From contig NZ_LAVA02000021.1 of the NCBI RefSeq assembly GCF_000974985.2, positions 1 through 64,000 on the forward strand: 64,000 nt of DNA. The letters run 5' to 3'. The position numbers were made by a program, and so were the translations under genes. Numbering within the stretch: the stretch's first letter is position 1; each line of letters starts with the position of its first letter. Under the pieces are notes generated by a model. The model searched no databases. It was not told the origin of the DNA and saw nothing but the letters and a program-made list of their open reading frames with translations. Below are positions 1 to 64,000 of the stretch, piece by piece. The stretch is from Streptomyces mangrovisoli. GTDB taxonomy: Bacteria; Actinomycetota; Actinomycetes; Streptomycetales; Streptomycetaceae.

Positions 1-2511
1 GCCGTACCGGATGGCGTTCGTGACCAGCTCGCTGAGGACCAGCTCGGTGGTGAAGGCGGCCTCGCCGAGCCCCCAGGCCTCCAGCCGGCGGGTGGCCTCG
101 GCGCGGATGCGGGAGACGGCGGCGGGATCGTCGGGCACCTCCCACTCCGCGATCTGATCCGGGTCGAGCAGCCGGGTGCGGGCCACGAGCAGGGCGACGT
201 CGTCACTCGCCTTGGTGCGCAGCATCGCGTCGAGCACCGCCCGGCAGGTGTCGTCGGGGGTGGTGGCGTCCGTATGGGCGAGCGCGTCCCGCAGCATGTC
301 GAGCCCGGTGTCGATGTCGCGGCCGCGGGCCTCGACCAGGCCGTCGGTGTACAGGACCAGCCTGCTGCCCGCGGCCAGCACGAGTTCGGCCGTCTCCACG
401 GGCAGCCCCGCCCCCACGCCCAGGGGTGGGGCGACGGGGATGTCGGGGAAGGTCACGGAGCCGTCGGGCGCGACCAGCGCCGGACCGGGATGGCCGGCCC
501 GGGCCACGACACATCGCCCGCTGACCGGGTCGTAGACCGCGTACAGGCAGGTGGCGCCGGTGATGGTCTCGGCCGCCGCGTCCTCGTCGATCCGGGTGAT
601 CAGGTCGTCCAGGTGCCCGAGGATCTCGTCCGGCGGCAGATCCAGGGCGGCGAAGTTGTGCACCGCCGTCCTCAGCCGGCCCATCGTCGCGGCCGCGTGC
701 AGCCCGTGTCCTACGACGTCGCCGACGACCAGGGCCACCCGGGCACCCGGCAGCGGGATGACGTCGTACCAGTCGCCGCCCACCCCCGCCTGGGCGGGCA
801 GGTACCGGTGCCCGACCTCCAGCGCGGACAGCTCGGGGAGCACGCCGGGCAGCAGGCTGCGCTGGAGGGTGACGGCCGTGATGTGCTCGCGGGTGTAGCG
901 GCGGGCGTTGTCGATGCACACGGCTGCCCGGGCGGCCAGTTCCTCGGCCGGGGACAGGTCGTCCCGCTCGAACGGGTCCTGCTCCGAGCGCCAGAACTCC
1001 ACCACCCCGAGCAGCTGTCCGCGGGCCTGGAGCGGCACCGAGATCATGGAGTGGATGCCGTGTTCGAGGATCCTCCGCGTCCGCTCCGGGTCCTGGGCCC
1101 GCCAGCCGTCGGCCGTCGCGAGGTTCTCCACCAGCACCGGCCGGCCGGTGGCCACGCCGATGGCCACGGGATGGCCGGGCACGTGCTGCAAACGCGTCCC
1201 GACCGGGGAGAGCGGCGCGTCGTCCCGGATGCCGGCCGCCGCGACGCGGTGCATCGCCGTGCTCGCCCCGGTCGGCTCCTCGCCGTGCAGCACGGGCTCC
1301 ACGAGTTCGACGGTGGCGAAGTCGGCGAAGCGCGGGACCGCGACCTCGGCCAGTTCCTCGGCGGTGCGCTGCACGTCGAGGGTGGTGCCGATGCGGGTGC
1401 TGGCGTCGTAGAGCAGTTGCAGGCGCCCGCCCGCCACGTCCGCCCGGCCGGCGAGGGCGCGCAGTTCCGTGGTGTCCCGCAGGGTGGCCACGCTGCCCCC
1501 CTTGGGGCCCACCGGCCGCACATTGACCGCGAGCAGGGTGTCCCCGGCCAGGAAGACCTGGTCCGTCGCGGCCCGGCCGGAACCCAGCAGCGCGGCCAGG
1601 GCCGGGCTCAGTCCGACCGCGGTGACGGGTCTGCCCTCGGCCTCCGGCGGCAGCGCGAGCAGGCGGCGCGCCTCGTCGTTGGCCAGCAGCAGTGTTCCGT
1701 CGCCGTCCAGGATGATCACGCCTTCCCGGACCGCGTGCAGCACGGCGTCGTGGTGCTCGTACATGCGGGTCATCTCCACCGGCCCGAGGCCCGCGGTCTG
1801 GCGCCGTAGCCGCGCGCTGACGAGCGCCGACCCGCCCGCGGCCAGCAGGAGCGCGACACCGCCGGCGGTGTAGATCACCGGCAGCTGGCGCTGCACCACG
1901 CTGGCCACCTTGTCCACCGTGACCCCGACGGTGACGAGGCCGACGACGGTCCCCTTGGCGTCGAAGACGGCCACGGTCGAGTCGACCGCCTTCCCGAGGC
2001 TGCTGTCGAACGTGGTCTGGTGGGGTTTGCCGTTGAGCGCCTCGTCGTAGGAGGTGGAGACGTGCTTGCCGATCAGGTTCGGATCCGGGTGGGTCCACCG
2101 GAAGCCGTAGGGGCTCAGCGCCACGACGTAGTCGACGCCGGTCTCCTTGCGCACCGCCTCGGCACGGGGCTGGAGGACCGCGGTGGGGTTGTCGCTCTTC
2201 ATCGCCGCCGCGGTGCCCGGCGCGTTGGCGAACGTCTGGGCCACCGCCAGTGACCAGTCACCGGCCTGCTTGATCGCCCGGTTGCGGTCCTGGACCACGA
2301 GCACCACCACGGCCGTGGCGACGAGCACCAGGACGATCACCAGTTGGAGCAGGAAGACCTGCCCGGCGACGCTGCGCGGGGTCAGCGCCGAGCGCACCCG
2401 TCGGCCGATCGGCGGGCGATGGGCCTCCGGGCCGGCTCCCGGCGGCTCGGACTCCGGCGGGACACCGTCCCCCCGCCGACTCGATGGGACATTTCGCCCG
2501 AGTTTGCCCAT
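1..2511 (-). CDS. Membrane PAS/GAF/SpoIIE serine phosphatase with C-terminal ATPase domain (3' end beyond left edge)
   Basis: This is a PP2C-type (SpoIIE) protein phosphatase that probably acts on anti-anti-sigma factors in a partner-switching pathway. Reading from the chosen ATG, membrane helix 1 is near residues 50-72, an extracytoplasmic sensor loop follows, and helix 2 is near 212-232. After these come a PAS domain (about 249-350, GVIILDGDGTLLLAN), a GAF domain (about 366-535) and the SpoIIE domain (about 540-740), with the metal-binding GDWYD and GDVVGHG motifs. The protein then enters an anti-sigma-type HATPase with ELVTNAIRYG at the window edge, so the extreme C-terminus is missing. 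The frame was read from the sequence because the gene has no stop inside the window. The start at 2511 follows GAGGAA closely, so a slightly different start is possible. It is divergent from the L,D-transpeptidase. The family is clear; the target is unknown. Confidence 0.9.
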   Translation of the reverse strand, partial: MGKLGRNVPSSRRGDGVPPESEPPGAGPEAHRPPIGRRVRSALTPRSVAGQVFLLQLVIVLVLVATAVVVLVVQDRNRAIKQAGDWSLAVAQTFANAPGTAAAMKSDNPTAVLQPRAEAVRKETGVDYVVALSPYGFRWTHPDPNLIGKHVSTSYDEALNGKPHQTTFDSSLGKAVDSTVAVFDAKGTVVGLVTVGVTVDKVASVVQRQLPVIYTAGGVALLLAAGGSALVSARLRRQTAGLGPVEMTRMYEHHDAVLHAVREGVIILDGDGTLLLANDEARRLLALPPEAEGRPVTAVGLSPALAALLGSGRAATDQVFLAGDTLLAVNVRPVGPKGGSVATLRDTTELRALAGRADVAGGRLQLLYDASTRIGTTLDVQRTAEELAEVAVPRFADFATVELVEPVLHGEEPTGASTAMHRVAAAGIRDDAPLSPVGTRLQHVPGHPVAIGVATGRPVLVENLATADGWRAQDPERTRRILEHGIHSMISVPLQARGQLLGVVEFWRSEQDPFERDDLSPAEELAARAAVCIDNARRYTREHITAVTLQRSLLPGVLPELSALEVGHRYLPAQAGVGGDWYDVIPLPGARVALVVGDVVGHGLHAAATMGRLRTAVHNFAALDLPPDEILGHLDDLITRIDEDAAAETITGATCLYAVYDPVSGRCVVARAGHPGPALVAPDGSVTFPDIPVAPPLGVGAGLPVETAELVLAAGSRLVLYTDGLVEARGRDIDTGLDMLRDALAHTDATTPDDTCRAVLDAMLRTKASDDVALLVARTRLLDPDQIAEWEVPDDPAAVSRIRAEATRRLEAWGLGEAAFTTELVLSELVTNAIRYG

Positions 2512-2776
2512 TTCCTCAGTATCAGCGAACGCCTCGGCGGGCGCGGCTCAGGCCGGGCCGATGGCGACGGACCTACGGGGCTGCAACCGCAGGCGGACGG
2601 CCACAGGCGGACGGTCGCGAGCCGGCGGCCGTGGGCCGATGACGACAGGCCGAGAGCCGCGGACCGGCGGCCGCGCACCAGGTGAGTCATGCCACAAACC
2701 CCTCCCGCAAATGGGACCAATGCACAAAAATGCTTCTTCGTAGCTGATTTTCCCCTTCAGTCGCCAGCTCCGGGGG
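2512..2776. promoter_or_regulatory. Divergent intergenic region between phosphatase and L,D-transpeptidase
   Basis: This 265-bp divergent spacer presumably holds both promoters. The part from about 2690 to 2760 is clearly more AT-rich than its surroundings. No riboswitch consensus or clear operator could be recognised. Confidence 0.4.
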
Positions 2777-4030
2777 ATGCACCGACCAACGGCATGGGAG
2801 AAGAGTTTGTTCACGGCACGCAAGCGACGCACGGTACTGATGGCCACGGCCGGCGCTCTCGCGGTCACGGCGCTGGGCGGTACCAGCTACGCGGCGACCA
2901 ACGACACCACGGCCCACCCGGAGACCCAGGCACAGACGGACAAGGCGGCCGCTCAGAGCACGTCCGACGCGCGAATAACGATCACGCCCGGACCGGGATC
3001 CCACGGCGTCGGCACCGCCGATCCCGTGCGCGTCACCGTCGGCGACGGCAAGCTCACCAAGGTGACCATGACCGCCGTCGCGACCGGTACCGAGGTCCGG
3101 GGCACCCTGTCCGCGGACGGCACGTCCTGGAAGGCGAACGGCACGCTGAAGCAGGCCACCCGGTACCAGATCGCCGCGGAGGCGACGGACGCGAAGGGCC
3201 GCTCCGCCACCGAGAACGCCACGATCTCCACGGTCTCCCCGGCCAACGACTTCGTCGGGCACCTCTCCCCCGAGAACGGCTCGACCGTCGGCGTGGGCAT
3301 GCCGGTGAGCTTCACCTTCGACAAGGCGATCGGCGACAAGGCCGCGGTGGCCTCGAAGATCAAGGTCAGCTCCAGCAGCGGCGAGCGGGTCGTCGGCCAC
3401 TGGCTCAGCAGCAGCCGACTGGACTTCCGCCCCGCGCACTACTGGAAGCCCGGCTCCACCGTCACCGTGAAGATGACCCTCGACGGCGTCGAGAAGACGT
3501 CCACGTTCAAGATCGGCCGAAGCCAGATCAGCACCGTGGACGCCAAGACGAAGCAGATGACCGTCAAGCGGAACGGCAAGACGATCCGGACCATCCCCAT
3601 CTCGTCCGGCAGCCTCGAGCACCCGACGTACAACGGCCAGATGGTCATCTCCGAGAAGTACCGGCAGATCCACATGAACGGTGCGACCGTCGGCCTCACG
3701 GAGAAGAACGGCAAGCCCTCCTACGACATCGAGGCCGTGCCGCACGCCATGCGCCTGACCGACTCGGGCACGTTCATCCACGGCAACTACTGGGGCGGCG
3801 ACTCGGTCTTCGGCAAGGTCAACACCAGCCACGGCTGCGTCGGCCTGAAGGACGTGCGCAACGCCGACGACGGCAAGACGCCCGCCGCGTGGTTCTTCGA
3901 CAACTCGATGGTCGGTGACGTCGTGGTCGTCAAGAACTCCACGGGCAAGACCACGGTGTCCCCGGGCAACGGCCTCAGCGACTGGAACATGTCGTGGAGC
4001 AAGTGGGTCGCGGGCGGCACGGCGAGCTGA
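2777..4030 (+). CDS. Secreted/anchored L,D-transpeptidase (YkuD, Ig-like domains)
   Basis: Cross-links peptidoglycan by forming 3-3 bonds between diaminopimelate residues on the outer face of the membrane. The N-terminus has a basic stretch (ARKRR) followed by a hydrophobic segment (about residues 20-37), a signal peptide or anchor. Two Ig-like/Big domains occupy about 60-245, as in mycobacterial LdtMt2-type enzymes. The YkuD catalytic domain has His335 in HGNYWGG and the SHGCVGL signature with His352 and Cys354, so it looks active. The length of 417 residues suits the family. A TTG start at 2807 behind GGAGAAGAG is a credible alternative that would remove ten residues. The gene stands alone, divergent from the phosphatase. 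Confidence 0.93.
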   Translation: MHRPTAWEKSLFTARKRRTVLMATAGALAVTALGGTSYAATNDTTAHPETQAQTDKAAAQSTSDARITITPGPGSHGVGTADPVRVTVGDGKLTKVTMTAVATGTEVRGTLSADGTSWKANGTLKQATRYQIAAEATDAKGRSATENATISTVSPANDFVGHLSPENGSTVGVGMPVSFTFDKAIGDKAAVASKIKVSSSSGERVVGHWLSSSRLDFRPAHYWKPGSTVTVKMTLDGVEKTSTFKIGRSQISTVDAKTKQMTVKRNGKTIRTIPISSGSLEHPTYNGQMVISEKYRQIHMNGATVGLTEKNGKPSYDIEAVPHAMRLTDSGTFIHGNYWGGDSVFGKVNTSHGCVGLKDVRNADDGKTPAAWFFDNSMVGDVVVVKNSTGKTTVSPGNGLSDWNMSWSKWVAGGTAS

Positions 4031-4041
4031 CGTCACGTCCC

Positions 4042-4431
4042 TCACGCACGCTCGGCGAGGTCCGTGACGACCGCCTCGACGACCGTCCGCCAGGCGCCTA
4101 CTTGGGCGTGGCTCGGGCCGAGTTCGTCGTGGTGGTACTTGCAGCTCGTGCTGAGTCCGCTCCACAGGGAGTTGACTCGGTGGGCCAGGTCGGGGCCGGC
4201 ATAGTGGCGCAGGCAGAGCAGTTTCGCTCGCATGGTGACCTGGCGGAGCCCGGCCGCCTCGGCGGCGAGGGCCGCGTCCACGGCCGCTTCGAGGGCGATG
4301 CGCAGGGCGTAGGCCGCGCCACGGGCCTGGCCGGCCGGCGTCAGCGGGCCGCCCAGGTCCGCCACGAGGAGGCTGTCGGCGGTCGCGAGGAGCGCGGCGA
4401 CGGTGTCGGCGCTCGTGCGGATGGCGCGCAT
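4042..4431 (-). CDS. Small all-helical protein, partner of the adjacent AAA ATPase
   Basis: A 129-residue protein with no recognised domain. The sequence is Ala/Leu-rich and predicted almost entirely helical, ending in a polar segment (CKYHHDELGP) and a final amphipathic helix. It has no signal peptide or membrane segment. Its ATG overlaps the stop of the upstream ATPase gene by one base (TGATG), so the two are almost certainly translationally coupled and work together. The order of a large SMC-like ATPase followed by a small helical protein resembles several phage-defence pairs, but no specific family could be assigned. That the gene is real is likely; its function is unknown. Confidence 0.75.
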   Translation of the reverse strand: MRAIRTSADTVAALLATADSLLVADLGGPLTPAGQARGAAYALRIALEAAVDAALAAEAAGLRQVTMRAKLLCLRHYAGPDLAHRVNSLWSGLSTSCKYHHDELGPSHAQVGAWRTVVEAVVTDLAERA

Positions 4432-6860
4432 CAGGCGTTCACCCCCGGCTTGCGGATCCGGTCGGCGAGGTCCTCCACCTTCCTGACGAAGGCGACCGGG
4501 TCGTGCGGGAGGAAGCCGTCGGGGTGGGCGCCGCGCTGACACTGGTTGATCAGGGCCGTGCTCTCGCCTCCGTACAGGGTGCGCAGACGGCTCCTGACCT
4601 CGTCGTCGGGGTGGACGAGACCGTCGTCGAAGAGGGCGAAGGAGGCGAGTGGGATGAGCCGTTCGGTCTCGTCGATGGCGGCCTGCAGGCGGTCGGCGGG
4701 CTGCCCGGTGCGGCTCCGACGAATCCAGGCCGCCTCGACGATCGCCATGGTCAGGGCCTCGCGGCACAGGGACGGCAGGACGTTGCGCAGTGCCGTGTCG
4801 GGGCAGCCGGTGGTGTGGGCGAGGGCCATGGCATCGTCGATGGCCTCCTTGACCGGGTCCGTCTCGGAGGTGACGTGCACGTTGGACCGCTCGCCGCGCT
4901 CCACCTTCAGTACGGTCACGGGCAGGCCCTGGCTGCGGAAGGCGTGCGGAAGTCGGGTGTCGTGGGTGAAGACGACGACCTGCCGCTCGCGGCCGAGTTC
5001 GTCGAGCACCTGGGCCAGGCCGTCGACCTTCGCCGGGTCCATGGACTGCACGGGGTCGTCGATGACGACGAAGCCGAACGGGCTGTCGGCCGTGGCCGCG
5101 CGGGGCAGGAACAGGGAGAGGGCGAGCGAGTGCAGTTCGCCCTGGCTCATGACGCCGAGCGCCGGGGCCTCGGTGTCGTCGACGGCCACATCCATGATCA
5201 GCTTGCGCACGTTGGCCCGCTCGCTGCCATGCAGACTGACGGGCTTCAGGTCGACGCTGCTCTGACGGCGGAGCTTCTCCCAGATCCGCTGCGTGTGGTC
5301 GGAGAAGGCGTTGACACGGTCGTCCCGGACCTCCGTCGTCACCTTCTTGACCCAGGTGAGGGCGGCGCCGACCTCCGTCCTGCGCGGCCTGGCGGCCTCG
5401 GCCTCGCGGAACAGCTTCGTCCACTCGGCCAGCAGGTCGACGACCCCACGCCAGCGTTCGTCCTTGGCCGCGAGTTCCTCACGCGCCTTCCTGGCCACGA
5501 CCTCGCACGCATCCGCCAGGGTCACCGCGGCCCCGAGCGCGCGCTCGGCGAGTTCGGCGGGGTCGGTGATCCGCCGGCAGTCGCCCCAGGTCTGCCACGG
5601 GGCGGTCAGCACGGCCGGCACCTCCCGCGGCATGAGGACCATGTCGTGCAGGGTCCGCGTCGCCTTACGCAGGCCGGCCTCGGCCTCGCGCACCGCCTCG
5701 GCCTCGTGGTGGAGCGCGGCGATCTGCACCTCGGCGCGCGAGGCCCACTCCCGGTCGAGGACCTGTTCCGTGCCACAGACCGGACAGGCCGTGTCGTCGG
5801 CGTGGCGGTCGCTGTGGCTCAGGGCCGCCTGGAGCAGCTGGGCCCTGCTGTGGGCGTCGGCGGCCGCGGTGCCCTTCAGGTCGTCGACGTCGGCGAGGGC
5901 GTTCCGCAGCGCGTCGACGGCGACGCCGACCTGCTGGAGGTCGGGCCCCTCCGCGGCGGCCTCCAGCCGTGCCTCCCGCAGCCGGCCCTCGTCGGCCGTG
6001 GGCACACCGGCGATCAGGGCGTCGAGGACGACGTGGTCGGGTCCGCCCTTCTCGTCCATCGCGACGAGGGCCTTGAGCGCCCGGTCGTCGTGCTCCACAT
6101 CCTCCAGTGCCGCGTGCAGAAGCGGCTTCTTCTCCTTCTCCGCGTTCACGACGGCGTCGAGTTCCTTCTTCGCGGCCGTCAACCGCCGCACGGCGGCGTT
6201 GAGATGGTCGAGTCCGAGGATCGCGGCGATGTTGTCGTACATCTCGGACGGCTTGCCGTTGATCAGGTTGCCCAGGTCGACGTACGACAGGAACGGCCGG
6301 TACGCCCGCGTCGCCTGCTCCCAGCCGACCTGTTCCAGCGGGACGGTGCCGTGTCCCGGCCGTCTGAGCAGTGCCTGGGAGTCGGTGAACGCCTCGCCCG
6401 TCCAGGTGCGGGTGAGGGTGCTCGGCGAGGGGTCGCCCTCGACGGTCAACTTGGCCTCGACGGTGGTCTGTTCACCCTGGTGCAGGTTGCGCCAGCGCAC
6501 GGCGCGGTTCGGGTGCTGACCGGCGCAGTGGGCGTTGGTGCCGGTGAACAGGGTTTCGACGGCCTCGGCGATGCTCGACTTGCCGGAGCCGTTGCGTCCG
6601 ACGACGAGGGTGACTCCCGGCTTCGGCCGCAGGTTCAGCCGCGCCTGCGAACCGACGCCGCGGAAGCCGCGGACCGTGACCTTTCCCAGGTAGACGGGAC
6701 CGGCGACGGCGTGGGACTCGCCCCCGTCCTGGGAGTCGCCGAGCGCCTCGCGGATACGGTTCCTCACCCCCTCGGTGAGCTTGGGGTCCTGGGCCAACCG
6801 CGCCTCGACGAGCTGGGGCAGCGGCAGCGCGTTGCTGCCATGTGCGTGCGTCGCGTCCAT
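4431..6860 (-). CDS. Rad50/RecF-like AAA ATPase with short zinc hook
   Basis: An 809-residue ABC/SMC-type ATPase. After a leader of about 55 residues, the RecF-like strand VTVRGFRGVG leads into the Walker A motif GRNGSGKSS (residues 88-96). Coiled-coil arms surround a CPVCG zinc-hook-like motif near residues 358-362. The signature region (SQGELHSLALSLFL) and Walker B FVVIDDPVQSMD (about 590-605) follow, so the ATPase looks intact. About 180 residues after Walker B form an unassigned helical domain containing CREAL and CQRGAH motifs. The arms are much shorter than in Rad50. RloC-type anticodon nucleases and Lamassu-type SMC proteins share this architecture, so a nucleic-acid sensing or defence role is plausible. 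It is coupled to the small gene downstream and preceded by a palindrome at 6938. Confidence 0.85.
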   Translation of the reverse strand: MDATHAHGSNALPLPQLVEARLAQDPKLTEGVRNRIREALGDSQDGGESHAVAGPVYLGKVTVRGFRGVGSQARLNLRPKPGVTLVVGRNGSGKSSIAEAVETLFTGTNAHCAGQHPNRAVRWRNLHQGEQTTVEAKLTVEGDPSPSTLTRTWTGEAFTDSQALLRRPGHGTVPLEQVGWEQATRAYRPFLSYVDLGNLINGKPSEMYDNIAAILGLDHLNAAVRRLTAAKKELDAVVNAEKEKKPLLHAALEDVEHDDRALKALVAMDEKGGPDHVVLDALIAGVPTADEGRLREARLEAAAEGPDLQQVGVAVDALRNALADVDDLKGTAAADAHSRAQLLQAALSHSDRHADDTACPVCGTEQVLDREWASRAEVQIAALHHEAEAVREAEAGLRKATRTLHDMVLMPREVPAVLTAPWQTWGDCRRITDPAELAERALGAAVTLADACEVVARKAREELAAKDERWRGVVDLLAEWTKLFREAEAARPRRTEVGAALTWVKKVTTEVRDDRVNAFSDHTQRIWEKLRRQSSVDLKPVSLHGSERANVRKLIMDVAVDDTEAPALGVMSQGELHSLALSLFLPRAATADSPFGFVVIDDPVQSMDPAKVDGLAQVLDELGRERQVVVFTHDTRLPHAFRSQGLPVTVLKVERGERSNVHVTSETDPVKEAIDDAMALAHTTGCPDTALRNVLPSLCREALTMAIVEAAWIRRSRTGQPADRLQAAIDETERLIPLASFALFDDGLVHPDDEVRSRLRTLYGGESTALINQCQRGAHPDGFLPHDPVAFVRKVEDLADRIRKPGVNA

Positions 6861-6937
6861 CTGGTGCCTCCTGTGGCTTCCGTGTCGACGTACGGGAACC
6901 GTAGGAGTGGGGTGGTCACGTGCGGTTGCGAAGACGC

Positions 6938-6953
6938 GATAACCCTGGTTATC
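6938..6953. promoter_or_regulatory. Palindrome GATAACC-CT-GGTTATC upstream of the AAA ATPase
   Basis: A perfect inverted repeat with 7-bp arms and a 2-bp spacer, 78-93 bp upstream of the ATPase start and just touching the stop codon of the preceding minus-strand gene. It is AT-rich compared with its surroundings. It matches the GATAA-N6-TTATC palindrome at 18194 upstream of the type I R-M operon, so it is probably an operator or promoter element. Confidence 0.5.
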
Positions 6954-7506
6954 AAGGAAGTTGATTCGCTGAACTCAATTCGCTGAAGGGCTCGTACTCG
7001 GCCCACACCGTCTTTCCCGGTCCGTCCGGGCGTGGGTGCCAGCCCCAGCGGGTCGCGAGGTGCGATACGAGGACCAGCCCGCGGCCTGCCTCCTCCTCCC
7101 CGGCGGCGCCGCCGGGGAGGGCCGGGCCTCGGGGGCGGCGGGGCTGGCGTTCGGCGCGGGTGTCGGTGACCTCCACGCGCACGGTACGGCCGTCCGGTGC
7201 GGTGTGCAGGCGCAGGCGGAAGTCCCGGCCGGGGACGTGTCCGTGCCGCACGGCGTTCGCGGTGAGCTCGGCGACGATCAGCACGATCGAGTCGTGCGCG
7301 TCGGTGCCGTAGGGCATGCCCCACGCGTTCAGCCGGACCGCCGCCAGGCGACGCGCGAGGCGGGCCCCGCGGGGCGTGGACGTGAAGCACATCTCGAAGT
7401 CGCCCTCGACGAGCGGTGATTCAGCGGCAGTGCGCCGGGGGGCGGAGGGGCCGGTGGTGCGAACAGTGCCCGTGCGGGTCATGGGTTCGGTGGGTTTCGC
7501 CGTCAT
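6952..7506 (-). CDS. ATP-binding anti-sigma-like regulatory protein (HATPase_c)
   Basis: A 184-residue histidine-kinase-like ATPase of the RsbW/SpoIIAB type, numerous in Streptomyces. It has the N-box IVLIVAELTANAVRHGH, a short acidic stretch (VEVTDTRAE), and the degenerate glycine-rich lid AGRGLVLVSHLATRWGW. These proteins bind ATP and normally act as protein-interaction switches rather than kinases. The ATG at 7506 was chosen. An ATG at 7482 is also possible, and longer in-frame extensions cross the divergent promoter and are unlikely. It is divergent from the DUF5753-DUF397 pair, the usual genomic partnership for this family (whiJ/abaA-like sets). Its partners cannot be deduced from the sequence alone. 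Confidence 0.85.
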   Translation of the reverse strand: MTAKPTEPMTRTGTVRTTGPSAPRRTAAESPLVEGDFEMCFTSTPRGARLARRLAAVRLNAWGMPYGTDAHDSIVLIVAELTANAVRHGHVPGRDFRLRLHTAPDGRTVRVEVTDTRAERQPRRPRGPALPGGAAGEEEAGRGLVLVSHLATRWGWHPRPDGPGKTVWAEYEPFSELSSANQLP

Positions 7507-7654
7507 GCCGTCAACGGTCCCGTCGGTCGCGTAGCGTGACCAGCGGTGACGCTGTGACAGGCGCCGGTTGTACGCGCCCCGCCCGCGCGTGTACGCACCG
7601 TGAGCCGTTACGGCGTCGCTGACACGGGAGTTGGGTCCAGGAGGCGGTGAGGGC

Positions 7655-8593
7655 ATGGCGGAGGGCATCGGCAGGGTGGGAGGAGCCAGGACGGTCCCCG
7701 GAGCACGCCAGGAAGACTCGGACGCACCGGGGGCCGTCAGCCTCGGGGACAGCTGGGAGAACGACGACGGGGCGGGGCGACGCCCCGAGGACGAGGGCGG
7801 CAAGGGTGTCGTCATGGCCTTCGGCCAGACCATGAAGACCCTGCGGCTGCGCGCGGGGCTGGAACGGGAGGAGTTCGGCAGGCGGATCGGATACTCGGCG
7901 TCCACAGTCGCGTCGTTCGAGCAGGGACGGAGGATCCCGTCGCCCCGGACGATCGAGCGGGCGGACGAGGTGCTGGCCGCGGGCGGCTTGCTGTGCCTAT
8001 GGAAGGAGCAGGTGGAACGGGCGCAGTATCCGGTGTTCTTCCAGGGGATGGCGGCGTTGGAGAAGGAGGCGATCGAGCTGCTGTCGTACGACACCCTGGT
8101 GGTGAAGGGCCTGCTTCAGACCGAGGAGTACATGAGGGCGCTGCTCGGGATGCGCCGCCCTCCTCTGGACCAAGATATCGTCGAACAGCGGGTCGCCGCA
8201 CGGTTGGCCCGGCAGGAAATCTTCGACCGTAAGCCCGCGCCGCTGTTGAGTTTCGTGATGGACGAGGCAGTACTGCGGCGTCGCTACGGCGGACGGATGG
8301 TGCTTCGCGGGCAGTTGGAGCAGCTTCTGCTCATCGGCCAGAAGCCCAGCGTAGAAATCCAGGTCATGCCACTGCACTCGGAAGAAAGCGCCGGCGTGGA
8401 CGGACCGTTCACCGTGGTCACACAGAAGGGGGGCAAGAGGTTCGTGTACACCGAGGTGCAGGGGACTAGCGCTCTCCAGACCGACCCTGACCAAGCCTCC
8501 ATGACCGCCGCCCGCTATGGGATCATCCGATCGCAGGCTCTCAGTCCGCGAGAGTCGCTGGAGTTCGTCGAAGGGTTGCTGGGAGAGCTATGA
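7655..8593 (+). CDS. XRE-type helix-turn-helix regulator with DUF5753 domain
   Basis: A 312-residue WhiJ-like DNA-binding protein. An atypical leader of about 50 polar residues precedes the helix-turn-helix (MKTLRLRAGLEREEFGRRIG onward, with ASTVASFEQGRRIPSPRT). The C-terminal DUF5753 domain begins near LLSYDTLVVKGLLQTEEYMR and includes FVMDEAVLRRRYGG. The ATG at 7655 has GGAGGCGGTGAGG upstream. A start at 7817 (MAFGQTMKTL) would give the more usual length, so the leader may be non-coding. The gene overlaps the next one by 4 bp (ATGA), consistent with a two-gene operon in which the DUF397 protein modulates the regulator. Confidence 0.88.
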   Translation: MAEGIGRVGGARTVPGARQEDSDAPGAVSLGDSWENDDGAGRRPEDEGGKGVVMAFGQTMKTLRLRAGLEREEFGRRIGYSASTVASFEQGRRIPSPRTIERADEVLAAGGLLCLWKEQVERAQYPVFFQGMAALEKEAIELLSYDTLVVKGLLQTEEYMRALLGMRRPPLDQDIVEQRVAARLARQEIFDRKPAPLLSFVMDEAVLRRRYGGRMVLRGQLEQLLLIGQKPSVEIQVMPLHSEESAGVDGPFTVVTQKGGKRFVYTEVQGTSALQTDPDQASMTAARYGIIRSQALSPRESLEFVEGLLGEL

Positions 8594-8805
8594 ACAACGC
8601 TGAGACCTCGACCGCAGTCTCCGGCCTGGCATGGTTCAAGAGCAGCTACAGCGGAGCCGAGGGCGGTGATTGCGTGGAGGTGGCCGACGGCGCGGCAGTC
8701 GTCCACGTCCGCGACTCCAAGGCCGCTGCCGGGTCGGTCGTCACCGTCTCGCGTGAGGCGTGGGTGGGGTTCGTCCGACGTGCCTCAGTAAAGACGCACA
8801 CCTGA
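8590..8805 (+). CDS. DUF397 small protein
   Basis: A 71-residue member of DUF397, recognised by WFKSSYSGAEGGDCVEVA and the later VRDSK motif. Members of this family are encoded next to DUF5753 helix-turn-helix regulators in Streptomyces and are thought to be interaction partners that influence development or antibiotic production. The start overlaps the stop of the upstream regulator by 4 bp, which implies translational coupling. The length is normal for the family. Confidence 0.92.
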   Translation: MNNAETSTAVSGLAWFKSSYSGAEGGDCVEVADGAAVVHVRDSKAAAGSVVTVSREAWVGFVRRASVKTHT

Positions 8806-8823
8806 CACTCGCATTGGTCGTGA

Positions 8824-8857
8824 GGCTCTGCCGACCGGGGTCTCGATCGGCAGAGCC
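8824..8857. terminator. Hairpin terminator after DUF397 gene
   Basis: Perfect 11-bp arms (GGCTCTGCCGA / TCGGCAGAGCC) with a 12-bp loop lie 18 bp after the DUF397 stop and 28 bp before the end of the convergent gene. It lacks a T-tract, as is common in Streptomyces, and probably serves both directions. Confidence 0.7.
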
Positions 8858-8884
8858 ATCGACTGCTCTCTTCCCAATCTGGAC

Positions 8885-9679
8885 TCACCGGGTTCCAAGC
8901 GAGATTTCGAACAACGTGGGATGTTCGTCCACTACACCCAGCGGGTGAGGGCTGTTTTTATACTTCTCAGAAAGCGCCACTTCATAGACCTTGTAAGCCG
9001 GTCCTGCCTCCCTGCCAGCAGCATCTATGGCCGCAAGCGTCTCGAGGGCCCCCATGACATTCCCGTTCTCGGCGCTGACCTCAAGCTCAGGACACAGTTC
9101 TTCGATGATGTACTCGCAAAGTTCCATGAGGTGCCGCCCTGCGCGGTTCGCCCGGTCTCGGATAGCCTCCGCTCGCGCGTCTTGGAGAGCATCCTCAAGG
9201 TCAGCCTCTTCACCTTCTTCGCACCAGATTCGTCGTAGGGACGCCTCCCTCTCGTTGAATCCCTTCTCGGAGTCACGCAGTAGAACTTCCAGGGTGAGAG
9301 TAGGGTGCGCCAACTCCTCGGCAGGCAACTCCGGCAACTGCTCAATCACTCCCAGGTCCGGGAGCATCCCACCGTCTCTGAGCGCTTGAAGCATGAGGGC
9401 CTGACGAAGAACAGGTAGCAGGCTGTCGCCATCAGTGGCTCCGCGGAGCTCGTATGTGGAGCGCTGGACGGCCTCGAAGTCGCAGTCCGCGATGTATCCA
9501 TCCAGCTCGAACCTGATCTCAGAAACAGTGGAACAGACTTGCCGGATTTCGTCGAGCAGTTCCTCGAACGCTTCTGAGAGGCGGTCCGCGATCTGCTGAG
9601 CCTCATCTGCCTCCCTGACTTGATGCTCAAGCTTCGCAACAAGGTCCATGAGTTCACTCAAGAATCCCCCTAGGGTCAA
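8885..9679 (-). CDS. Orphan helical/coiled-coil protein of unknown function
   Basis: A 264-residue acidic protein that I do not recognise. The first 60 residues are a predicted coiled coil (LVAKLEHQVREADEAQQIADRLSEAFEELL), and most of the rest is predicted helical. There is no signal peptide or membrane segment. A TTG start at 9679 has AAGGA about seven bases upstream. An ATG at 9649 is the alternative. The base composition is visibly less GC-rich than the flanking genes and codon use is less biased, which suggests recent transfer. It lies directly downstream of hsdR on the same strand, with a 95-bp gap, so it may be an accessory gene of the R-M locus. Confidence 0.7.
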   Translation of the reverse strand: MTLGGFLSELMDLVAKLEHQVREADEAQQIADRLSEAFEELLDEIRQVCSTVSEIRFELDGYIADCDFEAVQRSTYELRGATDGDSLLPVLRQALMLQALRDGGMLPDLGVIEQLPELPAEELAHPTLTLEVLLRDSEKGFNEREASLRRIWCEEGEEADLEDALQDARAEAIRDRANRAGRHLMELCEYIIEELCPELEVSAENGNVMGALETLAAIDAAGREAGPAYKVYEVALSEKYKNSPHPLGVVDEHPTLFEISLGTR

Positions 9680-9774
9680 TCAGTTCCTTGACCAATCTGA
9701 TTACGAGGTGTTCGCCCTCCTGCGACACACCACGAGGACTGTGCTGTCGCCTCGGGCAACCGGCTCTCCGCCGC

Positions 9775-12700
9775 TCAACCGTCCGACATACCGTTCATGG
9801 ACCACTCGTTGGCGAAGTGTTCCATCTGGCGGAGGACCAGGTCGATAGCTTCCTTCTGCTGGTCCGGCGGGTACTTGTTGCGGGCCAGGAGCCGCTTGAT
9901 CGTGCTGCGCAGGCGGGCTCGGACGGACTCGCGGGCGATCCAGTCGGGCTTGAGCTGGCGGCGGACCTCGGCGACCAGCTCTCGGGCGATGCCGGCCAGG
10001 ACCTCGTCGCCCATGAGCGAGCGGGCGGTGCCGTGGTCGGCGACGGCGTCGTAGAAGGCCAGCTCGCGCCAGTTCAGCGGCGGCTCGAACTTCTCGCCGC
10101 GGCGGGCGTCGGCGGCGACCTCCTTCGCCATCTCCACAAGTTTGGCGATGAGTTCGGCGCTGGTGTACTGCTGGCGCATGTAACGCACCATCAGGTCTTG
10201 GAGGCGCTCGGAGAACGTGGTCTGCCGGACGATGTTGTGCCGGGTGACCTCGCGCATCTTCCGCTCGACGAGCCGCCGCAGCGCTTCGGCCGCCAGGTGC
10301 GGGGTGTCGCTCTGCTGGAGCTGGGCGACGAGCGCGTCACTGAGATGCGTCAGGTCGGCGGTCTCAAGTCCCGCCTCGGCGAACAGGTCCGTCACGCCGC
10401 CGGTCTCCACGACCGACGATGTCAACTGGGACAGGTACAGCTCGACGTCCCGGGCCACCGGCAGCCCGCGTGCCTCGCGGTTCATGGCGTCCAGCTTGGC
10501 CATGTAGGCGCGGACCTCGACGAAGAACTGGATGTGCCGCTTCCAGGCGGGCCGGTCGGCGAACCGGTCCCCGACATCCTTTGAGCTGCCGGCCAGCGCC
10601 CAGAAGCGCTCCAGGCGGTAGGCGTGGTCACGGAAACGGCGACCCAGGGTCTCGCGGGGGTCGTCGAGCTGGTCGGGGTTGTTGCCGGGTGAGAGCGGGT
10701 CGAGCAGGTAGTTCGCCGTGCGCAGGGCCGCGTCGACGAAGGCCCTGGGGCCCGGCTTGTCGAGCAACGGCTCCCAGGCGAAGCCGCGCAGGATGCCGGT
10801 GAGTACGTCGTACTCGTTGCGCAGTTCGTCCAGGGCGCGCTCGACGTCCTGGCCGAGGGTGCGGTCCTGCTGGTCGGCGTCGGTGTACTCGGCGATGGCC
10901 CGCTGGAGGTTCTCCGTGAGCGGGGCGTAGCCGACGAGGAGGCCGTCCTCCTTACCGCGGAACCGCCGGTTGACGCGGGCGAGAGCCTGCATCAGGTTGG
11001 CGCCCTTGAGCGGCCGGTCCAGGTACATGGTGTGGATCGGCGGCGCGTCGAAGCCGGTCAGCAGCATGTTGTTGACGATGAGCAGCTCCAGCTCGTCGTC
11101 GGGGTTCTTGGCCCGGTTGATGACCGTCTTGCGCACGCTGTCACGCAGGGCGTGGGCCAGCAGCGCCGGTGAGTCCTTGCGCGAGTCCGACGAGAAGACG
11201 ATCTTCATGACGCCGGTGTCGGGCTGGTCGCTGTGCCACTCGGGCCGCAGCTCGCGCAGGGCGTCGTAGACGCGGACGCAGATCTCGCGGGTCGCGCACA
11301 CCACCATGGCCTTGCCGGGCGCCCCGCCGGCCTCGGAAGCACCGACGAACGGCTTCATCCGCTCGCGCCGGGCCTCCCAGTGCTCCACGAGGTCGGCGGC
11401 CAGGTCCCTTATCCGGGCCGGGGCGCCGTACATGGCGTTCATCGTCGCGACGGCCTGCTCGACGCGGCGGCGTTCGGTGTCGTCGAGGCCGTCGGTGATG
11501 CGGTCGGCCTCCTCGTCGATGGTGGTCGGGTCGATGTCACGGTCCAGGACGAGCTGGATGACGCGGCTCTCGTGATAGACCTTCACGGTCGCGCCGTCGT
11601 CGGCGGCCCGCTTGAGGTCGTAGACGTCGATGTAGTCGCCGAACACCTCGCGGGTGTTGCGGTCAGCCTCCGAGATCGGCGTTCCGGTGAAGGCGAGCAG
11701 CGTGGCGTGCGGCAGCGCGTCGCGCAGGTGGCGGGCGAGACCGTTCAGGTCGTCGTAGTGGCTGCGGTGGGCCTCGTCGACGATCACGACGATGTTCCGC
11801 CGGTCGGAGAGCATCGGGTGGTCGACGCCCGACTCCCGCTCCTCCTTCGTCTTGCCGAACTTCTGGAGCGTGGTGAAGAGGATCCCTCCCGTCCTCTTCG
11901 CCGCCAGCTCCTCACGGAGTTCGGCGCGGGTGACGACCTGCTTCGGCGTCTCCGGGAGGATCTCGCTCTCCTGGAACGTCGTGTAGAGCTGGTCGTCGAG
12001 ATCGGTGCGATCGGTGACGACCACGACCGTGGGGTTCAGGAGAGCCGGGTCCCTCATCACCAGGGTGGTGGTGAGGACCATCTCCTCCGACTTGCCGGAA
12101 CCCTGGGTGTGCCAGACGACGCCGGCCTTACCGTCGCTGGCAGAGGCCGTGCGAACGGCTTCGGCGGCACGCGTGACCGCGTGGTACTGGTGCGGCTTCG
12201 CGATGCGCTTCATCCGCTTCGACGGCACGAAGTTGATGAAGGAGTGGACCAGTTGGAGGAAACGGGACTGGGTGAACAGGCCGTGGACGGCCAGGTTCTG
12301 CCCCGACTCCGCGAACCCGTCCGCCGTCAGCGGGTCGACGCGGGCGCCGAACTCGTCCGTGTTCCAAGGGGCGAAGTGCTCGTACGGGGTGAAGGGTGTG
12401 CCGTACTTGGCCGTGATGCCGTCGGAGAGAAGGACGATCGCGTTGTAGCGGAACGCGGTCGGGAACTCCTCCACGTACCGCGCCACTTGGGCGTGGGCCG
12501 TCTGGAGTGTGGCGTCCTCGTCGCCGGCCCGCTTCAGCTCGATGACGGCGAGGGGCAGGCCGTTGACGTACAGGACGACGTCGAAGCGGCGGTTCTTCTC
12601 GCCGTCGATGACGGTGACCTGGTTCAAGGCGCGGTACGTGTTCGACTCGGGGTCGGCCAGGTCGAGGAGGCGGATGGTGGGGTTGTGCTCGGCGCCGAAG

Positions 12701-13053
12701 TTGTCGGTGTAGGTGACCGAACGTATGCCGGAGGTGAGGAAGCGGCTCGCGGTCCGGTTCTCCTCATAGGTGTCCTGCGAGCCGGGGGTCACGGCAGCCG
12801 CCACGGCGTCCCGTACGGCGTCCGGGGGCAGCTCGGGGTTCAGCCGCTCGATCGCCTCGTGGAGGTCTGGGTAGAGGATCAGGTCGTCCCAGGACTTCCG
12901 GTGCCCGGACCCGGGCGCGAACTCGTTCCCGCCGGCCGGCAGCCAGGCCAACTCGGCGAGTTCGTCCAGCGCGAGGATCTCCCAGTCTGCCTCGGTGGGG
13001 CGGCGGTTGGCTCTGTCGTCGTCGTGCGTGTTCCCGTCGTGGGATGTGGTCAC
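9775..13053 (-). CDS. hsdR: Type I restriction enzyme, HsdR subunit
   Basis: A 1092-residue motor and nuclease subunit of a type I restriction-modification complex. The N-terminal HSDR_N PD-(D/E)xK nuclease is visible as FDVVLYVNGLPLAVIELK (about residues 140-160). The superfamily 2 translocase has Walker A TQGSGKSEEM, the DEAH box IVDEAHRSHYDDL and a motif III-like FTGTP. The long helical C-terminal part docks on the M-S core. The length is typical. It cuts DNA lacking the methylation set by HsdM/HsdS after ATP-driven translocation. The ATG overlaps the hsdS stop by 4 bp, so it is the last of four tightly linked genes. No disabling change is seen. Confidence 0.96.
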   Translation of the reverse strand: MTTSHDGNTHDDDRANRRPTEADWEILALDELAELAWLPAGGNEFAPGSGHRKSWDDLILYPDLHEAIERLNPELPPDAVRDAVAAAVTPGSQDTYEENRTASRFLTSGIRSVTYTDNFGAEHNPTIRLLDLADPESNTYRALNQVTVIDGEKNRRFDVVLYVNGLPLAVIELKRAGDEDATLQTAHAQVARYVEEFPTAFRYNAIVLLSDGITAKYGTPFTPYEHFAPWNTDEFGARVDPLTADGFAESGQNLAVHGLFTQSRFLQLVHSFINFVPSKRMKRIAKPHQYHAVTRAAEAVRTASASDGKAGVVWHTQGSGKSEEMVLTTTLVMRDPALLNPTVVVVTDRTDLDDQLYTTFQESEILPETPKQVVTRAELREELAAKRTGGILFTTLQKFGKTKEERESGVDHPMLSDRRNIVVIVDEAHRSHYDDLNGLARHLRDALPHATLLAFTGTPISEADRNTREVFGDYIDVYDLKRAADDGATVKVYHESRVIQLVLDRDIDPTTIDEEADRITDGLDDTERRRVEQAVATMNAMYGAPARIRDLAADLVEHWEARRERMKPFVGASEAGGAPGKAMVVCATREICVRVYDALRELRPEWHSDQPDTGVMKIVFSSDSRKDSPALLAHALRDSVRKTVINRAKNPDDELELLIVNNMLLTGFDAPPIHTMYLDRPLKGANLMQALARVNRRFRGKEDGLLVGYAPLTENLQRAIAEYTDADQQDRTLGQDVERALDELRNEYDVLTGILRGFAWEPLLDKPGPRAFVDAALRTANYLLDPLSPGNNPDQLDDPRETLGRRFRDHAYRLERFWALAGSSKDVGDRFADRPAWKRHIQFFVEVRAYMAKLDAMNREARGLPVARDVELYLSQLTSSVVETGGVTDLFAEAGLETADLTHLSDALVAQLQQSDTPHLAAEALRRLVERKMREVTRHNIVRQTTFSERLQDLMVRYMRQQYTSAELIAKLVEMAKEVAADARRGEKFEPPLNWRELAFYDAVADHGTARSLMGDEVLAGIARELVAEVRRQLKPDWIARESVRARLRSTIKRLLARNKYPPDQQKEAIDLVLRQMEHFANEWSMNGMSDG

Positions 13054-14225
13054 GTGGCATCCTCGACAATCTTCTCGGCGTCCTTGACACGGAGGCGACC
13101 GGACATGAGCTGAGGGAGGAGGGTGTCGCGGAGGGTGGCGAGGGCCCGGGACTCCTGCCGCGCCAGCATTGCCCTGCCGCAGAGGCTCCGGATCTGAGCC
13201 CCTGTTTCTCCGAACTGGCGGGGATCGACAACCTCAGTCGCCATCGCCTCTGCGGGCCGCACACGCTGGTGGCTCTTCGAGGTGCCAGTCACCTTGGATG
13301 CAAGGCTGTCCAAGAAGTTCCGCTGGCGCAGGACTGCCCACAATTCGTGCGATGCCAGTGGGCTATTCGGGGCCAGAACCAGGAACTCGGTCGATGCCAG
13401 AGAGGGAGCACGAGGATCTGGCTCAACGTGCCAGACTCGGGGGATTTCCGGATTCAGCTTTGACAGCAACACAACTGGTTCGCTGACGGAGAACTTCGCG
13501 CTCCGGATAGCCTCAGGAGAGACACGCTCCGGCATCTGCCCCACGTCAAAAGCAGGGAGACTGTAGTGGTCAACAGACTCCTCACTGATCTCGCGCGGGG
13601 AGACCTGCTCCTTTCGGAGAACACAGATTTCCTCGACGCGCACCCGCCGCTTCCAATGCCCTTGAGAGGCCAAGGCCAGCGCCAACTCTTCAGACCTGGC
13701 CGCGATGCGCTCGTTGACGGCAATCTTGTCATCCAGCGCCCCGAGCAACCCGCTTAGCGCCTCCTGGACAGAGAGAGGTGGCACGCTGAGCACAAGCTCC
13801 TTCGCCGACTTCACATTGAAGTGCTGTTGAACAGCCCCAACCGTGTGCGCCTTCACGAAGTCTTGCGCGGTCTCGTTAATCGCATAGCACAGGTAACGTG
13901 CGTCAACTTCCGGCCCCGGTGTAGCAATTACCAGGTCGGAGCAGTTCATCGGCCCCAAATCGTCGGGGATCACTGCCGTAGCACCAGGTTCACCGGTTCG
14001 AACGATTGCCAGATCGCCAGGCTTCAGCTGCGACTTTGCCAGCTCGGCATGAAACCCTTCGTCAATGTACTTCAACACGGAAAGATCGAGTCGGCCGCGT
14101 TTGACATTTAGCGAGCGCAGAAAAGGAATCCCACTTTCCGCGTAGCGGGATGCCATCGACCCCACATGCCCGACGGTAATACGAGTGCAGAGGTCACCGA
14201 GCCTTCGACGGTCCCACTCAGACAT
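13050..14225 (-). CDS. hsdS: Type I restriction-modification specificity subunit HsdS
   Basis: A 391-residue protein with two target-recognition domains separated by a helical spacer, which set the bipartite DNA site. TRD1 runs about residues 1-160, from [13 protein letters not shown]. The first conserved helical repeat follows [28 protein letters not shown]2 occupies about 190-340. A second helical repeat ([36 protein letters not shown]) closes the protein, a textbook hsdS ending. The start at 14225 (MSEWDRRRL) overlaps hsdM by 8 bp. The TRDs are less GC-rich than hsdM and hsdR, as expected for modules exchanged by recombination. The recognition sequence cannot be predicted by eye. Confidence 0.94.
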
Positions 14226-15840
14226 CGACCCTCCCCAACTGCTCGCGCACCGTCTTCTCAAGATCAGCCGACTTGTCGAACAACGCGAACAACTCCTCCG
14301 TCAACGCGCTGATCCGCTCAGCCACGGCCTCCGCGTCCTCTTCCTCAGCCTCCACGGCCCCCACGTACCGCCCCGGCGTAAGCACATACCCGTGCTCCCG
14401 CACCGTCTCCAGATCGGCCGAGTAGCAGAAGCCCGGCTCGTCCTCGTACGTCAGGCCGGCCTCGCGGGCCGAAGGCGTGCCCCGCCAGGCGTGATAGGCG
14501 TCGGCGATCTTCTTGACGTCGGCCTCGGCGAAGACGCGCTCCGTCCTGTCCGCCATCTCGCCCAGCCCCCGGGCGTCGATGAACAGGATCTCGCCCCGCC
14601 GGTCATCCAACCGCCGTGCCCCCTGCGGGGACTTGTCGCGGGACAGGAACCACAAACACGCCGGGATCTGCGTCGTACGGAACAACTGTGACGGCAGCGC
14701 CACCATGCACGCCACCAGGTCGGCCTCCACCAGCGCCGCGCGGATCTCGCCCTCGCCGCTCGACTGCGAGCTCATCGAGCCGTTGGCCAGGACGATGCCC
14801 GCCGTGCCCCGCTCCCCCAGCTTCGAGATCATGTGCTGGAGCCACGCGTAGTTGGCGTTGTTTCGCGGCGGAACCCCGTACTTCCAGCGCGGGTCCGACT
14901 CGTCCCTCGCCCAGTCCTTGATGTTGAAGGGCGGGTTGGCCATGACGAAGTCGGCCTTGAGGTCCGCGTGCTTGTCGTCGGCGAAGGTGTCGCCCCAGCG
15001 GGCGGCGAGGTTGCCGTCGATGCCGTGGATGGCCAGGTTCATCTTGCCCAGGCGCCACGTGCGCTCGTTCAACTCCTGGCCGTAGACGGAGATGTCGGCC
15101 TTGTGGCCGCGCCCCCGGTGAGCCTCGATGAACTTGGCCGCCTGCACGAACATGCCGCCCGAGCCGCACGCCGGGTCGTACACCCGGCCCTCGTACGGCT
15201 CCAGGATCTCGACGATCAGCCGGACGACGGAACTCGGCGTGTAGAACTCCCCGCCCCGCTTGCCCTCTGCCCGCGCGAAGTTGCCGAGGAAGTACTCGTA
15301 CACCTCGCCGAGCAGGTCCTGCGCCGGCCGTTCCTCGTTGCCGCCGAAGCGGGCGTCGCTGATGAGGTCGACGAGTTCGCCGAGGCGCTTCTGGTCGACG
15401 CGGTCCTGGTTGAAGATCTTCGGGAGGACACCGGTGAGGGCGGCGTTCTCCCGCATGATGGCGTCCATCGCCTCGTCCAGGAGCTTGCCGACGCCCTGCG
15501 CCTTGGCGTTGGCGGCGATCCAGGACCAGCGGGCGGTCTCCGGGACCCAGAAGACGTGGGCGCCCGTGTACTCGTCGCGGTCCTCCAGGAAGTCGCCGAT
15601 CTGGTCCTCGGAAATGCCGTCCTCGCCAAGCTCCTTGGCCAGCTCCTGCCTCCGCTCCTCGAAGGCGTCCGAGACGTACTTGAGGAAGATGAGACCGAGC
15701 ACGAACTCCTTGTACTGCGCGGCGTCGATGGAGCCGCGCAGCTTATCGGCTGCCTTCCAGAGGATGTCCTGGATCTCCTTGGCGGTGGACGCTGTGAACA
15801 GCTCCGCCTGGTCGGCGGGCTTCTTCTGGCGTGGAGGCAT
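14218..15840 (-). CDS. hsdM: Type I DNA N6-adenine methyltransferase HsdM
   Basis: A 540-residue modification subunit. An N-terminal helical domain (HsdM_N) precedes the methylase core. The core shows [18 protein letters not shown]-binding motif [13 protein letters not shown] and catalytic motif IV ANPPFNI, all intact. The C-terminal helix region would contact HsdS. It methylates adenine in the host site and, with HsdS alone, forms the methyltransferase. The gene begins 33 bp after the degenerate methylase-like gene and overlaps hsdS, so one transcript is likely. Confidence 0.96.
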
Positions 15841-15873
15841 CGGGTGGACCGTCTCCTTCAGTGGGCGTCGATG

Positions 15874-18066
15874 TCAGTCGGTGACGATGTCAGTCGTGGT
15901 GTGCGGGAGTTGCTGGATGGTGAGCGTGCCGTCGGCCATGCCGGCCGCCACCACGCGAGTCAAGTCGTCGAGTGCGGCGCTCTGCTCGCGCAACAGCTCC
16001 GCCCTGCCCTCGATCTCGGCCAGTACGGCCTCGTAGAGGTCGGCCTCGGCGCGGCTGAGGTCGGGGACGACGAGGTCCTCGATCCGCCGGGACGCGCGGA
16101 CGGCACCGCTGGTGCGGGCGTGCTCGGCGGCGGCAGCACGCAGTAACGAGGCCAGCACCCGGGGCCGTACGGGCGGATCTGCGTCCGGGTGCACCCGCAG
16201 GATGCGGGCCGGGGCCGCGACCAGGGAGACGCCCTCGGTGTCGACGTACACACCGAAGTGCGGGCTGGCGGTGACGACGAGGTCGCCGGGCAAGGTGAAC
16301 TGGGCGTGCTCGTAGGCGGTGAGGAGGATGCCACGGTCGATCCGGTGGTCGCCGACCCGGGCGTGGCCCAGGATCTCGTCAGGCGTGAGGACCGGGTAAT
16401 GGCCAACGGCGGTGAGGTGCTCGGGGGCGAAGCGGTGGCCGGGACGGCGGCGCAGGCGTCGGGTGCGTAGCAGGCGGCCGACGGACGTACGGCGCACCGG
16501 CTGGTTCTCGGGGCGCAGCTCCGCCTGTGCGTGCAACCGGAGTTCGCCGGTACGCGAACGCTCCTGGAGCTCGCTCAGGCGGCGCTCCAGGTCGGAGATC
16601 AACGCCGGGCGCTCGACTACCGTCCGGGTGTGGCGGGACGCGAGCGTGCGGTGCTGAGGCGTGAACGCGGCGCCGGGGCGGCCGTCGAGGTCGGCACCGC
16701 GGACGATGGCGGCGTGGCGCGGTTCGTGGCGTGGGTCGGGGGTCCAGCCGGAGGTGCGCCAGATGGCGATGTCCTCGGCGAGGGTGTCGAGGACGGGCTC
16801 GGTCAGCGGCTGGGCGGAGTAGTCGGCGAGCAGGACGAGACCGGTGCGCTTGTCCTCCGGGACGCGGGCGAGCAGCCAGACCGCCGTACGGTAGCCGGGG
16901 CGGAAGGCGTACGCGCCGTCGGGCAGGCTGATCGCGGCTTTCAGAAGGCCCGGTTCGAGGAAGGAGCGGCGCAGGCGGTCCGCGGCACCGTGCCGGGCGA
17001 GCGGGCCGGTCAGGACGTCGGCGGGGCCGAGGACGACCGCGACGGAGCCGGTGTCCAGGTAGTCGGTGAGGGCGGCGACCCGGTCCAGGACCGCCTTGGG
17101 GTCGCGGGTCTCGGCGGCCTCGTAGGGGAGAGCGCAGACGAGCAGGTCCGGGTCGCCCCATTCATCGGCGGACAGTTCCTCGCCGGGGACGACGTCGAGC
17201 CGGAACTCGTACACCCCGCGCACCAGCATCCGGCGGCGTACGAGACGTACCCGGGCCGGGTCGGGGTCGGCGGCCAGGTAGGTGTGGCCGGAGTCCTCGT
17301 CGGCCTGGTCGTGCAGGGCGGCCAGGAAGTCGCCGGCGCGGGCGTACGGCACGGCGATGACCGATCCCTCGTGCAGGGTGTCGGCACCGGACAGGGCGGC
17401 GAGCGCGCGGACCACGGCCGGGGTGGGCTCGTCGGCGGTCAGATCGCGGGAGCCGAGACGGTGGCGGGCCTGGAGGATCCAGTCGAAGGCCTCGGCGGGG
17501 TTGTAGGCGGCGTCGATCAGTTCGTCGGCGAGTTCGGCGAGAGCTGGGCCGGTGTGCCCGGGGTCGGGCAGGGCACGCAGCTCGGCGAGGAGGAAACGGT
17601 CCTCGGGGTCGAGGTCGGCGGCGTCGTCCAGGAGGCGGTCCCAGGGGCGGCCGTCGGCGACGGGCGCGTCCAGCTGCTGGTGCAGGCAGACCAGCGAAGT
17701 CAGGGCATTGACCAGGACGGGCGCGGGCAGCGACGGGGTGCGCCAGGCAGCCAGGGTGTGCAGGGCCAGCTCGGCACGGAGCCGGCGGGAGTCGGTGTTG
17801 CCGCGGCCGGTCGAGGCAAGCCACTCGACGACCGCACGGGCGTCGAACAGGGGACGTCCGTCTTCGTGGGAGACGGGTGCGGGAAAGTCGGGGTGGCGGC
17901 GGGCCCAGGTGGTGGGGACAGGGCGCTTGACCTGGGCGAGGGCGGCGATCTCGGCGTATGTCATCCGCCAGGCCGGGGTTTCGGGCACGATGGAGGGCGT
18001 CTCCGAGGGGGTCTCGGACGGCGTCCCGGTCGGCGCCTGAGCAGCCGCGTGCGTGGTCATGGGCAT
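15874..18066 (-). CDS. Degenerate N6-methylase/HsdS-like fusion protein leading the R-M operon
   Basis: A 730-residue protein that looks like an inactivated HsdM joined to an HsdS-like tail. A Pro/Thr-rich leader is followed by a DNA-binding module (MTYAEIAALAQVKRPVPTTW, then HPDFPAPV). The methylase-like core retains the LKAAISLPDGAYAFRPGYRTAVWLL region, which follows motif IV in real enzymes. The catalytic NPPY/F has become CALPY in DPDLLVCALPYEA, and no glycine-rich motif I is visible where expected. The C-terminal third resembles a target-recognition half: PGDLVVTASPHFGVYVDTEGVSLVAAPARI, then a helical repeat-like end. The ATG at 18066 follows an AGGGGGG ribosome site, and an ATG two codons later is possible. 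It is the first gene of a tight operon with hsdM, hsdS and hsdR. A regulatory or alternative-specificity role is possible. Confidence 0.82.
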   Translation of the reverse strand: MPMTTHAAAQAPTGTPSETPSETPSIVPETPAWRMTYAEIAALAQVKRPVPTTWARRHPDFPAPVSHEDGRPLFDARAVVEWLASTGRGNTDSRRLRAELALHTLAAWRTPSLPAPVLVNALTSLVCLHQQLDAPVADGRPWDRLLDDAADLDPEDRFLLAELRALPDPGHTGPALAELADELIDAAYNPAEAFDWILQARHRLGSRDLTADEPTPAVVRALAALSGADTLHEGSVIAVPYARAGDFLAALHDQADEDSGHTYLAADPDPARVRLVRRRMLVRGVYEFRLDVVPGEELSADEWGDPDLLVCALPYEAAETRDPKAVLDRVAALTDYLDTGSVAVVLGPADVLTGPLARHGAADRLRRSFLEPGLLKAAISLPDGAYAFRPGYRTAVWLLARVPEDKRTGLVLLADYSAQPLTEPVLDTLAEDIAIWRTSGWTPDPRHEPRHAAIVRGADLDGRPGAAFTPQHRTLASRHTRTVVERPALISDLERRLSELQERSRTGELRLHAQAELRPENQPVRRTSVGRLLRTRRLRRRPGHRFAPEHLTAVGHYPVLTPDEILGHARVGDHRIDRGILLTAYEHAQFTLPGDLVVTASPHFGVYVDTEGVSLVAAPARILRVHPDADPPVRPRVLASLLRAAAAEHARTSGAVRASRRIEDLVVPDLSRAEADLYEAVLAEIEGRAELLREQSAALDDLTRVVAAGMADGTLTIQQLPHTTTDIVTD

Positions 18067-18193
18067 GTCCCCCCTCTCCCCTTGAGCCCCGGGGCCGGCG
18101 TTCCCTCTCCCCGGCGCCTCGCGGTCCGCCCCTTTCGGTGGGGCAGCAGTCAGCAATCTACAACCAGTCGACCGGGTCACGGTTAACCCTCCC

Positions 18194-18209
18194 GATAATA
18201 GGGGTTATC
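18194..18209. promoter_or_regulatory. Palindrome GATAA-TAGGGG-TTATC upstream of the R-M operon
   Basis: A 16-bp element with 5-bp inverted arms and a 6-bp spacer lies 128-143 bp upstream of the degenerate methylase gene and 84 bp before the divergent gene at 18293. Its arms and spacing equal those of the element at 6938 before the AAA ATPase. A second short palindrome, GGTTAACC, lies just beside it at 18181. Confidence 0.5.
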
Positions 18210-18292
18210 AGTGCTTCTCCGATTCCATCACCGAGGCGGCTGACACCTTGAGATGACCAAGTGCCGCAACGCCTAACCGGAGGATCACTGCC

Positions 18293-18916
18293 ATGAGTCA
18301 CAAGCCCTCGACACCGCCGCCCGGCAACCCGTGGCCCTACGGCACGGGCGCCACATCGAGCTGGAGCGCGGTACCGCCGGTCACGCCGGACGGAGGCCTG
18401 CAATCCCCGGCAGCGCAGCCGGGGGCGCCGAAGCCGTCGCGTCGCAGAGCCTGGCTGACCCATGGCGTGACCGCGTTCGTCGCGCTCGTGGTCGGCGCTG
18501 CCATCGGCGGCAACGGGGACTCCGGCGGCAAGGACGACTCCGCCGCGCCCGCCCCGACCGTCACCGTCACCAGGACCGCGGGCGCAGCTGACGGCAAGCC
18601 GCAGCCGAAGGCCACGGTCACAGAGAAGGTCACCGTCAAGCCGAAGCCGACCAAGAAGCCCGGCCCGGCCACCACGGTCGAGGGTGAAGGTCAGTACCTC
18701 GTCGGGGAGGACATGCAGGCCGGCACGTACAAGACCGCGGGACCTGACGAAGACACCATCATCGAGAACTGCTACTGGGCACGCACCAAGGATGCCTCCG
18801 GAGAACTCGACGCGATCATCGCCAACGAGAACCTGCAGGGCCAAGGGCGCGTGACGGTCAACAAGGGCGAGTACTTCGAGACCAAGGGCTGCCAGAAGTG
18901 GACCAAGGTCGGCTGA
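18293..18916 (+). CDS. Membrane-anchored protein with extracytoplasmic small domain
   Basis: A 207-residue protein. The cytoplasmic part is Pro/Gly-rich (residues 1-50), followed by a basic stretch and one membrane helix (about 57-74, GVTAFVALVVGAAIGG). A Pro/Thr/Lys linker leads to a C-terminal domain from about residue 125. This domain contains YLVGEDMQAGTYKT, a Cys in ENCYWAR and a Cys in ETKGCQKW, probably a disulfide. The same domain occurs in many actinobacterial lipoproteins of unknown function. GGAGGATCACTGCC precedes the ATG. It is divergent from the R-M operon, with no clear functional link. Confidence 0.8.
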   Translation: MSHKPSTPPPGNPWPYGTGATSSWSAVPPVTPDGGLQSPAAQPGAPKPSRRRAWLTHGVTAFVALVVGAAIGGNGDSGGKDDSAAPAPTVTVTRTAGAADGKPQPKATVTEKVTVKPKPTKKPGPATTVEGEGQYLVGEDMQAGTYKTAGPDEDTIIENCYWARTKDASGELDAIIANENLQGQGRVTVNKGEYFETKGCQKWTKVG

Positions 18917-19284
18917 CCAGCCCGGCAAACGCCACCGCGCCAGTTGGGAAACGCAACAAACCCGGAGGCGGGCGGTCGCCGGACCGACCCGCCCGCCCCA
19001 CGTCGGCGGACCCGTACGGCATACGCCATAAGGATGTCCATCGCCTGAGCCGCCGGGATCGCATCCCCGTGGGCTAGGTTCTCTGTTCCAGCGCGTCCGG
19101 CATCCTGGCGGTCGGGCGCCATCACCCCATAAGTTCGTGGAGCCCCGCAGGCCGTAGGACTGGTCCTGCAACCACGCGGGACGCGCAACCGACCGCCATG
19201 GACGTCCCGCTCGGGGGCTGCACCGACCGGCGCACCGCCACGCGCCGCACATATCACCGACAACAGGAGACGGAAGGATCTGCG
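18917..19284. other. Intergenic region without recognised gene
   Basis: A 368-bp stretch between two plus-strand genes. The open frames on either strand are GC-driven shadows. No tRNA, repeat or hairpin of note was seen. Confidence 0.4.
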
Positions 19285-19962
19285 TTGACCGGACTGGAAA
19301 TCCCCGAGGTCTACTGGGACGCGGACGAGGCAGCCGGGCTGCTGGTCGAATACTTCACCCGCCTGCGCCAGGCCGGTGATCTCTTCTACTCCGGAGCCCA
19401 TTTCGAGCGGCTGGGTGGCGGCGGGGACGCCGAACACGTCGCGAACCGCTTCGACAGCAACGACCTGATCGCCCTCACCATGCTGCGCGTCTCGCTCAAG
19501 CCCCACGGCTCCATCGACTTGCTGGCCGATCCCGACCGTCGGTGGACTCGCCTGCTGTCACAGATTCCTCGCGACGCCCGCCTCGAAGATCCCTTGAACG
19601 ATCCGCTCGTCGCGAAGGGCGGTCCCGCGTGGGAGCTGTGGGAGCACCTGGCCGTCGCAGCGGACCACGACCGCAAGCCCGACGGCAGCGGCCCCGTGAT
19701 CGCGGGCAAGCTCCTGGCCCGCAAGCGACCTCACCTGATCCCGGTCTACGACAGGCGCATCAAGCAACTCTTCCGGCGCCCGACGACGGATCATTCGTTC
19801 TGGGCTGCGCTGGCTGCGGCACTGCGGGCGGACAACGGCGCGCTGCGCGATCAGTTGATCCGTCTCCGCCAGAAGGCCGGAATCGGGGAGGACATAGGGA
19901 TCCTGCGTGTCTTCGACGTCATCGCGTGGATGCACCAGGGACAGCTGGACCAGGCATCCTGA
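19285..19962 (+). CDS. Uncharacterised cytoplasmic protein (DUF6308-like)
   Basis: A 225-residue protein resembling the actinobacterial DUF6308 group, recalled by similarity of the LLARKRPHLIPVYDRRIK segment. A TTG start at 19285 was chosen because GGAAGGA lies just upstream and the protein then begins with the conserved-looking TGLEIPEVYWDADEAAGLL. An upstream ATG at 19198 has no ribosome site. There is no signal peptide or membrane segment. The product is mostly helical and Arg-rich in the second half. The function is unknown and the neighbours give no clue. Confidence 0.72.
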   Translation: MTGLEIPEVYWDADEAAGLLVEYFTRLRQAGDLFYSGAHFERLGGGGDAEHVANRFDSNDLIALTMLRVSLKPHGSIDLLADPDRRWTRLLSQIPRDARLEDPLNDPLVAKGGPAWELWEHLAVAADHDRKPDGSGPVIAGKLLARKRPHLIPVYDRRIKQLFRRPTTDHSFWAALAAALRADNGALRDQLIRLRQKAGIGEDIGILRVFDVIAWMHQGQLDQAS

Positions 19963-20056
19963 GCCGAAGGGGCATCCGGACCGGTGGCAGCCCCAGAAAC
20001 GAACGAGGACCACGACCGTCAGGTCGAGGCCCTCGCTTCGGTGTGACTACGAAGAG

Positions 20057-20141
20057 TGTCCGAGGGGGGACTTGAACCCCCACGCCCGATAAAGGGCACT
20101 AGCACCTCAAGCTAGCGCGTCTGCCATTCCGCCACCCGGAC
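20057..20141 (-). tRNA. tRNA-Leu, anticodon GAG
   Basis: A class II tRNA on the minus strand. The acceptor stem GTCCGGG pairs with CTCGGAC (one G-T pair), and the discriminator is A. The anticodon stem CTAGC/GCTAG encloses loop TTGAGGT, giving anticodon GAG. A long variable arm and a T-arm with GGTTCAAGTCC follow. CCA is not encoded, as is common in actinobacteria. No integrase or attachment-site duplication was seen nearby. Confidence 0.95.
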
Positions 20142-20371
20142 AAGGTGTCTGCCGCCCGACCGGGGGTGCTCCCCGCGGCGACAGGCACAACAATACCAAG
20201 GTTTCGGAGTGCGTTTCACCTGCATATCCGTCCAGGTGAGAGGGGTCGGGGCAGGAAGGAAGCGCAGGTGGGAGGGGTCGTCGCGCAGGGTGAGGGAAGG
20301 TGGACCGGGTGTCAGGAGTGGGACCTGAGTCGGGTGCGGGATCTGAGTCGGGTGCGGGACCCAGCGTCAGG
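20142..20371. repeat. Short 18-bp tandem repeat between tRNA-Leu and aldehyde dehydrogenase
   Basis: This 230-bp spacer has two 18-bp copies, differing at one base, at 20320-20337 and 20338-20355 (GGGACCTGAGTCGGGTGC type), and the start of a third. No gene is seen in the spacer. Confidence 0.6.
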
Positions 20372-21934
20372 TCACGGCATCAGCTGGTACTCCGGGAAGT
20401 TGCCCGGCAGGCGTTCCGACGCCGGGCCCCGCGTGACCGCGCGGACCAGGAGTTCGCCGCCGACGAAGGCGCCCCGCCAGGACGCGCCGAAGCCGCCGAA
20501 GAGCTCGTCCCGGTCGCCGCGCGAGCGGGGCTTGCCGTGGCCGACCTTGAAGGCGCGGATCTGCGGGGCCAGCCTGTCGTACGCCGCCCGGTCGTCCGTG
20601 GAGAGCGTGGCGACCAGGGCGCCGTTCGACGCGTTCATCGCCGCGAGCAGCTCCGCCTCCGTGTCGACCAGGACGATCGTGTCGACCGGGCCGAACGGCT
20701 CCGCGTGGTGCAGCGGCGACGACGGCGGCGGGCCGAGCAGGGTGACCGGCTGGACGTAGGCCGAGGTGTCCTGGCCGGGCAGGAACCGGGCGTCGGACAG
20801 CCGCCCGCGATGCAGCGGTACGGCGCCCCGGTCGATCGCGTCGGCGACGTGGGCGCGCAGCTCCCGGGCCTTGGCCTCGTTGATCACGGGGCCGAAGTCC
20901 AGCTCGGGGAACGGGTCGTCGTCCTGGTGGACGGCGAGCGGGTGGCCCACCCGCAGGGTGCGGACCGCGGGCAGGTACGCCGCGAGGAACTCGTCGAACA
21001 GTTCGCGCTGGACGACGAAGCGCGGGTAGGCGGTGCAGCGCTGCTTGCCGTAGTCGAAGAGTTTGGGGACGACGGCGGTCAGGGCGTCCCAGTCGGTGAA
21101 GTTCCAGATGCCCCAGGTGTTGAGGCCCTCCTGTTCGAGGATGTGCCGCTTGCCGAGGTCCGCCACGGCTGTCGCCACCGCGGCGCCGGTGTCGCGGCCG
21201 CCGACGAAGGAGACACAGCCGATCTCGGGCGCCCGGACCAGCGCCTGCGACAGCTCGCCGCCGCTGCCGCTGACCAGGGTGACCGGGATGCCCTCGCGGT
21301 GCGCGAGCGCGCAGGCGAGGGTCAGGCAGGCCACGCCGCCGTCGGTGGGGGTCTTCGCGACGACCGCGTTGCCGGCCAGCGCCTGCACCAGCATGGCGTG
21401 CACGAGCACGCTCATCGGGTAGTTCCAGCTCGCGATGTTGGAGACGGGGCCGTCCAGCGGGGCCCGGCCGGCGATCATCGGCTCGATGCCGTCGACGTAC
21501 CAGCGCACGCCGTCGATGGCCCGGTCGACGTCGGCCTGCGCGAGCCGCCACGGCTTGCCGATCTCCCAGACGAGCAGCAGGGCGAGCAGTTCGCGGTGCT
21601 CGGCCAGGGCGTCGAGCGTGGCGGCGACGCGGGCCCGGCGCTCGGCGAGCGGCACGTGGCGCCAGGCGCGGTGCTGGTCGAGGCAGGCGCGTACGGCCTG
21701 GTGGGCGGTGGCGCCGTCCAGGCGCGGCGCGCCGGCGATGGGGCCGGCGTCGACCGGGCTGGTGGCGGGCCGGGCGTGGCCGTCCGCCCGCCAGGCCGCG
21801 TTCCAGAGGTTGAGGACGCGGTCGTCGCGGAACGCCTCGGGAGCGACGGCGAGACTCCGCTGCCAGGCGTCCGTCCAGGACGTGCCGGACTTCAGGGTCA
21901 GGGTGGGGCGTGAGGTGGTGAGGGTGGGTGCCAT
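20372..21934 (-). CDS. NAD(P)-dependent aldehyde dehydrogenase family protein
   Basis: A 520-residue ALDH-superfamily enzyme. The N-terminal part is longer and more divergent than usual. The Rossmann region has the variant SNIASWNYPM, the likely general base Glu is in LEQEGLNTW, and the catalytic Cys is in KQRCTAYPR. A C-terminal EPFGPVDTIV motif is also present. Both active-site residues are therefore in place, but the surrounding signatures are not those of the common betaine or succinate-semialdehyde classes, so no substrate is assigned. The gene follows sucD on the same strand after 184 bp and may be the third member of that unit. A glyoxylate-related or other short-aldehyde substrate would fit the neighbouring pathway, but this is inference. 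Confidence 0.87.
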   Translation of the reverse strand: MAPTLTTSRPTLTLKSGTSWTDAWQRSLAVAPEAFRDDRVLNLWNAAWRADGHARPATSPVDAGPIAGAPRLDGATAHQAVRACLDQHRAWRHVPLAERRARVAATLDALAEHRELLALLLVWEIGKPWRLAQADVDRAIDGVRWYVDGIEPMIAGRAPLDGPVSNIASWNYPMSVLVHAMLVQALAGNAVVAKTPTDGGVACLTLACALAHREGIPVTLVSGSGGELSQALVRAPEIGCVSFVGGRDTGAAVATAVADLGKRHILEQEGLNTWGIWNFTDWDALTAVVPKLFDYGKQRCTAYPRFVVQRELFDEFLAAYLPAVRTLRVGHPLAVHQDDDPFPELDFGPVINEAKARELRAHVADAIDRGAVPLHRGRLSDARFLPGQDTSAYVQPVTLLGPPPSSPLHHAEPFGPVDTIVLVDTEAELLAAMNASNGALVATLSTDDRAAYDRLAPQIRAFKVGHGKPRSRGDRDELFGGFGASWRGAFVGGELLVRAVTRGPASERLPGNFPEYQLMP

Positions 21935-22086
21935 GCGTCAGCTCCGCTCTCGGGGCACGGGCGCGAGATGGTCGGGGGATCGGGAGGATCCGAAGGGGAC
22001 GGACGAGTGGCGCGAAGTGTGGCCAGGGTCGTCCGCCGCGCCGGAGCCCGCTTCGAAGCGGGCTCGGGCGGGGGCCGAGCAGGGCA

Positions 22087-22131
22087 GGAGCCTCAGCCGC
22101 CGGGCTCGGGCGGGAGCCTCAGCCGCCGGGC
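22087..22131. repeat. 26-bp tandem duplication at the sucD stop codon
   Basis: Two identical 19-bp segments (GGAGCCTCAGCCGCCGGGC) at 22087-22105 and 22113-22131 repeat with a 26-bp period and include the minus-strand stop codon of the sucD-like gene at 22119. Confidence 0.7.
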
Positions 22132-23042
22132 CTCTCGCCCAGCGCCTCCCGCACCAGCGCCGCCGTCTCCGACGGAGTCACCCCCACCCGTACGCCCGCC
22201 GCCTCGAGCGCCGCCTGCTTGGCGCGGGCGGTGCCGGTGGAGCCGGAGACGATCGCTCCCGCGTGGCCCATGGTGCGGCCCTCGGGCGCGGTGAAGCCGG
22301 CGACGTAGCCGACGACGGGCTTGGTGACGTGTCCGCGGATGTAGGCGGCGGCGCGTTCCTCCGCGTCGCCGCCGATCTCCCCGATGAGGACGACGAGTTC
22401 GGTCTCGGGGTCGTCCTGGAAGGCGGCCAGGCAGTCGATGTGGGTGGTGCCGATCACGGGGTCGCCGCCGATGCCGACGCAGGTGGAGAAGCCGATGTCG
22501 GCGAGTTCGTGCATGAGTTGGTAGGTGAGCGTGCCGGACTTGGAGACCAGTCCGACGCGGCCGGGCCGGGCGATGTCGGCCGGGATGATCCCGGCGTCGG
22601 ACTGGCCGGGGGTGATCAGGCCGGGGCAGTTGGGGCCGATCACGCGGGTGCCGCGGGTGCGGGCGTACGACGTGAAGGCGACGGAGTCGTGGACGGGGAT
22701 GCCCTCGGTGATGACGACGACGAGGCCCGTCCCGGCGTCCACGGCCTCGTGAACGGCGGCCTTCGCGAAGGGCGGTGGCACGAAGACGACGGTGACATCG
22801 GCGCCGGTCGCGGCGACGCCCTCGTGGACGCTGCCGAAGACGGGGAGCGAGATCGGCTCCCCCGCCGAGCCGTTGGCGCCGCCGGGCAGCTCGAAGTCCA
22901 CGGTGCCGCCCGCCTTGCGCGGGTTCACGCCGCCGACGACGTCCGTGCCGGCCGCGAGCATCCGGCGGGTGTGCTTCCTGCCCTCGCCGCCGGTCATGCC
23001 CTGGACGAGGACCTTGCTCTCCTTGGTCAGGAAGATCGCCAT
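22119..23042 (-). CDS. sucD: Succinyl-CoA synthetase-like alpha subunit
   Basis: The 307-residue alpha subunit of a nucleoside-diphosphate-forming acid-CoA ligase. A CoA-binding Rossmann domain ([28 protein letters not shown]) fills the first half. The ligase half contains [13 protein letters not shown] and the phosphohistidine loop GHAGAIVSG, all intact. It forms the acyl-CoA with the beta subunit encoded just upstream (12-bp gap). Its position, divergent from a TPP decarboxylase and a CoA-transferase, suggests a pathway-specific paralogue rather than the TCA-cycle enzyme. It could supply succinyl-CoA as CoA donor for oxalate activation, or use another dicarboxylate. The substrate is not provable from the sequence. 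Confidence 0.92.
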
Positions 23043-23054
23043 GGTGTCGACTCC

Positions 23055-24185
23055 TCAGGCCGCGCGGGCGAGTTCGGCCGCGCGGTGCGCGGCGGCGTCC
23101 ATGGTGGTGGCCTGCTCGATCAGCGGGTGCGCGTGCCGGTCGAGCAGGGCGCGGCCCGCCTCGGCGTTGTTGCCGTCGAGGCGTACGACGAGGGGCTTCG
23201 TCAGGTGTACGGCGTCCAGGGCGCCCAGGATGCCCTCGGCCACGGTGTCGCAGGCGGTGATGCCGCCGAAGACGTTGACGAGGACGGACTTCACGGCCGG
23301 GTCGGCGAGGACGACGAAGAGGGCGTCGGCCATGGTGCGGGCGGAGGCACCGCCGCCGATGTCGAGGAAGTCGGCGGGGCGGGCGCCGCGGCCGGCGATG
23401 ACGTCGAGGGTGGACATGACGAGCCCGGCGCCGTTGCCGATGACACCGACCTCGCCGTCCAGCTTCACGTAGGTGAGCCCGCGGGCAGCGGCCTCGGCCT
23501 CCAGCGGGTCGGTGTGCTCGCGCGGCTCGGCGCCCCAACGGCTCTGCCGGAAGCGGGCGTTGTCGTCGAGGGTGACCTTGCCGTCGAGGGCGAGGACGCG
23601 GCCGTCGCGGGTGCGGACCAGCGGGTTGACCTCGACGAGGAGGGCGTCCTCGCGGACCAGGACCTGCCACAGGCGGATCAGGACGTCGGCGGTCCGCGCG
23701 GGCAGGCCCGCGGCGCTGGCGATATGGGCCGCGACGGCGGAGGTGACGCCCCGGGCGGGGTCGACGGGGATGCGCGCCACGGCCTCGGGCCGGGTCGCCG
23801 CGGTCTCCTCGATCTCGGTGCCGCCCTCGGCCGAGGCGATCGCGAGGAAGCCGCCGGCGGCCCGGTCGAGGACGTAGGAGACGTAGAACTCCCGCTCGAC
23901 GTCGACGGGTTCGGCGAGCATGACCGTGCCGACCCGGTGGCCCCTGATGTCCGCGCCGAGCATCTGACGGGCCGTCGATTCGGCGGCCGCCGGGTCGGGG
24001 GCGAGTTTCACGCCGCCCGCCTTGCCCCGGCCGCCGGTCTTCACCTGGGCCTTGACGACGGCGCGGCCGCCGAGCCTGCGGGCGATCTCGCGGGCCTCGC
24101 GGGGCGAGTCGGTGACCTCGGCCCGTGGGACGGGGATGCCGTGCCGCTCGAAGAGTTCCCTTGCCTGGTGCTCGTACAGGTCCAT
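23055..24185 (-). CDS. sucC: Succinyl-CoA synthetase-like beta subunit
   Basis: The 376-residue beta subunit with an N-terminal ATP-grasp fold starting MDLYEHQARELFERHGIPVP, a classic SucC beginning. It has the nucleotide-binding lysine region VVKAQVKTGGRGKAGGVKLA and the C-terminal ligase domain with FLDIGGGAS and NVFGGI. It pairs with the alpha subunit 12 bp downstream. The start lies about 70 bp from an ACTGTATG inverted repeat shared with the divergent oxalyl-CoA decarboxylase-like gene, so both directions are probably controlled together. Confidence 0.93.
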   Translation of the reverse strand: MDLYEHQARELFERHGIPVPRAEVTDSPREAREIARRLGGRAVVKAQVKTGGRGKAGGVKLAPDPAAAESTARQMLGADIRGHRVGTVMLAEPVDVEREFYVSYVLDRAAGGFLAIASAEGGTEIEETAATRPEAVARIPVDPARGVTSAVAAHIASAAGLPARTADVLIRLWQVLVREDALLVEVNPLVRTRDGRVLALDGKVTLDDNARFRQSRWGAEPREHTDPLEAEAAARGLTYVKLDGEVGVIGNGAGLVMSTLDVIAGRGARPADFLDIGGGASARTMADALFVVLADPAVKSVLVNVFGGITACDTVAEGILGALDAVHLTKPLVVRLDGNNAEAGRALLDRHAHPLIEQATTMDAAAHRAAELARAA

Positions 24186-24254
24186 TTCGGCTCCTGACTC
24201 GAAAGTGCCGCACGCCCCCTGGACACCACCCACCGGATGCGGGATAACAAGCTT

Positions 24255-24278
24255 CATACAGTATTCGTCGACTGTATG
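24255..24278. promoter_or_regulatory. Inverted repeat CATACAGT-N8-ACTGTATG between sucC and the TPP decarboxylase
   Basis: Perfect 8-bp arms with an 8-bp spacer lie in the divergent region. Each arm contains the core ACTGTA, which recurs before the panE-fdh operon (36051) and before the GntR gene (33202). It is a strong candidate operator for the cluster's GntR/FadR-type regulator. Confidence 0.65.
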
Positions 24279-24330
24279 CAATGTACCGCGAGCGCCGCTC
24301 CCACCCCCTACGAAGGGACAGGACTCCGTC

Positions 24331-26037
24331 ATGCCCGATGCCATGCCTGACGCCGGCCGCGACCAGAACGACGAGCTCATCTCGGGTGGACACCTCGTCG
24401 CCAAGGCACTCAAAGCGGAGGGGGTGGAGGTCATCTACACCCTGTGCGGCGGCCACATCATCGACATCTACGACGGCTGCGTCGACGAGGGCATCGCGGT
24501 CGTCGACGTACGCCACGAACAGGTCGCCGCCCACGCCGCCGACGGCCACGCGCGGCTCACCGGCACCCCCGGCTGCGCGGTGGTCACCGCCGGACCCGGC
24601 ACCACCGACGCCGTCACGGGTGTCGCCAACGCCTTCCGCGCCGAGTCCCCGATGCTGCTCATCGGCGGCCAAGGAGCCCTCACCCAGCACAAGATGGGCT
24701 CGCTCCAGGACCTGCCGCACGTCGACATGATGAACCCGATCACGAAGTTCGCGGCGACCGTGCCGGACACCGCGCGCGTCGCGGACATGGTGTCCATGGC
24801 GTTCCGCGAGTGCTACCACGGCGCGCCCGGACCGTCCTTCCTGGAGATACCCCGCGACGTCCTCGACGCCAAGGTGCCGCTGTCGCGGGCGCGGGTGCCC
24901 AAGCCGGGCGCCTATCGCGCCTCGACCCGCTCGGCCGGCGACCCGGCCGCCGTCGAGCGCCTCGCCGACCTGCTGACGCACGCCGAGAAGCCGGCGATCC
25001 TGCTCGGCAGCCAGGTGTGGACGACCCGCGGCACCCGGGCCGCGATCGACCTGGTGCGCGCCCTGAACCTGCCCGCCTACATGAACGGCGCGGGACGCGG
25101 CACCCTCCCGCCGGGCGACCCGCACCACTTCCAGCTCTCCCGCCGCTACGCCTTCTCCAACGCCGACGTCATCGTGGTCGTCGGCACGCCCTTCGACTTC
25201 CGCATGGGCTACGGCAAGCGCCTCTCCCCCGCCGCGACCGTCGTGCAGATCGACCTCGACTACCGCACCGTCGGCAAGAACCGCGACATCGACCTCGGCA
25301 TCGTCGGCGACGCGGGCGCGGTCCTCGCCGCCGTCACCGAGGCGGCCTCCGGACGGATCAACGGCGGCGCGGCGGGGCGCAAGGAGTGGCTGGACGAGCT
25401 GCGCGCCGCCGAACAGGCCGCGCTCGACAAGCGGTTGCCGCAGCTGCGGTCCGACGCCACCCCGATCCACCCCTACCGGCTGGTGAGCGAGATCAACGAC
25501 TTCCTCACCGAGGACTCGATCTACATCGGAGACGGCGGCGACATCGTCACCTTCTCCGGACAGGTCGTCCAGCCCAAGTCGCCCGGCCACTGGATGGATC
25601 CGGGGCCGCTCGGCACCCTCGGCGTCGGCATCCCCTTCGTCCTCGCGGCCAAACGAGCCCGCCCGGACAAGGAGGTGGTCGCCCTCTTCGGCGACGGCGC
25701 CTTCTCCCTGACCGGCTGGGACTTCGAGACCCTCGTCCGCTACGACCTGCCGTTCGTCGGGATCGTCGGCAACAACTCCTCGATGAACCAGATCCGTTAC
25801 GGCCAGGCCGCCAAGTACGGCAAGGAGCGCGAACGGGTCGGCAACACCCTCGGCGACGTGCCGTACGACCAGTTCGCGCGGATGCTCGGCGGCCACGGCG
25901 AGGAGGTCCGCGATCCGGCAGACATCGGCCCGGCGCTGCGCCGGGCCCGCGAGTCCGGCAAGCCGTCGCTGATCAACGTCTGGGTCGACCCGGACGCGTA
26001 CGCACCCGGAACCGTGAACCAGACGATGTACAAGTGA
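24331..26037 (+). CDS. Thiamine-diphosphate decarboxylase, probable oxalyl-CoA decarboxylase
   Basis: A 568-residue TPP enzyme of the acetolactate synthase/oxalyl-CoA decarboxylase superfamily. The N-terminal domain carries the catalytic-glutamate motif VRHEQVAAHAADG (Glu near residue 63). The C-terminal cofactor motif is GDGAFSLTGWDFETLVRYDL with NN about 27 residues later (from residue 454). Catalytically it would convert oxalyl-CoA to formyl-CoA and CO2. The sequence is not close to the classic Oxalobacter enzyme, so the assignment rests mainly on context: the next gene (11-bp gap) is a formyl-CoA transferase homologue, and OFA transporters and formate dehydrogenase follow. A carboligase or 2-hydroxyacyl-CoA lyase role is the main alternative. 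The start at 24331 follows GGGACAGGA. Confidence 0.8.
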   Translation: MPDAMPDAGRDQNDELISGGHLVAKALKAEGVEVIYTLCGGHIIDIYDGCVDEGIAVVDVRHEQVAAHAADGHARLTGTPGCAVVTAGPGTTDAVTGVANAFRAESPMLLIGGQGALTQHKMGSLQDLPHVDMMNPITKFAATVPDTARVADMVSMAFRECYHGAPGPSFLEIPRDVLDAKVPLSRARVPKPGAYRASTRSAGDPAAVERLADLLTHAEKPAILLGSQVWTTRGTRAAIDLVRALNLPAYMNGAGRGTLPPGDPHHFQLSRRYAFSNADVIVVVGTPFDFRMGYGKRLSPAATVVQIDLDYRTVGKNRDIDLGIVGDAGAVLAAVTEAASGRINGGAAGRKEWLDELRAAEQAALDKRLPQLRSDATPIHPYRLVSEINDFLTEDSIYIGDGGDIVTFSGQVVQPKSPGHWMDPGPLGTLGVGIPFVLAAKRARPDKEVVALFGDGAFSLTGWDFETLVRYDLPFVGIVGNNSSMNQIRYGQAAKYGKERERVGNTLGDVPYDQFARMLGGHGEEVRDPADIGPALRRARESGKPSLINVWVDPDAYAPGTVNQTMYK

Positions 26038-26048
26038 GGTGAACGCCC

Positions 26049-27281
26049 ATGACCACCAAGGCCCTCGACGGCATCCGCGTCCTGGACATGACCCACGTGC
26101 AGTCCGGTCCCTCCGCGACCCAGCTGCTGGCCTGGCTCGGCGCGGACGTCGTCAAGCTGGAGGCGCCCTCCGGCGACATCACGCGCCGGCAGCTGCGCGA
26201 CCTCCCGGACGTCGACTCCCTCTACTTCACGATGCTCAACTGCAACAAGCGCAGCATCACCCTCAACACCAAGACCGAGCGCGGCAAGGAGCTCCTCACC
26301 GAGCTGATCCGCCGCTCGGACGTCCTGGTCGAGAACTTCGGGCCGGGCGCCGTCGACCGCATGGGCTTCACCTGGGACCGCATCCGGGAGATCAACCCGC
26401 AGCTCGTCTATGCCTCCATCAAGGGCTTCGGCCCGGGTCCGTACACCGGTTTCAAGGCGTACGAGGTCGTCGCGCAGGCGATGGGCGGGTCGATGTCGAC
26501 CACCGGCTTCGAGGACGGGCCGCCGCTCGCGACCGGTGCCCAGATCGGCGACTCCGGCACCGGCGTGCACGTGGTGGCGGGCATCCTCGCCGCGCTCTAC
26601 CAGCGCGAGCACACCGGGCGCGGGCAGCGGGTGAACGTGGCCATGCAGCACGCCGTGCTCAACCTGTGCCGGGTGAAGCTGCGCGACCAGCAGCGCCTCG
26701 CGCACGGCCCGCTCGCCGAGTACCCGAACGACGACTTCGGTGACGAGGTGCCGCGTTCGGGCAACGCCTCCGGCGGCGGACAGCCCGGCTGGGCGGTCAA
26801 GTGCGCGCCGGGCGGCCCCAACGACTACGTGTACGTCATCGTGCAGCCCGTCGGCTGGCGGCCGCTCTGCGAACTGATGGGCCGCCCCGAACTCGCCGAG
26901 GACCCCGAGTGGGCGACGCCCGAGGTGCGGCTGCCGAAGCTCGGCAAGATGTTCCAGCTGATCGAGGAGTGGTCCTCGCACCTGCCCAAGTGGGAGGTGC
27001 TGGAACGGCTCAACGCCCACGACGTCCCGTGCGGGCCGATCCTGTCCACCAAGGAGATCATCGAGGACGCCTCGCTGGCCGCCAACGGGATGGTCGTCAC
27101 CGTGCCGCATCCGCGGCGGGGCGAGTTCGTGACCGTCGGCAGCCCCCTGAAGCTGTCCGACTCCCCGGTGGAGGTGACGGCCTCGCCGCTGCTCGGCGAG
27201 CACAACGCGGAGATCTACGTCGGCGAACTCGGCCTCGGTGACGAAGAGTTGCGCCTGCTGAAGTCGAACGGGGTGATCTGA
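26049..27281 (+). CDS. frc: Class III CoA-transferase, probable formyl-CoA:oxalate CoA-transferase
   Basis: A 410-residue CaiB/BaiF family enzyme that would move CoA from formyl-CoA (or another acyl-CoA) to oxalate in the cytoplasm. It begins [34 protein letters not shown], the usual family opening. It has the [10 protein letters not shown] motif and the catalytic aspartate in [15 protein letters not shown], at the position of the nucleophilic Asp of Oxalobacter Frc. [13 protein letters not shown] follows. Length and order are normal. It is second in a five-gene run that ends with two OFA transporters. The exact CoA donor is uncertain, since relatives use formyl-, acetyl- or succinyl-CoA. Confidence 0.86.
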
Positions 27282-27282
27282 G

Positions 27283-29430
27283 GTGATGTCGGAGGACCGG
27301 ACGGTCACGGTACGCGCGCTGCTGGACGCGGTGCGGGGCGAGGGCCGTACCTCGCTGACCGCCCCCGAGGGCAAGGTGATCGCCGAGGCGTACGGGATCG
27401 CCGTACCCGGCGAGGAGTTGGCGCGGGACGTCGAGGAGGCGGTCGCGGCGGCGGCGCGGTTCGGCGGGCCCGTGGTCCTGAAGATCGTGTCGCCGGACAT
27501 CCTGCACAAGACCGAGGCGGGCGGGGTCGTCGTCGGCGTCGAGGGCGCCACGGACGTGCGCAACGCCTTCCGCGCGATCGTCGCCAACGCCCGCGCCCAC
27601 GACCCCGCCGCCCGCATCGAGGGCGTGCAGGTGCAGGAACTGCTGCCGGCCGGGCAGGAGGTGATCGTCGGCGCCGTCACCGACCCGACGTTCGGGAAGG
27701 TCGTCGCGTTCGGGCTCGGCGGGGTGCTGGTCGAGGTGCTGAAGGACGTCACCTTCCGGCTGGCGCCGGTCACCGCCGACGAGGCGCTGTCGATGCTGGA
27801 CTCGATCCGTGCGGCCCAGGTGCTGCGCGGGGTGCGCGGACAGGCCGGGGTGGACCGCTGGGCGGTCGCCGAGCAGATCCGCCGGGTCTCCCAACTCGTC
27901 GCGGACTTCCCGGAGATCGCCGAGGTCGACCTCAACCCGGTGATCGCGACGCCCGAGGGCGCCCTCGCCGCCGACATCCGGGTGATCCTCGCCGAGCGGC
28001 AGCCGCCGCCCCGCCGGACGTACACCCGCGACGAGATCCTCGGCTCGATGCGCCGGCTGATGCAGCCGCGGTCGGTGGCGGTGATCGGCGCGTCGAACGA
28101 GGCCGGGAAGATCGGCAATTCGGTGATGCACAACCTCGTCGACGGCGGCTTCGCCGGGGACATCCACCCGGTGAACCCGAAGGCCGACGACATCCTCGGG
28201 CGCAAGGCGTACGCGAGCGTCGCGGACGTGCCCGGCGAGGTGGACGTGGCGGTCTTCGCGATCCCGGCGCGGCTGGTGCCCGCGGCCCTGGGGGAGGTGG
28301 GGCGCAGGCGGATACCGAACGCCGTGCTCATCCCGTCCGGGTTCGCGGAGACCGGCGAACACGCCCTCCAGGACGAGATCGTGGCCATCGCCGAGCGGCA
28401 CGGCGTCCGGCTGCTCGGGCCCAACATCTACGGCTACTACTCCACTTGGCACGACCTGTGCGCCACCTTCTGCACGCCGTACGACGTCAAGGGCCCGGTG
28501 GCGCTGACCTCGCAGTCGGGCGGCATCGGCATGGCGATCCTGGGTTTCGCCCGCACGACGCGGACCGGGGTGTCGGCGATCGTCGGCCTCGGCAACAAGT
28601 CCGATCTCGACGAGGACGACCTGCTGACCTGGTTCGGCGAGGACCCGCACACCGAGTGCATCGCGATGCACCTGGAGGACCTCAAGGACGGCCGCGCGTT
28701 CGTGGCGGCGGCCCGCGCGACCGTGCCGCGCAAACCGGTGGTGGTGCTCAAGGCGGGCCGTACGGCCGCCGGGGCGCGGGCGGCCGGCTCGCACACCGGG
28801 GCGCTCGCCGGGGACGACAAGGTCTACGACGACATCCTGCGCCAGGCGGGCGTCATCCGGGCGCCCGGCCTCGCCGACATGCTGGAGTACGCCCGCGCGC
28901 TGCCCGTCCTGCCCACCCCGCGCGGCGACAACGTCGTGATCATCACCGGCGCGGGCGGCAGCGGGGTGCTGCTGTCGGACGCGGTGACGGACAACGGCCT
29001 GTCCCTGATGGAGATCCCGCCCGACCTCGACGAGGCGTTCCGCCGGTTCATCCCGCCGTTCGGGGCGGCCGGCAACCCGGTGGACATCACCGGGGGCGAG
29101 CCGCCGTCGACGTACGAGGCGACGATCCGGCTCGGCATGGAGGATCCGCGGGTCCACGCGCTGGTCCTCGGCTACTGGCACACGATCGTCACGCCTCCCA
29201 TGGTGTTCGCGGAGCTCACCGCGCGCGTGGTGGCCGAGTTCCGCGAACGCGGCGTCGAGAAGCCGGTGGTGGCCTCCCTCGCCGGTGACGTGGAGGTCGA
29301 GGAGGCCTGCCAGTACCTCTTCGAACGGGGCGTCGTGGCGTACCCGTACACGACGGAACGGCCGGTGGCCGTGCTCGGCGCGAAGTACCGCTGGGCGCGC
29401 GCGGCGGGGGCCTTGGGGGGCGGTTCATGA
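27283..29430 (+). CDS. ADP-forming acyl-CoA synthetase (fused beta-alpha)
   Basis: A 715-residue acid-CoA ligase (ADP-forming), related to archaeal acetyl-CoA synthetase. The order is ATP-grasp first (residues about 20-235, VVLKIVSPDILHKTEAGGVV), then a CoA-binding domain (about 250-370, SVAVIGASNEAGKIGNSVM). Two succinyl-CoA-ligase-like domains follow, with the phosphohistidine loop GSHTGALAGDDKVYD. This beta-alpha order is the reverse of the common alpha-beta fusion. It can run either way. In this setting it could conserve energy by turning formyl-CoA into formate plus ATP, or activate oxalate, but both are inference. It starts 1 bp after frc, with GTG at 27283 or ATG at 27286. Confidence 0.87.
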   Translation: MMSEDRTVTVRALLDAVRGEGRTSLTAPEGKVIAEAYGIAVPGEELARDVEEAVAAAARFGGPVVLKIVSPDILHKTEAGGVVVGVEGATDVRNAFRAIVANARAHDPAARIEGVQVQELLPAGQEVIVGAVTDPTFGKVVAFGLGGVLVEVLKDVTFRLAPVTADEALSMLDSIRAAQVLRGVRGQAGVDRWAVAEQIRRVSQLVADFPEIAEVDLNPVIATPEGALAADIRVILAERQPPPRRTYTRDEILGSMRRLMQPRSVAVIGASNEAGKIGNSVMHNLVDGGFAGDIHPVNPKADDILGRKAYASVADVPGEVDVAVFAIPARLVPAALGEVGRRRIPNAVLIPSGFAETGEHALQDEIVAIAERHGVRLLGPNIYGYYSTWHDLCATFCTPYDVKGPVALTSQSGGIGMAILGFARTTRTGVSAIVGLGNKSDLDEDDLLTWFGEDPHTECIAMHLEDLKDGRAFVAAARATVPRKPVVVLKAGRTAAGARAAGSHTGALAGDDKVYDDILRQAGVIRAPGLADMLEYARALPVLPTPRGDNVVIITGAGGSGVLLSDAVTDNGLSLMEIPPDLDEAFRRFIPPFGAAGNPVDITGGEPPSTYEATIRLGMEDPRVHALVLGYWHTIVTPPMVFAELTARVVAEFRERGVEKPVVASLAGDVEVEEACQYLFERGVVAYPYTTERPVAVLGAKYRWARAAGALGGGS

Positions 29431-29553
29431 GGTGAGAGACGCGGGGGCGGGCCGACGGTGCGCGTCGGCCGGCCCCGGGACCCGTGCGCGCACGAAAGGC
29501 AACGGACAGGGGGCGCTGGCCAGTTCTTTCGACGCAAGGGGTGCGAAGCAGTC

Positions 29554-30930
29554 ATGACGATGACCGAGTGTCCGGGGCCCGTCGCCGCCAGGGAGGTGAC
29601 GGACCGGCACGGCCGCGTGTACCGCATCGGGGAGACCGACGACGATCTCCTGGGCCGCGCACGCGGGTGGATGGCCGCCCTGCCCTGGACGGGCACGGCG
29701 GGGATCGGCGCCGCCGAGGCCGCGTTCGCCGCGGCGGCGGCTCCGCCGCACGGGACCGGGTGGTGGGGCGACGGGCGCCTGTGGTGGCCCGCGGGCGTGT
29801 GGCTGGTCTGCCGGGCGGCCGTGGCGCTGCCCGCCGGCCGGCTGCGGGAGCGCGGACGGCTCCCCGCGCGGGCGGCGGTGCCGGTCGGGGCGCTGGTGGC
29901 GCTGCTGTGCTGTCCGGCCGTGGCGTTCGCGCCGCACGCCCCCGCCGCGCGGGCCCTGTTCGCGGTGGGCGGCGGCCTCGCCGCGGGCCTGGTGCAGGCG
30001 ACCTGTGTGAGCACGGCCGCCAAGTGGCATCCGGAGCGGCGGGGCGCGCGGACCGGCCTCGTGGCCGGCGGACTCACCTGCGGGGCCGCCCCGTTGGTGC
30101 TGCTCGCCGTCGCCGGACCGGACCCGGGCGGCCACCGTACGGCATGGGTCGCGGCGGGCGCCGCGCTGTGCCTGCTGGTGGCCGCGGCCGGGCGGGAGTT
30201 GCGGGACCCACCCCCGAACTGGTGGCCCGCGCACGCCGATCCGCGCCGGGTCCCGCGCGATCCGCGCGAGCGCCGGGCACGGGCGAAGAATCCGCCCGCG
30301 GTACGGCAGTTCGGCCCGCGGGAGGCGATCCGCACGCCCGCGCTGTGGCTGATGTGGTGCGTGCTGGGCACGGCCGGTGCCGGCGTCCTCGGAGCCGCCG
30401 TCCGGGTGGTGTCCGGCGCGGGCGGGGAGTTCGGCGGCCGGACCGTCGCGGCCGCGGTGTGCGGGGCGGTCCTCGCCGCGGGGCTCGGCGGCGCGCTGTT
30501 CGGACGGCTCTCCGACGGCCTCGGCCGCCGTACGGCGCTGGTGGCCGCGTGTCTGCTGCCGGCCGCGGCCGGGTTCGCCCCGGCGGCCCTCCCCCGGGGC
30601 GGCGGCACCGCGCTGTTCCTGTGCTGCGCGGCGCTGTCGGGTCTCGCCGGCGGGGCGGTGGGGCCGCTGCTGGCCGCGATGACGGCGGACTGCTTCGGCG
30701 AGAACGCCCTGGCGTCCGTGCACGGCGTCGTCCGCACCGCGGGGCTGCTCCCCGGCCTCGCCGTATGCGCCCCGGGCACGGTCGCCGGGGCAGAAGGGCA
30801 CCTCGGCGTGCTCATGGGCTGTGCCGGCCTGCTCGCGGCGGCACTGGCCACCTTCCTCAGGGCGCCGGGCGGACACCGGATCCGGCGCATCGTCCCCAAC
30901 CCGCATCCGCTCGGCGAGGAGATGGCGTGA
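29554..30930 (+). CDS. OFA/OxlT-like MFS transporter, diverged paralogue
   Basis: A 458-residue multi-pass membrane protein and clear paralogue of the next gene. Both start with a VTD.HGRVYR.GETD.D.LG motif, contain P.GWLRE/PAGRLRE and KW.PERRGARTG, share DPPPNWWPA/DPPKNWWPA, and end the central loop with KNPPAVRQF. The copy here is shorter in several helices, very Ala/Gly-rich, and lacks many polar and aromatic residues kept in the neighbour, so its transport function is doubtful. The reading frame is intact and it sits 1 bp before the next gene, so it is probably translated. It could be a diverging exchanger, a regulatory subunit or a decaying duplicate. Confidence 0.8.
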   Translation: MTMTECPGPVAAREVTDRHGRVYRIGETDDDLLGRARGWMAALPWTGTAGIGAAEAAFAAAAAPPHGTGWWGDGRLWWPAGVWLVCRAAVALPAGRLRERGRLPARAAVPVGALVALLCCPAVAFAPHAPAARALFAVGGGLAAGLVQATCVSTAAKWHPERRGARTGLVAGGLTCGAAPLVLLAVAGPDPGGHRTAWVAAGAALCLLVAAAGRELRDPPPNWWPAHADPRRVPRDPRERRARAKNPPAVRQFGPREAIRTPALWLMWCVLGTAGAGVLGAAVRVVSGAGGEFGGRTVAAAVCGAVLAAGLGGALFGRLSDGLGRRTALVAACLLPAAAGFAPAALPRGGGTALFLCCAALSGLAGGAVGPLLAAMTADCFGENALASVHGVVRTAGLLPGLAVCAPGTVAGAEGHLGVLMGCAGLLAAALATFLRAPGGHRIRRIVPNPHPLGEEMA

Positions 30931-30931
30931 C

Positions 30932-32344
30932 ATGACCGCAGAACCCATGGCAACCGGCAGCAGTTCACCGGCCGAACCCGGCGCCGCCGGCCGCACCTAC
31001 CGCGAAGTGACCGACGTGCACGGGCGCGTCTACCGGGTCGGCGAGACCGACCGCGACATCCTCGGCCACTCCCGCTCCCTGATGATGTGGCTGCCCTGGC
31101 TCACCATGATGGCCATCAGCGTCTTCGAGTACGCGTACGGCTCCGCGGAGGACACCCTGTCCGACGCGCACGGCTGGACGCAGAGCAACACCTTCTGGAT
31201 CCTCAGCGTCTGGGTGTTCTTCCAGGCCGGCATCGCCTTCCCCGCGGGCTGGCTGCGCGAGAAGGGCCTGCTGACGGCGCGCGCGGCGATGTTCACCGGC
31301 TCGGCGCTGTGCCTGGTCGGCTTCCTGTCCCTGTCGCATCTGCACAACGTGCTGCTGGCGATCCTCGGCTTCGGCGTGGTCGGCGGCATCGGCGCCGGGC
31401 TGATCTACGCGACCTGCATCAACATGGTCGGCAAGTGGTTCCCCGAACGGCGCGGCGCCCGCACCGGGTTCGTCAACGGCGGCTTCGCGTACGGCTCGCT
31501 GCCGTTCATCTTCATCTTCAACTACGCCTTCGACACCGGCAATTACCACACGGTGCTGGACCTGATCGGCTGCTACATCATGATCGTCGTGTTCGCCTCC
31601 GCGTTCTTCTTCAAGGACCCGCCGAAGAACTGGTGGCCCGCGGACGTCGACCCGCTGAAGTACGCCGCGGCGGCCCGCGGCACGACGGCGGCGGCTTCGA
31701 AGAACCCGCCCGCGGTACGGCAGTTCACGCCGAAGGAGGCCATCAGGACCGGGATGCTGCCACTGATGTGGGTGTCCATCGTGATGACCGCGGGCGTGTC
31801 GATCTTCGGCATATCGTTCCAGGTCGACTACGCCAAGGACGTCGGCTTCGGCCCGCTGGTGGCCGCGTCCTCGATGGGCGTCATGGCCGTCATCAACGGC
31901 GTGGGGCGCGGCGCGGTGGGCTGGCTGTCGGACCGGTGGGGCCGCAAGCCGACGCTGGTGTTCGTCATCGTCGTGCTGGGTCTCGCCCAGTTCGGGGTGA
32001 TCCTCGCCGGTGAGATGAAGAGCGAGTGGCTGTTCCTGGCCTTCGCCTTCCTCTCCGGCTTCGGCGGCGGCGCGTTCTACCCGATGTTCGCGGCGCTGAC
32101 GCCGGACTACTTCGGGGAGAACTACAACGCCACCAACTACGGCCTGGTGTACAGCGGAAAGCTGATCAGCGGCCTGTTCGGCGGCGGCCTCGGCTCCATG
32201 GTGGTCGCGGCCTGGGGCTACAACGGGGCCTACGCGCTGGCGGGCGGGGTCTCGATGGTCGCGGCGGCGATCGCGCTGCTGCTGCGGCAGCCGGGGCACG
32301 CCGCCGGCGCCGTACCGCCACCGCGGGCCGCCACGACGGGCTGA
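30932..32344 (+). CDS. OFA-family MFS transporter (oxalate/formate antiporter-like)
   Basis: A 470-residue major facilitator with about 12 membrane segments. It belongs to the oxalate:formate antiporter (OFA) family typified by Oxalobacter OxlT, shown by FGVVGGIGAGLIYATCINMVGKWF and RRGARTGFVNGGFAYGS, and by the C-terminal GGGAFYPMFAALTPDYFGEN. It carries an N-terminal cytoplasmic extension starting with VTDVHGRVYRVGETD, seen also in its paralogue. It would import oxalate, possibly in exchange for formate or carbonate. The gene closes the five-gene run beginning with the decarboxylase and is followed by a strong hairpin. Confidence 0.9.
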   Translation: MTAEPMATGSSSPAEPGAAGRTYREVTDVHGRVYRVGETDRDILGHSRSLMMWLPWLTMMAISVFEYAYGSAEDTLSDAHGWTQSNTFWILSVWVFFQAGIAFPAGWLREKGLLTARAAMFTGSALCLVGFLSLSHLHNVLLAILGFGVVGGIGAGLIYATCINMVGKWFPERRGARTGFVNGGFAYGSLPFIFIFNYAFDTGNYHTVLDLIGCYIMIVVFASAFFFKDPPKNWWPADVDPLKYAAAARGTTAAASKNPPAVRQFTPKEAIRTGMLPLMWVSIVMTAGVSIFGISFQVDYAKDVGFGPLVAASSMGVMAVINGVGRGAVGWLSDRWGRKPTLVFVIVVLGLAQFGVILAGEMKSEWLFLAFAFLSGFGGGAFYPMFAALTPDYFGENYNATNYGLVYSGKLISGLFGGGLGSMVVAAWGYNGAYALAGGVSMVAAAIALLLRQPGHAAGAVPPPRAATTG

Positions 32345-32395
32345 CCGCCGCGCCTTCCCCCGCGGCCCGCACCCCTCTCTCCGCGGCCCGTACGT

Positions 32396-32427
32396 CCCCC
32401 CGCGGCCGGTCACCCGGCCGTGGGGGG
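32396..32427. terminator. Bidirectional hairpin between transporter and GntR genes
   Basis: 14-bp arms (CCCCCCGCGGCCGG / CCGGCCGTGGGGGG, one G-T pair) with loop TCAC lie between two convergent genes. It probably ends both transcripts. Confidence 0.8.
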
Positions 32428-32445
32428 ACGGTCGTCCGGGGCGGG

Positions 32446-33123
32446 TCAGGACGGGTCGCGGTCCAGGTAGGAGCGGCGGGTGTGTTCGGTGTGCTCGCGC
32501 ATCAGCTCGGTGGCGCGCTGCTCGTCGCGGGCCTCGATCGCCGCGATGAGCGCGCGGTGCTCGATCCACGACTGGTGGCCGCGCTGCCGGGCGACCGGGG
32601 TGTAGTACCAGCGCACCCGGCGGTCGACCTGGGCGGCCAGTTCGGCGAGGACGGCGTTGCCGGCCAGTTCCATGACGGCGGCGTGGAAGCGGGCGTTGAG
32701 GGCGACGGCGGTCTCCACGTCGTCGTCGGCGACGGCCCGCTCCCCCTGCGCGCACAGCTCGCCCAGCGCCTCGATGCCGGGGCGGCCCGCGTTCGCCGCG
32801 GCGAGGCGGGCCGCCTCGGCCTCCAGCAGGGTGCGGACGGTGAGGAGTTGGTCGGCCTCCGCCTCCGTCGGCTCGTGCACGAACGCGCCCTGCGCGGGCC
32901 GCAGATCGACCCAGCCCTCGGTGTTCAGCCGTTGCAGCGCCTCGCGCACGGGCTGCCGGGAGACCCCGAGATGCCCGGCGAGCTCGCTCTCCACGAGGTG
33001 CTGGCCGGGCCGAAGGGCGCGGGTGGTGATGAGTTCGAGCAGCGCCTCGTAGACGCGGTCGCGCAGCGGGCCGGGACGTTCGAGTCTGGGCACCGCACCC
33101 TGCGGCAGTCCGGTCGACAGCAT
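32446..33123 (-). CDS. GntR/FadR-family (FCD) transcriptional regulator of the oxalate cluster
   Basis: A 225-residue regulator. An N-terminal winged helix-turn-helix (about residues 15-75: DRVYEALLELITTRALRPG, ESELAGHLGVSRQPVREALQRLN) is joined to an all-helical FCD effector domain. The FCD domain has the metal-ligand pattern N..FH (NARFHAAVMEL), EHRALIAAI and REHTEH. Regulators of this type usually respond to small organic acids or acyl-CoAs. It is transcribed against the decarboxylase operon and lies between it and the fdh operon. A sequence matching the proposed operators, GTCTACAGT at 33202, lies 79 bp upstream of its start, so it probably controls itself and the cluster. Confidence 0.9.
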   Translation of the reverse strand: MLSTGLPQGAVPRLERPGPLRDRVYEALLELITTRALRPGQHLVESELAGHLGVSRQPVREALQRLNTEGWVDLRPAQGAFVHEPTEAEADQLLTVRTLLEAEAARLAAANAGRPGIEALGELCAQGERAVADDDVETAVALNARFHAAVMELAGNAVLAELAAQVDRRVRWYYTPVARQRGHQSWIEHRALIAAIEARDEQRATELMREHTEHTRRSYLDRDPS

Positions 33124-33201
33124 CGGTCCCCCTCCTGGGCGACGCCGGTGGGCCGCGGCCGGGCGGCCGGTGTCGCCAAAGGCCAGTATCGATTGTCTTT
33201 C

Positions 33202-33210
33202 GTCTACAGT
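33202..33210. promoter_or_regulatory. Candidate regulator site GTCTACAGT upstream of the GntR gene
   Basis: This 9-mer is the exact reverse complement of the left arm (ACTGTAGAC) of the inverted repeat at 36051 and is followed by a partial direct repeat (CTAC). It lies in the upstream region of the GntR-family gene, fitting autoregulation. Confidence 0.5.
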
Positions 33211-33340
33211 CTACGGCGCACCGGCGGGGCGGGCGGCGTCTCCCGCGTCACACTCGGGGGGCACGCCCCACGGGCTGAGGGGGCAGGCATCACGGGCCCG
33301 GGGGGCAGGCATCACGGGCCCGGGGACACACGCCACTGGC

Positions 33341-34288
33341 TCAGGGGCAGCGGACGACCTGGCCGGCGTACGACAGGTTGCCGCCGAAGCCGAACAGCAG
33401 CACCGGGTCGCCGGTGGAGATCTGGCCCTGCTCGACGAGCTTGGAGAAGGCGAGCGGGATGCTGGCGGCGGAGGTGTTGCCGGACTCGGTGACATCGCGG
33501 GCGACGACCGCGTTGACCGCGCCGATCTTCGTGGCGAGCGGCTCGATGATCCGCAGGTTCGCCTGGTGCAGCACGACGGCGGCGAGGTCCTCGGGCGCGA
33601 GCCCGGCCCGCTCGCAGGCGCGGCGGGCGATGGGCGGCAGCTGGGTGGTGGCCCAGCGGTAGACGCTCTGGCCCTCCTGGGCGAACCGCGGCGGGGTGCC
33701 CTCGATGCGCACGGCGTGCCCCATCTCGGGTACGGAGCCCCACAGCACCGGGCCGATGCCGGCGTCCTCGCCGGGCCGGGCGGCCTCGACCACGGCGGCG
33801 CCCGCGCCGTCGCCGACGAGGACGCAGGTGGTGCGGTCGCTCCAGTCGGTCACCTCGGACATCTTGTCGGCGCCGATGACCAGGGCGCGCGTGGCGGCAC
33901 CGGCCCGCACCGTGTGGTCGGCCGTCGCGAGCGCGTGGGTGAAGCCCGCGCAGACCACGTTGATGTCCATCGCGGCGGGCTGCGGCACGCCGAGCCGGGC
34001 GGCGACCCGGGCGGCCATGTTCGGGGAGCGGTCGATGGCGGTGGAGGTGGCCACCAGCACGAGGTCGATGTCGCCGGGGGCGAGCCCGGCCGCGGCGAGC
34101 GCCTTGGCGGCGGCGTGCGCGGCCAGCTCGTCGACGGGCTCGTCCGGGCCCGCGATGTGCCGCGTGGTGATGCCGACCCGGGACCTGATCCACTCGTCGC
34201 TGGTGTCGACCATGCCCGCCAGGTCCTCGTTGGTGAGTACCTTGGCGGGCTGGTAGTGGCCGACGGCGGCGATGCGCGAGCCGTTCAT
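33341..34288 (-). CDS. 3-oxoacyl-ACP synthase III (FabH-like)
   Basis: A 315-residue KAS III of the thiolase fold that joins an acyl-CoA starter to malonyl-ACP. The catalytic triad is intact: Cys in INVVCAGFTH, His in VVLHQANLRI and Asn in ESGNTSAAS. Length and the terminal FGFGGNLSYAG are typical. It is presumably a secondary paralogue of the housekeeping fabH, and such copies often serve specialised lipid or polyketide chemistry. It lies among the oxalate genes, in the same direction as the GntR gene, with no obvious role there. A different acyl-CoA (for example one that spares or traps CoA esters) would be speculation. Confidence 0.92.
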   Translation of the reverse strand: MNGSRIAAVGHYQPAKVLTNEDLAGMVDTSDEWIRSRVGITTRHIAGPDEPVDELAAHAAAKALAAAGLAPGDIDLVLVATSTAIDRSPNMAARVAARLGVPQPAAMDINVVCAGFTHALATADHTVRAGAATRALVIGADKMSEVTDWSDRTTCVLVGDGAGAAVVEAARPGEDAGIGPVLWGSVPEMGHAVRIEGTPPRFAQEGQSVYRWATTQLPPIARRACERAGLAPEDLAAVVLHQANLRIIEPLATKIGAVNAVVARDVTESGNTSAASIPLAFSKLVEQGQISTGDPVLLFGFGGNLSYAGQVVRCP

Positions 34289-34424
34289 GGGGGTCCCCCT
34301 CGGTGCCTTGTGTAGCGGGATCCACCAGTCTTGTCAGTGACTCGCGGGTACGGCGGCAGGTGATGCCACAGGAAACGGGCGTCCGTCTTGTCGGCTTCCG
34401 TCAGACTCTCGGACGCCCGAACAT

Positions 34425-34577
34425 TCACCCCGTGAACAACTGTGTCGCCTTCTGTACGAGCTCGTAGACGCCGTAGACCAGCGGTGCCCCCACCCAGAGC
34501 CAGGCGAAGGCGACGAGGGGACGGCGGTCGGGGCCCGCTGCGGGCTCAGGCGGACTCGGGCTGCTGTCGGACGACAT
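34425..34577 (-). CDS. Small membrane protein, MFS transporter small-subunit type
   Basis: A 50-residue protein with a Pro/Ser-rich polar N-terminus and one hydrophobic helix (about residues 21-38, LVAFAWLWVGAPLVYGVY) followed by ELVQKATQLFTG. GAGGGAGG lies 6-13 bp before the ATG, an excellent ribosome site. The gene overlaps the last 32 bp of the OFA-type transporter gene in another frame, so it is coupled to it. Tiny proteins of this kind accompany OFA transporters in actinobacteria and are annotated as small subunits, but their role is not established. It is complete although the transporter gene upstream is interrupted. Confidence 0.75.
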   Translation of the reverse strand: MSSDSSPSPPEPAAGPDRRPLVAFAWLWVGAPLVYGVYELVQKATQLFTG

Positions 34578-35877
34578 CGGCTGCCTCCCTCGGTGCGGGG
34601 ACGTGATGGCGGGGGTGGACGGGCCGGACGAACTCGTTGGCGATCAGGCCGACGACGAGCAGTCCGATCATGATGCCGAACGACAGCGTGTACAGGGACG
34701 CGCCCGACCTGCCCGCGTCCTTCTGCCGGTCGGCGATCCAGTTGACGATCAGCGGGCCGAGCACGCCGGCCGTGGACCAGGCGGTGAGCAGCCGGCCGTG
34801 GATCGCGCCGACCTGGTGGGCGCCGAAGAGGTCCTTCAGATAGGCGGGCACGGTGGCGAACCCGCCGCCGTAGAACGACAGGATGACGAGCGCGCACAGC
34901 ACGAACAGCGGCTTGGACGCGTCGCCGAACAGGGCGAGGACCAGGTACATGAGCGCGCCGGCGCCCAGGTAGAGCCGGTAGATGTTCTTGCGGCCGATCA
35001 GGTCGGAGGTGGAGGACCAGCCGATGCGGCCGGCCATGTTGGCCGCCGAGAGCAGGGCGACGAACCCCGCGGCGGCGGACGCGGAGACGGGGGCCGAGCT
35101 GTCCGCGAAGAAGTCCGTGATCATCGGGGCGGCCTTCTCCAGGATGCCGATGCCCGCGGTGACGTTGGTGCACAGCACGATCCACAGGCACCAGAACTGC
35201 GGGGTGCGCAGCGCGCCGGCGGCGGAGACCCGGACGCCGGTGACGGCGGCGGGCCCGTCGGCGGCGGCCTCCTGCGGCCGCGGGACGCGCACGAGCAGCA
35301 CGCCGAGCGACATGAAGACGGCGTACGACAGTCCGAGGACGAGGAAGGCGAGGGCGATCCCCGAGTGGCCGGTGCCGAAGGAGGAGAGCATCTGCGCCGA
35401 CCAGGGCGAGGCGATCAGGGCGCCGCCGCCGAAGCCCATGATGGCGATGCCGGTCGCCATGCCGGGACGGTCGGGGAACCACTTGATGAGGGTGGACACC
35501 GGGGAGATGTAACCGATGCCGAGGCCGATGCCGCCGACGAAGCCCTAGCCGAGGACGATCAGCCAGTACTGCTTCGTCTCGGCGCCGAGCGCGGAGATCA
35601 GGAACCCGGAGGAGAAGCAGACCAGTGCCACGGTCATCGCCCAGCGCGGGCCGTTGCGTTCGACGAGCGTGCCGCCGAACGCGGCCGACAGGCCGAGCAT
35701 CACGATGGCGAGCTGGAAGGGCAGCGCGCTCTCGGTACCGGTGAGGTGCAGCGCCGATTCGAGGGGCGGCTTGAACACGCTCCAGGCGTAGGCCTGGCCG
35801 ATGGCGAGATGGACGGACAGGGCGGCCGGGGGGACGAGCCAACGGCTCCATCCCGGGGGTGCGACGGGAGGGCTCAT
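34546..35877 (-). pseudogene. OFA-family MFS transporter interrupted by an in-frame amber codon
   Basis: A transporter of the OFA/OxlT family of 443 codons that reads through in one frame except for a TAG at codon 111 (35545-35547). Before it, the sequence ends YWLIVLG; after it, GFVGGIGLGIGYISPVSTLI continues exactly as in the family. In the intact neighbour the equivalent stretch is AILGFGVVGGIGAG, so the stop replaces what is probably an aromatic or similar residue in helix 4. Frame, composition and downstream helices are otherwise undamaged, which implies a very recent mutation or a sequencing error. A fragment could restart at GTG 35499. It is divergent from panE and followed by its small membrane partner. 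Confidence 0.88.
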
Positions 35878-36050
35878 GATCCCGGACGGTAGGCAGCGGC
35901 ACGGAAGTTGAGAAGCGGACCGTCGACCGTATGCGGTGAGCGGTATGCGGGCTGCGGTGAACGGTCGACAGGAAGGCGCGCGGGTCGACAGGAAGCCGCG
36001 CACGGATCGGCAGGAAGCCACGCGCGGACCCTTGCCGCCCTCACCGCCAT

Positions 36051-36076
36051 ACTGTAGACAATATTCAGTCGACAGT
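36051..36076. promoter_or_regulatory. Inverted repeat ACTGTAGAC-N8-GTCGACAGT before the panE-fdh operon
   Basis: 9-bp arms with one mismatched pair and an 8-bp spacer lie 44-69 bp before the GTG start of the reductase and in the divergent region with the interrupted transporter. It shares core ACTGTA with the site at 24255 and a whole arm with the site at 33202. It is a candidate operator. Confidence 0.65.
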
Positions 36077-36119
36077 GTTCGGCGGTTCCTCGGTACCCTC
36101 GACCGAACGGAGCTCCGCT

Positions 36120-37091
36120 GTGAAAGTCGCAGTCCTCGGCGCCGGTGCGATCGGCGCCTATGTCGGCGCCGCGCTCCATCGCGCGGGCGCCGACGTGCAT
36201 CTCATCGCCCGTGGACCGCACTTGGCGGCCATGCGGCGGAACGGCGTCCACGTGCGCAGCGCACGCGGCGACTTCACCGCCCGTGTGCACGCCACGGACG
36301 ACCCGGCCGAGGTCGGCCCGGTCGACCATGTCTTCCTCGGCCTGAAGGCGACCTCGTACGCGGCGTGCGGGCCGCTCGTCGAGCCGCTGCTGCACGACAC
36401 CACGGCGATCGTCGCCGCCCAGAACGGCATCCCCTGGTGGTACTTCCACCGGCACGGCGGCCCGCACGACGGCCGGCGCGTGGAGAGCGTCGACCCGGGG
36501 GGCCGGGTCAGCGCGGTACTGGCCCCCGAACGCGCCGTGGGCTGCGTGGTGTACGCGGCGACCGAACTCGAAGCGCCGGGCGTCGTACGGCACTTGGAGG
36601 GGACCCGGTTCTCCGTCGGCGAGCCCGGCCGCGAAGTCTCCGCGCGCTGCGAGCGGTTCGGCGAGGCCATGCGGGCGGGCGGACTCAAGTGCCCCGTAGA
36701 ACCCGATCTGCGCAACGACATCTGGCTCAAGCTGCTCGGCAACATCTCGTTCAACCCGATCAGCGCCCTGGCCCGCGCGACCATGCGGCAGATGTGCCTG
36801 CACGGGGGCACCCGCCAGGTCATCGAGACGATGATGCGCGAGACGCTCGCCGTCGCCGAGGCGCTCGGCTGCGAGGTCGGCGTCTCGATCGAACGGCGGC
36901 TCGCGGGGGCGGAGAAGGTCGGCGACCACCGCACCTCCACGCTCCAGGACCTGGAGCGCGGCAGGCCGCTGGAGCTGGACGTCCTGCTCGCGGCCGTCGT
37001 CGAACTCGCGGAGATCACCGGCGTCGAGGTGCCCACCCTGCGCACCGTGCACGCCATCTCGGACCTGCTGGCACTGGGGAGCGCGGCATGA
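36120..37091 (+). CDS. Ketopantoate-reductase-family enzyme, candidate oxalyl-CoA reductase
   Basis: A 323-residue NADP-dependent 2-oxo-acid reductase family member. It has the N-terminal Rossmann motif VAVLGAGAIGAYVGAAL with IARG after strand 2, and the family catalytic-lysine signature DIWLKLLGNISFNPISAL in the C-terminal domain. The start is GTG at 36120 with ACGGAG upstream. It is translationally coupled (ATGA) to the formate dehydrogenase gene, which makes pantothenate synthesis an unlikely role. In Methylobacterium extorquens a PanE homologue (PanE2) was shown to be oxalyl-CoA reductase, making glyoxylate. The same activity would fit this cluster well. That function is inference from context and precedent, while the family assignment is firm. 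Confidence 0.85.
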   Translation: MKVAVLGAGAIGAYVGAALHRAGADVHLIARGPHLAAMRRNGVHVRSARGDFTARVHATDDPAEVGPVDHVFLGLKATSYAACGPLVEPLLHDTTAIVAAQNGIPWWYFHRHGGPHDGRRVESVDPGGRVSAVLAPERAVGCVVYAATELEAPGVVRHLEGTRFSVGEPGREVSARCERFGEAMRAGGLKCPVEPDLRNDIWLKLLGNISFNPISALARATMRQMCLHGGTRQVIETMMRETLAVAEALGCEVGVSIERRLAGAEKVGDHRTSTLQDLERGRPLELDVLLAAVVELAEITGVEVPTLRTVHAISDLLALGSAA

Positions 37092-39118
37092 AGGAACCAC
37101 GGACGGACGGGCGGACGGGCGCGGGACGGACCCCGCGCACGGACGTACCGGCCGGCACAGGGCAGACCCCTCGCACGGACGGGCGGACCGGTCGGCGGGG
37201 GCGGGGCCGTGCCCCGCAGCCGTACACCCGGCTCACCCACCCCCTGGTGCGGGACGCCCGCGACGAGCCCTTCCGGCGGGCCGGCTGGGACGAGGCCCTC
37301 GACCGGGTGGCCCGCGAACTGGCCCGCGCCCGCGGCGCGTTCGGGATGTTCTCGTGCGCCCGCGCCACCAACGAGATGAACTACGTGGCGCAGAAGTTCG
37401 CCCGGGTCGTGATGGGCACCAACAACGTCGACTCCTGCAACCGGACCTGCCACGCGCCCAGCGTCGCCGGGCTGTCCGCGGCCTTCGGCTCCGGCGGCGG
37501 CACGTCGTCGTACGAGGAGATCGAGCACACCGACGTCATCCTCATGTGGGGCTCCAACGCCCGCTTCGCGCACCCGATCTTCTTCCAGCACGTGCTGAAG
37601 GGCATCCGGGGCGGGGCCCGGATGTACGCCGTCGACCCGCGGCGCACCTCCACCGCCGAGTGGGCGGAGAGCTGGCTCGGCCTCGACGTCGGCACGGACA
37701 TCCCGCTGGCGCACGCCATCGGGCGGGAGATCATCCACGCGGGCCTGGTCAACGAGGCGTTCGTCGCGCGGGCGACGTCCGGGTTCGAGGAGTACCGCGC
37801 GCTGGTGGAGCCGTGGACCCTGTCCCTCGCGCAGAAGGTGACCGGTGTACCGGCGCGCGCCATCCGGGAGTTGGCGCACGCCTACGCCCGCGCCGAACGG
37901 GCCCAGCTGTGCTGGACGCTCGGCATCACCGAGCACCACAACGGCACCGACAACGTGCGCGCGCTGATCAACCTGTCGCTGCTGACCGGTCATGTCGGGC
38001 GCTACGGCGCCGGGTTGCAGCCGCTGCGCGGGCAGAACAACGTGCAGGGCGGCGGCGACATGGGCGCGATACCCAACCGGCTGCCGGGCTTCCAGGACAT
38101 CCTCGACCCGGTCGCCCGCGAGAAGTTCGAGTCGGCGTGGGGCGCCCCCGTCGAGCCGCACTACGGCCTGAACCTGACCGAGATGTTCGAGGCGATGGAG
38201 GAGGGCACGCTGCGGGCCGTGTACTGCATCGGGGAGAACCCGGCGCAGTCCGAGGCCGACAGCGAACAGGCCCTGCGGCGGCTGCGGGCGCTGGACTTCC
38301 TCGTGGTCCAGGACATCTTCCTGACCCTGACGGCGGAGCAGGCGCACGTGGTGCTGCCCGCGACGGCGGGCTGGGCGGAGACCGAGGGGACCACCACCAA
38401 CAGCGAGCGGCGGGTGCAGCGGGTGCGGCGGGCGGTCGTCCCGCCCGGCGAGGCCCGCGAGGACATCGACATCCTCTGCGACCTGGCGGCCCGGCTCGGC
38501 CACCAGTGGAAGTACGCGGACGCCGAGGCCGTCTGGAACGAACTGCGGTCCCTGTCGCCGGACCACCACGGGATGACGTACGCCCGTCTGGAGGAGCACC
38601 AGGGCATCCAGTGGCCGTGCCCGAGCCCGGACCGGCTCGAACCGGGCTTCCTGCACGGCCGGTTGTGGGAGAGCGACCCCGGGCTGCGGGGCAGGCGCGC
38701 GCCGTTCGGGATCGTGCGGCACGATCCGCCGGTCGATCTCACCGACGACGCCTACCCGATCCGGCTGACCACCGGGCGCCGCCTCGACTCCTACAACACC
38801 GGGGTGCAGAGCGGCGGTTTCGCCTCCCCGCTGCGGCGCGGCGAGTACATCGAGCTGAGCCCGGAGGACGCCGAGCGGTACGGCGTCGTGGTCGGCGAGC
38901 GGGTCCAGGTGGCCTCGCGGCGGGGCGCGGTGGTGGCGCCGGTGTGGGTCGATCCGGCGCTGCGGCCCGGACTGGCCTTCATGACCATGCACTTCCCCGA
39001 CGAGGTGGACACCAACCAGCTCACGATCGAGGCCAACTGCCCGATCGCGGGCACGGCGGAGTTCAAGGCGTCGGCGATCCGGATCGACAAGCTGCCCGTT
39101 GCCACCGTCGTGAGGTGA
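37088..39118 (+). CDS. fdhA: Formate dehydrogenase catalytic subunit lacking its N-terminal Fe-S domain
   Basis: A 676-residue molybdopterin oxidoreductase. A disordered Thr/Gly/Arg-rich leader (residues 1-48) replaces the usual N-terminal [4Fe-4S] domain. The Moco-binding core then shows FSCARATNEMNYVAQKFARV and NNVDSCNRTCHAPSVAGL, in which Cys121 is the metal-ligand Cys (selenocysteine in some relatives). GITEHHNGTDNVRALINL, PLRGQNNVQGGGDMG and YCIGENPAQS follow, and the C-terminal domain contains the catalytic-pocket segment LTTGRRLDSYNTGVQ. The missing CxxCxxxC cluster is found at the end of the gene at 41257. Formate is oxidised to CO2 and electrons pass to the NuoEF-like subunit. It is operon-linked to panE and fdhB. 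Confidence 0.92.
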   Translation: MKEPRTDGRTGAGRTPRTDVPAGTGQTPRTDGRTGRRGRGRAPQPYTRLTHPLVRDARDEPFRRAGWDEALDRVARELARARGAFGMFSCARATNEMNYVAQKFARVVMGTNNVDSCNRTCHAPSVAGLSAAFGSGGGTSSYEEIEHTDVILMWGSNARFAHPIFFQHVLKGIRGGARMYAVDPRRTSTAEWAESWLGLDVGTDIPLAHAIGREIIHAGLVNEAFVARATSGFEEYRALVEPWTLSLAQKVTGVPARAIRELAHAYARAERAQLCWTLGITEHHNGTDNVRALINLSLLTGHVGRYGAGLQPLRGQNNVQGGGDMGAIPNRLPGFQDILDPVAREKFESAWGAPVEPHYGLNLTEMFEAMEEGTLRAVYCIGENPAQSEADSEQALRRLRALDFLVVQDIFLTLTAEQAHVVLPATAGWAETEGTTTNSERRVQRVRRAVVPPGEAREDIDILCDLAARLGHQWKYADAEAVWNELRSLSPDHHGMTYARLEEHQGIQWPCPSPDRLEPGFLHGRLWESDPGLRGRRAPFGIVRHDPPVDLTDDAYPIRLTTGRRLDSYNTGVQSGGFASPLRRGEYIELSPEDAERYGVVVGERVQVASRRGAVVAPVWVDPALRPGLAFMTMHFPDEVDTNQLTIEANCPIAGTAEFKASAIRIDKLPVATVVR

Positions 39119-39122
39119 GGTC

Positions 39123-41192
<2,070 letters not shown>

Positions 41193-41256
41193 GCGCCGTG
41201 CCGCCGTACGTGAGTGCCGTGGAGCCGTATGGGCCACGAGGACCGGAGGTGTCCGT

Positions 41257-42117
41257 ATGACCGCCGTACCGCTGGGGATTCCGCGCCGTCTGGTCGAGGT
41301 GTCGCTCGACGGGCGGCCGGTGCGGGTGCCCGAGGGGGCGACGCTGCTCGACGCGTGCCGGGCCGCGGGCAAGGACGTGCCGACGCTGTGCCAGGGCGAC
41401 ACGCTGCGGCCGAAGAACGCCTGCCGGGTGTGCGTGGTGGAGGTCGAGGGGTCCCGGACGCTGGTGCCGGCCTGCTCGCGCCGCGCGGAGCCGGGCATGG
41501 AGGTGCGGACCGACGGCGAGCGGGTGCGGCACAGCCGCCGGCTGGTCCTGGAGCTGCTCGCCTCCTCCGTCGACCTGTCGACGACACCGGGGGCGGCCGG
41601 GTGGATCGAGGAGTACGGCGCCCGCCCCGACCGCTTCGGCCCGGACGCCGCCCGCGTGACGGAGGAGCCCCGCGTCGACAACGAGCTGTACGTGCGCGAC
41701 TACGCCAAGTGCATCCTGTGCTACAAGTGCGTCGACGCCTGCGGCGAGCAGTGGCAGAACACCTTCGCAATCTCTGTTTGCGGCCGCGGCTTCGACGCCC
41801 GGATCGCCGTGGAGCACGACGCGCCGCTGCCCGAGTCGGCCTGCGTGTACTGCGGCAATTGCGTGGAGGTGTGCCCCACCGGGGCGTTGGCGTTCCGCTC
41901 GGAGTTCGACATGCGCGCCGCGGGTACCTGGGACGAAACGGCACAGACCGTGACGACCACCGTGTGCGCCTACTGCGGTGTGGGCTGCAACCTCACGCTC
42001 CATGTGCAGGACAATGAGATCGTGAAGGTCACCTCACCGCACGACAATCCGGTGACCCACGGAAATCTCTGCATCAAGGGCCGCTTCGGCTACCAGCACG
42101 TACAGAACCGGGATTGA
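41257..42117 (+). CDS. Formate dehydrogenase iron-sulfur subunit carrying the catalytic subunit's N-terminal cluster domain
   Basis: A 286-residue electron-transfer subunit. An N-terminal [2Fe-2S] plant-type domain has [24 protein letters not shown] and a fourth Cys in VPACSRR. Two [4Fe-4S] motifs follow: [11 protein letters not shown] and [14 protein letters not shown]. From residue 237 comes [14 protein letters not shown] with a final Cys in [14 protein letters not shown], which is the [4Fe-4S] segment normally found at the start of a formate dehydrogenase alpha subunit. The Moco gene at 37088 lacks exactly this piece, so the alpha subunit is split and the fragment is fused here. A 64-bp gap separates it from fdhB, and fdhD follows 7 bp later. 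Confidence 0.92.
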
Positions 42118-42124
42118 TCAGGAC

Positions 42125-42964
42125 ATGGGACGAGTCACGGAACGACGCAAGGTGATCCGTATCCGCGACGGCGTGGTCTCCAGCCGCCCGGACACCCTGG
42201 TCGCGGAGGAGCCGCTGGAGATCCGCCTGAACGGCAAGCCGCTCGCGATCACCATGCGCACCCCGGGCGACGACTTCGCGCTCGCGGCGGGCTTCCTGGT
42301 GAGCGAGGGCGTGCTCGGCGGGGCCGCGGACCTCCAGAACATCGTCTACTGCGCGGGCGCGACCGTGGACGGCTCCAACACCTACAACGTGGTGGACGTG
42401 CGCACCGCGCCGGACGTCGTGCTGCCGGACATCACCCTCGAACGCAACGTCTATACGACGTCGTCGTGCGGGCTGTGCGGGAAGGCGAGCCTGGACGCCG
42501 TCCGCACGACGGCCCGCTGGCCGATCGCCGACACTCCCCCGGTCCGGATCGGGGCCGAGCTGCTCGCGAGCCTCCCCGACCGGTTGCGGGCGGCGCAGCG
42601 GGTCTTCGACCGGACCGGGGGTCTGCACGCGGCGGCGCTGTTCTCCGAGGACGGCGAGCTGCTGGACATCCGCGAGGACGTCGGCCGGCACAACGCGGTC
42701 GACAAGCTGGTCGGACGCGCGCTCCAGAACGACGGCCTGCCGCTGTCCCGGGTGGTGCTGCTGGTCTCCGGGCGGGCCTCCTTCGAGCTGGCGCAGAAGG
42801 CCGTGATGGCCGGGATACCGGTGCTCGCGGCGGTGTCGGCGCCGTCCTCGCTGGCGGTCGACCTGGCCGCGGAGACCGGGCTGACCCTGGTGGGCTTTCT
42901 GCGGGGCAGCTCCATGAACGTGTACGCCGGCGAGGAGCGCATCGCCCTGCGGACCGCGGTCTAG
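42125..42964 (+). CDS. fdhD: Formate dehydrogenase accessory sulfurtransferase FdhD
   Basis: A 279-residue protein that delivers sulfur from a cysteine desulfurase to the molybdenum cofactor of formate dehydrogenase. The sulfur-carrying CxxC loop is intact in [32 protein letters not shown] and the later [41 protein letters not shown] and GFLRG are diagnostic. Its place as last gene of the operon confirms that the upstream Moco protein is a formate dehydrogenase rather than another member of the family. Confidence 0.96.
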
Positions 42965-43081
42965 GGCCGGTGGGACCTGGGGCCCGCGGCTCGCCGCGCG
43001 GCACGGCGGCGGGGCCCGCACGGGCGGGGAGCGCCCCCTGCGCCCGGGGGCCCCGCCGCAGCCCGACTCCGTTCCTGCGCA

Positions 43082-43156
43082 AGGCACTTCACCCCACCGC
43101 GAACGCCACCTCCGGGACGCGCGAGGCACTTCACCCCGCCGCGAACGCCACCTCCG
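43082..43156. repeat. 42-bp tandem duplication across the stop of the isochorismatase-like gene
   Basis: Two 33-bp copies with one mismatch (43082-43114 and 43124-43156) repeat with a 42-bp period. The second contains the stop and last codons of the minus-strand gene at 43131. The first lies in the non-coding gap after fdhD. Confidence 0.8.
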
Positions 43157-43658
43157 ACGCCCGCACCACCGTCCCGAGGCGGGGGAAGTCCAGCCGGACC
43201 GACGCCTCGTGCTCGGCCTCGGTGAGCGCCGCCATCGCGTCCTCGGCGAACAGCAGCCCGTAGCCGAGGTCGGCGGCGGCGCGGGCGGTGGACTCCACGC
43301 CCATGTTGGTCGCGATGCCCCCGAACAGCAGCGTGCGCACGCCCCGCCGGCGCAGCCGCTCGTCGAGCGGGGTGCCGTGGAACGCGCCGACGGTCCGCTT
43401 CACGATCTCGATGTCGCCCTCCCGCCGCAGCCCCTGGACGAACCCGCTGCCGGGCGGCTGCTCCGCGACGCCGGGCCGCTCCACCCGGATCAGGACGACC
43501 GGCGCCCCGGCCGCACGGAACGCGGCCGCCAGCCCCTCGGCGGCGAAGAGGACGTCGGTGCCCTTGCGGGGCTCCAGGGGCAGCGCGACGATCCGCTCCA
43601 TCAGGTCGACGAGGACCAGGGCGGTACGCGCGGGATCGAGTTCCGAGGCTGCGGTCAT
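43131..43658 (-). CDS. Isochorismatase-fold hydrolase-like protein lacking the usual catalytic Cys
   Basis: A 175-residue isochorismatase-family (cysteine hydrolase) protein. The N-terminal Asp is in TALVLVDLME and the Lys in IVKRTVGAFHGT, as in the family. The position that holds the nucleophile in nicotinamidase-type enzymes (usually xTNxCVxxT) reads FGGIATNMGVESTAR, with Gly where Cys is expected. It is therefore either an isochorismatase-type enzyme that does not need the Cys, or inactive as a Cys hydrolase. The start at 43658 is in frame with the conserved domain. It is convergent with fdhD and has no functional link that I can see. Confidence 0.85.
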   Translation of the reverse strand: MTAASELDPARTALVLVDLMERIVALPLEPRKGTDVLFAAEGLAAAFRAAGAPVVLIRVERPGVAEQPPGSGFVQGLRREGDIEIVKRTVGAFHGTPLDERLRRRGVRTLLFGGIATNMGVESTARAAADLGYGLLFAEDAMAALTEAEHEASVRLDFPRLGTVVRASEVAFAAG

Positions 43659-43998
43659 GACGGAACGTTAGCCGCCGTGAGCCCTCCGTACCCGTATTCC
43701 GGATCAACAGGCCCACAAACCGGCCACGTTCGGCCGACCGGGGCAGCCGAGTGCGCACACCTGCGGACTGACACACCGTCACACCCGAGTGGCGCACGCT
43801 TCTTGTGAGGCACACAGGACGGCAACTAACGTCTGTGCCGCGCACGTTGGACGTGGGATGTCCGAATGTCAGGCGCGCCGTCGTCGCACGACCGGCGCCG
43901 AGCGGACTCCCCGCACCGGAACAGAGCACCGGTACAGAGAACCGGCACAGAGAACCGGTACACGGACGCCTCCGGACGCATGAAGGGCAGGTCGCACC
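43659..43998. promoter_or_regulatory. Upstream region of the sialidase gene with palindrome and 13-bp tandem repeats
   Basis: This 340-bp gap holds a near-palindrome GGACGTGGGATGTCC (43849-43863, one mismatched pair) and four tandem 13-bp units of the ACCGGTACAGAGA type at 43915-43966, ending 32 bp before the sialidase ATG. It is probably promoter and operator sequence. No gene is seen. Confidence 0.6.
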
Positions 43999-45909
43999 AT
44001 GCCGTCACCGAGTCTTCGCACCCGTCTCAGATCCCTCCTGACCGCCGTCGCCGCGCTGCTGGCGACGGCCGCGCTGCCGGGCGTCGCGCACGCCGGCACC
44101 GCGGGCGACCGGGCCGCCGCCGCGCAGGCCGCGGCCGCCACCGACGCGTCCCCCTTCGAGCAGCAGGTGCTCTTCAAGGCCTCGCAGGACCCCGGCTACG
44201 CCTGCTTCCGCATCCCCGCCGTCGTCCGCACCACCGAGGGCACGCTGCTCGCCTTCGCCGAGGGCCGGGTGCTCAACTGCGGCGACGCCGCCGACATCGA
44301 CATCGTCGTCAAGCGCTCCACCGACGACGGCCGCACCTGGAGCCCGTTGCGGGTGGTCACCCAGGGCGACGGCAACACCCACGGCAACCCGGCGCCGATC
44401 GTGGACCGCCGGACCGGACGCGTCCTGCTGGCGGAGACGTACAACACGGGCCGTACGGACGGCGCCAGTTGCTCGGTGCCGTGCGACCGCACCCCGCACC
44501 TCCAGTACAGCGACGACGACGGGCTGACCTGGTCCGCGCCGCGCGATCTGAGCGACGAGATCCTGCCCGCCGACTGGAACTCCTGGTACGCCACCGGGCC
44601 GGTGCACGGGCTCCAGCTGACCCGCGGGCGGCACGCCGGACGGCTGGTGTTCGGCGTCAACACCGAGACCTGGGACGGCACCCGGGTCACCGCCAACCAC
44701 GCCGCGCTCATCGTCAGCGACGACCACGGCGCCACCTGGCACGCGGGCGCCACCGACACCTGGCCCATCGCCGACGACGGCACCTGGCGGCAGAAGCCGT
44801 CCGAACTGACCCTCACCGAGCGGACCGACGGCTCCCTGCTGGTCAGCGGGCGCGAGCAGGACGGCACCGACCTCGGGCACCGCACCCAGGCGGTCAGCCG
44901 CGACGGCGGCGGCAGCTTCACCGCGCCCTTCCGCGACCTGCCCGACCTGTACGCACCCCAGGTCCAGTGCGCGACCCTCGGCATGGACCGGCGCATCCTG
45001 CTGTCCTGCCCGGCCGACCCCGACCGCCGCCGCACCATGATGATCCGCTCGTCCTACGACGGCGGGCGCACGTGGGACAGCGTGGACCGCGGCACGGTCG
45101 TCACGGCCGACTGGTCCGGCTACTCGGACATGGTGCGGGTGGACCACGACACGGTGGGCCTGGAGTACGAGGCCGGGGCGGTGGCCGCCACCGACGAGAT
45201 CCGCTTCGCGCGGTTCACCGAGGACTGGCTGCAGGCGCGGCGCGGCCCCGACCCGACGACCGCCGACCGCGCCGCGCACGCCGAGCCGGCGGCGGTGCTC
45301 GGCGGGGCCGAGGAGACCGACGGCGTACGCGACGGGGCGCTGGAGTTCGACGGGACCGACGACGCGGTCCGGCTGCCGTACAGCGGCCGGCTGCCGCTCG
45401 GCACGAAGGACTTCACGGTGTCGCTGTGGTTCCGCTACTCGGCCACCACCGGGGAGCAGCCGTTCCTGTGGATGGGCGGCATCGGCAGCACCCAGCCGCA
45501 GGTGTGGATGCGCGGCGAGCCCGACAGCAAGCGGGTGCGGACGCTGATGACCGTGCGGGACGGGGCCTCCGCCGTGCGGACGGCGTCCGCGGTCACCGCG
45601 CTGCCGTACAACGACGGCGAGTGGCACCATCTCGTGGTGCGGCGCGGCGGCGGCCGGTTCAGCCTGTCCGTGGACGGCACGGAGACGTCGGTGGCCGACG
45701 TGGCCGGGTCCGTCAGCCGCAACTCGCCGTTCGGCGTGCACATCGCGCAGCGCATGGACAGCCGCGCCTTCCTCACCGGCGCGATCGACGACGTGCACGT
45801 CTTCGACCGGGCGCTGACCGACGACGAACTGGCCGACCCGAAGGTGCTGGACTCCCGCGCGGACACGGTGCTGTGGCTGCCGCTGGACCGGGTGCGGGGC
45901 GGCGACTGA
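43999..45909 (+). CDS. Secreted exo-alpha-sialidase with C-terminal LamG domain
   Basis: A 636-residue secreted glycoside hydrolase (GH33) releasing terminal sialic acid. The signal peptide is clear (RTRLRSLLTAVAALLATAALPGVAHA, cleavage near residue 32). The six-bladed propeller begins with the arginine-triad motif YACFRIPAVV and carries four Asp boxes: STDDGRTWSP, SDDDGLTWSA, SDDHGATWHA and SYDGGRTWDS. From about residue 430 a LamG/concanavalin-like domain follows (LEFDGTDDAVRLPYSG, FTVSLWFRYS, WHHLVVRRGG), probably for carbohydrate binding. The frame and length are complete. The gene is single, with tandem repeats in its leader region. Confidence 0.95.
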   Translation: MPSPSLRTRLRSLLTAVAALLATAALPGVAHAGTAGDRAAAAQAAAATDASPFEQQVLFKASQDPGYACFRIPAVVRTTEGTLLAFAEGRVLNCGDAADIDIVVKRSTDDGRTWSPLRVVTQGDGNTHGNPAPIVDRRTGRVLLAETYNTGRTDGASCSVPCDRTPHLQYSDDDGLTWSAPRDLSDEILPADWNSWYATGPVHGLQLTRGRHAGRLVFGVNTETWDGTRVTANHAALIVSDDHGATWHAGATDTWPIADDGTWRQKPSELTLTERTDGSLLVSGREQDGTDLGHRTQAVSRDGGGSFTAPFRDLPDLYAPQVQCATLGMDRRILLSCPADPDRRRTMMIRSSYDGGRTWDSVDRGTVVTADWSGYSDMVRVDHDTVGLEYEAGAVAATDEIRFARFTEDWLQARRGPDPTTADRAAHAEPAAVLGGAEETDGVRDGALEFDGTDDAVRLPYSGRLPLGTKDFTVSLWFRYSATTGEQPFLWMGGIGSTQPQVWMRGEPDSKRVRTLMTVRDGASAVRTASAVTALPYNDGEWHHLVVRRGGGRFSLSVDGTETSVADVAGSVSRNSPFGVHIAQRMDSRAFLTGAIDDVHVFDRALTDDELADPKVLDSRADTVLWLPLDRVRGGD

Positions 45910-45924
45910 GGCCGCGGGAGGCCC

Positions 45925-46004
45925 GTGTCGGCGCGGTCGCGGCGGACCCACCCATGTCGGCGCGGTCGCGGCGGGCCCGTGTCAGCGCGGTCGCGGGCCC
46001 GTGA
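45925..46004. repeat. Three imperfect tandem copies around the symporter stop codon
   Basis: Copies of the GTCGGCGCGGTCGCGG type begin near 45927, 45956 and 45981. The third includes the minus-strand stop codon at 45982 and the last codons of the symporter gene, and the others lie in the gap after the sialidase gene. Confidence 0.7.
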
Positions 46005-47112
46005 CCACCGCCGCGCGGGACGCCTCGGACGGGGCCTCGCCCGTGACCGGGCCGTCCGGCGACGGCAGCGGGTCGCGGGCACGGCGCTTCGCGATGACCG
46101 CGCACACCATGAGCTGCATCTGATGGAAGAGCATCAGCGGCAGCACCGCGAGCGAGGCGTGCGCGCCGAACAGCACGCCCGCCATGGGCAGCCCGGAGGC
46201 CAGGGACTTCTTGGAACCGGCGAACTGGATGGCGATGCGGTCCTCGCGGCCGAAGCGCAGCGCCTTCGCGCCGTACCAGGTCAGGGTGAGCATCACGCCG
46301 AGCAGCAACGCCTCCACGAGGAGCAGGGCGCCGAGCCGGGCCGGGCTGACCCGGTGCCAGATGCCCTGGACCATGCCCTCGCTGAAGGCCGTGTAGACGA
46401 CGAGCAGGATGGACCCGCGGTCGACGTACCCGAGCACCTTCTTGTGCCGGGTGACGAAGGGGCCGACGAAGCGGCGCAGCAGCTGCCCGGCGGCGAACGG
46501 CACCAGCAGCTGGAGCACGATCTTCACGAGCGCGTCGGTCGAGAAGCCGCCGCCGTCCCCGCCGATCAGCACCGCCGCGAGCAGCGGGGTGACGACGATC
46601 CCGACCAGCGAGGAGAAGGAGCCCGCGCAGATCGCCGCGGGCACGTTGCCGCGGGCCATCGAGGTGAACGCGATCGACGACTGCACGGTGGAGGGGACCA
46701 CGGTCAGGAAGAGCAGACCGGTGTAGAGGTCGTGGCTGAGCAGCGCGGGGACCAGGCCGCGGGCGGCGAGGCCGAGCAGCGGGAAGACCAGGAAGGTGCA
46801 GGCGAGCACCGTGCCGTGCAGCCGCCAGTGCCGCAGCCCGTCCAGCGCCTCGCGGGTGGAGAGCCGGGCGCCGTAGAGGAAGAACAGCAGGGCGATCGCC
46901 ACCGTGGAGGCGGCGGAGGCCACGTCGGCACCGGTGCCGCGGGCGGGCAGCAGCGCGGCGAGGCCCACCGTCCCGAGCAGCAGCAGGATGTACGGGTCGA
47001 TCGGCATCCGACGCGGGCGGCGCAGGCGTATCACGGTGCTCCACTTGCTCGTTCGGCGGTTCCGTCGGGGCGCCCCGCGGACCCGCTCCGGGTCAGGGAC
47101 GCCCCCGTCCAT
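45982..47112 (-). CDS. Bile acid:sodium symporter family protein (SBF-like)
   Basis: A 376-residue membrane protein with about nine to ten helices from PIDPYILLLLGTVGLAALLP onward. The SBF-like signature regions STVAIALLFFLYGARLS, VVPSTVQSSIAFTSMARGN and FAGSKKSLASGLPMA are clear. The family exports or imports organic anions with sodium. YfeH/PF13593-type members of unknown substrate are the closest group by pattern. AAAGGAGGAGCAGG precedes the ATG at 47112, fixing the start. It is divergent from a LysR gene 76 bp away that probably controls it. The last codons fall in a tandem repeat. Confidence 0.88.
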   Translation of the reverse strand: MDGGVPDPERVRGAPRRNRRTSKWSTVIRLRRPRRMPIDPYILLLLGTVGLAALLPARGTGADVASAASTVAIALLFFLYGARLSTREALDGLRHWRLHGTVLACTFLVFPLLGLAARGLVPALLSHDLYTGLLFLTVVPSTVQSSIAFTSMARGNVPAAICAGSFSSLVGIVVTPLLAAVLIGGDGGGFSTDALVKIVLQLLVPFAAGQLLRRFVGPFVTRHKKVLGYVDRGSILLVVYTAFSEGMVQGIWHRVSPARLGALLLVEALLLGVMLTLTWYGAKALRFGREDRIAIQFAGSKKSLASGLPMAGVLFGAHASLAVLPLMLFHQMQLMVCAVIAKRRARDPLPSPDGPVTGEAPSEASRAAVVTGPRPR

Positions 47113-47188
47113 CCTGCTCCTCCTTTCGGCGATCGGGAATCCGTCATACCGCTCTGACTGTCATCGCCGTTCGCGATGAGCGCCTATC

Positions 47189-48055
47189 GTGGTGGAGATG
47201 TACGACCCCTCTCACCTGCGCACCTTCCTCACGGTCTCGCAGACGCTGAGCTTCACGCAGGCGGCCCGGCGGCTGGGGCTGCGCCAGTCGACGGTGAGCC
47301 AGCACGTGCGGCGACTGGAGGACGCGGCCGGGCGCCAGCTGTTCTCGCGGGACACCCACTCGGTGGAGCTGACCGAGGACGGCGAGGCGATGCTCGGGTT
47401 CGCCCGCCGCATCCTGGAGGTGCACGAGCAGGCATCGGCGTTCTTCACGGGCACGCGGCTGCGCGGCCGGCTGCGGTTCGGGGCGTCCGAGGACTTCGTG
47501 CTGACCCGGTTGCCGGAGATCCTCGAGTCCTTCCGTCACGACCACCCCGAGGTGGACCTCGAACTGACCGTGGAGCTGTCCGGCACCCTGCACGAGCAGC
47601 TGGCCGCCGGGAAGCTGGACCTGGTACTGGCCAAGCGGCGCCCGGAGGACCCGCGGGGCGAGCCGGTGTGGCAGGACGACCTGGTGTGGATCGGCGCGGA
47701 GCGGCTGCGCCTGGACCCCGACCGGCCGGTGCCGCTGATCGTCTATCCGCCGCCGGGCATCACCCGGGCCCTCGCCATGGAGGCGCTGGAGCGGCAGGGC
47801 CGGGCCTGGCGGGTCGCGTGCACCAGCGGCAGCCTGAACGGGCTGATCGCGGCGGCCCGTGCGGGGCTGGGCGTGATGGCGCACTCCCGGGGCATGGTGC
47901 CGCCGGGCCTGACACGGGTCCCCGACCGGGCGGGTCTGCCGGAACTGGGCCGGGTCGACTTCGTGCTCGTCCACGGCCGACGCCGCCCCTCGGCCCAGGA
48001 GGCGGCGGACGCGCTGGCAGCGGCGATCCTGACCCGCGGCGACCGCCTGCGCTAG
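47189..48055 (+). CDS. LysR-family transcriptional regulator
   Basis: A 288-residue regulator. The N-terminal helix-turn-helix is HLRTFLTVSQTLSFTQAARRLGLRQSTVSQHVRRLEDAAG. The periplasmic-binding-like effector domain starts at LRGRLRFGASEDFVLTRLPEIL. The length is normal. GTG at 47189 is used, and ATG at 47198 (MYDPSHLRTF) is equally credible. The divergent neighbour, an SBF-type symporter, is the obvious target. The effector is unknown. Confidence 0.92.
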   Translation: MVEMYDPSHLRTFLTVSQTLSFTQAARRLGLRQSTVSQHVRRLEDAAGRQLFSRDTHSVELTEDGEAMLGFARRILEVHEQASAFFTGTRLRGRLRFGASEDFVLTRLPEILESFRHDHPEVDLELTVELSGTLHEQLAAGKLDLVLAKRRPEDPRGEPVWQDDLVWIGAERLRLDPDRPVPLIVYPPPGITRALAMEALERQGRAWRVACTSGSLNGLIAAARAGLGVMAHSRGMVPPGLTRVPDRAGLPELGRVDFVLVHGRRRPSAQEAADALAAAILTRGDRLR

Positions 48056-48107
48056 CCCTGGCCGGGCGGGGTCGCGATCATCTCCGTCACCCCGGGCCGG
48101 TGGGGAC

Positions 48108-48517
48108 CATTTCGCGCAGTTCCCCGCGCCCCTGACAGGGCGCCTCGGCCCACGCACCCCAGGGGCGCGAGGAACGGCGCGCTCAGCCACGACGGACCCC
48201 CACGGGGCCCCACCCCAGACACCCGTCCGCGGCCCGTCGAGGGCTGGTCGCGCCGTTCCCCGCGCCCCTGACGGGGCGCCCCCGACCGCCACCCCCCAAG
48301 GGGCGCGGGGAACTGCGCGACCAGCCCCCACCGGGCCCGCACGGGGGCACCACGCCCGACACCCGACCGCGGCCCGGCGGGGAGCCGAGCGCGCCGTTCC
48401 CCGCGCCCCTGACGGGGCGCCCCCGACCGCCACCCCCCAAGGGGCGCGGGGAACTGCGCGACCAGCCACGACCGGGCCGCACGGGGGCACCACGCCCGAC
48501 ACCCGACCGCGGCCCGC
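48108..48517. repeat. Three-copy intergenic repeat with inverted GGGGCGCGGGGAAC modules
   Basis: Two long copies, nearly identical over about 125 bp (48250-48376 and 48391-48517), and a diverged third (about 48108-48235) lie between the LysR and acyl-CoA ligase genes. Each contains facing GTTCCCCGCGCCCC and GGGGCGCGGGGAACTGCGCG segments able to form hairpins. This is the intergenic repeat type common in Streptomyces. It has no CRISPR-like spacing and no coding potential that I would trust. The rest of the 48056-48845 gap shows nothing else. Confidence 0.85.
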
Positions 48518-48845
48518 AGATCGCGCGACAACGCCCGGTCCCGGGACGCCGCGCACGCGATGACCCGCACGTCGGACGGGCCCCGCCACCCCTCCCGAAC
48601 CCCCGGAGGGAACCCGTAAGCGCCCCGGGCAGATTCCGTGGAGATTGCGGTTCCGGTACTTACTCGACCGTAAGTAATCTGTCCCCCGCTTTCCCCTGTG
48701 CGTGCATTTTCCCGGCCCCGCCCCATCCTTACGTGAGCATCGTTCCCTTTCGTACCCCCTCCCGCCCCGCCAAGAGGTGGGGTAGCTTTCACGGCGCTGT
48801 GCGGAGCCACAGGCTCACCGGACGCTGAGGAGGCGGGAGCGGGGT

Positions 48846-50672
48846 TTGCGCGAGTTCACCAATCCTCCGTTGGCGTCGGCACCGCCCGTGGGCGGTCTGG
48901 CCGATGCCGTGTTCCAGTACGCCCAGGAGGACCCGCTCTTCGTGGCGCTCGGCCGCAAGGACGACGGCGGCCAGTGGCGGGACGTGACCGCGGCCGAGTT
49001 CCGCGACGAGGTGCTGGCCCTGGCCAAGGGCCTGCTCGCGCGCGGCATCCGCTTCGGCGACCGCGTCGCGATCATGTGCCGCACCCGCTACGAGTGGACC
49101 CTGTTCGACTTCGCGCTGTGGTCGATCGGCGCCCAGGTCGTGCCGATCTACCCGACGTCGTCGGCGGAGCAGTGTTTCTGGATGCTGCACGACGCCCAGG
49201 TCTCGGCGGCGATGGTGGAGCACGAGGACCACGCGATGACCATCGCCACCGTCATCGACCGGCTGCCGATGCTGCACCAGCTGTGGCAGCTCGACACCGG
49301 TGCCGTGCAGGAGCTGTACGACGCCGGCGCGCACCTGGACGACGCGCTGGTGCACCGGCACCGCGAGGCGGTCACCCCCGAGTCGGTCGCCACGATCATC
49401 TACACCTCGGGCACCACGGGCCGCCCCAAGGGCTGCGTGCTGACGCACGGCAACTTCATGTTCGAGGCGGACACCGTCATCGCGCGCTGGGAGCCGGTGT
49501 TCCACTCGAAGAAGGGCGACGAGGCGGCCACCCTGCTGTTCCTGCCGCTCGCGCACGTCTTCGGCCGGATGGTGCAGATCGCCGCGTTCCGCGGCCGGGT
49601 CCGCTTCGGCCACCAGCCGCAGCTGCACGCGGCCGCCCTGCTGCCGGACCTGGCCGCGTTCCGGCCGACGTTCTTCCTCGCGGTGCCGTACATCTTCGAG
49701 AAGGTCTTCAACGCGGCGCGCCGCAAGGCGGAGCGGGAGGGCAAGGAGGGCCCGTTCGAGAAGGCGGTGGACGTGGCGGTGAAGTACGCCGACGCGGTGG
49801 AGGCCAAGGCGTGGGGCACCGGCCCCGGCCCGTCGGCCGCGCTGCGCGTGCAGCACCAGCTCTTCGACAAGCTCGTCTACTCCAAGGTCCGCGCCGCGAT
49901 GGGCGGCAGGGTGCGGCACGCGATGTCCGGCGGCTCCGCGATGGACCGGCGGCTCGGCCTGTTCTTCGCCGGGGCGGGCGTGCAGATCTACGAGGGCTAC
50001 GGCCTCACCGAGTCGACGGCGGCGGCCACCGCGAACCCGCCGGAGCGCACCCGCTACGGCACCGTCGGGCAGCCGATCCCGGGGGTCTCCGTGCACATCG
50101 CGGACGACGGGGAGGTCTGGATCAACGGCGGCAACGTCTTCCAGGGCTATCTGAACAACCAGAAGGCCACCGACGGCACCCTGCACGACGGCTGGCTCGC
50201 CACCGGCGACCTCGGCTCGCTCGACGAGGACGGCTACCTCACGATCACCGGCCGCAAGAAGGAGATCCTGGTGACCTCCGGCGGCAAGAGCGTCTCGCCC
50301 GGCGTGCTGGAGGAACGGGTCCGCGACCATCCGCTGGTCCACCAGTGCATCGTCGTCGGCAACGACCGTCCGTACGTGGCCGCGCTGGTCACCCTCGACC
50401 AGGAGGCGGTGGAGCACTGGCTCCAGATGCGCGGCAAGCCGGCGCTCGCCGGGCCGCAGCTGGTGCACGACGGCGATCTGGAGACGGAGGTGCGGCGCGC
50501 GGTGGTCGCCGCCAACACCCTGGTCTCGCAGGCCGAGTCGATCCGCACCTTCCGCATCCTCGCGCAGCCCTTCACCGAGGAACACGGCCTGCTGACACCG
50601 TCGTTGAAGCTGAAGCGCAAGGCGATCGAGAACGCGTACGCCAACGAGGTCGAGGCGCTGTACCGGGCCTGA
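48846..50672 (+). CDS. Long-chain fatty-acid--CoA ligase (AMP-forming)
   Basis: A 608-residue adenylate-forming enzyme of the FadD15 type, activating fatty acids through an acyl-adenylate. Motifs in order are IIYTSGTTGRPKGCVLTHGN (P-loop), LPLAHVFGRM, YEGYGLTES (A5-like), and GWLATGDLGSLDEDGYLTITGRKKEILVTSGGK (A7-A8). The catalytic lysine lies near the C-terminus in LKLKRKAIENAY. The TTG start at 48846 follows GGAGCGGGG. Residues 1-20 are hydrophilic, so it is cytoplasmic or peripheral. It stands alone after a repeat-rich gap. Confidence 0.94.
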   Translation: MREFTNPPLASAPPVGGLADAVFQYAQEDPLFVALGRKDDGGQWRDVTAAEFRDEVLALAKGLLARGIRFGDRVAIMCRTRYEWTLFDFALWSIGAQVVPIYPTSSAEQCFWMLHDAQVSAAMVEHEDHAMTIATVIDRLPMLHQLWQLDTGAVQELYDAGAHLDDALVHRHREAVTPESVATIIYTSGTTGRPKGCVLTHGNFMFEADTVIARWEPVFHSKKGDEAATLLFLPLAHVFGRMVQIAAFRGRVRFGHQPQLHAAALLPDLAAFRPTFFLAVPYIFEKVFNAARRKAEREGKEGPFEKAVDVAVKYADAVEAKAWGTGPGPSAALRVQHQLFDKLVYSKVRAAMGGRVRHAMSGGSAMDRRLGLFFAGAGVQIYEGYGLTESTAAATANPPERTRYGTVGQPIPGVSVHIADDGEVWINGGNVFQGYLNNQKATDGTLHDGWLATGDLGSLDEDGYLTITGRKKEILVTSGGKSVSPGVLEERVRDHPLVHQCIVVGNDRPYVAALVTLDQEAVEHWLQMRGKPALAGPQLVHDGDLETEVRRAVVAANTLVSQAESIRTFRILAQPFTEEHGLLTPSLKLKRKAIENAYANEVEALYRA

Positions 50673-50816
50673 GCGACCCGCCGTACGCCGCGCGGCGCGC
50701 GCCGGGCGTGATCCCCGCCATGTTTCCGGCCGAGTCCCGCGGTCAGGAATGCATCACGGCGCGTGATCGTTGACGATGGGAGTACCACCTGACGACAACC
50801 TAAGGATCAAGAGCTC

Positions 50817-51653
50817 GTGAGCAGCAAGGTCCCCCCGATCATCCTCAACAACGGCGTCGAGATGCCCCAGCTGGGCTTCGGCGTGTGGCAGGTGCCGGAC
50901 GACGAGGCCGAGCAGGCGGTCGCCACCGCACTGGAGGCCGGGTACCGCAGCATCGACACGGCGGCGATCTACGGCAACGAGGCGGGCACCGGCCGGGCGA
51001 TCGCCAAGGCGGGCCTGGCCCGCGAGGACGTGTTCGTCACCACCAAGCTGTGGAACAGCGACCAGGGGTACGACGCCACCCTGCGCGCCTTCGACACCTC
51101 CCTCGACAAGCTCGGCCTCGACTACGTCGACCTGTATCTGATCCACTGGCCGACCCCCGCCCGCGACACCTACGTCGACTCCTACAAGGCGTTCGAGAAG
51201 CTGCTGGCCGACGGCCGGGTCCGCGCCATCGGCGTCTCCAACTTCCTCACCGAGCACCTGAAGCGGCTGATCGAGGAGACCTCGGTCATCCCGGCGGTCG
51301 ACCAGATCGAGCTGCACCCGCACCTCCAGCAGCACGCGGCGCGCGCGTACCTCGCCGAGCAGGGCATCGCCACCGAGGCCTGGTCGCCGCTCGGTTCCGG
51401 CAAGGGCCTGCTGGAGGTCCCGGCGATCGTCGCGATCGCGCAGAAGCACGGCCGCACCCCGGCCCAGGTGGTGCTGCGCTGGCATCTCCAGCTGGGCACC
51501 ATCGTGATCCCCAAGTCCGTGACGCCGTCGCGGATCAAGGAGAACATCGAGGTGTTCGACTTCAGTCTGGACACCGAGGACCTCGCGGCGATCTCCGCGC
51601 TGAACGAGGACCGCCGGCTGGGCCCGGACCCGGCCACGTTCGACGTCGGCTGA
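50817..51653 (+). CDS. Aldo/keto reductase
   Basis: A 278-residue NADPH-dependent reductase of the AKR5 (2,5-diketo-gluconate reductase-like) type. The catalytic tetrad is intact: Asp in RSIDTAAIYGNE, Tyr in the same segment, Lys in VTTKLWNSDQ and His in LIHWPTP. IPKSVTPSRIKENIEVFDF binds the cofactor phosphate. A GTG start at 50817 has AAGGA about 12 bp upstream. It is followed by a hairpin terminator at 51678, so it is a single-gene unit. Confidence 0.94.
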   Translation: MSSKVPPIILNNGVEMPQLGFGVWQVPDDEAEQAVATALEAGYRSIDTAAIYGNEAGTGRAIAKAGLAREDVFVTTKLWNSDQGYDATLRAFDTSLDKLGLDYVDLYLIHWPTPARDTYVDSYKAFEKLLADGRVRAIGVSNFLTEHLKRLIEETSVIPAVDQIELHPHLQQHAARAYLAEQGIATEAWSPLGSGKGLLEVPAIVAIAQKHGRTPAQVVLRWHLQLGTIVIPKSVTPSRIKENIEVFDFSLDTEDLAAISALNEDRRLGPDPATFDVG

Positions 51654-51677
51654 CCTTCCCGGCCGGGGACGCGCACC

Positions 51678-51706
51678 GGGGCCGCTCGCCGCAGGCGGGC
51701 GGCCCC
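51678..51706. terminator. Hairpin after the aldo/keto reductase
   Basis: Perfect 8-bp arms GGGGCCGC / GCGGCCCC with a 13-bp loop begin 25 bp after the stop codon, followed by a short TTCCCTT tract. Confidence 0.65.
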
Positions 51707-51786
51707 TTCCCTTGCCCGTCCGCAACAGGTCCGGACCAAAGGGTTGACGCGGCCATGCAAACGGCGCCACGGTGTACGGCACTCGG

Positions 51787-51803
51787 TAAGGAAACTTTCC
51801 TAA
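51787..51803. promoter_or_regulatory. Pseudopalindrome TAAGGAAACTTTCCTAA before the chitosanase gene
   Basis: A 17-bp element with 8-bp arms (one mismatched pair) and a single central base, ending 17 bp before the GTG start, so it overlaps the likely promoter or leader. Similar GGAAA-N-TTTCC palindromes are known at Streptomyces chitosanase genes as repressor sites; the exact regulator is not named here. Confidence 0.6.
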
Positions 51804-51820
51804 CAGAAGGGTCCCCCACA

Positions 51821-52540
51821 GTGCCCCCCACCAAGCCCCCCACCGTGCGCTTACGCACCCTCGCCCTCGCCGCGGCCTCCGCGGCCGCGCTGCTCGCCGC
51901 CGGAATCCTCCCGGCGCACGCCGCCGGCGCCCAGGCCCCGGCCTCCGCCCAGGAGGGCTCCGTCACCGCGGCGAGCCTGCTCGCCAAGGTGACGTCCTGC
52001 GCGCAGCTGTCCAACGGCAAGTACCGCACCGACGAGGAGACCTCGGCCACCGTGCCGGTGTGCGGCAAGAACGGCGCGGTCTTCTGGAAGGCCGACATGG
52101 ACATCGACTGCGACGGGCAGCGCACCACGAACTGCAACGAGGACCGCGACCCCTGGTACCAGGACGACACGGCCTTCCACCAGTCCGACGGCAAGCCGCT
52201 GAAGGCCGAGTCGCTGCCGTACGTCGTCGTCCCGAGCTCCAGCAGCATCTGGAACTACACCGGCGCCGGCATCAAGGGCGGCGGCGTGGTCGCCGTGATC
52301 TACAACAACAAGGTGGAGTACGCCGTCGTCGGCGACACCGGCCCCACCCAGATCATCGGCGAGGCCTCGTACGCCACCGCGAACGCGCTCGGCATCGACC
52401 CCGATCCGGCGACCGGCGGGGCCGACTCCGGCGTGACGTACATCCTGTTCAAGAACTCGAAGGTCTCCCCCATCGAGAGCCACAGCGCGGCGGTGACGCT
52501 CGGCAATCAGCTGGCGCAGCAGTTCCTCGCGAACAACTGA
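51821..52540 (+). CDS. Secreted chitosanase, GH75 family
   Basis: A 239-residue secreted enzyme that cleaves chitosan. A signal peptide (RLRTLALAAASAAALLAAGILPAHA) is followed by a GH75 catalytic domain. FWKADMDIDCDGQRTTNC contains the catalytic acid region. DPWYQDDTAFHQSDGKPL and the later VVAVIYNNKVEYAVVGDTGP, with the second acid pattern, are diagnostic of this fungal and actinobacterial family. Cys pairs are plausible disulfides. The GTG at 51821 was chosen because it opens the signal peptide. A palindrome just upstream suggests substrate-dependent control. Confidence 0.93.
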   Translation: MPPTKPPTVRLRTLALAAASAAALLAAGILPAHAAGAQAPASAQEGSVTAASLLAKVTSCAQLSNGKYRTDEETSATVPVCGKNGAVFWKADMDIDCDGQRTTNCNEDRDPWYQDDTAFHQSDGKPLKAESLPYVVVPSSSSIWNYTGAGIKGGGVVAVIYNNKVEYAVVGDTGPTQIIGEASYATANALGIDPDPATGGADSGVTYILFKNSKVSPIESHSAAVTLGNQLAQQFLANN

Positions 52541-52553
52541 TGCCCAGGTGAGG

Positions 52554-53267
52554 TCAGTTGGGCTGTCCGAGCGGCCGTACGACGACGGTGTTGACGTCGA
52601 CGCCGTCGGGCTGCCGGACAGCCCACACGACCGAGTCCGCGATCTGGTCGGCGGTCAGCAGCGTGCCCGGGGGCAGGCTGCCCATCCCGTCCCAGAACGG
52701 GGTCTCCACCCGGCCCGGGGCGATCAGGGTCACGCCGACGCCCCACTCGGTCACCTGGCGGCGGGTGTTCTCGGCGAGGCCGGTGACCGCCCACTTGGTG
52801 GCGCCGTAGATGTTGCCGGGCGTGTGCACAAACCCGGCGACGCTGCCGACGAGCACGATCCGGCCGCGCGTCGCCTTCAGCGCGTCGATCGACGCGCGGA
52901 TCAGCAGGGCGGGGCCGAGCACGTTGGTCAGCACCATGTCGGTCCACTTCGCCGGGTCGCCCTCGGCGACCGAATCGTGGCTGGCGGAACCGGCGTTGGC
53001 GACGACCGTGTCGATCCGCCCGAACTCCTTGAGTGTCACGGCGACGGCCTCTTGGACGTCGTCGTAGTCGGCCGCGTTCCCGGTGATCGTCAACAGGCGG
53101 TCCGGGTCGCCCAGTTCGGCGGCGAAGTCGGACAGCCGGCGTTCCGTGCGGCCGGTGACCGCGACCCGGTGGCCCGCGTCGAGCAGCCGCCGGGCCACCG
53201 CCGCGCCGATGCCGCTGCCGCCGCCGGTGATGAGCGCGACCGGAGAGTCGGTCGTGGTGCCGGTCAT
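52554..53267 (-). CDS. Short-chain dehydrogenase/reductase
   Basis: A 237-residue classical SDR. The cofactor motif is TGGGSGIG near the N-terminus, with VAVTGRTERRL suggesting NADP preference. NAG lies in VVANAGSASH, the catalytic Ser in VLVGSVAGF and the YxxxK in IYGATKWAVTG. It is likely to reduce or oxidise a small alcohol or ketone; the substrate is unknown. It is convergent with the chitosanase. A MerR-type promoter pattern lies 66 bp or more upstream, so expression is probably induced by a MerR-family regulator not encoded in this window. Confidence 0.93.
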   Translation of the reverse strand: MTGTTTDSPVALITGGGSGIGAAVARRLLDAGHRVAVTGRTERRLSDFAAELGDPDRLLTITGNAADYDDVQEAVAVTLKEFGRIDTVVANAGSASHDSVAEGDPAKWTDMVLTNVLGPALLIRASIDALKATRGRIVLVGSVAGFVHTPGNIYGATKWAVTGLAENTRRQVTEWGVGVTLIAPGRVETPFWDGMGSLPPGTLLTADQIADSVVWAVRQPDGVDVNTVVVRPLGQPN

Positions 53268-53332
53268 GGTGCCTACCCCCTGTGAGGCCGGCCGCCCCGC
53301 TGGCGCCCGGCTGGTTCGAGAGGGAGTCCATC

Positions 53333-53355
53333 ACTTCAAGCGCTCTCGAAGTCAA
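53333..53355 (-). promoter_or_regulatory. MerR-type promoter/operator upstream of the SDR gene
   Basis: On the minus strand TTGACT is followed after 19 bp by TGGACT. The over-long spacer is filled by the dyad ACTTCGAGAG/CGCTTGAAGT (8 of 10 pairs). A 19-bp spacer with an internal dyad is the known layout of MerR-family-controlled promoters. No merR gene is adjacent. Confidence 0.55.
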
Positions 53356-53428
53356 GCGCGCCGAGGGCCGGTCGACCGTCCACCCGGCGCGTAGCCGGTC
53401 GACCGCCTACCCGGCGCGTACCGCCCGC

Positions 53429-54361
53429 CTACCCGGCGCGTACCGCCGTGTGCACCGTGTGTGCCGCGAGGACGAACACGTCCGCGCGCCGGTGCACGCT
53501 CGCCGGGTCCTCGGGGTCGAGCAGCCGGTCCAGGGTCGCCCGGTCCGCCGCGTCCAGGGACTCGCCCAGGCCCTCGCGCATCCGGCCCAGGGTGGCGGCA
53601 ACGTAGGAGCGGGCCCGGTCGGTGGCCGGTGCGGGCAGGTCGAGCAGGAACGTGCGGGTGCGGGTGTGCTTGAGGCCCGCGGAGGCCAGCAGCGCCGCCC
53701 AGTCCTCGGTGACGGCCACGGAGTCCGGCAGCCCGTCCCGCATCCGCGCGAACCACTCCTGCTCCAGCACGTCGATACGGGCCTGGAGGCCGGGGCGCCC
53801 GATGCCGATGTCACGCGGCAGGAACCGGGCGGGCAGCCCGCCCTCCATGAGGGCCAGGGTGCCGCCGGGCGCGAGCCGGTCGGCGAACGCGGCGAGCGCG
53901 GCCCGCTGGTCGCCGAGGTGGTGCAGGCTGCGGCTGGCCCAGAGCAGATCCGCCGGATAGTCCAGTTCGTCGAGGACGGAGGGCAGCTCGCCCGCGAGGG
54001 TGCCGAACCGGTCGGCGACGCCGTGCCGGGCGGCGCGGTCCGCGGCCCGCTCCAGCAGGGGCCCGGCCGCGTCCACGGCGACCACCCGGGCGCCCGGGAA
54101 CGTCTCGGCGAACAGGACGGACACGACTCCCGGGCCGCTGCCCGCGTCGACGATCAGCCCCGGTTCGGTCACCTCCTTGCCCAGCCAGGCGAGGGTCCGC
54201 TCGTACAGCGGGGTGAACAGCTCCGCCTGGTCCTCCAGCAGCGGACCCATCTCGGCCCAGTCGACATCGCCGTGGTCGTGGTGGTGGTCGTGCTCGGGCC
54301 GGCCGCCGGATGCCTGTTCGTGGTCGTGGTGCCGGTGATCGTGGTCGTGCTGGTGCGCCAT
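53429..54361 (-). CDS. Class I SAM-dependent methyltransferase with His-rich N-terminus
   Basis: A 310-residue methyltransferase. The first 33 residues are a strongly His/Asp-rich tail containing HDHDHRHHDHEQ and EHDHHHDHGD, which could bind a transition metal. A helical segment and the Rossmann core follow: motif I LIVDAGSGPGVVSVLFAE, acidic motif II VVAVDAAGPLL and motif IV-like DLLWASRSLHHLGDQRAAL. The closing part is helical. The ATG at 54361 opens the His tract behind GAGAGG, and an upstream extension in the same frame is not supported. The substrate is unknown. A palindrome lies 66-80 bp upstream. Confidence 0.88.
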   Translation of the reverse strand: MAHQHDHDHRHHDHEQASGGRPEHDHHHDHGDVDWAEMGPLLEDQAELFTPLYERTLAWLGKEVTEPGLIVDAGSGPGVVSVLFAETFPGARVVAVDAAGPLLERAADRAARHGVADRFGTLAGELPSVLDELDYPADLLWASRSLHHLGDQRAALAAFADRLAPGGTLALMEGGLPARFLPRDIGIGRPGLQARIDVLEQEWFARMRDGLPDSVAVTEDWAALLASAGLKHTRTRTFLLDLPAPATDRARSYVAATLGRMREGLGESLDAADRATLDRLLDPEDPASVHRRADVFVLAAHTVHTAVRAG

Positions 54362-54426
54362 GGGGCAAGCCTCTCGTCCGGATGCCGCCCAGGGTGCGCC
54401 GACCCACCGCGCAAAAGCCAGCGGTG

Positions 54427-54441
54427 TTGCCGATACGGCAA
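54427..54441. promoter_or_regulatory. Perfect palindrome TTGCCG-ATA-CGGCAA upstream of the His-rich methyltransferase
   Basis: 6-bp arms with a 3-bp spacer lie 66-80 bp before the start codon. TACGGCAA occurs a second time about 23 bp away. It resembles an operator; the regulator is unknown. Confidence 0.5.
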
Positions 54442-54467
54442 ACACATTCCCTCGTACGGCAAGGCCC

Positions 54468-54499
54468 GGCCGGGGCCCGCGCGCCTGCGGGCCCCGGCC
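54468..54499. terminator. Hairpin after the GH5-GH6 cellulase operon
   Basis: Perfect 13-bp arms (GGCCGGGGCCCGC / GCGGGCCCCGGCC) with loop GCGCCT lie 14 bp beyond the minus-strand stop of the GH6 gene. Confidence 0.75.
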
Positions 54500-54513
54500 T
54501 GCCCCTCACCCCG

Positions 54514-56238
54514 CTAGGACAGCGGCGGGTAGGCGTTCTGCATCAGCTGCTGGAACTGCGCCGAGAACCAGTGCCCGGACAGCGGCGCGTTCGGCAGCGC
54601 GCCGGAGAGGTTGTTGCCGTTGCGGGCGTTGCCCGTGTAGGTCGGGTCGCACATGCGGTCGAAGCCCTTGCCCTCGTCGTTGGCGATGGCGGTGCTGGAG
54701 CCGTCCGACTCACCCGGAGGCTTCATCCAGACGTAGGCGTCGATACCGGCGGCCGGGGCCGCCTGCGGGCGCTCGCCGAGGCCGGCTCCGGACTGGTTGC
54801 ACCAGTTGCCGATGTGGATGCGCCGGTCGTAGCGGCCGCCGTCCACATAGGTGTCCACGCTGGTGGTGGCGCCGGGGCCGGTGGGCCGGGCGGTGCCGCC
54901 CCAGCCGTTGCGGGAGGTGTCGATCAGCATGCCGATGTTCGCGTTGAAGCCGACCGAGACCAGCTCGGTGCGGAAGGCCTGCGCGAAGGACTGCTCGTCG
55001 ACGTAGCGGTTCCAGTCGACCCACTTGGACTGGCGCACCGAGGTGCCGTTCACCGTGTCGTTCACGGTGAAGTTGTTCTCCTTCAGGGCGCTGTAGTTGG
55101 CCGTGTTGGTGATGAATCCGGCCACGTCGTCGACGGTCGCGCCCTCGCTGGTCGCGGCCTGCTTGAACACGTTCGCGGCCGGTGCGAAGTTGTCGTCCCA
55201 GCCGAGCCAGCCGTGGTGGCCGGCGTCGAGGTAGTTGTAGACGTTGGGGATCGCGCCCAGCTTGGCGAGCGCGTAGCCGACGCCCTTCACGTAGTTGCCG
55301 TTGGCGAGCATGGTGTCGCAGTTGGCGGTGGCGGTGGCGCGGCTGCCGGTGTTGGTGACCAGGTTGGGCAGCGAGTCGATCTCGATGGTGGTGACGATCC
55401 GGAGCGAGGCGTACTTGGGGTCGGCGAGGATCGTCGCGATCGGGTCGATGAACTGGGTCTTGTACTTGTCGATCTCCGTCGGGCCGAGTTCGCCGTTGGA
55501 GGCGAGGGCGGCGCAGTCGCGGCCCGGCAGGTCGTAGACGACCAGCTGGACGACCTCCTCGTTGCCGCCCTTCTGGGCGAGGGCGGCGTCGAGGTGGTCG
55601 CGCAGGCCCATGCCGCCGTTCACGCCGTCGATCGCGGCGATCCGGTCGAGCCAGACACCGGTGGGCTGGTTGGAGACCCGGCTGCCGCCCGGCTCCGCGG
55701 CGGCCTTCGCGGACCACTCGGGGTTCACGTAGACCTGGGCGCCCTCGTAGGGGTTGTCGACCCGGCCGTCGCTGCCGCCGCCCCCGCCGGTGCCGCCTCC
55801 GCCACCCCCGCCGCTGCCGTCGTCGACGTTGCAGGTCACACCGTCGAGGGTGAACGCGGTCGGGACGGCGTTGGTGCCGCTGTAGGAGCCGTTGAACCCG
55901 AAGCTGACCGAACCACCGGTGGCGATCGTGCCGTTGTAGGACTCGTTGTTCGCGGTCACGGCCGTACCGCTCTGGGTGATCTTGGAGTTCCAGTAGCTGG
56001 TGACCTTCTGGTTGCCGGCGTACGACCACTTCACCGACCAACTGCTCTTCGCCGCGGCGTTGTTGGTGATGGTGACGGCGGCGGTGAAGCCGGTGTCCCA
56101 CTGGTTCTGCACCGTGTAGTCCACGGTGCACGGGATCGACGCGGCCGCGGCGGCCGCCGGGAGTGCCGTGTACGCGGTCCCGGTGGCCCCGGCGACCAGC
56201 GCCAGGGCGGCGAGTATCGCTGTTCTGGTACGACTCAT
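54514..56238 (-). CDS. Secreted GH6 cellulase (cellobiohydrolase type) with N-terminal CBM2
   Basis: A 574-residue cellulase. A signal peptide (TRTAILAALALVAGATGTAYTALPAAAAA) precedes a family 2 cellulose-binding module (about residues 32-135: CTVDYTVQNQWDTGF, SYNGTIATGGSVSFGFNGSY, ending TCNVD). A Gly-rich linker follows, then the GH6 domain. The latter shows VVYDLPGRDCAALASNGE, IEIDSLPNLVTN and YLDAGHHGWLGWDDN, together with the long loops (NNFTVNDTVNG, DEQSFAQAF) that mark exo-acting cellobiohydrolases rather than endoglucanases. It releases cellobiose from the non-reducing end. The gene is 29 bp downstream of the GH5 gene, so they are one operon. Confidence 0.94.
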   Translation of the reverse strand: MSRTRTAILAALALVAGATGTAYTALPAAAAAASIPCTVDYTVQNQWDTGFTAAVTITNNAAAKSSWSVKWSYAGNQKVTSYWNSKITQSGTAVTANNESYNGTIATGGSVSFGFNGSYSGTNAVPTAFTLDGVTCNVDDGSGGGGGGGTGGGGGSDGRVDNPYEGAQVYVNPEWSAKAAAEPGGSRVSNQPTGVWLDRIAAIDGVNGGMGLRDHLDAALAQKGGNEEVVQLVVYDLPGRDCAALASNGELGPTEIDKYKTQFIDPIATILADPKYASLRIVTTIEIDSLPNLVTNTGSRATATANCDTMLANGNYVKGVGYALAKLGAIPNVYNYLDAGHHGWLGWDDNFAPAANVFKQAATSEGATVDDVAGFITNTANYSALKENNFTVNDTVNGTSVRQSKWVDWNRYVDEQSFAQAFRTELVSVGFNANIGMLIDTSRNGWGGTARPTGPGATTSVDTYVDGGRYDRRIHIGNWCNQSGAGLGERPQAAPAAGIDAYVWMKPPGESDGSSTAIANDEGKGFDRMCDPTYTGNARNGNNLSGALPNAPLSGHWFSAQFQQLMQNAYPPLS

Positions 56239-56267
56239 GAGGGGGGATTCCTTCTGGGTGGGGGGAG

Positions 56268-57749
56268 TTACGGGTTGACGGCGCGCAGATGGTCGCGCAC
56301 CCCGATGCCGTACGCGGTGGGCGTCCCGTCGTAGGCGGAGATCAACGACGGGCCCGAGGAGCAGTCCCAGGTGTTCCAGGTCCAGCCGAGGTAGGACAGC
56401 CCCCGGTCGTCGAACCACTTCATGGCCTGGTCGACGAATCCGTGCGAGCAGGTGTTCTCGCCGATCTCACCGGCCACCAGCGGCACCTGGGCCGCGACCG
56501 GGGCGAGGGTGGAGTTCCAGCAGCTCTCGCCGGCACAGGAGTTGAAGTTGTACCCGTGGTACGCGGCGGCGAGGTTGCCGGTCGGATCGCTGGGCCGGTA
56601 GGTGAGCCACTGGCTCAGGTCGTTGGAGTAGGCGAGCCCGCCGGCCAGGACGACGTTGTGGGCTCCGGTTCCCCGGACGGCGTCGACGAGGTCCTGCATT
56701 CCGGCGACCTCGTAGGAGATGCCGGGGCAGGTGCCGCCGTCGCGCCAGCACTGCCACGCCTGGGTGGTGGTGGAGGTCGCCCGGTCCGGGTAGGGCTCGT
56801 TGAACAGGTCGAACACGACCGCCTGGTCGCCCTTGAAGGTACTGGCGACCGACGACCAGAAGGACGGGGAGTACTGCGCGTCCGGCATCGGTTTCTGGCA
56901 GGTGGCGTGGACGTCGGAGCAGCCCGCCGAGTTGCCGGTGTACTGCCCGTGGGTCCAGTGCAGGTCGAGCACCGGGGTCATGCCGTGCGCCTCGATACGT
57001 GCCACCAACTCCTGCACCGCGGAGGTGTAGTTGGCTCCCGAGTACTCGGGTTTGACGTTGGACAGGCCGAGCCAGCACTCCTCGTTGAGCGGGATGCGCA
57101 CGGCATCGGCGTGCCAGTCGGCGATCGCCTGGATCGCCGCGTCGTCGACCGGGCCGTCCCAGATGCCGTAGCCCTGCACGCAGTCGAACTCGCCGCCGGA
57201 GCGGTTGACGCCGAGCAGCCGCCTGGTCGCGCCGGACGCGTCCACCAGCCTGTTCCCCGTGACGTGCAGCGCCGGGGCGGTGCCGTCCGAGGGCGGTGGC
57301 GTGGTGTCCGACGGGGGTGGCGACGAGGGCTCGGAGTCCACGTTGCAGGTGGTGCCGTCGAGCTTGAACGCGGTGGGCACGGTGTTGCGCCCCGACCACG
57401 AGCCGATGAAGCCGGCCGTCACGCTCGCGCCCGTGGCGAGCGTGCCGTTCCAGGTCTCGTTGGCCGCGGTCACCGCCGTGCCGGACTGGGACCATTGCGC
57501 GTTCCAGCCCTGGGTGACCTTCTGGCCGTCCGCGAAGCCGAAGGCGAGGCTCCAACTGCTCCGCGCGGCGGCGTTGTTGGTGATCGTCACCGACCCCTGG
57601 AACCCGGTGTCCCACTGGTTGGTGACGGAGTAGTCCACGGTGCAGGCCGGCGTTGCTCCGGACGCCGACACCACCGGCACCAGCGCGGCCCCGACCAGGG
57701 CGACCGCACCGGTGACGGCTAAAAGCATTGAACGCGGGGGGTGTCGCAT
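56268..57749 (-). CDS. Secreted GH5 endoglucanase with N-terminal CBM2
   Basis: A 493-residue cellulase. The signal peptide (SMLLAVTGAVALVGAALVPVVSASGA) is followed by a CBM2 (about residues 33-133) that parallels that of the GH6 neighbour. A Pro/Ser linker (SEPSSPPPSDTTPPPSDG) leads to a GH5 catalytic domain. The acid/base Glu is in VVFDLFNEPYP and the nucleophile Glu in PLVAGEIGENTC. DAVRIPLNEECWLG and LDLHWTHGQY are also typical. It cuts cellulose internally. AGGAGTCGCTC precedes the ATG at 57749. A CebR-like box at 57798 is 49 bp upstream. Confidence 0.95.
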   Translation of the reverse strand: MRHPPRSMLLAVTGAVALVGAALVPVVSASGATPACTVDYSVTNQWDTGFQGSVTITNNAAARSSWSLAFGFADGQKVTQGWNAQWSQSGTAVTAANETWNGTLATGASVTAGFIGSWSGRNTVPTAFKLDGTTCNVDSEPSSPPPSDTTPPPSDGTAPALHVTGNRLVDASGATRRLLGVNRSGGEFDCVQGYGIWDGPVDDAAIQAIADWHADAVRIPLNEECWLGLSNVKPEYSGANYTSAVQELVARIEAHGMTPVLDLHWTHGQYTGNSAGCSDVHATCQKPMPDAQYSPSFWSSVASTFKGDQAVVFDLFNEPYPDRATSTTTQAWQCWRDGGTCPGISYEVAGMQDLVDAVRGTGAHNVVLAGGLAYSNDLSQWLTYRPSDPTGNLAAAYHGYNFNSCAGESCWNSTLAPVAAQVPLVAGEIGENTCSHGFVDQAMKWFDDRGLSYLGWTWNTWDCSSGPSLISAYDGTPTAYGIGVRDHLRAVNP

Positions 57750-57797
57750 GAGCGACTCCTTGCAGCTCGGGCGCGCCGTGACCGGCGCGTCGACTGA

Positions 57798-57811
57798 TGG
57801 AACCGCTCCCA
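57798..57811. promoter_or_regulatory. CebR-like box upstream of the GH5 gene
   Basis: TGGAACCGCTCCCA differs at two of 14 positions from the CebR operator TGGGAGCGCTCCCA. It lies between the divergent GH5 and GH48 genes, on the GH5 side. Confidence 0.7.
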
Positions 57812-57972
57812 CTGGTGCGGAGGAAGGTAGCGCCGAGTGACGTCAATGAACAGGGGATGCGCCTGACTTTTCCTCGAAGGGCCGAACGACGCGCCTCGAA
57901 GGGCCGAACGGTGCACCTCGAATCATTTCGAGTCTTCAAGCATCTTGACCGCTCCGGCCCCCGTCCCCACTA

Positions 57973-57986
57973 TGGGAGCGCTCCCA
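57973..57986. promoter_or_regulatory. CebR operator upstream of the GH48 gene
   Basis: TGGGAGCGCTCCCA, the exact consensus of the cellobiose-responsive repressor CebR in Streptomyces, lies 47 bp before the ATG of the GH48 gene. Confidence 0.93.
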
Positions 57987-58033
57987 CTGGGTTCGAGCCT
58001 TGACCTCGCCGAGCCGCAAGGAGGACCCGCACC

Positions 58034-60961
58034 ATGCATCCCCCCACTCGGACAGCGCGCAGACGCAGAGCCTCACGGCGATGGTGGACCGCCGCCGTCG
58101 CGGCGCTCGCCCTTCCCCTGTCCATGCTGGCGACGGGCGCGACGACCGCACGCGCGGCGTCGCTCCAGTGCAGCGTCGACTACAGGACGAACGACTGGGG
58201 GTCCGGCTTCACCGCGGACCTCACCCTGACCAACCGCGGCACCGCCGCGATCGACGGCTGGACGCTGACGTACGCCTACACGGGCAACCAGAAGCTCGTC
58301 AGCGGCTGGAACGGCACCTGGTCGCAGTCCGGCCAGTCGGTGACGGTGCAGAACGCGTCCTACAACGGGACCGTCGCCGCGGGCGGCGCGGTCTCGACCG
58401 GGGCGCAGTTCGGCTACAGCGGCACCAACACCGCGCCCACGTCGTTCGCCGTGAACGGCACCACCTGTGCCGGCGCGCACCAGCCGCCGATCGCCGTGCT
58501 GACCAGCCCCGCCGCGGGCGCGGTCTACACCCAGGGCGACGCGGTGCCGCTCGCGGCGACCGCGGCCGCCGCCGACAACGCCACCGTCAGCAAGGTGGAG
58601 TTCTACGACGACACCACCCTGCTCGGCACCGACACGAGCGCGCCGTACGCGCTCTCGGCCTCCGGCTTGACCGTGGGCAGTCATTCCCTGGTCGCGAAGG
58701 CGTACGACAGCCTGGGCGCGTCCGCCGAGTCCACGCCGGTCGGCATCACGGTCGCGGCGGGCCCCGCCGTGGTCGCCACCCCCGCCCAACTGGGCGTACG
58801 GCAAGGCACGTCGGGAACCTTCGCGGTGAAGCTGTCGACCCAGCCGAGCGCGAACGTCACCGTCGCCGTGGCCCGTACGGACGGCAACACCGGCCTCACC
58901 GTCACCGGCGGCGCCTCGCTCACCTTCACCCCGGCGAACTGGAGCACGGCGCAGACGGTGACGGTCACCGCCGACTCCTCCGGCACCGGCGCGGCCACCT
59001 TCACCGCCTCGGCGGCCGGGCACGCCGGGGCCACGGTCACGGTGACGGAGCTGGCGGCGTCGAAGGCGTACGACGCCCGCTTCCTGGATCTCTACGGGAA
59101 GATCACCGACCCGGCGAACGGCTACTTCTCCCCGCAGGGCATCCCCTACCACTCGGTCGAGACGCTGATCGTCGAGGCGCCGGACTACGGCCACGAGACC
59201 ACGTCCGAGGCGTACAGCTATCTGCTGTGGCTGCAGGCCATGTACGGCAAGGTGACGGGCGACTGGTCCAAGTTCAACGGCGCGTGGGCCCTGATGGAGA
59301 AGTACATGATCCCCACCCACGCCGACCAGCCCACCAACTCCTTCTACAACGCGGCCAAACCGGCCACGTACGCGCCGGAGCTGGACACGCCGAACGAGTA
59401 TCCGGCGAAGCTCGACACCTCGGTGTCCGTCGGCTCGGACCCGATCGCCGGCGAGCTGAAGAGCACCTACGGCACGGACGACGTGTACGGCATGCACTGG
59501 CTGGAGGACGTCGACAACGTCTACGGCTACGGCGACGCGCCCGGCTCCTGCGAGGCGGGACCCACCGCTTCGGGCCCGTCGTACATCAACACCTTCCAGC
59601 GCGGTGCGCAGGAGTCGGTGTGGGAGACGGTTCCGCAGCCGACCTGCGACGCCTTCAAGTACGGCGGCAGGAACGGCTATCTGGACCTGTTCACCGGCGA
59701 CTCGTCGTACGCGAAGCAGTGGAAGTACACCGACGCCCCGGACGCGGACGCGCGCGCGGTGCAGGCCGCCTACTGGGCGGACGTGTGGGCCAGACAGCAG
59801 GGCAAGGGCTCCGACGTGTCGGCCACCGTGGCCAAGGCCGCGAAGATGGGCGACTATCTGCGCTACGCGATGTACGACAAGTACTTCAAGAAGATCGGCA
59901 ACTGTGTCGGCCCGTCCGCCTGTGCCGCCGGCACCGGCAAGGACTCCTCCGACTACCTGCTGTCCTGGTACTACGCGTGGGGCGGGGCCACGGACACCAG
60001 TGCCGGCTGGGCCTGGCGGATCGGCTCCAGCCATGTCCACGGCGGCTACCAGAACCCGCTGGCCGCCTACGCGCTCAGCTCGTACGCCGATCTGGAGCCC
60101 AAGTCGGCGACGGGGGCGGCGGACTGGGGCACCTCGCTCAAGCGCCAGCTGGAGTTCTACCAGTGGCTGCAGTCCAGCGAGGGCGCCATCGCGGGCGGCG
60201 CGACCAACAGCTGGCAGGGCCGTTACGCGACCCCGCCGAGCGGGACGTCCACCTTCTACGGGATGTACTACGACGAGGCGCCCGTCTACCACGACCCGCC
60301 GTCCAACCAGTGGTTCGGCTTCCAGGCGTGGTCGATGGAGCGGGTCGCCGAGTACTACCAGCAGACCGGGAACGCCACCGCGAAGACCGTCCTCGACAAG
60401 TGGGTGAAGTGGGCGCTGTCCAAGACCACGGTCAACCCGGACGGCACCTTCCTGATCCCCTCCACCCTCCAGTGGTCCGGGCAGCCGGACACCTGGAACG
60501 CGGCGAGCCCCGGCAGCAACAGCGGGCTGCACGTCACGGTCGCCGACTACACGAACGACGTCGGCGTGGCCGCCGCGTACGCCAAGACGCTCACCTACTA
60601 CGGCGCCAAGTCCGGTGACGTCACCGCCAAGTCGACGGCGAAGGCGCTGCTGGACGGCATGTGGGACAACGACCAGGACGCCCTGGGCATCGCCGTCCCG
60701 GAGACCCGCACCGACTACAGCCGTTTCGACGACTCCGTGTATGTGCCGAGCACCTTCAGCGGCACCATGCCGAACGGCGACGCGGTCACCTCGTCCTCGA
60801 CCTTCATCTCGCTCAGGTCCTTCTACAAGAACGACCCGGCCTGGTCGAAGATCGAGAGCTACCTCGCGGGCGGCGCCGCGCCCAGTTTCACCTATCACCG
60901 CTTCTGGGCCCAGGCGGACATAGCCCTGGCCATGGGTTCGTACGCGGAGCTTCTCGAATAA
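58034..60961 (+). CDS. Secreted GH48 reducing-end cellobiohydrolase with CBM2 and Ig-like domains
   Basis: A 975-residue processive cellulase. A long Arg-rich signal peptide (cleavage near ATTARAA) is followed by a CBM2 (about residues 43-150). Next come an Ig-like domain starting at [20 protein letters not shown] and a second beta domain up to about 340. The GH48 domain covers about 345-975. Its catalytic Glu is in [56 protein letters not shown] and [24 protein letters not shown] are family hallmarks. It attacks from the reducing end and complements the GH6 enzyme. A CebR box precedes it and two hairpins follow. Confidence 0.96.
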
Positions 60962-60984
60962 CCCCGCCAGGGCTCCGCGTACGC

Positions 60985-61048
60985 GGCCCCGCCACCTGAC
61001 GGCGGGGCCGACCACCGGGCGGCCCCGCCCTCACACGGGGCCGCCCGG
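60985..61048. terminator. Two consecutive hairpins after the GH48 gene
   Basis: Arms GGCCCCGCC / GGCGGGGCC (60985-61009, 7-bp loop) are followed by arms CCGGGCGGCCCCG / CGGGGCCGCCCGG (61015-61048, 8-bp loop). Both are perfect and separate the convergent GH48 and methyltransferase genes. Confidence 0.85.
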
Positions 61049-61083
61049 TCCTCGGGCGTGTCGTCACCTTCCCGTCGGCAGGC

Positions 61084-61845
61084 TCAGCCGGGCGCGGGCC
61101 GCCCCGGCTCCCTGCGAAACGCGCACAGCGTGAAGTGCGGGTCCGGGCGCGGGCGTTCCTGGTCCGGGAGGGCCGCCAGGCGGTGTGCGAAGTGCTCGGC
61201 GCGCGGGTCGCCGGGGGGCAGTCCGGTGAACCAGCCGCGCCGCAGGTCCGCGATCGTGTCGCGGGGGCTGCGGCCCTGGCCGGCCCCCACGAACCGGGCC
61301 CGTCCGGACGGCCGCAGCCCGTGCGCGGCGGCGTACGCCTCGACGGCGAGCGCGGCGTCGCGGGGGTGGCGGCGCGGACGGCCCGCCAGTACGGCGTCGA
61401 TGTCGCTGCCCACGTCGTGTGCGGCCGCCTTGTCGACGGTGGTGACATAGACGCCGCCGGGCCGCAGCACGCGGGCGCATTCGGCGACGACCGCGCGGGC
61501 GTCGGCCGGATCGTCGACGAGGTGCAGCAGCCAGACACTGGTGACGGCGTCGAACGCGGCGTCGGGGAAGGGCAGTCGGCGGCTGTCGGCGATCACCACC
61601 CGGCCGGGCAGCCGGGCGGCGGCCATCCGCGCCATGCCCGGGGCCAGGTCGGCGCCGGTGACCCGGGCTGCGGGGCGCCCCGCCGCGAGGCGCCGGGTGA
61701 CGATGCCCGTGCCGCAGGCGAGGTCGAGCAGCGCGGTGGCCCGCTCGGGCAGCAGGCCGAGCACGGCGTCGGCGGCCGCGGCGGCGCGCGCCTCACCGCC
61801 GCGCGAGGCGTCGTAGACCTCCGCCTCTTTGTCGTAGTCGAGCAC
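61084..61845 (-). CDS. Class I SAM-dependent methyltransferase
   Basis: A 253-residue methyltransferase of the UbiE/Methyltransf_11 type. Motif I is LLDLACGTGIVTRRLA and motif II GADLAPGMARMA. DSRRLPFPDAAFDAVTSVWLLHLVDDP and the post-motif VLRPGGVYVTTVDK follow. The start MLDYDKEAEVYDASRGG is typical of the group. The substrate is unknown. It is followed at its 5' side by the pterin dehydratase gene on the same strand (43-bp gap), but no functional link is evident. Confidence 0.92.
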   Translation of the reverse strand: MLDYDKEAEVYDASRGGEARAAAAADAVLGLLPERATALLDLACGTGIVTRRLAAGRPAARVTGADLAPGMARMAAARLPGRVVIADSRRLPFPDAAFDAVTSVWLLHLVDDPADARAVVAECARVLRPGGVYVTTVDKAAAHDVGSDIDAVLAGRPRRHPRDAALAVEAYAAAHGLRPSGRARFVGAGQGRSPRDTIADLRRGWFTGLPPGDPRAEHFAHRLAALPDQERPRPDPHFTLCAFRREPGRPAPG

Positions 61846-61888
61846 GTCCGCTCTCTCCCCCCGCCCGCCGCCCCGCTGCCGCCGGTGG

Positions 61889-62194
61889 TCAGCTCGCGCC
61901 GTGCGCGGGCGCCAACGCGGCGATCCGGCCGGCCAGTTCGAAGTCCTTCACGGTGAGCGCGCCGCCCGCGCTGTGGGTGCTCACGCTCACGGAGACCGTG
62001 TTGTAGCCGAGGGTCAGGTCGGAGTGGTGGTCCAGCTCCTCCTGCACCTGGGCGATGTGCACGACCATGGCGGTCGCGGCGAAGTGCGAGGCCAGCCGGT
62101 AGGACCGGCCGAGCAGTCCCCCGTCGGCCGACCAGCCGGGCAGCTCGGCGAGCCGCTCCTCGATCTCCTTCGGCGCCAGCGGTTCGACGGGCAT
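61889..62194 (-). CDS. Pterin-4-alpha-carbinolamine dehydratase
   Basis: A 101-residue small enzyme that dehydrates 4a-hydroxytetrahydropterin, recycling the cofactor of aromatic amino acid hydroxylases. The active-site pattern is complete: ELDHHSDLTLGYNTVSVSVS followed by THSAGGALTVKDFELAGRI, giving the HH...D/W-type ligands of the family (His in LDHHSD, His in STHSAG, Asp in VKDFEL). The length is normal. It precedes the methyltransferase gene on the same strand. Confidence 0.94.
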   Translation of the reverse strand: MPVEPLAPKEIEERLAELPGWSADGGLLGRSYRLASHFAATAMVVHIAQVQEELDHHSDLTLGYNTVSVSVSTHSAGGALTVKDFELAGRIAALAPAHGAS

Positions 62195-62375
62195 GGACTG
62201 CTCCTTCCGGTCGCGCTCGGGGGTGCGCCCTCCCAGCCTGCCACAGGGGTGGCGCGAGGGCCCGGGGCACAGGGCCGGGCGGGGAGACGGCCGGGCAGGT
62301 GGACGGGCCGCGGCACAAGGCTGGAGCGGGGAAACACCCGCGGCCGTTCGCGGCGCCTGGACTACCGTCGTACCC

Positions 62376-63200
62376 ATGACCGCGACCACGCCACCCCAGG
62401 CCACCGCCCCCGCCGGGGTGGGCCCGCTGCTGCGCGCCTGGCGGGAGCGGCGCCGGGTCAGCCAGCTGGAGCTGGCGCTGCGGGCCGACTCCTCCGCCCG
62501 GCACATCAGCTTCGTCGAGACCGGCCGCTCCCGGCCCAGCGAGGAGATGGTGCTGCGGCTCGCGGAGCATCTGGAGGTGCCGGTGCGGGAGCGCAACGCG
62601 CTGCTGCTGGCGGCCGGTTACGCACCCCGCTACCCCGAGACCCCGCTCGACGACCCGGCGCTGGACGCGCTGCGCGACGGCCTGGAACGGCTGATCCAGG
62701 GCTATGAGCCCTACCCGGCGCTGGTGGTCGACGCGGCGTACGACGTCGTCGCGGCGAACCGGGGCGTGACGATGCTGCTGGAGGGGGTGCCCGAGGCGCT
62801 GCTCGCACCGCCGCTGAACGCGATGCGGCTGACCCTGCACCCGGAGGGTCTCGCGCCGCGCATCCGCAATCTGCGGGCCTGGCGCGGGCACCTGCTGGCC
62901 CAGATGGAGCGGCAGATCGCGCTGCACCGCTCGGCGCCGCTGCGCGCCCTGTACGAGGAGGTGGCGGCCTACCCGCTGCCCGGGCGGGAGCGGGCGGGCG
63001 AGGAGGACGAGGACGACGGGCCCGTGCCGTACTTCGCGCTGCCGATGCGGATCGAGCACGCCGGTCGGGTGCTCTCGTTCATCTCGTCCATCGCCACGTT
63101 CAACACGCCGATGGACGTCACGGTCGCCGAACTGGCCGTCGAGACGTTCCTGCCCGCGGACCCCGCGACGGTCAAGTACCTTCACTCTCTGGTGAACTGA
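62376..63200 (+). CDS. XRE-family regulator with MmyB-like ligand-binding domain
   Basis: A 274-residue regulator. The helix-turn-helix covers about residues 17-75 (LLRAWRERRRVSQLELALRA, ARHISFVETGRSRPSEEMVLRLAEHLEV). The MmyB-like PAS-related domain follows from YEPYPALVVDAAYDVVAANRGV onward, with the closing FISSIATFNTPMDVTVAELAVETFLPADP. In actinobacteria such genes usually sit next to an SDR or oxidoreductase they control. The nearest SDR here is 9 kb away. The ATG at 62376 was chosen over upstream in-frame codons because it places the helix-turn-helix at the normal distance. Confidence 0.92.
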   Translation: MTATTPPQATAPAGVGPLLRAWRERRRVSQLELALRADSSARHISFVETGRSRPSEEMVLRLAEHLEVPVRERNALLLAAGYAPRYPETPLDDPALDALRDGLERLIQGYEPYPALVVDAAYDVVAANRGVTMLLEGVPEALLAPPLNAMRLTLHPEGLAPRIRNLRAWRGHLLAQMERQIALHRSAPLRALYEEVAAYPLPGRERAGEEDEDDGPVPYFALPMRIEHAGRVLSFISSIATFNTPMDVTVAELAVETFLPADPATVKYLHSLVN

Positions 63201-63298
63201 CAAGGCGTCGACTGGCCATTTTTCGCTCGATCACGCGTGCGGTCGAGGGGCGCATGGCACACTGCACGCAGACTTCGGCGCGTTCGGGGAGGCGTGGC

Positions 63299-64000
63299 GT
63301 GAGTGAACGACGGGCCGCGCCCACCGTCGGCCAGGTGGTGCTGGGCAAGCGGCTTCAGGAACTGCGCGAGGCGGCGGGCGTCAGGCGCGAGGACGCCGCC
63401 CGCGTGCTGCGGGTCGCCCCGGCGACCGTGCGCCGCATGGAGATGGCCGAGGTATCCCTCAAAATCCCTTACGTCCAGGTGCTGTTGACCGAGTACGGCG
63501 TCTCCGACGAGGAGGCCGGCGCGTTCGTCGCGCTGGCCGAGGAGGCCAACCAGCCGGGCTGGTGGCAGCGGTTCCACGACGTGCTGCCGGACTGGTTCAG
63601 CATGTACGTCAGCCTGGAGGGCGCGGCCCGGCTCATCCGGTCCTACGAACCCCATTTCGTGCCGGGCCTGTTGCAGACGGAGGACTACGCGCGCGCCGTC
63701 ATGGAGGCCGGCACGATCGGCACCTCCGGCGACTCCATCGAGCGGCACGTGTCGCTGCGGATGGAGCGGCAGCGACTCCTGGAGGGCGACGATCCGCCGC
63801 ACCTGTGGGTGATCATGGACGAGACGGTGCTGCTGCGGCCGGTGAGCATCCGCGGCCATGTGATGGGCGAACAGCTGGACAAGCTGCTGGAGTTCGCCGA
63901 GCGGGACCGGGTGACGCTGCAGATCGCCGAGTTCCGCGAGGGCCCGCACCCGGGGACGTACGCGCCGTTCTCGCTGTTCCGGTTCGCCGAACCCGAGCTT
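63299..64000 (+). CDS. XRE-type helix-turn-helix regulator with DUF5753 domain (3' end beyond right edge)
   Basis: The first 234 residues of a WhiJ-like regulator. The GTG at 63299 follows GGGGAGG. The helix-turn-helix is LGKRLQELREAAGVRREDAARVLRVAPATVRRMEMAEV, and the DUF5753 domain is recognised by GAARLIRSYEPHFVPGLLQTEDYARAVM and WVIMDETVLLRPV. It is a paralogue of the regulator at 7655 and more typical at its N-terminus. The C-terminal 40-50 residues and any DUF397 partner lie outside the window. A 98-bp gap separates it from the upstream XRE gene. Confidence 0.92.
   Translation, partial: MSERRAAPTVGQVVLGKRLQELREAAGVRREDAARVLRVAPATVRRMEMAEVSLKIPYVQVLLTEYGVSDEEAGAFVALAEEANQPGWWQRFHDVLPDWFSMYVSLEGAARLIRSYEPHFVPGLLQTEDYARAVMEAGTIGTSGDSIERHVSLRMERQRLLEGDDPPHLWVIMDETVLLRPVSIRGHVMGEQLDKLLEFAERDRVTLQIAEFREGPHPGTYAPFSLFRFAEPEL

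What the first reader, a model, noticed from the sequence alone, without database searches (positions are those of the whole stretch)
15874..18066. Catalytically dead methylase fused to a specificity-like half heads a complete type I R-M operon
The protein keeps the overall HsdM-then-HsdS order, but its NPP(Y/F) motif is CALPY and motif I is not visible. It is encoded immediately before hsdM, hsdS and hsdR. It might compete for or replace HsdS/HsdM in the complex, read DNA without methylating, or control expression.
Basis: partly seen in the sequence, partly recalled or inferred. Interest (0 to 1): 0.65.

Follow-up and report, generated by a model that had tools for sequence, protein, structure and literature searches.

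The report
Dead methylase as restriction-operon regulator
In Streptomyces and related soil bacteria, a DNA-modifying enzyme that has lost its active site, and carries a DNA-binding domain at its front end, appears to have become the dedicated switch that controls a virus-defence operon and a partner ATPase gene.

Summary
ORF 15874-18066 (-) is an HsdM-fold protein with motif I lost, NPPY changed to CALPY, and a C-terminal half-HsdS, directly upstream of hsdM-hsdS-hsdR. In 36 of 37 loci (window plus 36 relatives, 12 genera) the otherwise unalignable upstream DNA carries the palindrome TGATAAC-N4-GTTATCA, nearly always 32-34 nt before a TANNNT box with no -35 hexamer between. The same unit recurs before a Rad50/SMC-like ATPase gene (window 4431-6860; 18 of the 20 loci where the ATPase was found). 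In a distant class (C) with another HTH, another palindrome again precedes both the HTH-methylase and the ATPase gene. The half-S is conserved (77-89%) where neighbouring HsdS target domains are scrambled (17-31%), so it is not a variable specificity subunit. Best reading: a catalytically dead HsdM-HsdS pseudoenzyme serving as autogenous transcription factor of a type I R-M operon plus an ATPase gene. Binding and sign are inferred (activation favoured). Regulatory methylases are known in type II systems; a dead, type I-like one with a two-promoter regulon is a new variant.

The parts
15874..18066 (-). gene X: HTH + dead HsdM-fold + half-HsdS protein, 730 aa
17791..17967 (-). N-terminal winged helix-turn-helix of X (residues 34-92)
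   Evidence: AF2 secondary structure strand-helix-helix-strand-strand-helix; 8 of 48 family members match Pfam HTH_17 and 1 MerR_1 at E<=0.01, the window protein itself matches none; dN/dS 0.08-0.13, lowest of the six regions in 2 of 4 pairs and second lowest in the other 2
16642..17793 (-). HsdM-fold body of X (residues 92-475), catalytically degenerate
   Evidence: VIA-align Z 28.3 to 3lkd_B; motif table
17314..17364 (-). lost motif I (SVIAVPYARAGDFLAAL, residues 235-251)
17122..17136 (-). degenerate motif IV CALPY (residues 311-315)
15907..16509 (-). half-HsdS: one TRD-like domain plus long helix (residues 520-720)
   Evidence: conserved, not hypervariable
18193..18210 (-). operator 1 TGATAACCCCTATTATCG (2 mismatches to TGATAACN4GTTATCA), upstream of X
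18155..18160 (-). -10-like box TAGATT, 32 nt 3' of operator 1
14218..15840 (-). hsdM, 540 aa, motifs intact
   Evidence: Pfam N6_Mtase 2.8e-109, HsdM_N 1.2e-28
13050..14261 (-). hsdS (403 aa from TTG 14261; an ATG 12 codons later is an alternative start)
   Evidence: PADLOC Specificity_I 1.3e-44; Pfam Methylase_S 20.5 bits, just under its cut-off of 22
9775..13053 (-). hsdR, 1092 aa
   Evidence: TIGR00348 1.5e-145, PADLOC REase_I 3.5e-232
6937..6954 (-). operator 2 TGATAACCAGGGTTATCG (1 mismatch), upstream of the ATPase gene
6898..6903 (-). -10-like box TACGGT, 33 nt 3' of operator 2
4431..6860 (-). Rad50/SMC-like ATPase gene, 809 aa, second member of the predicted regulon
   Evidence: Pfam SMC_N 7.6e-16; AF2 pLDDT 82.3 and Foldseek matches to Rad50, SMC heads, JetABC and Lamassu LmuACB; preceded by operator 2

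Best explanation
Gene X is a transcription factor built from a type I-like methylase that lost catalysis. Its N-terminal winged HTH (possibly helped by the half-S domain) binds, probably as a homodimer, the palindrome TGATAAC-N4-GTTATCA. One copy lies in its own promoter and one in front of a separately transcribed gene for a Rad50/SMC-like ATPase, so X sets the expression of X-hsdM-hsdS-hsdR and of the ATPase together. Shown by comparative genomics: loss of both catalytic motifs in the window protein (motif IV in the whole clade), purifying selection on the dead body, close linkage to this hsdM lineage, a conserved palindrome at fixed spacing to a TANNNT box before both genes, and a different palindrome where the HTH lineage is different. 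Inferred: that X is the protein that binds it, that it binds as a dimer, and the sign. The lack of a -35 hexamer, with the operator centred about 41 nt 5' of the -10 box, favours activation (about 60:40 over repression).
For: (1) Palindrome with <=2 of 14 mismatches upstream of X in 36 of 37 loci (window + L046-L081; exception L072 with 4) and with <=3 in 0 of 41 relatives outside the clade (L084-L124; the anchor of the fragment L124 is unreliable); 30 shuffles of each region give best matches averaging about 6 mismatches, never under 3. (2) TANNNT at 32 (22), 33 (13) or 34 (1) nt in 36 of 38 such promoters (truncated L082, L083 included, L072 left out); no position in between above 0.6 bit; TTGACA match 2.67 against 2.51 shuffled. 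(3) In 15 whole genomes chosen because they hold X, the 20 sites with <=1 mismatch lie next to X or the ATPase gene in 19 cases; in the window's 9.17 Mb genome 2 of 4 sites with <=2 mismatches are these two promoters. (4) ATPase homologue found in 20 of 37 loci (window + 19 of 36) within the fetched flanks; an operator with <=2 mismatches lies upstream of it, or in a divergent region shared with X, in 18 of 20, of which 16 have TANNNT at 32-33 nt. (5) Class C HTH-methylases (11 loci) have another palindrome, GTTGACGNCGTCAAC: 17 of 18 sites with <=2 mismatches lie before the HTH-methylase (9) or the ATPase gene (8), and all 11 methylase genes have a site at <=3 with a TACNGT box 33-35 nt on. 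Class B has a third element, one copy in each of 20 of 43 loci (L082-L124), always before X; in L177 that copy lies between divergent X and ATPase genes. (6) Three ATPase homologues without an HTH-methylase within the fetched 17-19 kb (L179-L181) have none of these elements. (7) hsdM orthologues in 150 Streptomyces genomes: 13, of which 12 adjacent to an X gene; the other has an in-frame stop. (8) X half-S 77-89% identical to the window's while HsdS TRDs are 17-31% in L046-L052. (9) dN/dS of X 0.18-0.26, dead body 0.20-0.35, HTH 0.08-0.13, four pairs. (10) A1 is one branch, SH-aLRT 100.
Against: No binding or expression data. The window protein itself has no Pfam HTH hit at E<=0.01. L052 has an ATPase without an operator, L072 a variant palindrome (4 mismatches), L068 no TANNNT at the fixed spacing; L073 and L078 have the ATPase-side site but no TANNNT there. 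In L077 a second site precedes an unrelated 574-aa ORF. In class B the ATPases of L093 and L178 have no class B element of their own. In class C the ATPase promoters of L183 and L184 show no site at <=3 mismatches. The ATPase was not found in 17 of 36 fetched loci, though the flanks end at 10 kb or less. The class B and C consensuses were derived from the loci in which they were counted; the reversed class C consensus finds 16 sites at <=3 mismatches in the same DNA. At <=2 mismatches the 15 genomes hold 56 A1-type sites (reversed pattern: 7), most of the 2-mismatch ones not near X or the ATPase gene, and one 1-mismatch site (G465:C220:173591) is near neither. In L054, L057, L071 and L081 one HsdS target domain is also conserved (TRD2 63-74%). 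About 640 residues of methylase-like body are kept, more than DNA binding needs, so a second role is likely.
Confidence: 0.85

Rival explanations
1. X is a structural subunit of the R-M complex: a dead HsdM-halfS that replaces or competes with HsdM/HsdS and changes specificity or lowers methylation.
For: HsdM fold and half-S present; adjacent to this hsdM lineage in 12 of 13 genomes.
Against: Half-S is not hypervariable although HsdS is; HTH and operators at two separate promoters are unexplained; hsdM, hsdS and hsdR are all present beside it.
Confidence: 0.12
2. X controls the regulon and also senses something through its methylase/half-S body, for example a DNA-mimic anti-restriction protein or free HsdM/HsdS, so that the dead body is the ligand domain of the regulator (an extension of the best explanation, not exclusive of it).
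For: Body under purifying selection without catalysis; top Foldseek match 7eew is listed as an intact MTase solved with the DNA mimic Ocr, and aligns over model residues 97-723; the co-regulated ATPase resembles defence ATPases.
Against: No direct evidence; Ocr-bound structures recur among HsdM entries in the list (7bst, 2y7c), so the match is weak support; activator-like promoters would make sequestration shut the regulon off.
Confidence: 0.2
3. The palindrome belongs to another, unlinked regulator, and X is an accessory protein of unknown role.
For: No binding data; regulons of unlinked regulators also show conserved sites.
Against: Palindrome type follows the HTH lineage of X (A1, B, C) across genera, and near-perfect A1 sites are almost confined to X and the ATPase gene.
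Confidence: 0.07
4. X is a decaying pseudogene or a weakly active methylase.
For: Progressive loss of motifs from class B through A2 to A1; a few A1 members (e.g. L078, L079) still have DPAAGAG at motif I.
Against: dN/dS 0.18-0.26 overall; open frame kept in the A1 loci; N and first P of NPPY replaced in all 37 A1 loci.
Confidence: 0.03

Closest known systems
Regulatory DNA methyltransferases of type II systems (M.SsoII, M.Ecl18kI, M.EcoRII)
   Same: DNA-binding regulatory region at the N-terminus fused to a methylase, binding site at the operon's own promoters, autogenous control (PMC12707154 passages; PMC3978073, PMC3695355, PMC6100179 starts of abstracts in the listing).
   Different: M.SsoII and M.Ecl18kI are (cytosine-5) methylases of type II systems that keep their activity; X has an HsdM-type body with a half-S, catalytically dead, in a type I operon, with a second predicted promoter.
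Controller (C) proteins, including the one upstream of hsdM,S,R in Mycoplasma gallisepticum
   Same: Dedicated autogenous regulator encoded in the R-M operon (PMC12707154 passages; PMC5282649 seen in listing only).
   Different: C proteins are small stand-alone HTH proteins (size recalled), not methylase-derived.
RptR
   Same: First gene of type I R-M loci, represses the promoter of an island that also holds a second defence system, DarTG2 (PMC12255303 abstract and passages).
   Different: Small alpha-helical repressor, TAGCTA motifs overlapping the -10 box, conserved in Gammaproteobacteria; no methylase body.
Type I HsdM and related methylases (3lkd, 7vs4 PacII, 7eew)
   Same: Fold of residues 92-475, and half-S.
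   Different: Catalytic motifs lost; HTH added; half-S not variable.
SMC/Rad50-like ATPases of defence systems (LmuB of Lamassu, Mad3 of MADS, JetABC)
   Same: Fold and weak profile matches of the co-regulated ATPase.
   Different: Partner genes of those systems were not looked for; here the ATPase gene shares an operator with an R-M operon.

Membership tests
Active type I HsdM (N6_Mtase) | Pfam N6_Mtase above its gathering score | tested here: not met
   14.4 bits against 20.4
Active type I HsdM (N6_Mtase) | motif I (DPACGSG) and motif IV (NPPF/Y) | tested here: not met
   SVIAVPYARAGD and CALPY
Active type I HsdM (N6_Mtase) | HsdM fold | tested here: met
   VIA Z 28.3, rmsd 3.6, 358 aligned
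HsdS specificity subunit | two target-recognition domains, hypervariable between loci | tested here: not met
   one half only and conserved where HsdS varies
HsdS specificity subunit | sequence relation to HsdS | tested here: met
   profile hits 5ybb_D 2.8e-5, 3okg 3.2e-5 at positions 571-687
Regulatory methyltransferase (SsoII/Ecl18kI type) | N-terminal DNA-binding (HTH) region fused to methylase body | tested here: met
   (model; Pfam in 8 of 48 relatives)
Regulatory methyltransferase (SsoII/Ecl18kI type) | operator in its own promoter | tested here: met
   conserved palindrome, comparative only, binding not tested
Regulatory methyltransferase (SsoII/Ecl18kI type) | retained methylation activity | tested here: not met
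   catalytic motifs lost in sequence; no assay
Regulatory methyltransferase (SsoII/Ecl18kI type) | demonstrated autorepression | not testable with these tools
   needs reporter/EMSA
C protein | small stand-alone HTH protein | tested here: not met
   730 aa HTH-HsdM-halfS; the size of C proteins is recalled
RptR | small alpha-helical protein with TAGCTA motifs over the -10 box | tested here: not met
   size, fold and operator differ (RptR features)
Lamassu LmuB (for the ATPase) | LmuB profile and Lmu partner genes | tested here: inconclusive
   LmuB best PADLOC hit only 68.8 bits, tied with mad3; partner genes not searched for

The most novel reading that the evidence does not exclude
X is a molecular decoy: a dead copy of the HsdM-HsdS target surface, wired to an HTH, that phage anti-restriction proteins (DNA mimics of the Ocr/ArdA kind) bind when they attack the restriction enzyme. 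Loss of X from the two operators then changes expression of the SMC-like ATPase, which acts as a second line of defence guarding the R-M system.
Probability: 0.1. Interest if true: 0.88.

Novelty: new variant of a known kind. Interest (0 to 1): 0.64.

Why it matters
It shows a restriction-type methylase apparently turning, along a series of living relatives (intact, half-degenerate, dead), into a dedicated transcription factor whose operator is predicted to the base. It gives type I R-M systems of actinobacteria a testable regulator, links them to an SMC-like ATPase gene not contiguous with them, and offers a practical handle on restriction barriers in Streptomyces genetics.

Tried and rejected
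Alternative specificity subunit: rejected because the half-S is conserved while HsdS varies (but in L054, L057, L071 and L081 one HsdS domain is conserved too). Pseudogene: rejected by dN/dS and open frames. Residual methylase: N and first P of NPPY are replaced in all 37 A1 loci; motif I is lost in the window's subgroup but partly kept in some others, e.g. DPAAGAG in L078 and L079, so SAM binding cannot be excluded there. Chance palindrome: rejected by shuffles, relatives outside the clade and genome-wide counts. A -35 hexamer between palindrome and -10: no TTGACA enrichment. Single-sequence PDB search found nothing useful for X; the family profile did. NCBIfam found nothing for X; PADLOC only a 15-bit MTase_I hit. 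Four A2 relatives (L011-L014) and L084, L085 show no such palindrome; their upstream DNA aligns as if coding, so these X genes are probably not first in their operons (read by eye). Literature: searches for a regulator of this kind (open-licence PMC papers only) listed none that I recognised; apart from PMC12255303 (abstract, passages), PMC12707154 (passages) and PMC12839542 (passages) I saw listings only.

Rows dropped: the tree left out L082, L083, L088, L117 and L124; it was a quick search and the tool warned of long branches meeting. One search left out L072; L071 was taken there at its ATPase-side palindrome (its X-side site has TAGGAT at 31 nt), which is one of the two misses, L068 being the other. 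Alignment A3 holds 48 of the relatives in hand, not all. An earlier count gave the ATPase count as 18 of 36; one search lists 19 of 36 plus the window. In one search a helper step failed and HsdM/S/R were not searched; one search repeated it correctly. The search for hsdS, hsdR and X around the G003 hsdM used the window's proteins, so a very divergent hsdS could have been missed.
Full report
1. What is there. The ORF at 15874-18066 (-) encodes 730 aa. It is followed at once by hsdM, hsdS and hsdR, the last two overlapping their upstream neighbours. Pfam sees the methylase only below its cut-off, motif I is gone and NPPY reads CALPY. An AF2 model from a 48-member alignment (pLDDT 89.4, pTM 0.69) shows three parts: a winged HTH (about 34-92), an HsdM fold (92-475; VIA Z 28.3 to 3lkd, 27.9 to PacII 7vs4) and a half-HsdS (TRD plus long helix, about 520-711; HsdS profile hits at 571-687). 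The best Foldseek match by E-value is 7eew, listed as an intact MTase from Vibrio vulnificus solved with Ocr. HTH_17 is recognised in 8 of 48 members, not in the window protein.

2. The family. Relatives came from 150 genus genomes, 394 class genomes and named genomes (best 80 of a capped list). The close clade ('A1': window plus L046-L081, from Streptomyces, Kitasatospora, Actinacidiphila, Glycomyces, Microbispora, Planomonospora, Micromonospora, Winogradskya, Amycolatopsis, Nocardia, Lentzea and Frankia) has xLPY/xLPF (one IPY, one LPV) in place of NPPY. Motif I is lost in the window's subgroup and variously degraded elsewhere; some members (L078, L079: DPAAGAG) keep much of it. A1 is one branch, SH-aLRT 100, quick tree. 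All 36 named loci have hsdM next to X; 35 of 36 also have hsdS and hsdR (L053 ends at a contig end). Six sister 'A2' proteins keep LCAGxG or DPAAGxG and a D/S-PP-Y/F, also in front of hsdM. Deeper 'class B' proteins (L086-L123) mostly keep DPACGxG, and 26 of 38 have NPPY/F; 16 of these loci show hsdM- and hsdR-like genes downstream, in a divergent set. A 'class C' (about 570 aa, no half-S, 11 loci) keeps DPACGIG but has DPPV, DPPA or EPPA. In 150 Streptomyces genomes, hsdM orthologues (E<=1e-100) occur in 13; 12 are adjacent to an X gene (8 A1, 4 A2). The one without X (G003) carries an in-frame stop, and no match to the window's X, HsdS or HsdR was found around it.

3. The operator. Upstream of X the DNA is unalignable between genera except for TGATAAC-N4-GTTATCA. 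It is present with <=2 mismatches in 36 of 37 A1 loci and with <=3 in none of 41 loci outside the clade. In 36 of 38 promoters (two truncated A1 loci, L082 and L083, included; L072 left out) TANNNT follows at 32 (22), 33 (13) or 34 (1) nt; no position in between exceeds 0.6 bit, and TTGACA is not enriched. Among 15 whole genomes that hold X, 20 sites have <=1 mismatch; 19 lie by X or by the ATPase gene and one (G465:C220) by neither. At <=2 mismatches there are 56 sites (reversed pattern: 7), so the 2-mismatch class holds many unrelated palindromes; the window's X site is itself a 2-mismatch site.

4. The second promoter. The window's second site, 6937-6954, has the same architecture (N33-TACGGT) and precedes a Rad50/SMC-like ATPase gene, 4431-6860. 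The ATPase was found in 20 of 37 A1 loci within the fetched flanks, downstream or divergent. In 18 of 20 it has, or shares with X, an operator with <=2 mismatches, 16 of them with TANNNT at 32-33 nt; L052 has none and L072 a variant. Against: a second site in L077 precedes an unrelated ORF.

5. Operator follows the HTH. Class B (recognition helix mostly TRATVSNW) has TGAAAGCA-NN-GTCAA in 20 of 43 non-A1 loci, one copy each, always before X, 18 with TANNNT 25-27 nt on; in L177 the single copy lies between divergent X and ATPase genes, but the ATPase genes of L093 and L178 have no copy of their own. Class C (TRAAVSNW) has GTTGACGNCGTCAAC before the HTH-methylase gene (11 of 11 loci at <=3 mismatches) and before its ATPase homologue (8 of 11 at <=2, one more at 3, none in L183 and L184). 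17 of 18 sites with <=2 mismatches in those loci are in these two promoters, while the reversed consensus gives 16 sites at <=3. In L169, L174 (methylase) and L173, L176 (ATPase) the site falls inside the mechanically longest ORF; I place it upstream because those ORFs start earlier than their relatives do. ATPases without a nearby HTH-methylase (L179-L181) lack all three elements. These consensuses were taken from the same loci, so the counts at X are partly circular; the placement at the ATPase gene and the near absence elsewhere are the informative parts.

6. Not a specificity subunit. In L046-L052, HsdM and HsdR are 85-94% and 81-93% identical to the window's, X's half-S 77-89%, but HsdS TRD1 23-31% and TRD2 17-22%; in L054, L057, L071 and L081 TRD2 is 63-74%. 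The dead body is under purifying selection (dN/dS 0.20-0.35; HTH 0.08-0.13; four pairs).

7. Mechanism. X most likely binds the palindrome as a dimer and sets transcription of both units. Operators centred about 41 nt 5' of the -10 box at promoters without a -35 hexamer are the layout of activated promoters, so I favour activation, about 60:40; this is inference. In class C the ATPase site appears to lie nearer its promoter, over a TTGAC that could serve as -35 (read by eye), which would fit repression there. Why the methylase body is kept is open: dimerisation, extra DNA reading by the half-S, or ligand sensing.

8. Comparison. Regulatory methylases with an N-terminal HTH are known in type II systems (PMC12707154, passages; M.SsoII and M.Ecl18kI, starts of abstracts in the listing). 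C proteins and RptR regulate R-M operons, also type I. A dead HsdM-halfS as regulator, and a shared operator with an SMC-like ATPase, did not appear in my searches.

Noticed in passing
L093, L094, L098, L102, L108-L110, L114, L121, L122 (about 10000-19000): Class B: an HTH-methylase-TRD gene with intact motifs heads a divergent hsdM-hsdR set (hsdS detected in some), so the operon encodes two apparently intact methylases.
   Followed up: partly
L169-L176, L182-L184: Class C loci: HTH-methylase with DPACGIG and DPPV/DPPA/EPPA and the SMC-like ATPase 6-10 kb away; in L172 a UvrD-type (GajB-like) helicase and two further genes lie between. Possibly an undescribed defence system sharing the ATPase family.
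   Followed up: partly
L011-L014: In A2 operons the DNA just upstream of X looks coding, ending in a stretch like RNRIAHHE (HEPN-like by recall; read by eye).
   Followed up: no
L055-L060, about 17000-21300: A second, divergent hsdM/hsdS-like pair lies downstream of hsdR.
   Followed up: no
L082:10004-11400: Decayed locus: the first 112 codons of X lie shortly before the C-terminal part of the ATPase gene, as if the stretch between had been lost.
   Followed up: no
L077:8054: A perfect operator with TATCTT 33 nt on precedes a 574-aa ORF unrelated to the ATPase (RmuC-like by recall), a possible third kind of regulated gene.
   Followed up: no
window 8885-9679 (-): ORF of about 254-264 aa right after hsdR without any Pfam or PADLOC match at E<=0.01; may be cotranscribed.
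   Followed up: partly
window 7631-8805 (+): An ORF that looks like an XRE-type regulator, followed by a short DUF397-like ORF (both names by recall), lies between hsdR and the ATPase gene, so the two predicted X-controlled units are not contiguous.
   Followed up: no
window 20056-20141 (-): tRNA-Leu (gag) about 2 kb upstream of X, beside a DUF6308 gene (19198-19962); a possible island edge.
   Followed up: no
L061:9916: Operator with a symmetric change in both arms (TGATAGC-N4-GCTATCA) together with an altered recognition helix (ERAVPANW).
   Followed up: partly
L141 (G465:C220:173591): A 1-mismatch palindrome without a TANNNT box and without X or the ATPase nearby.
   Followed up: partly
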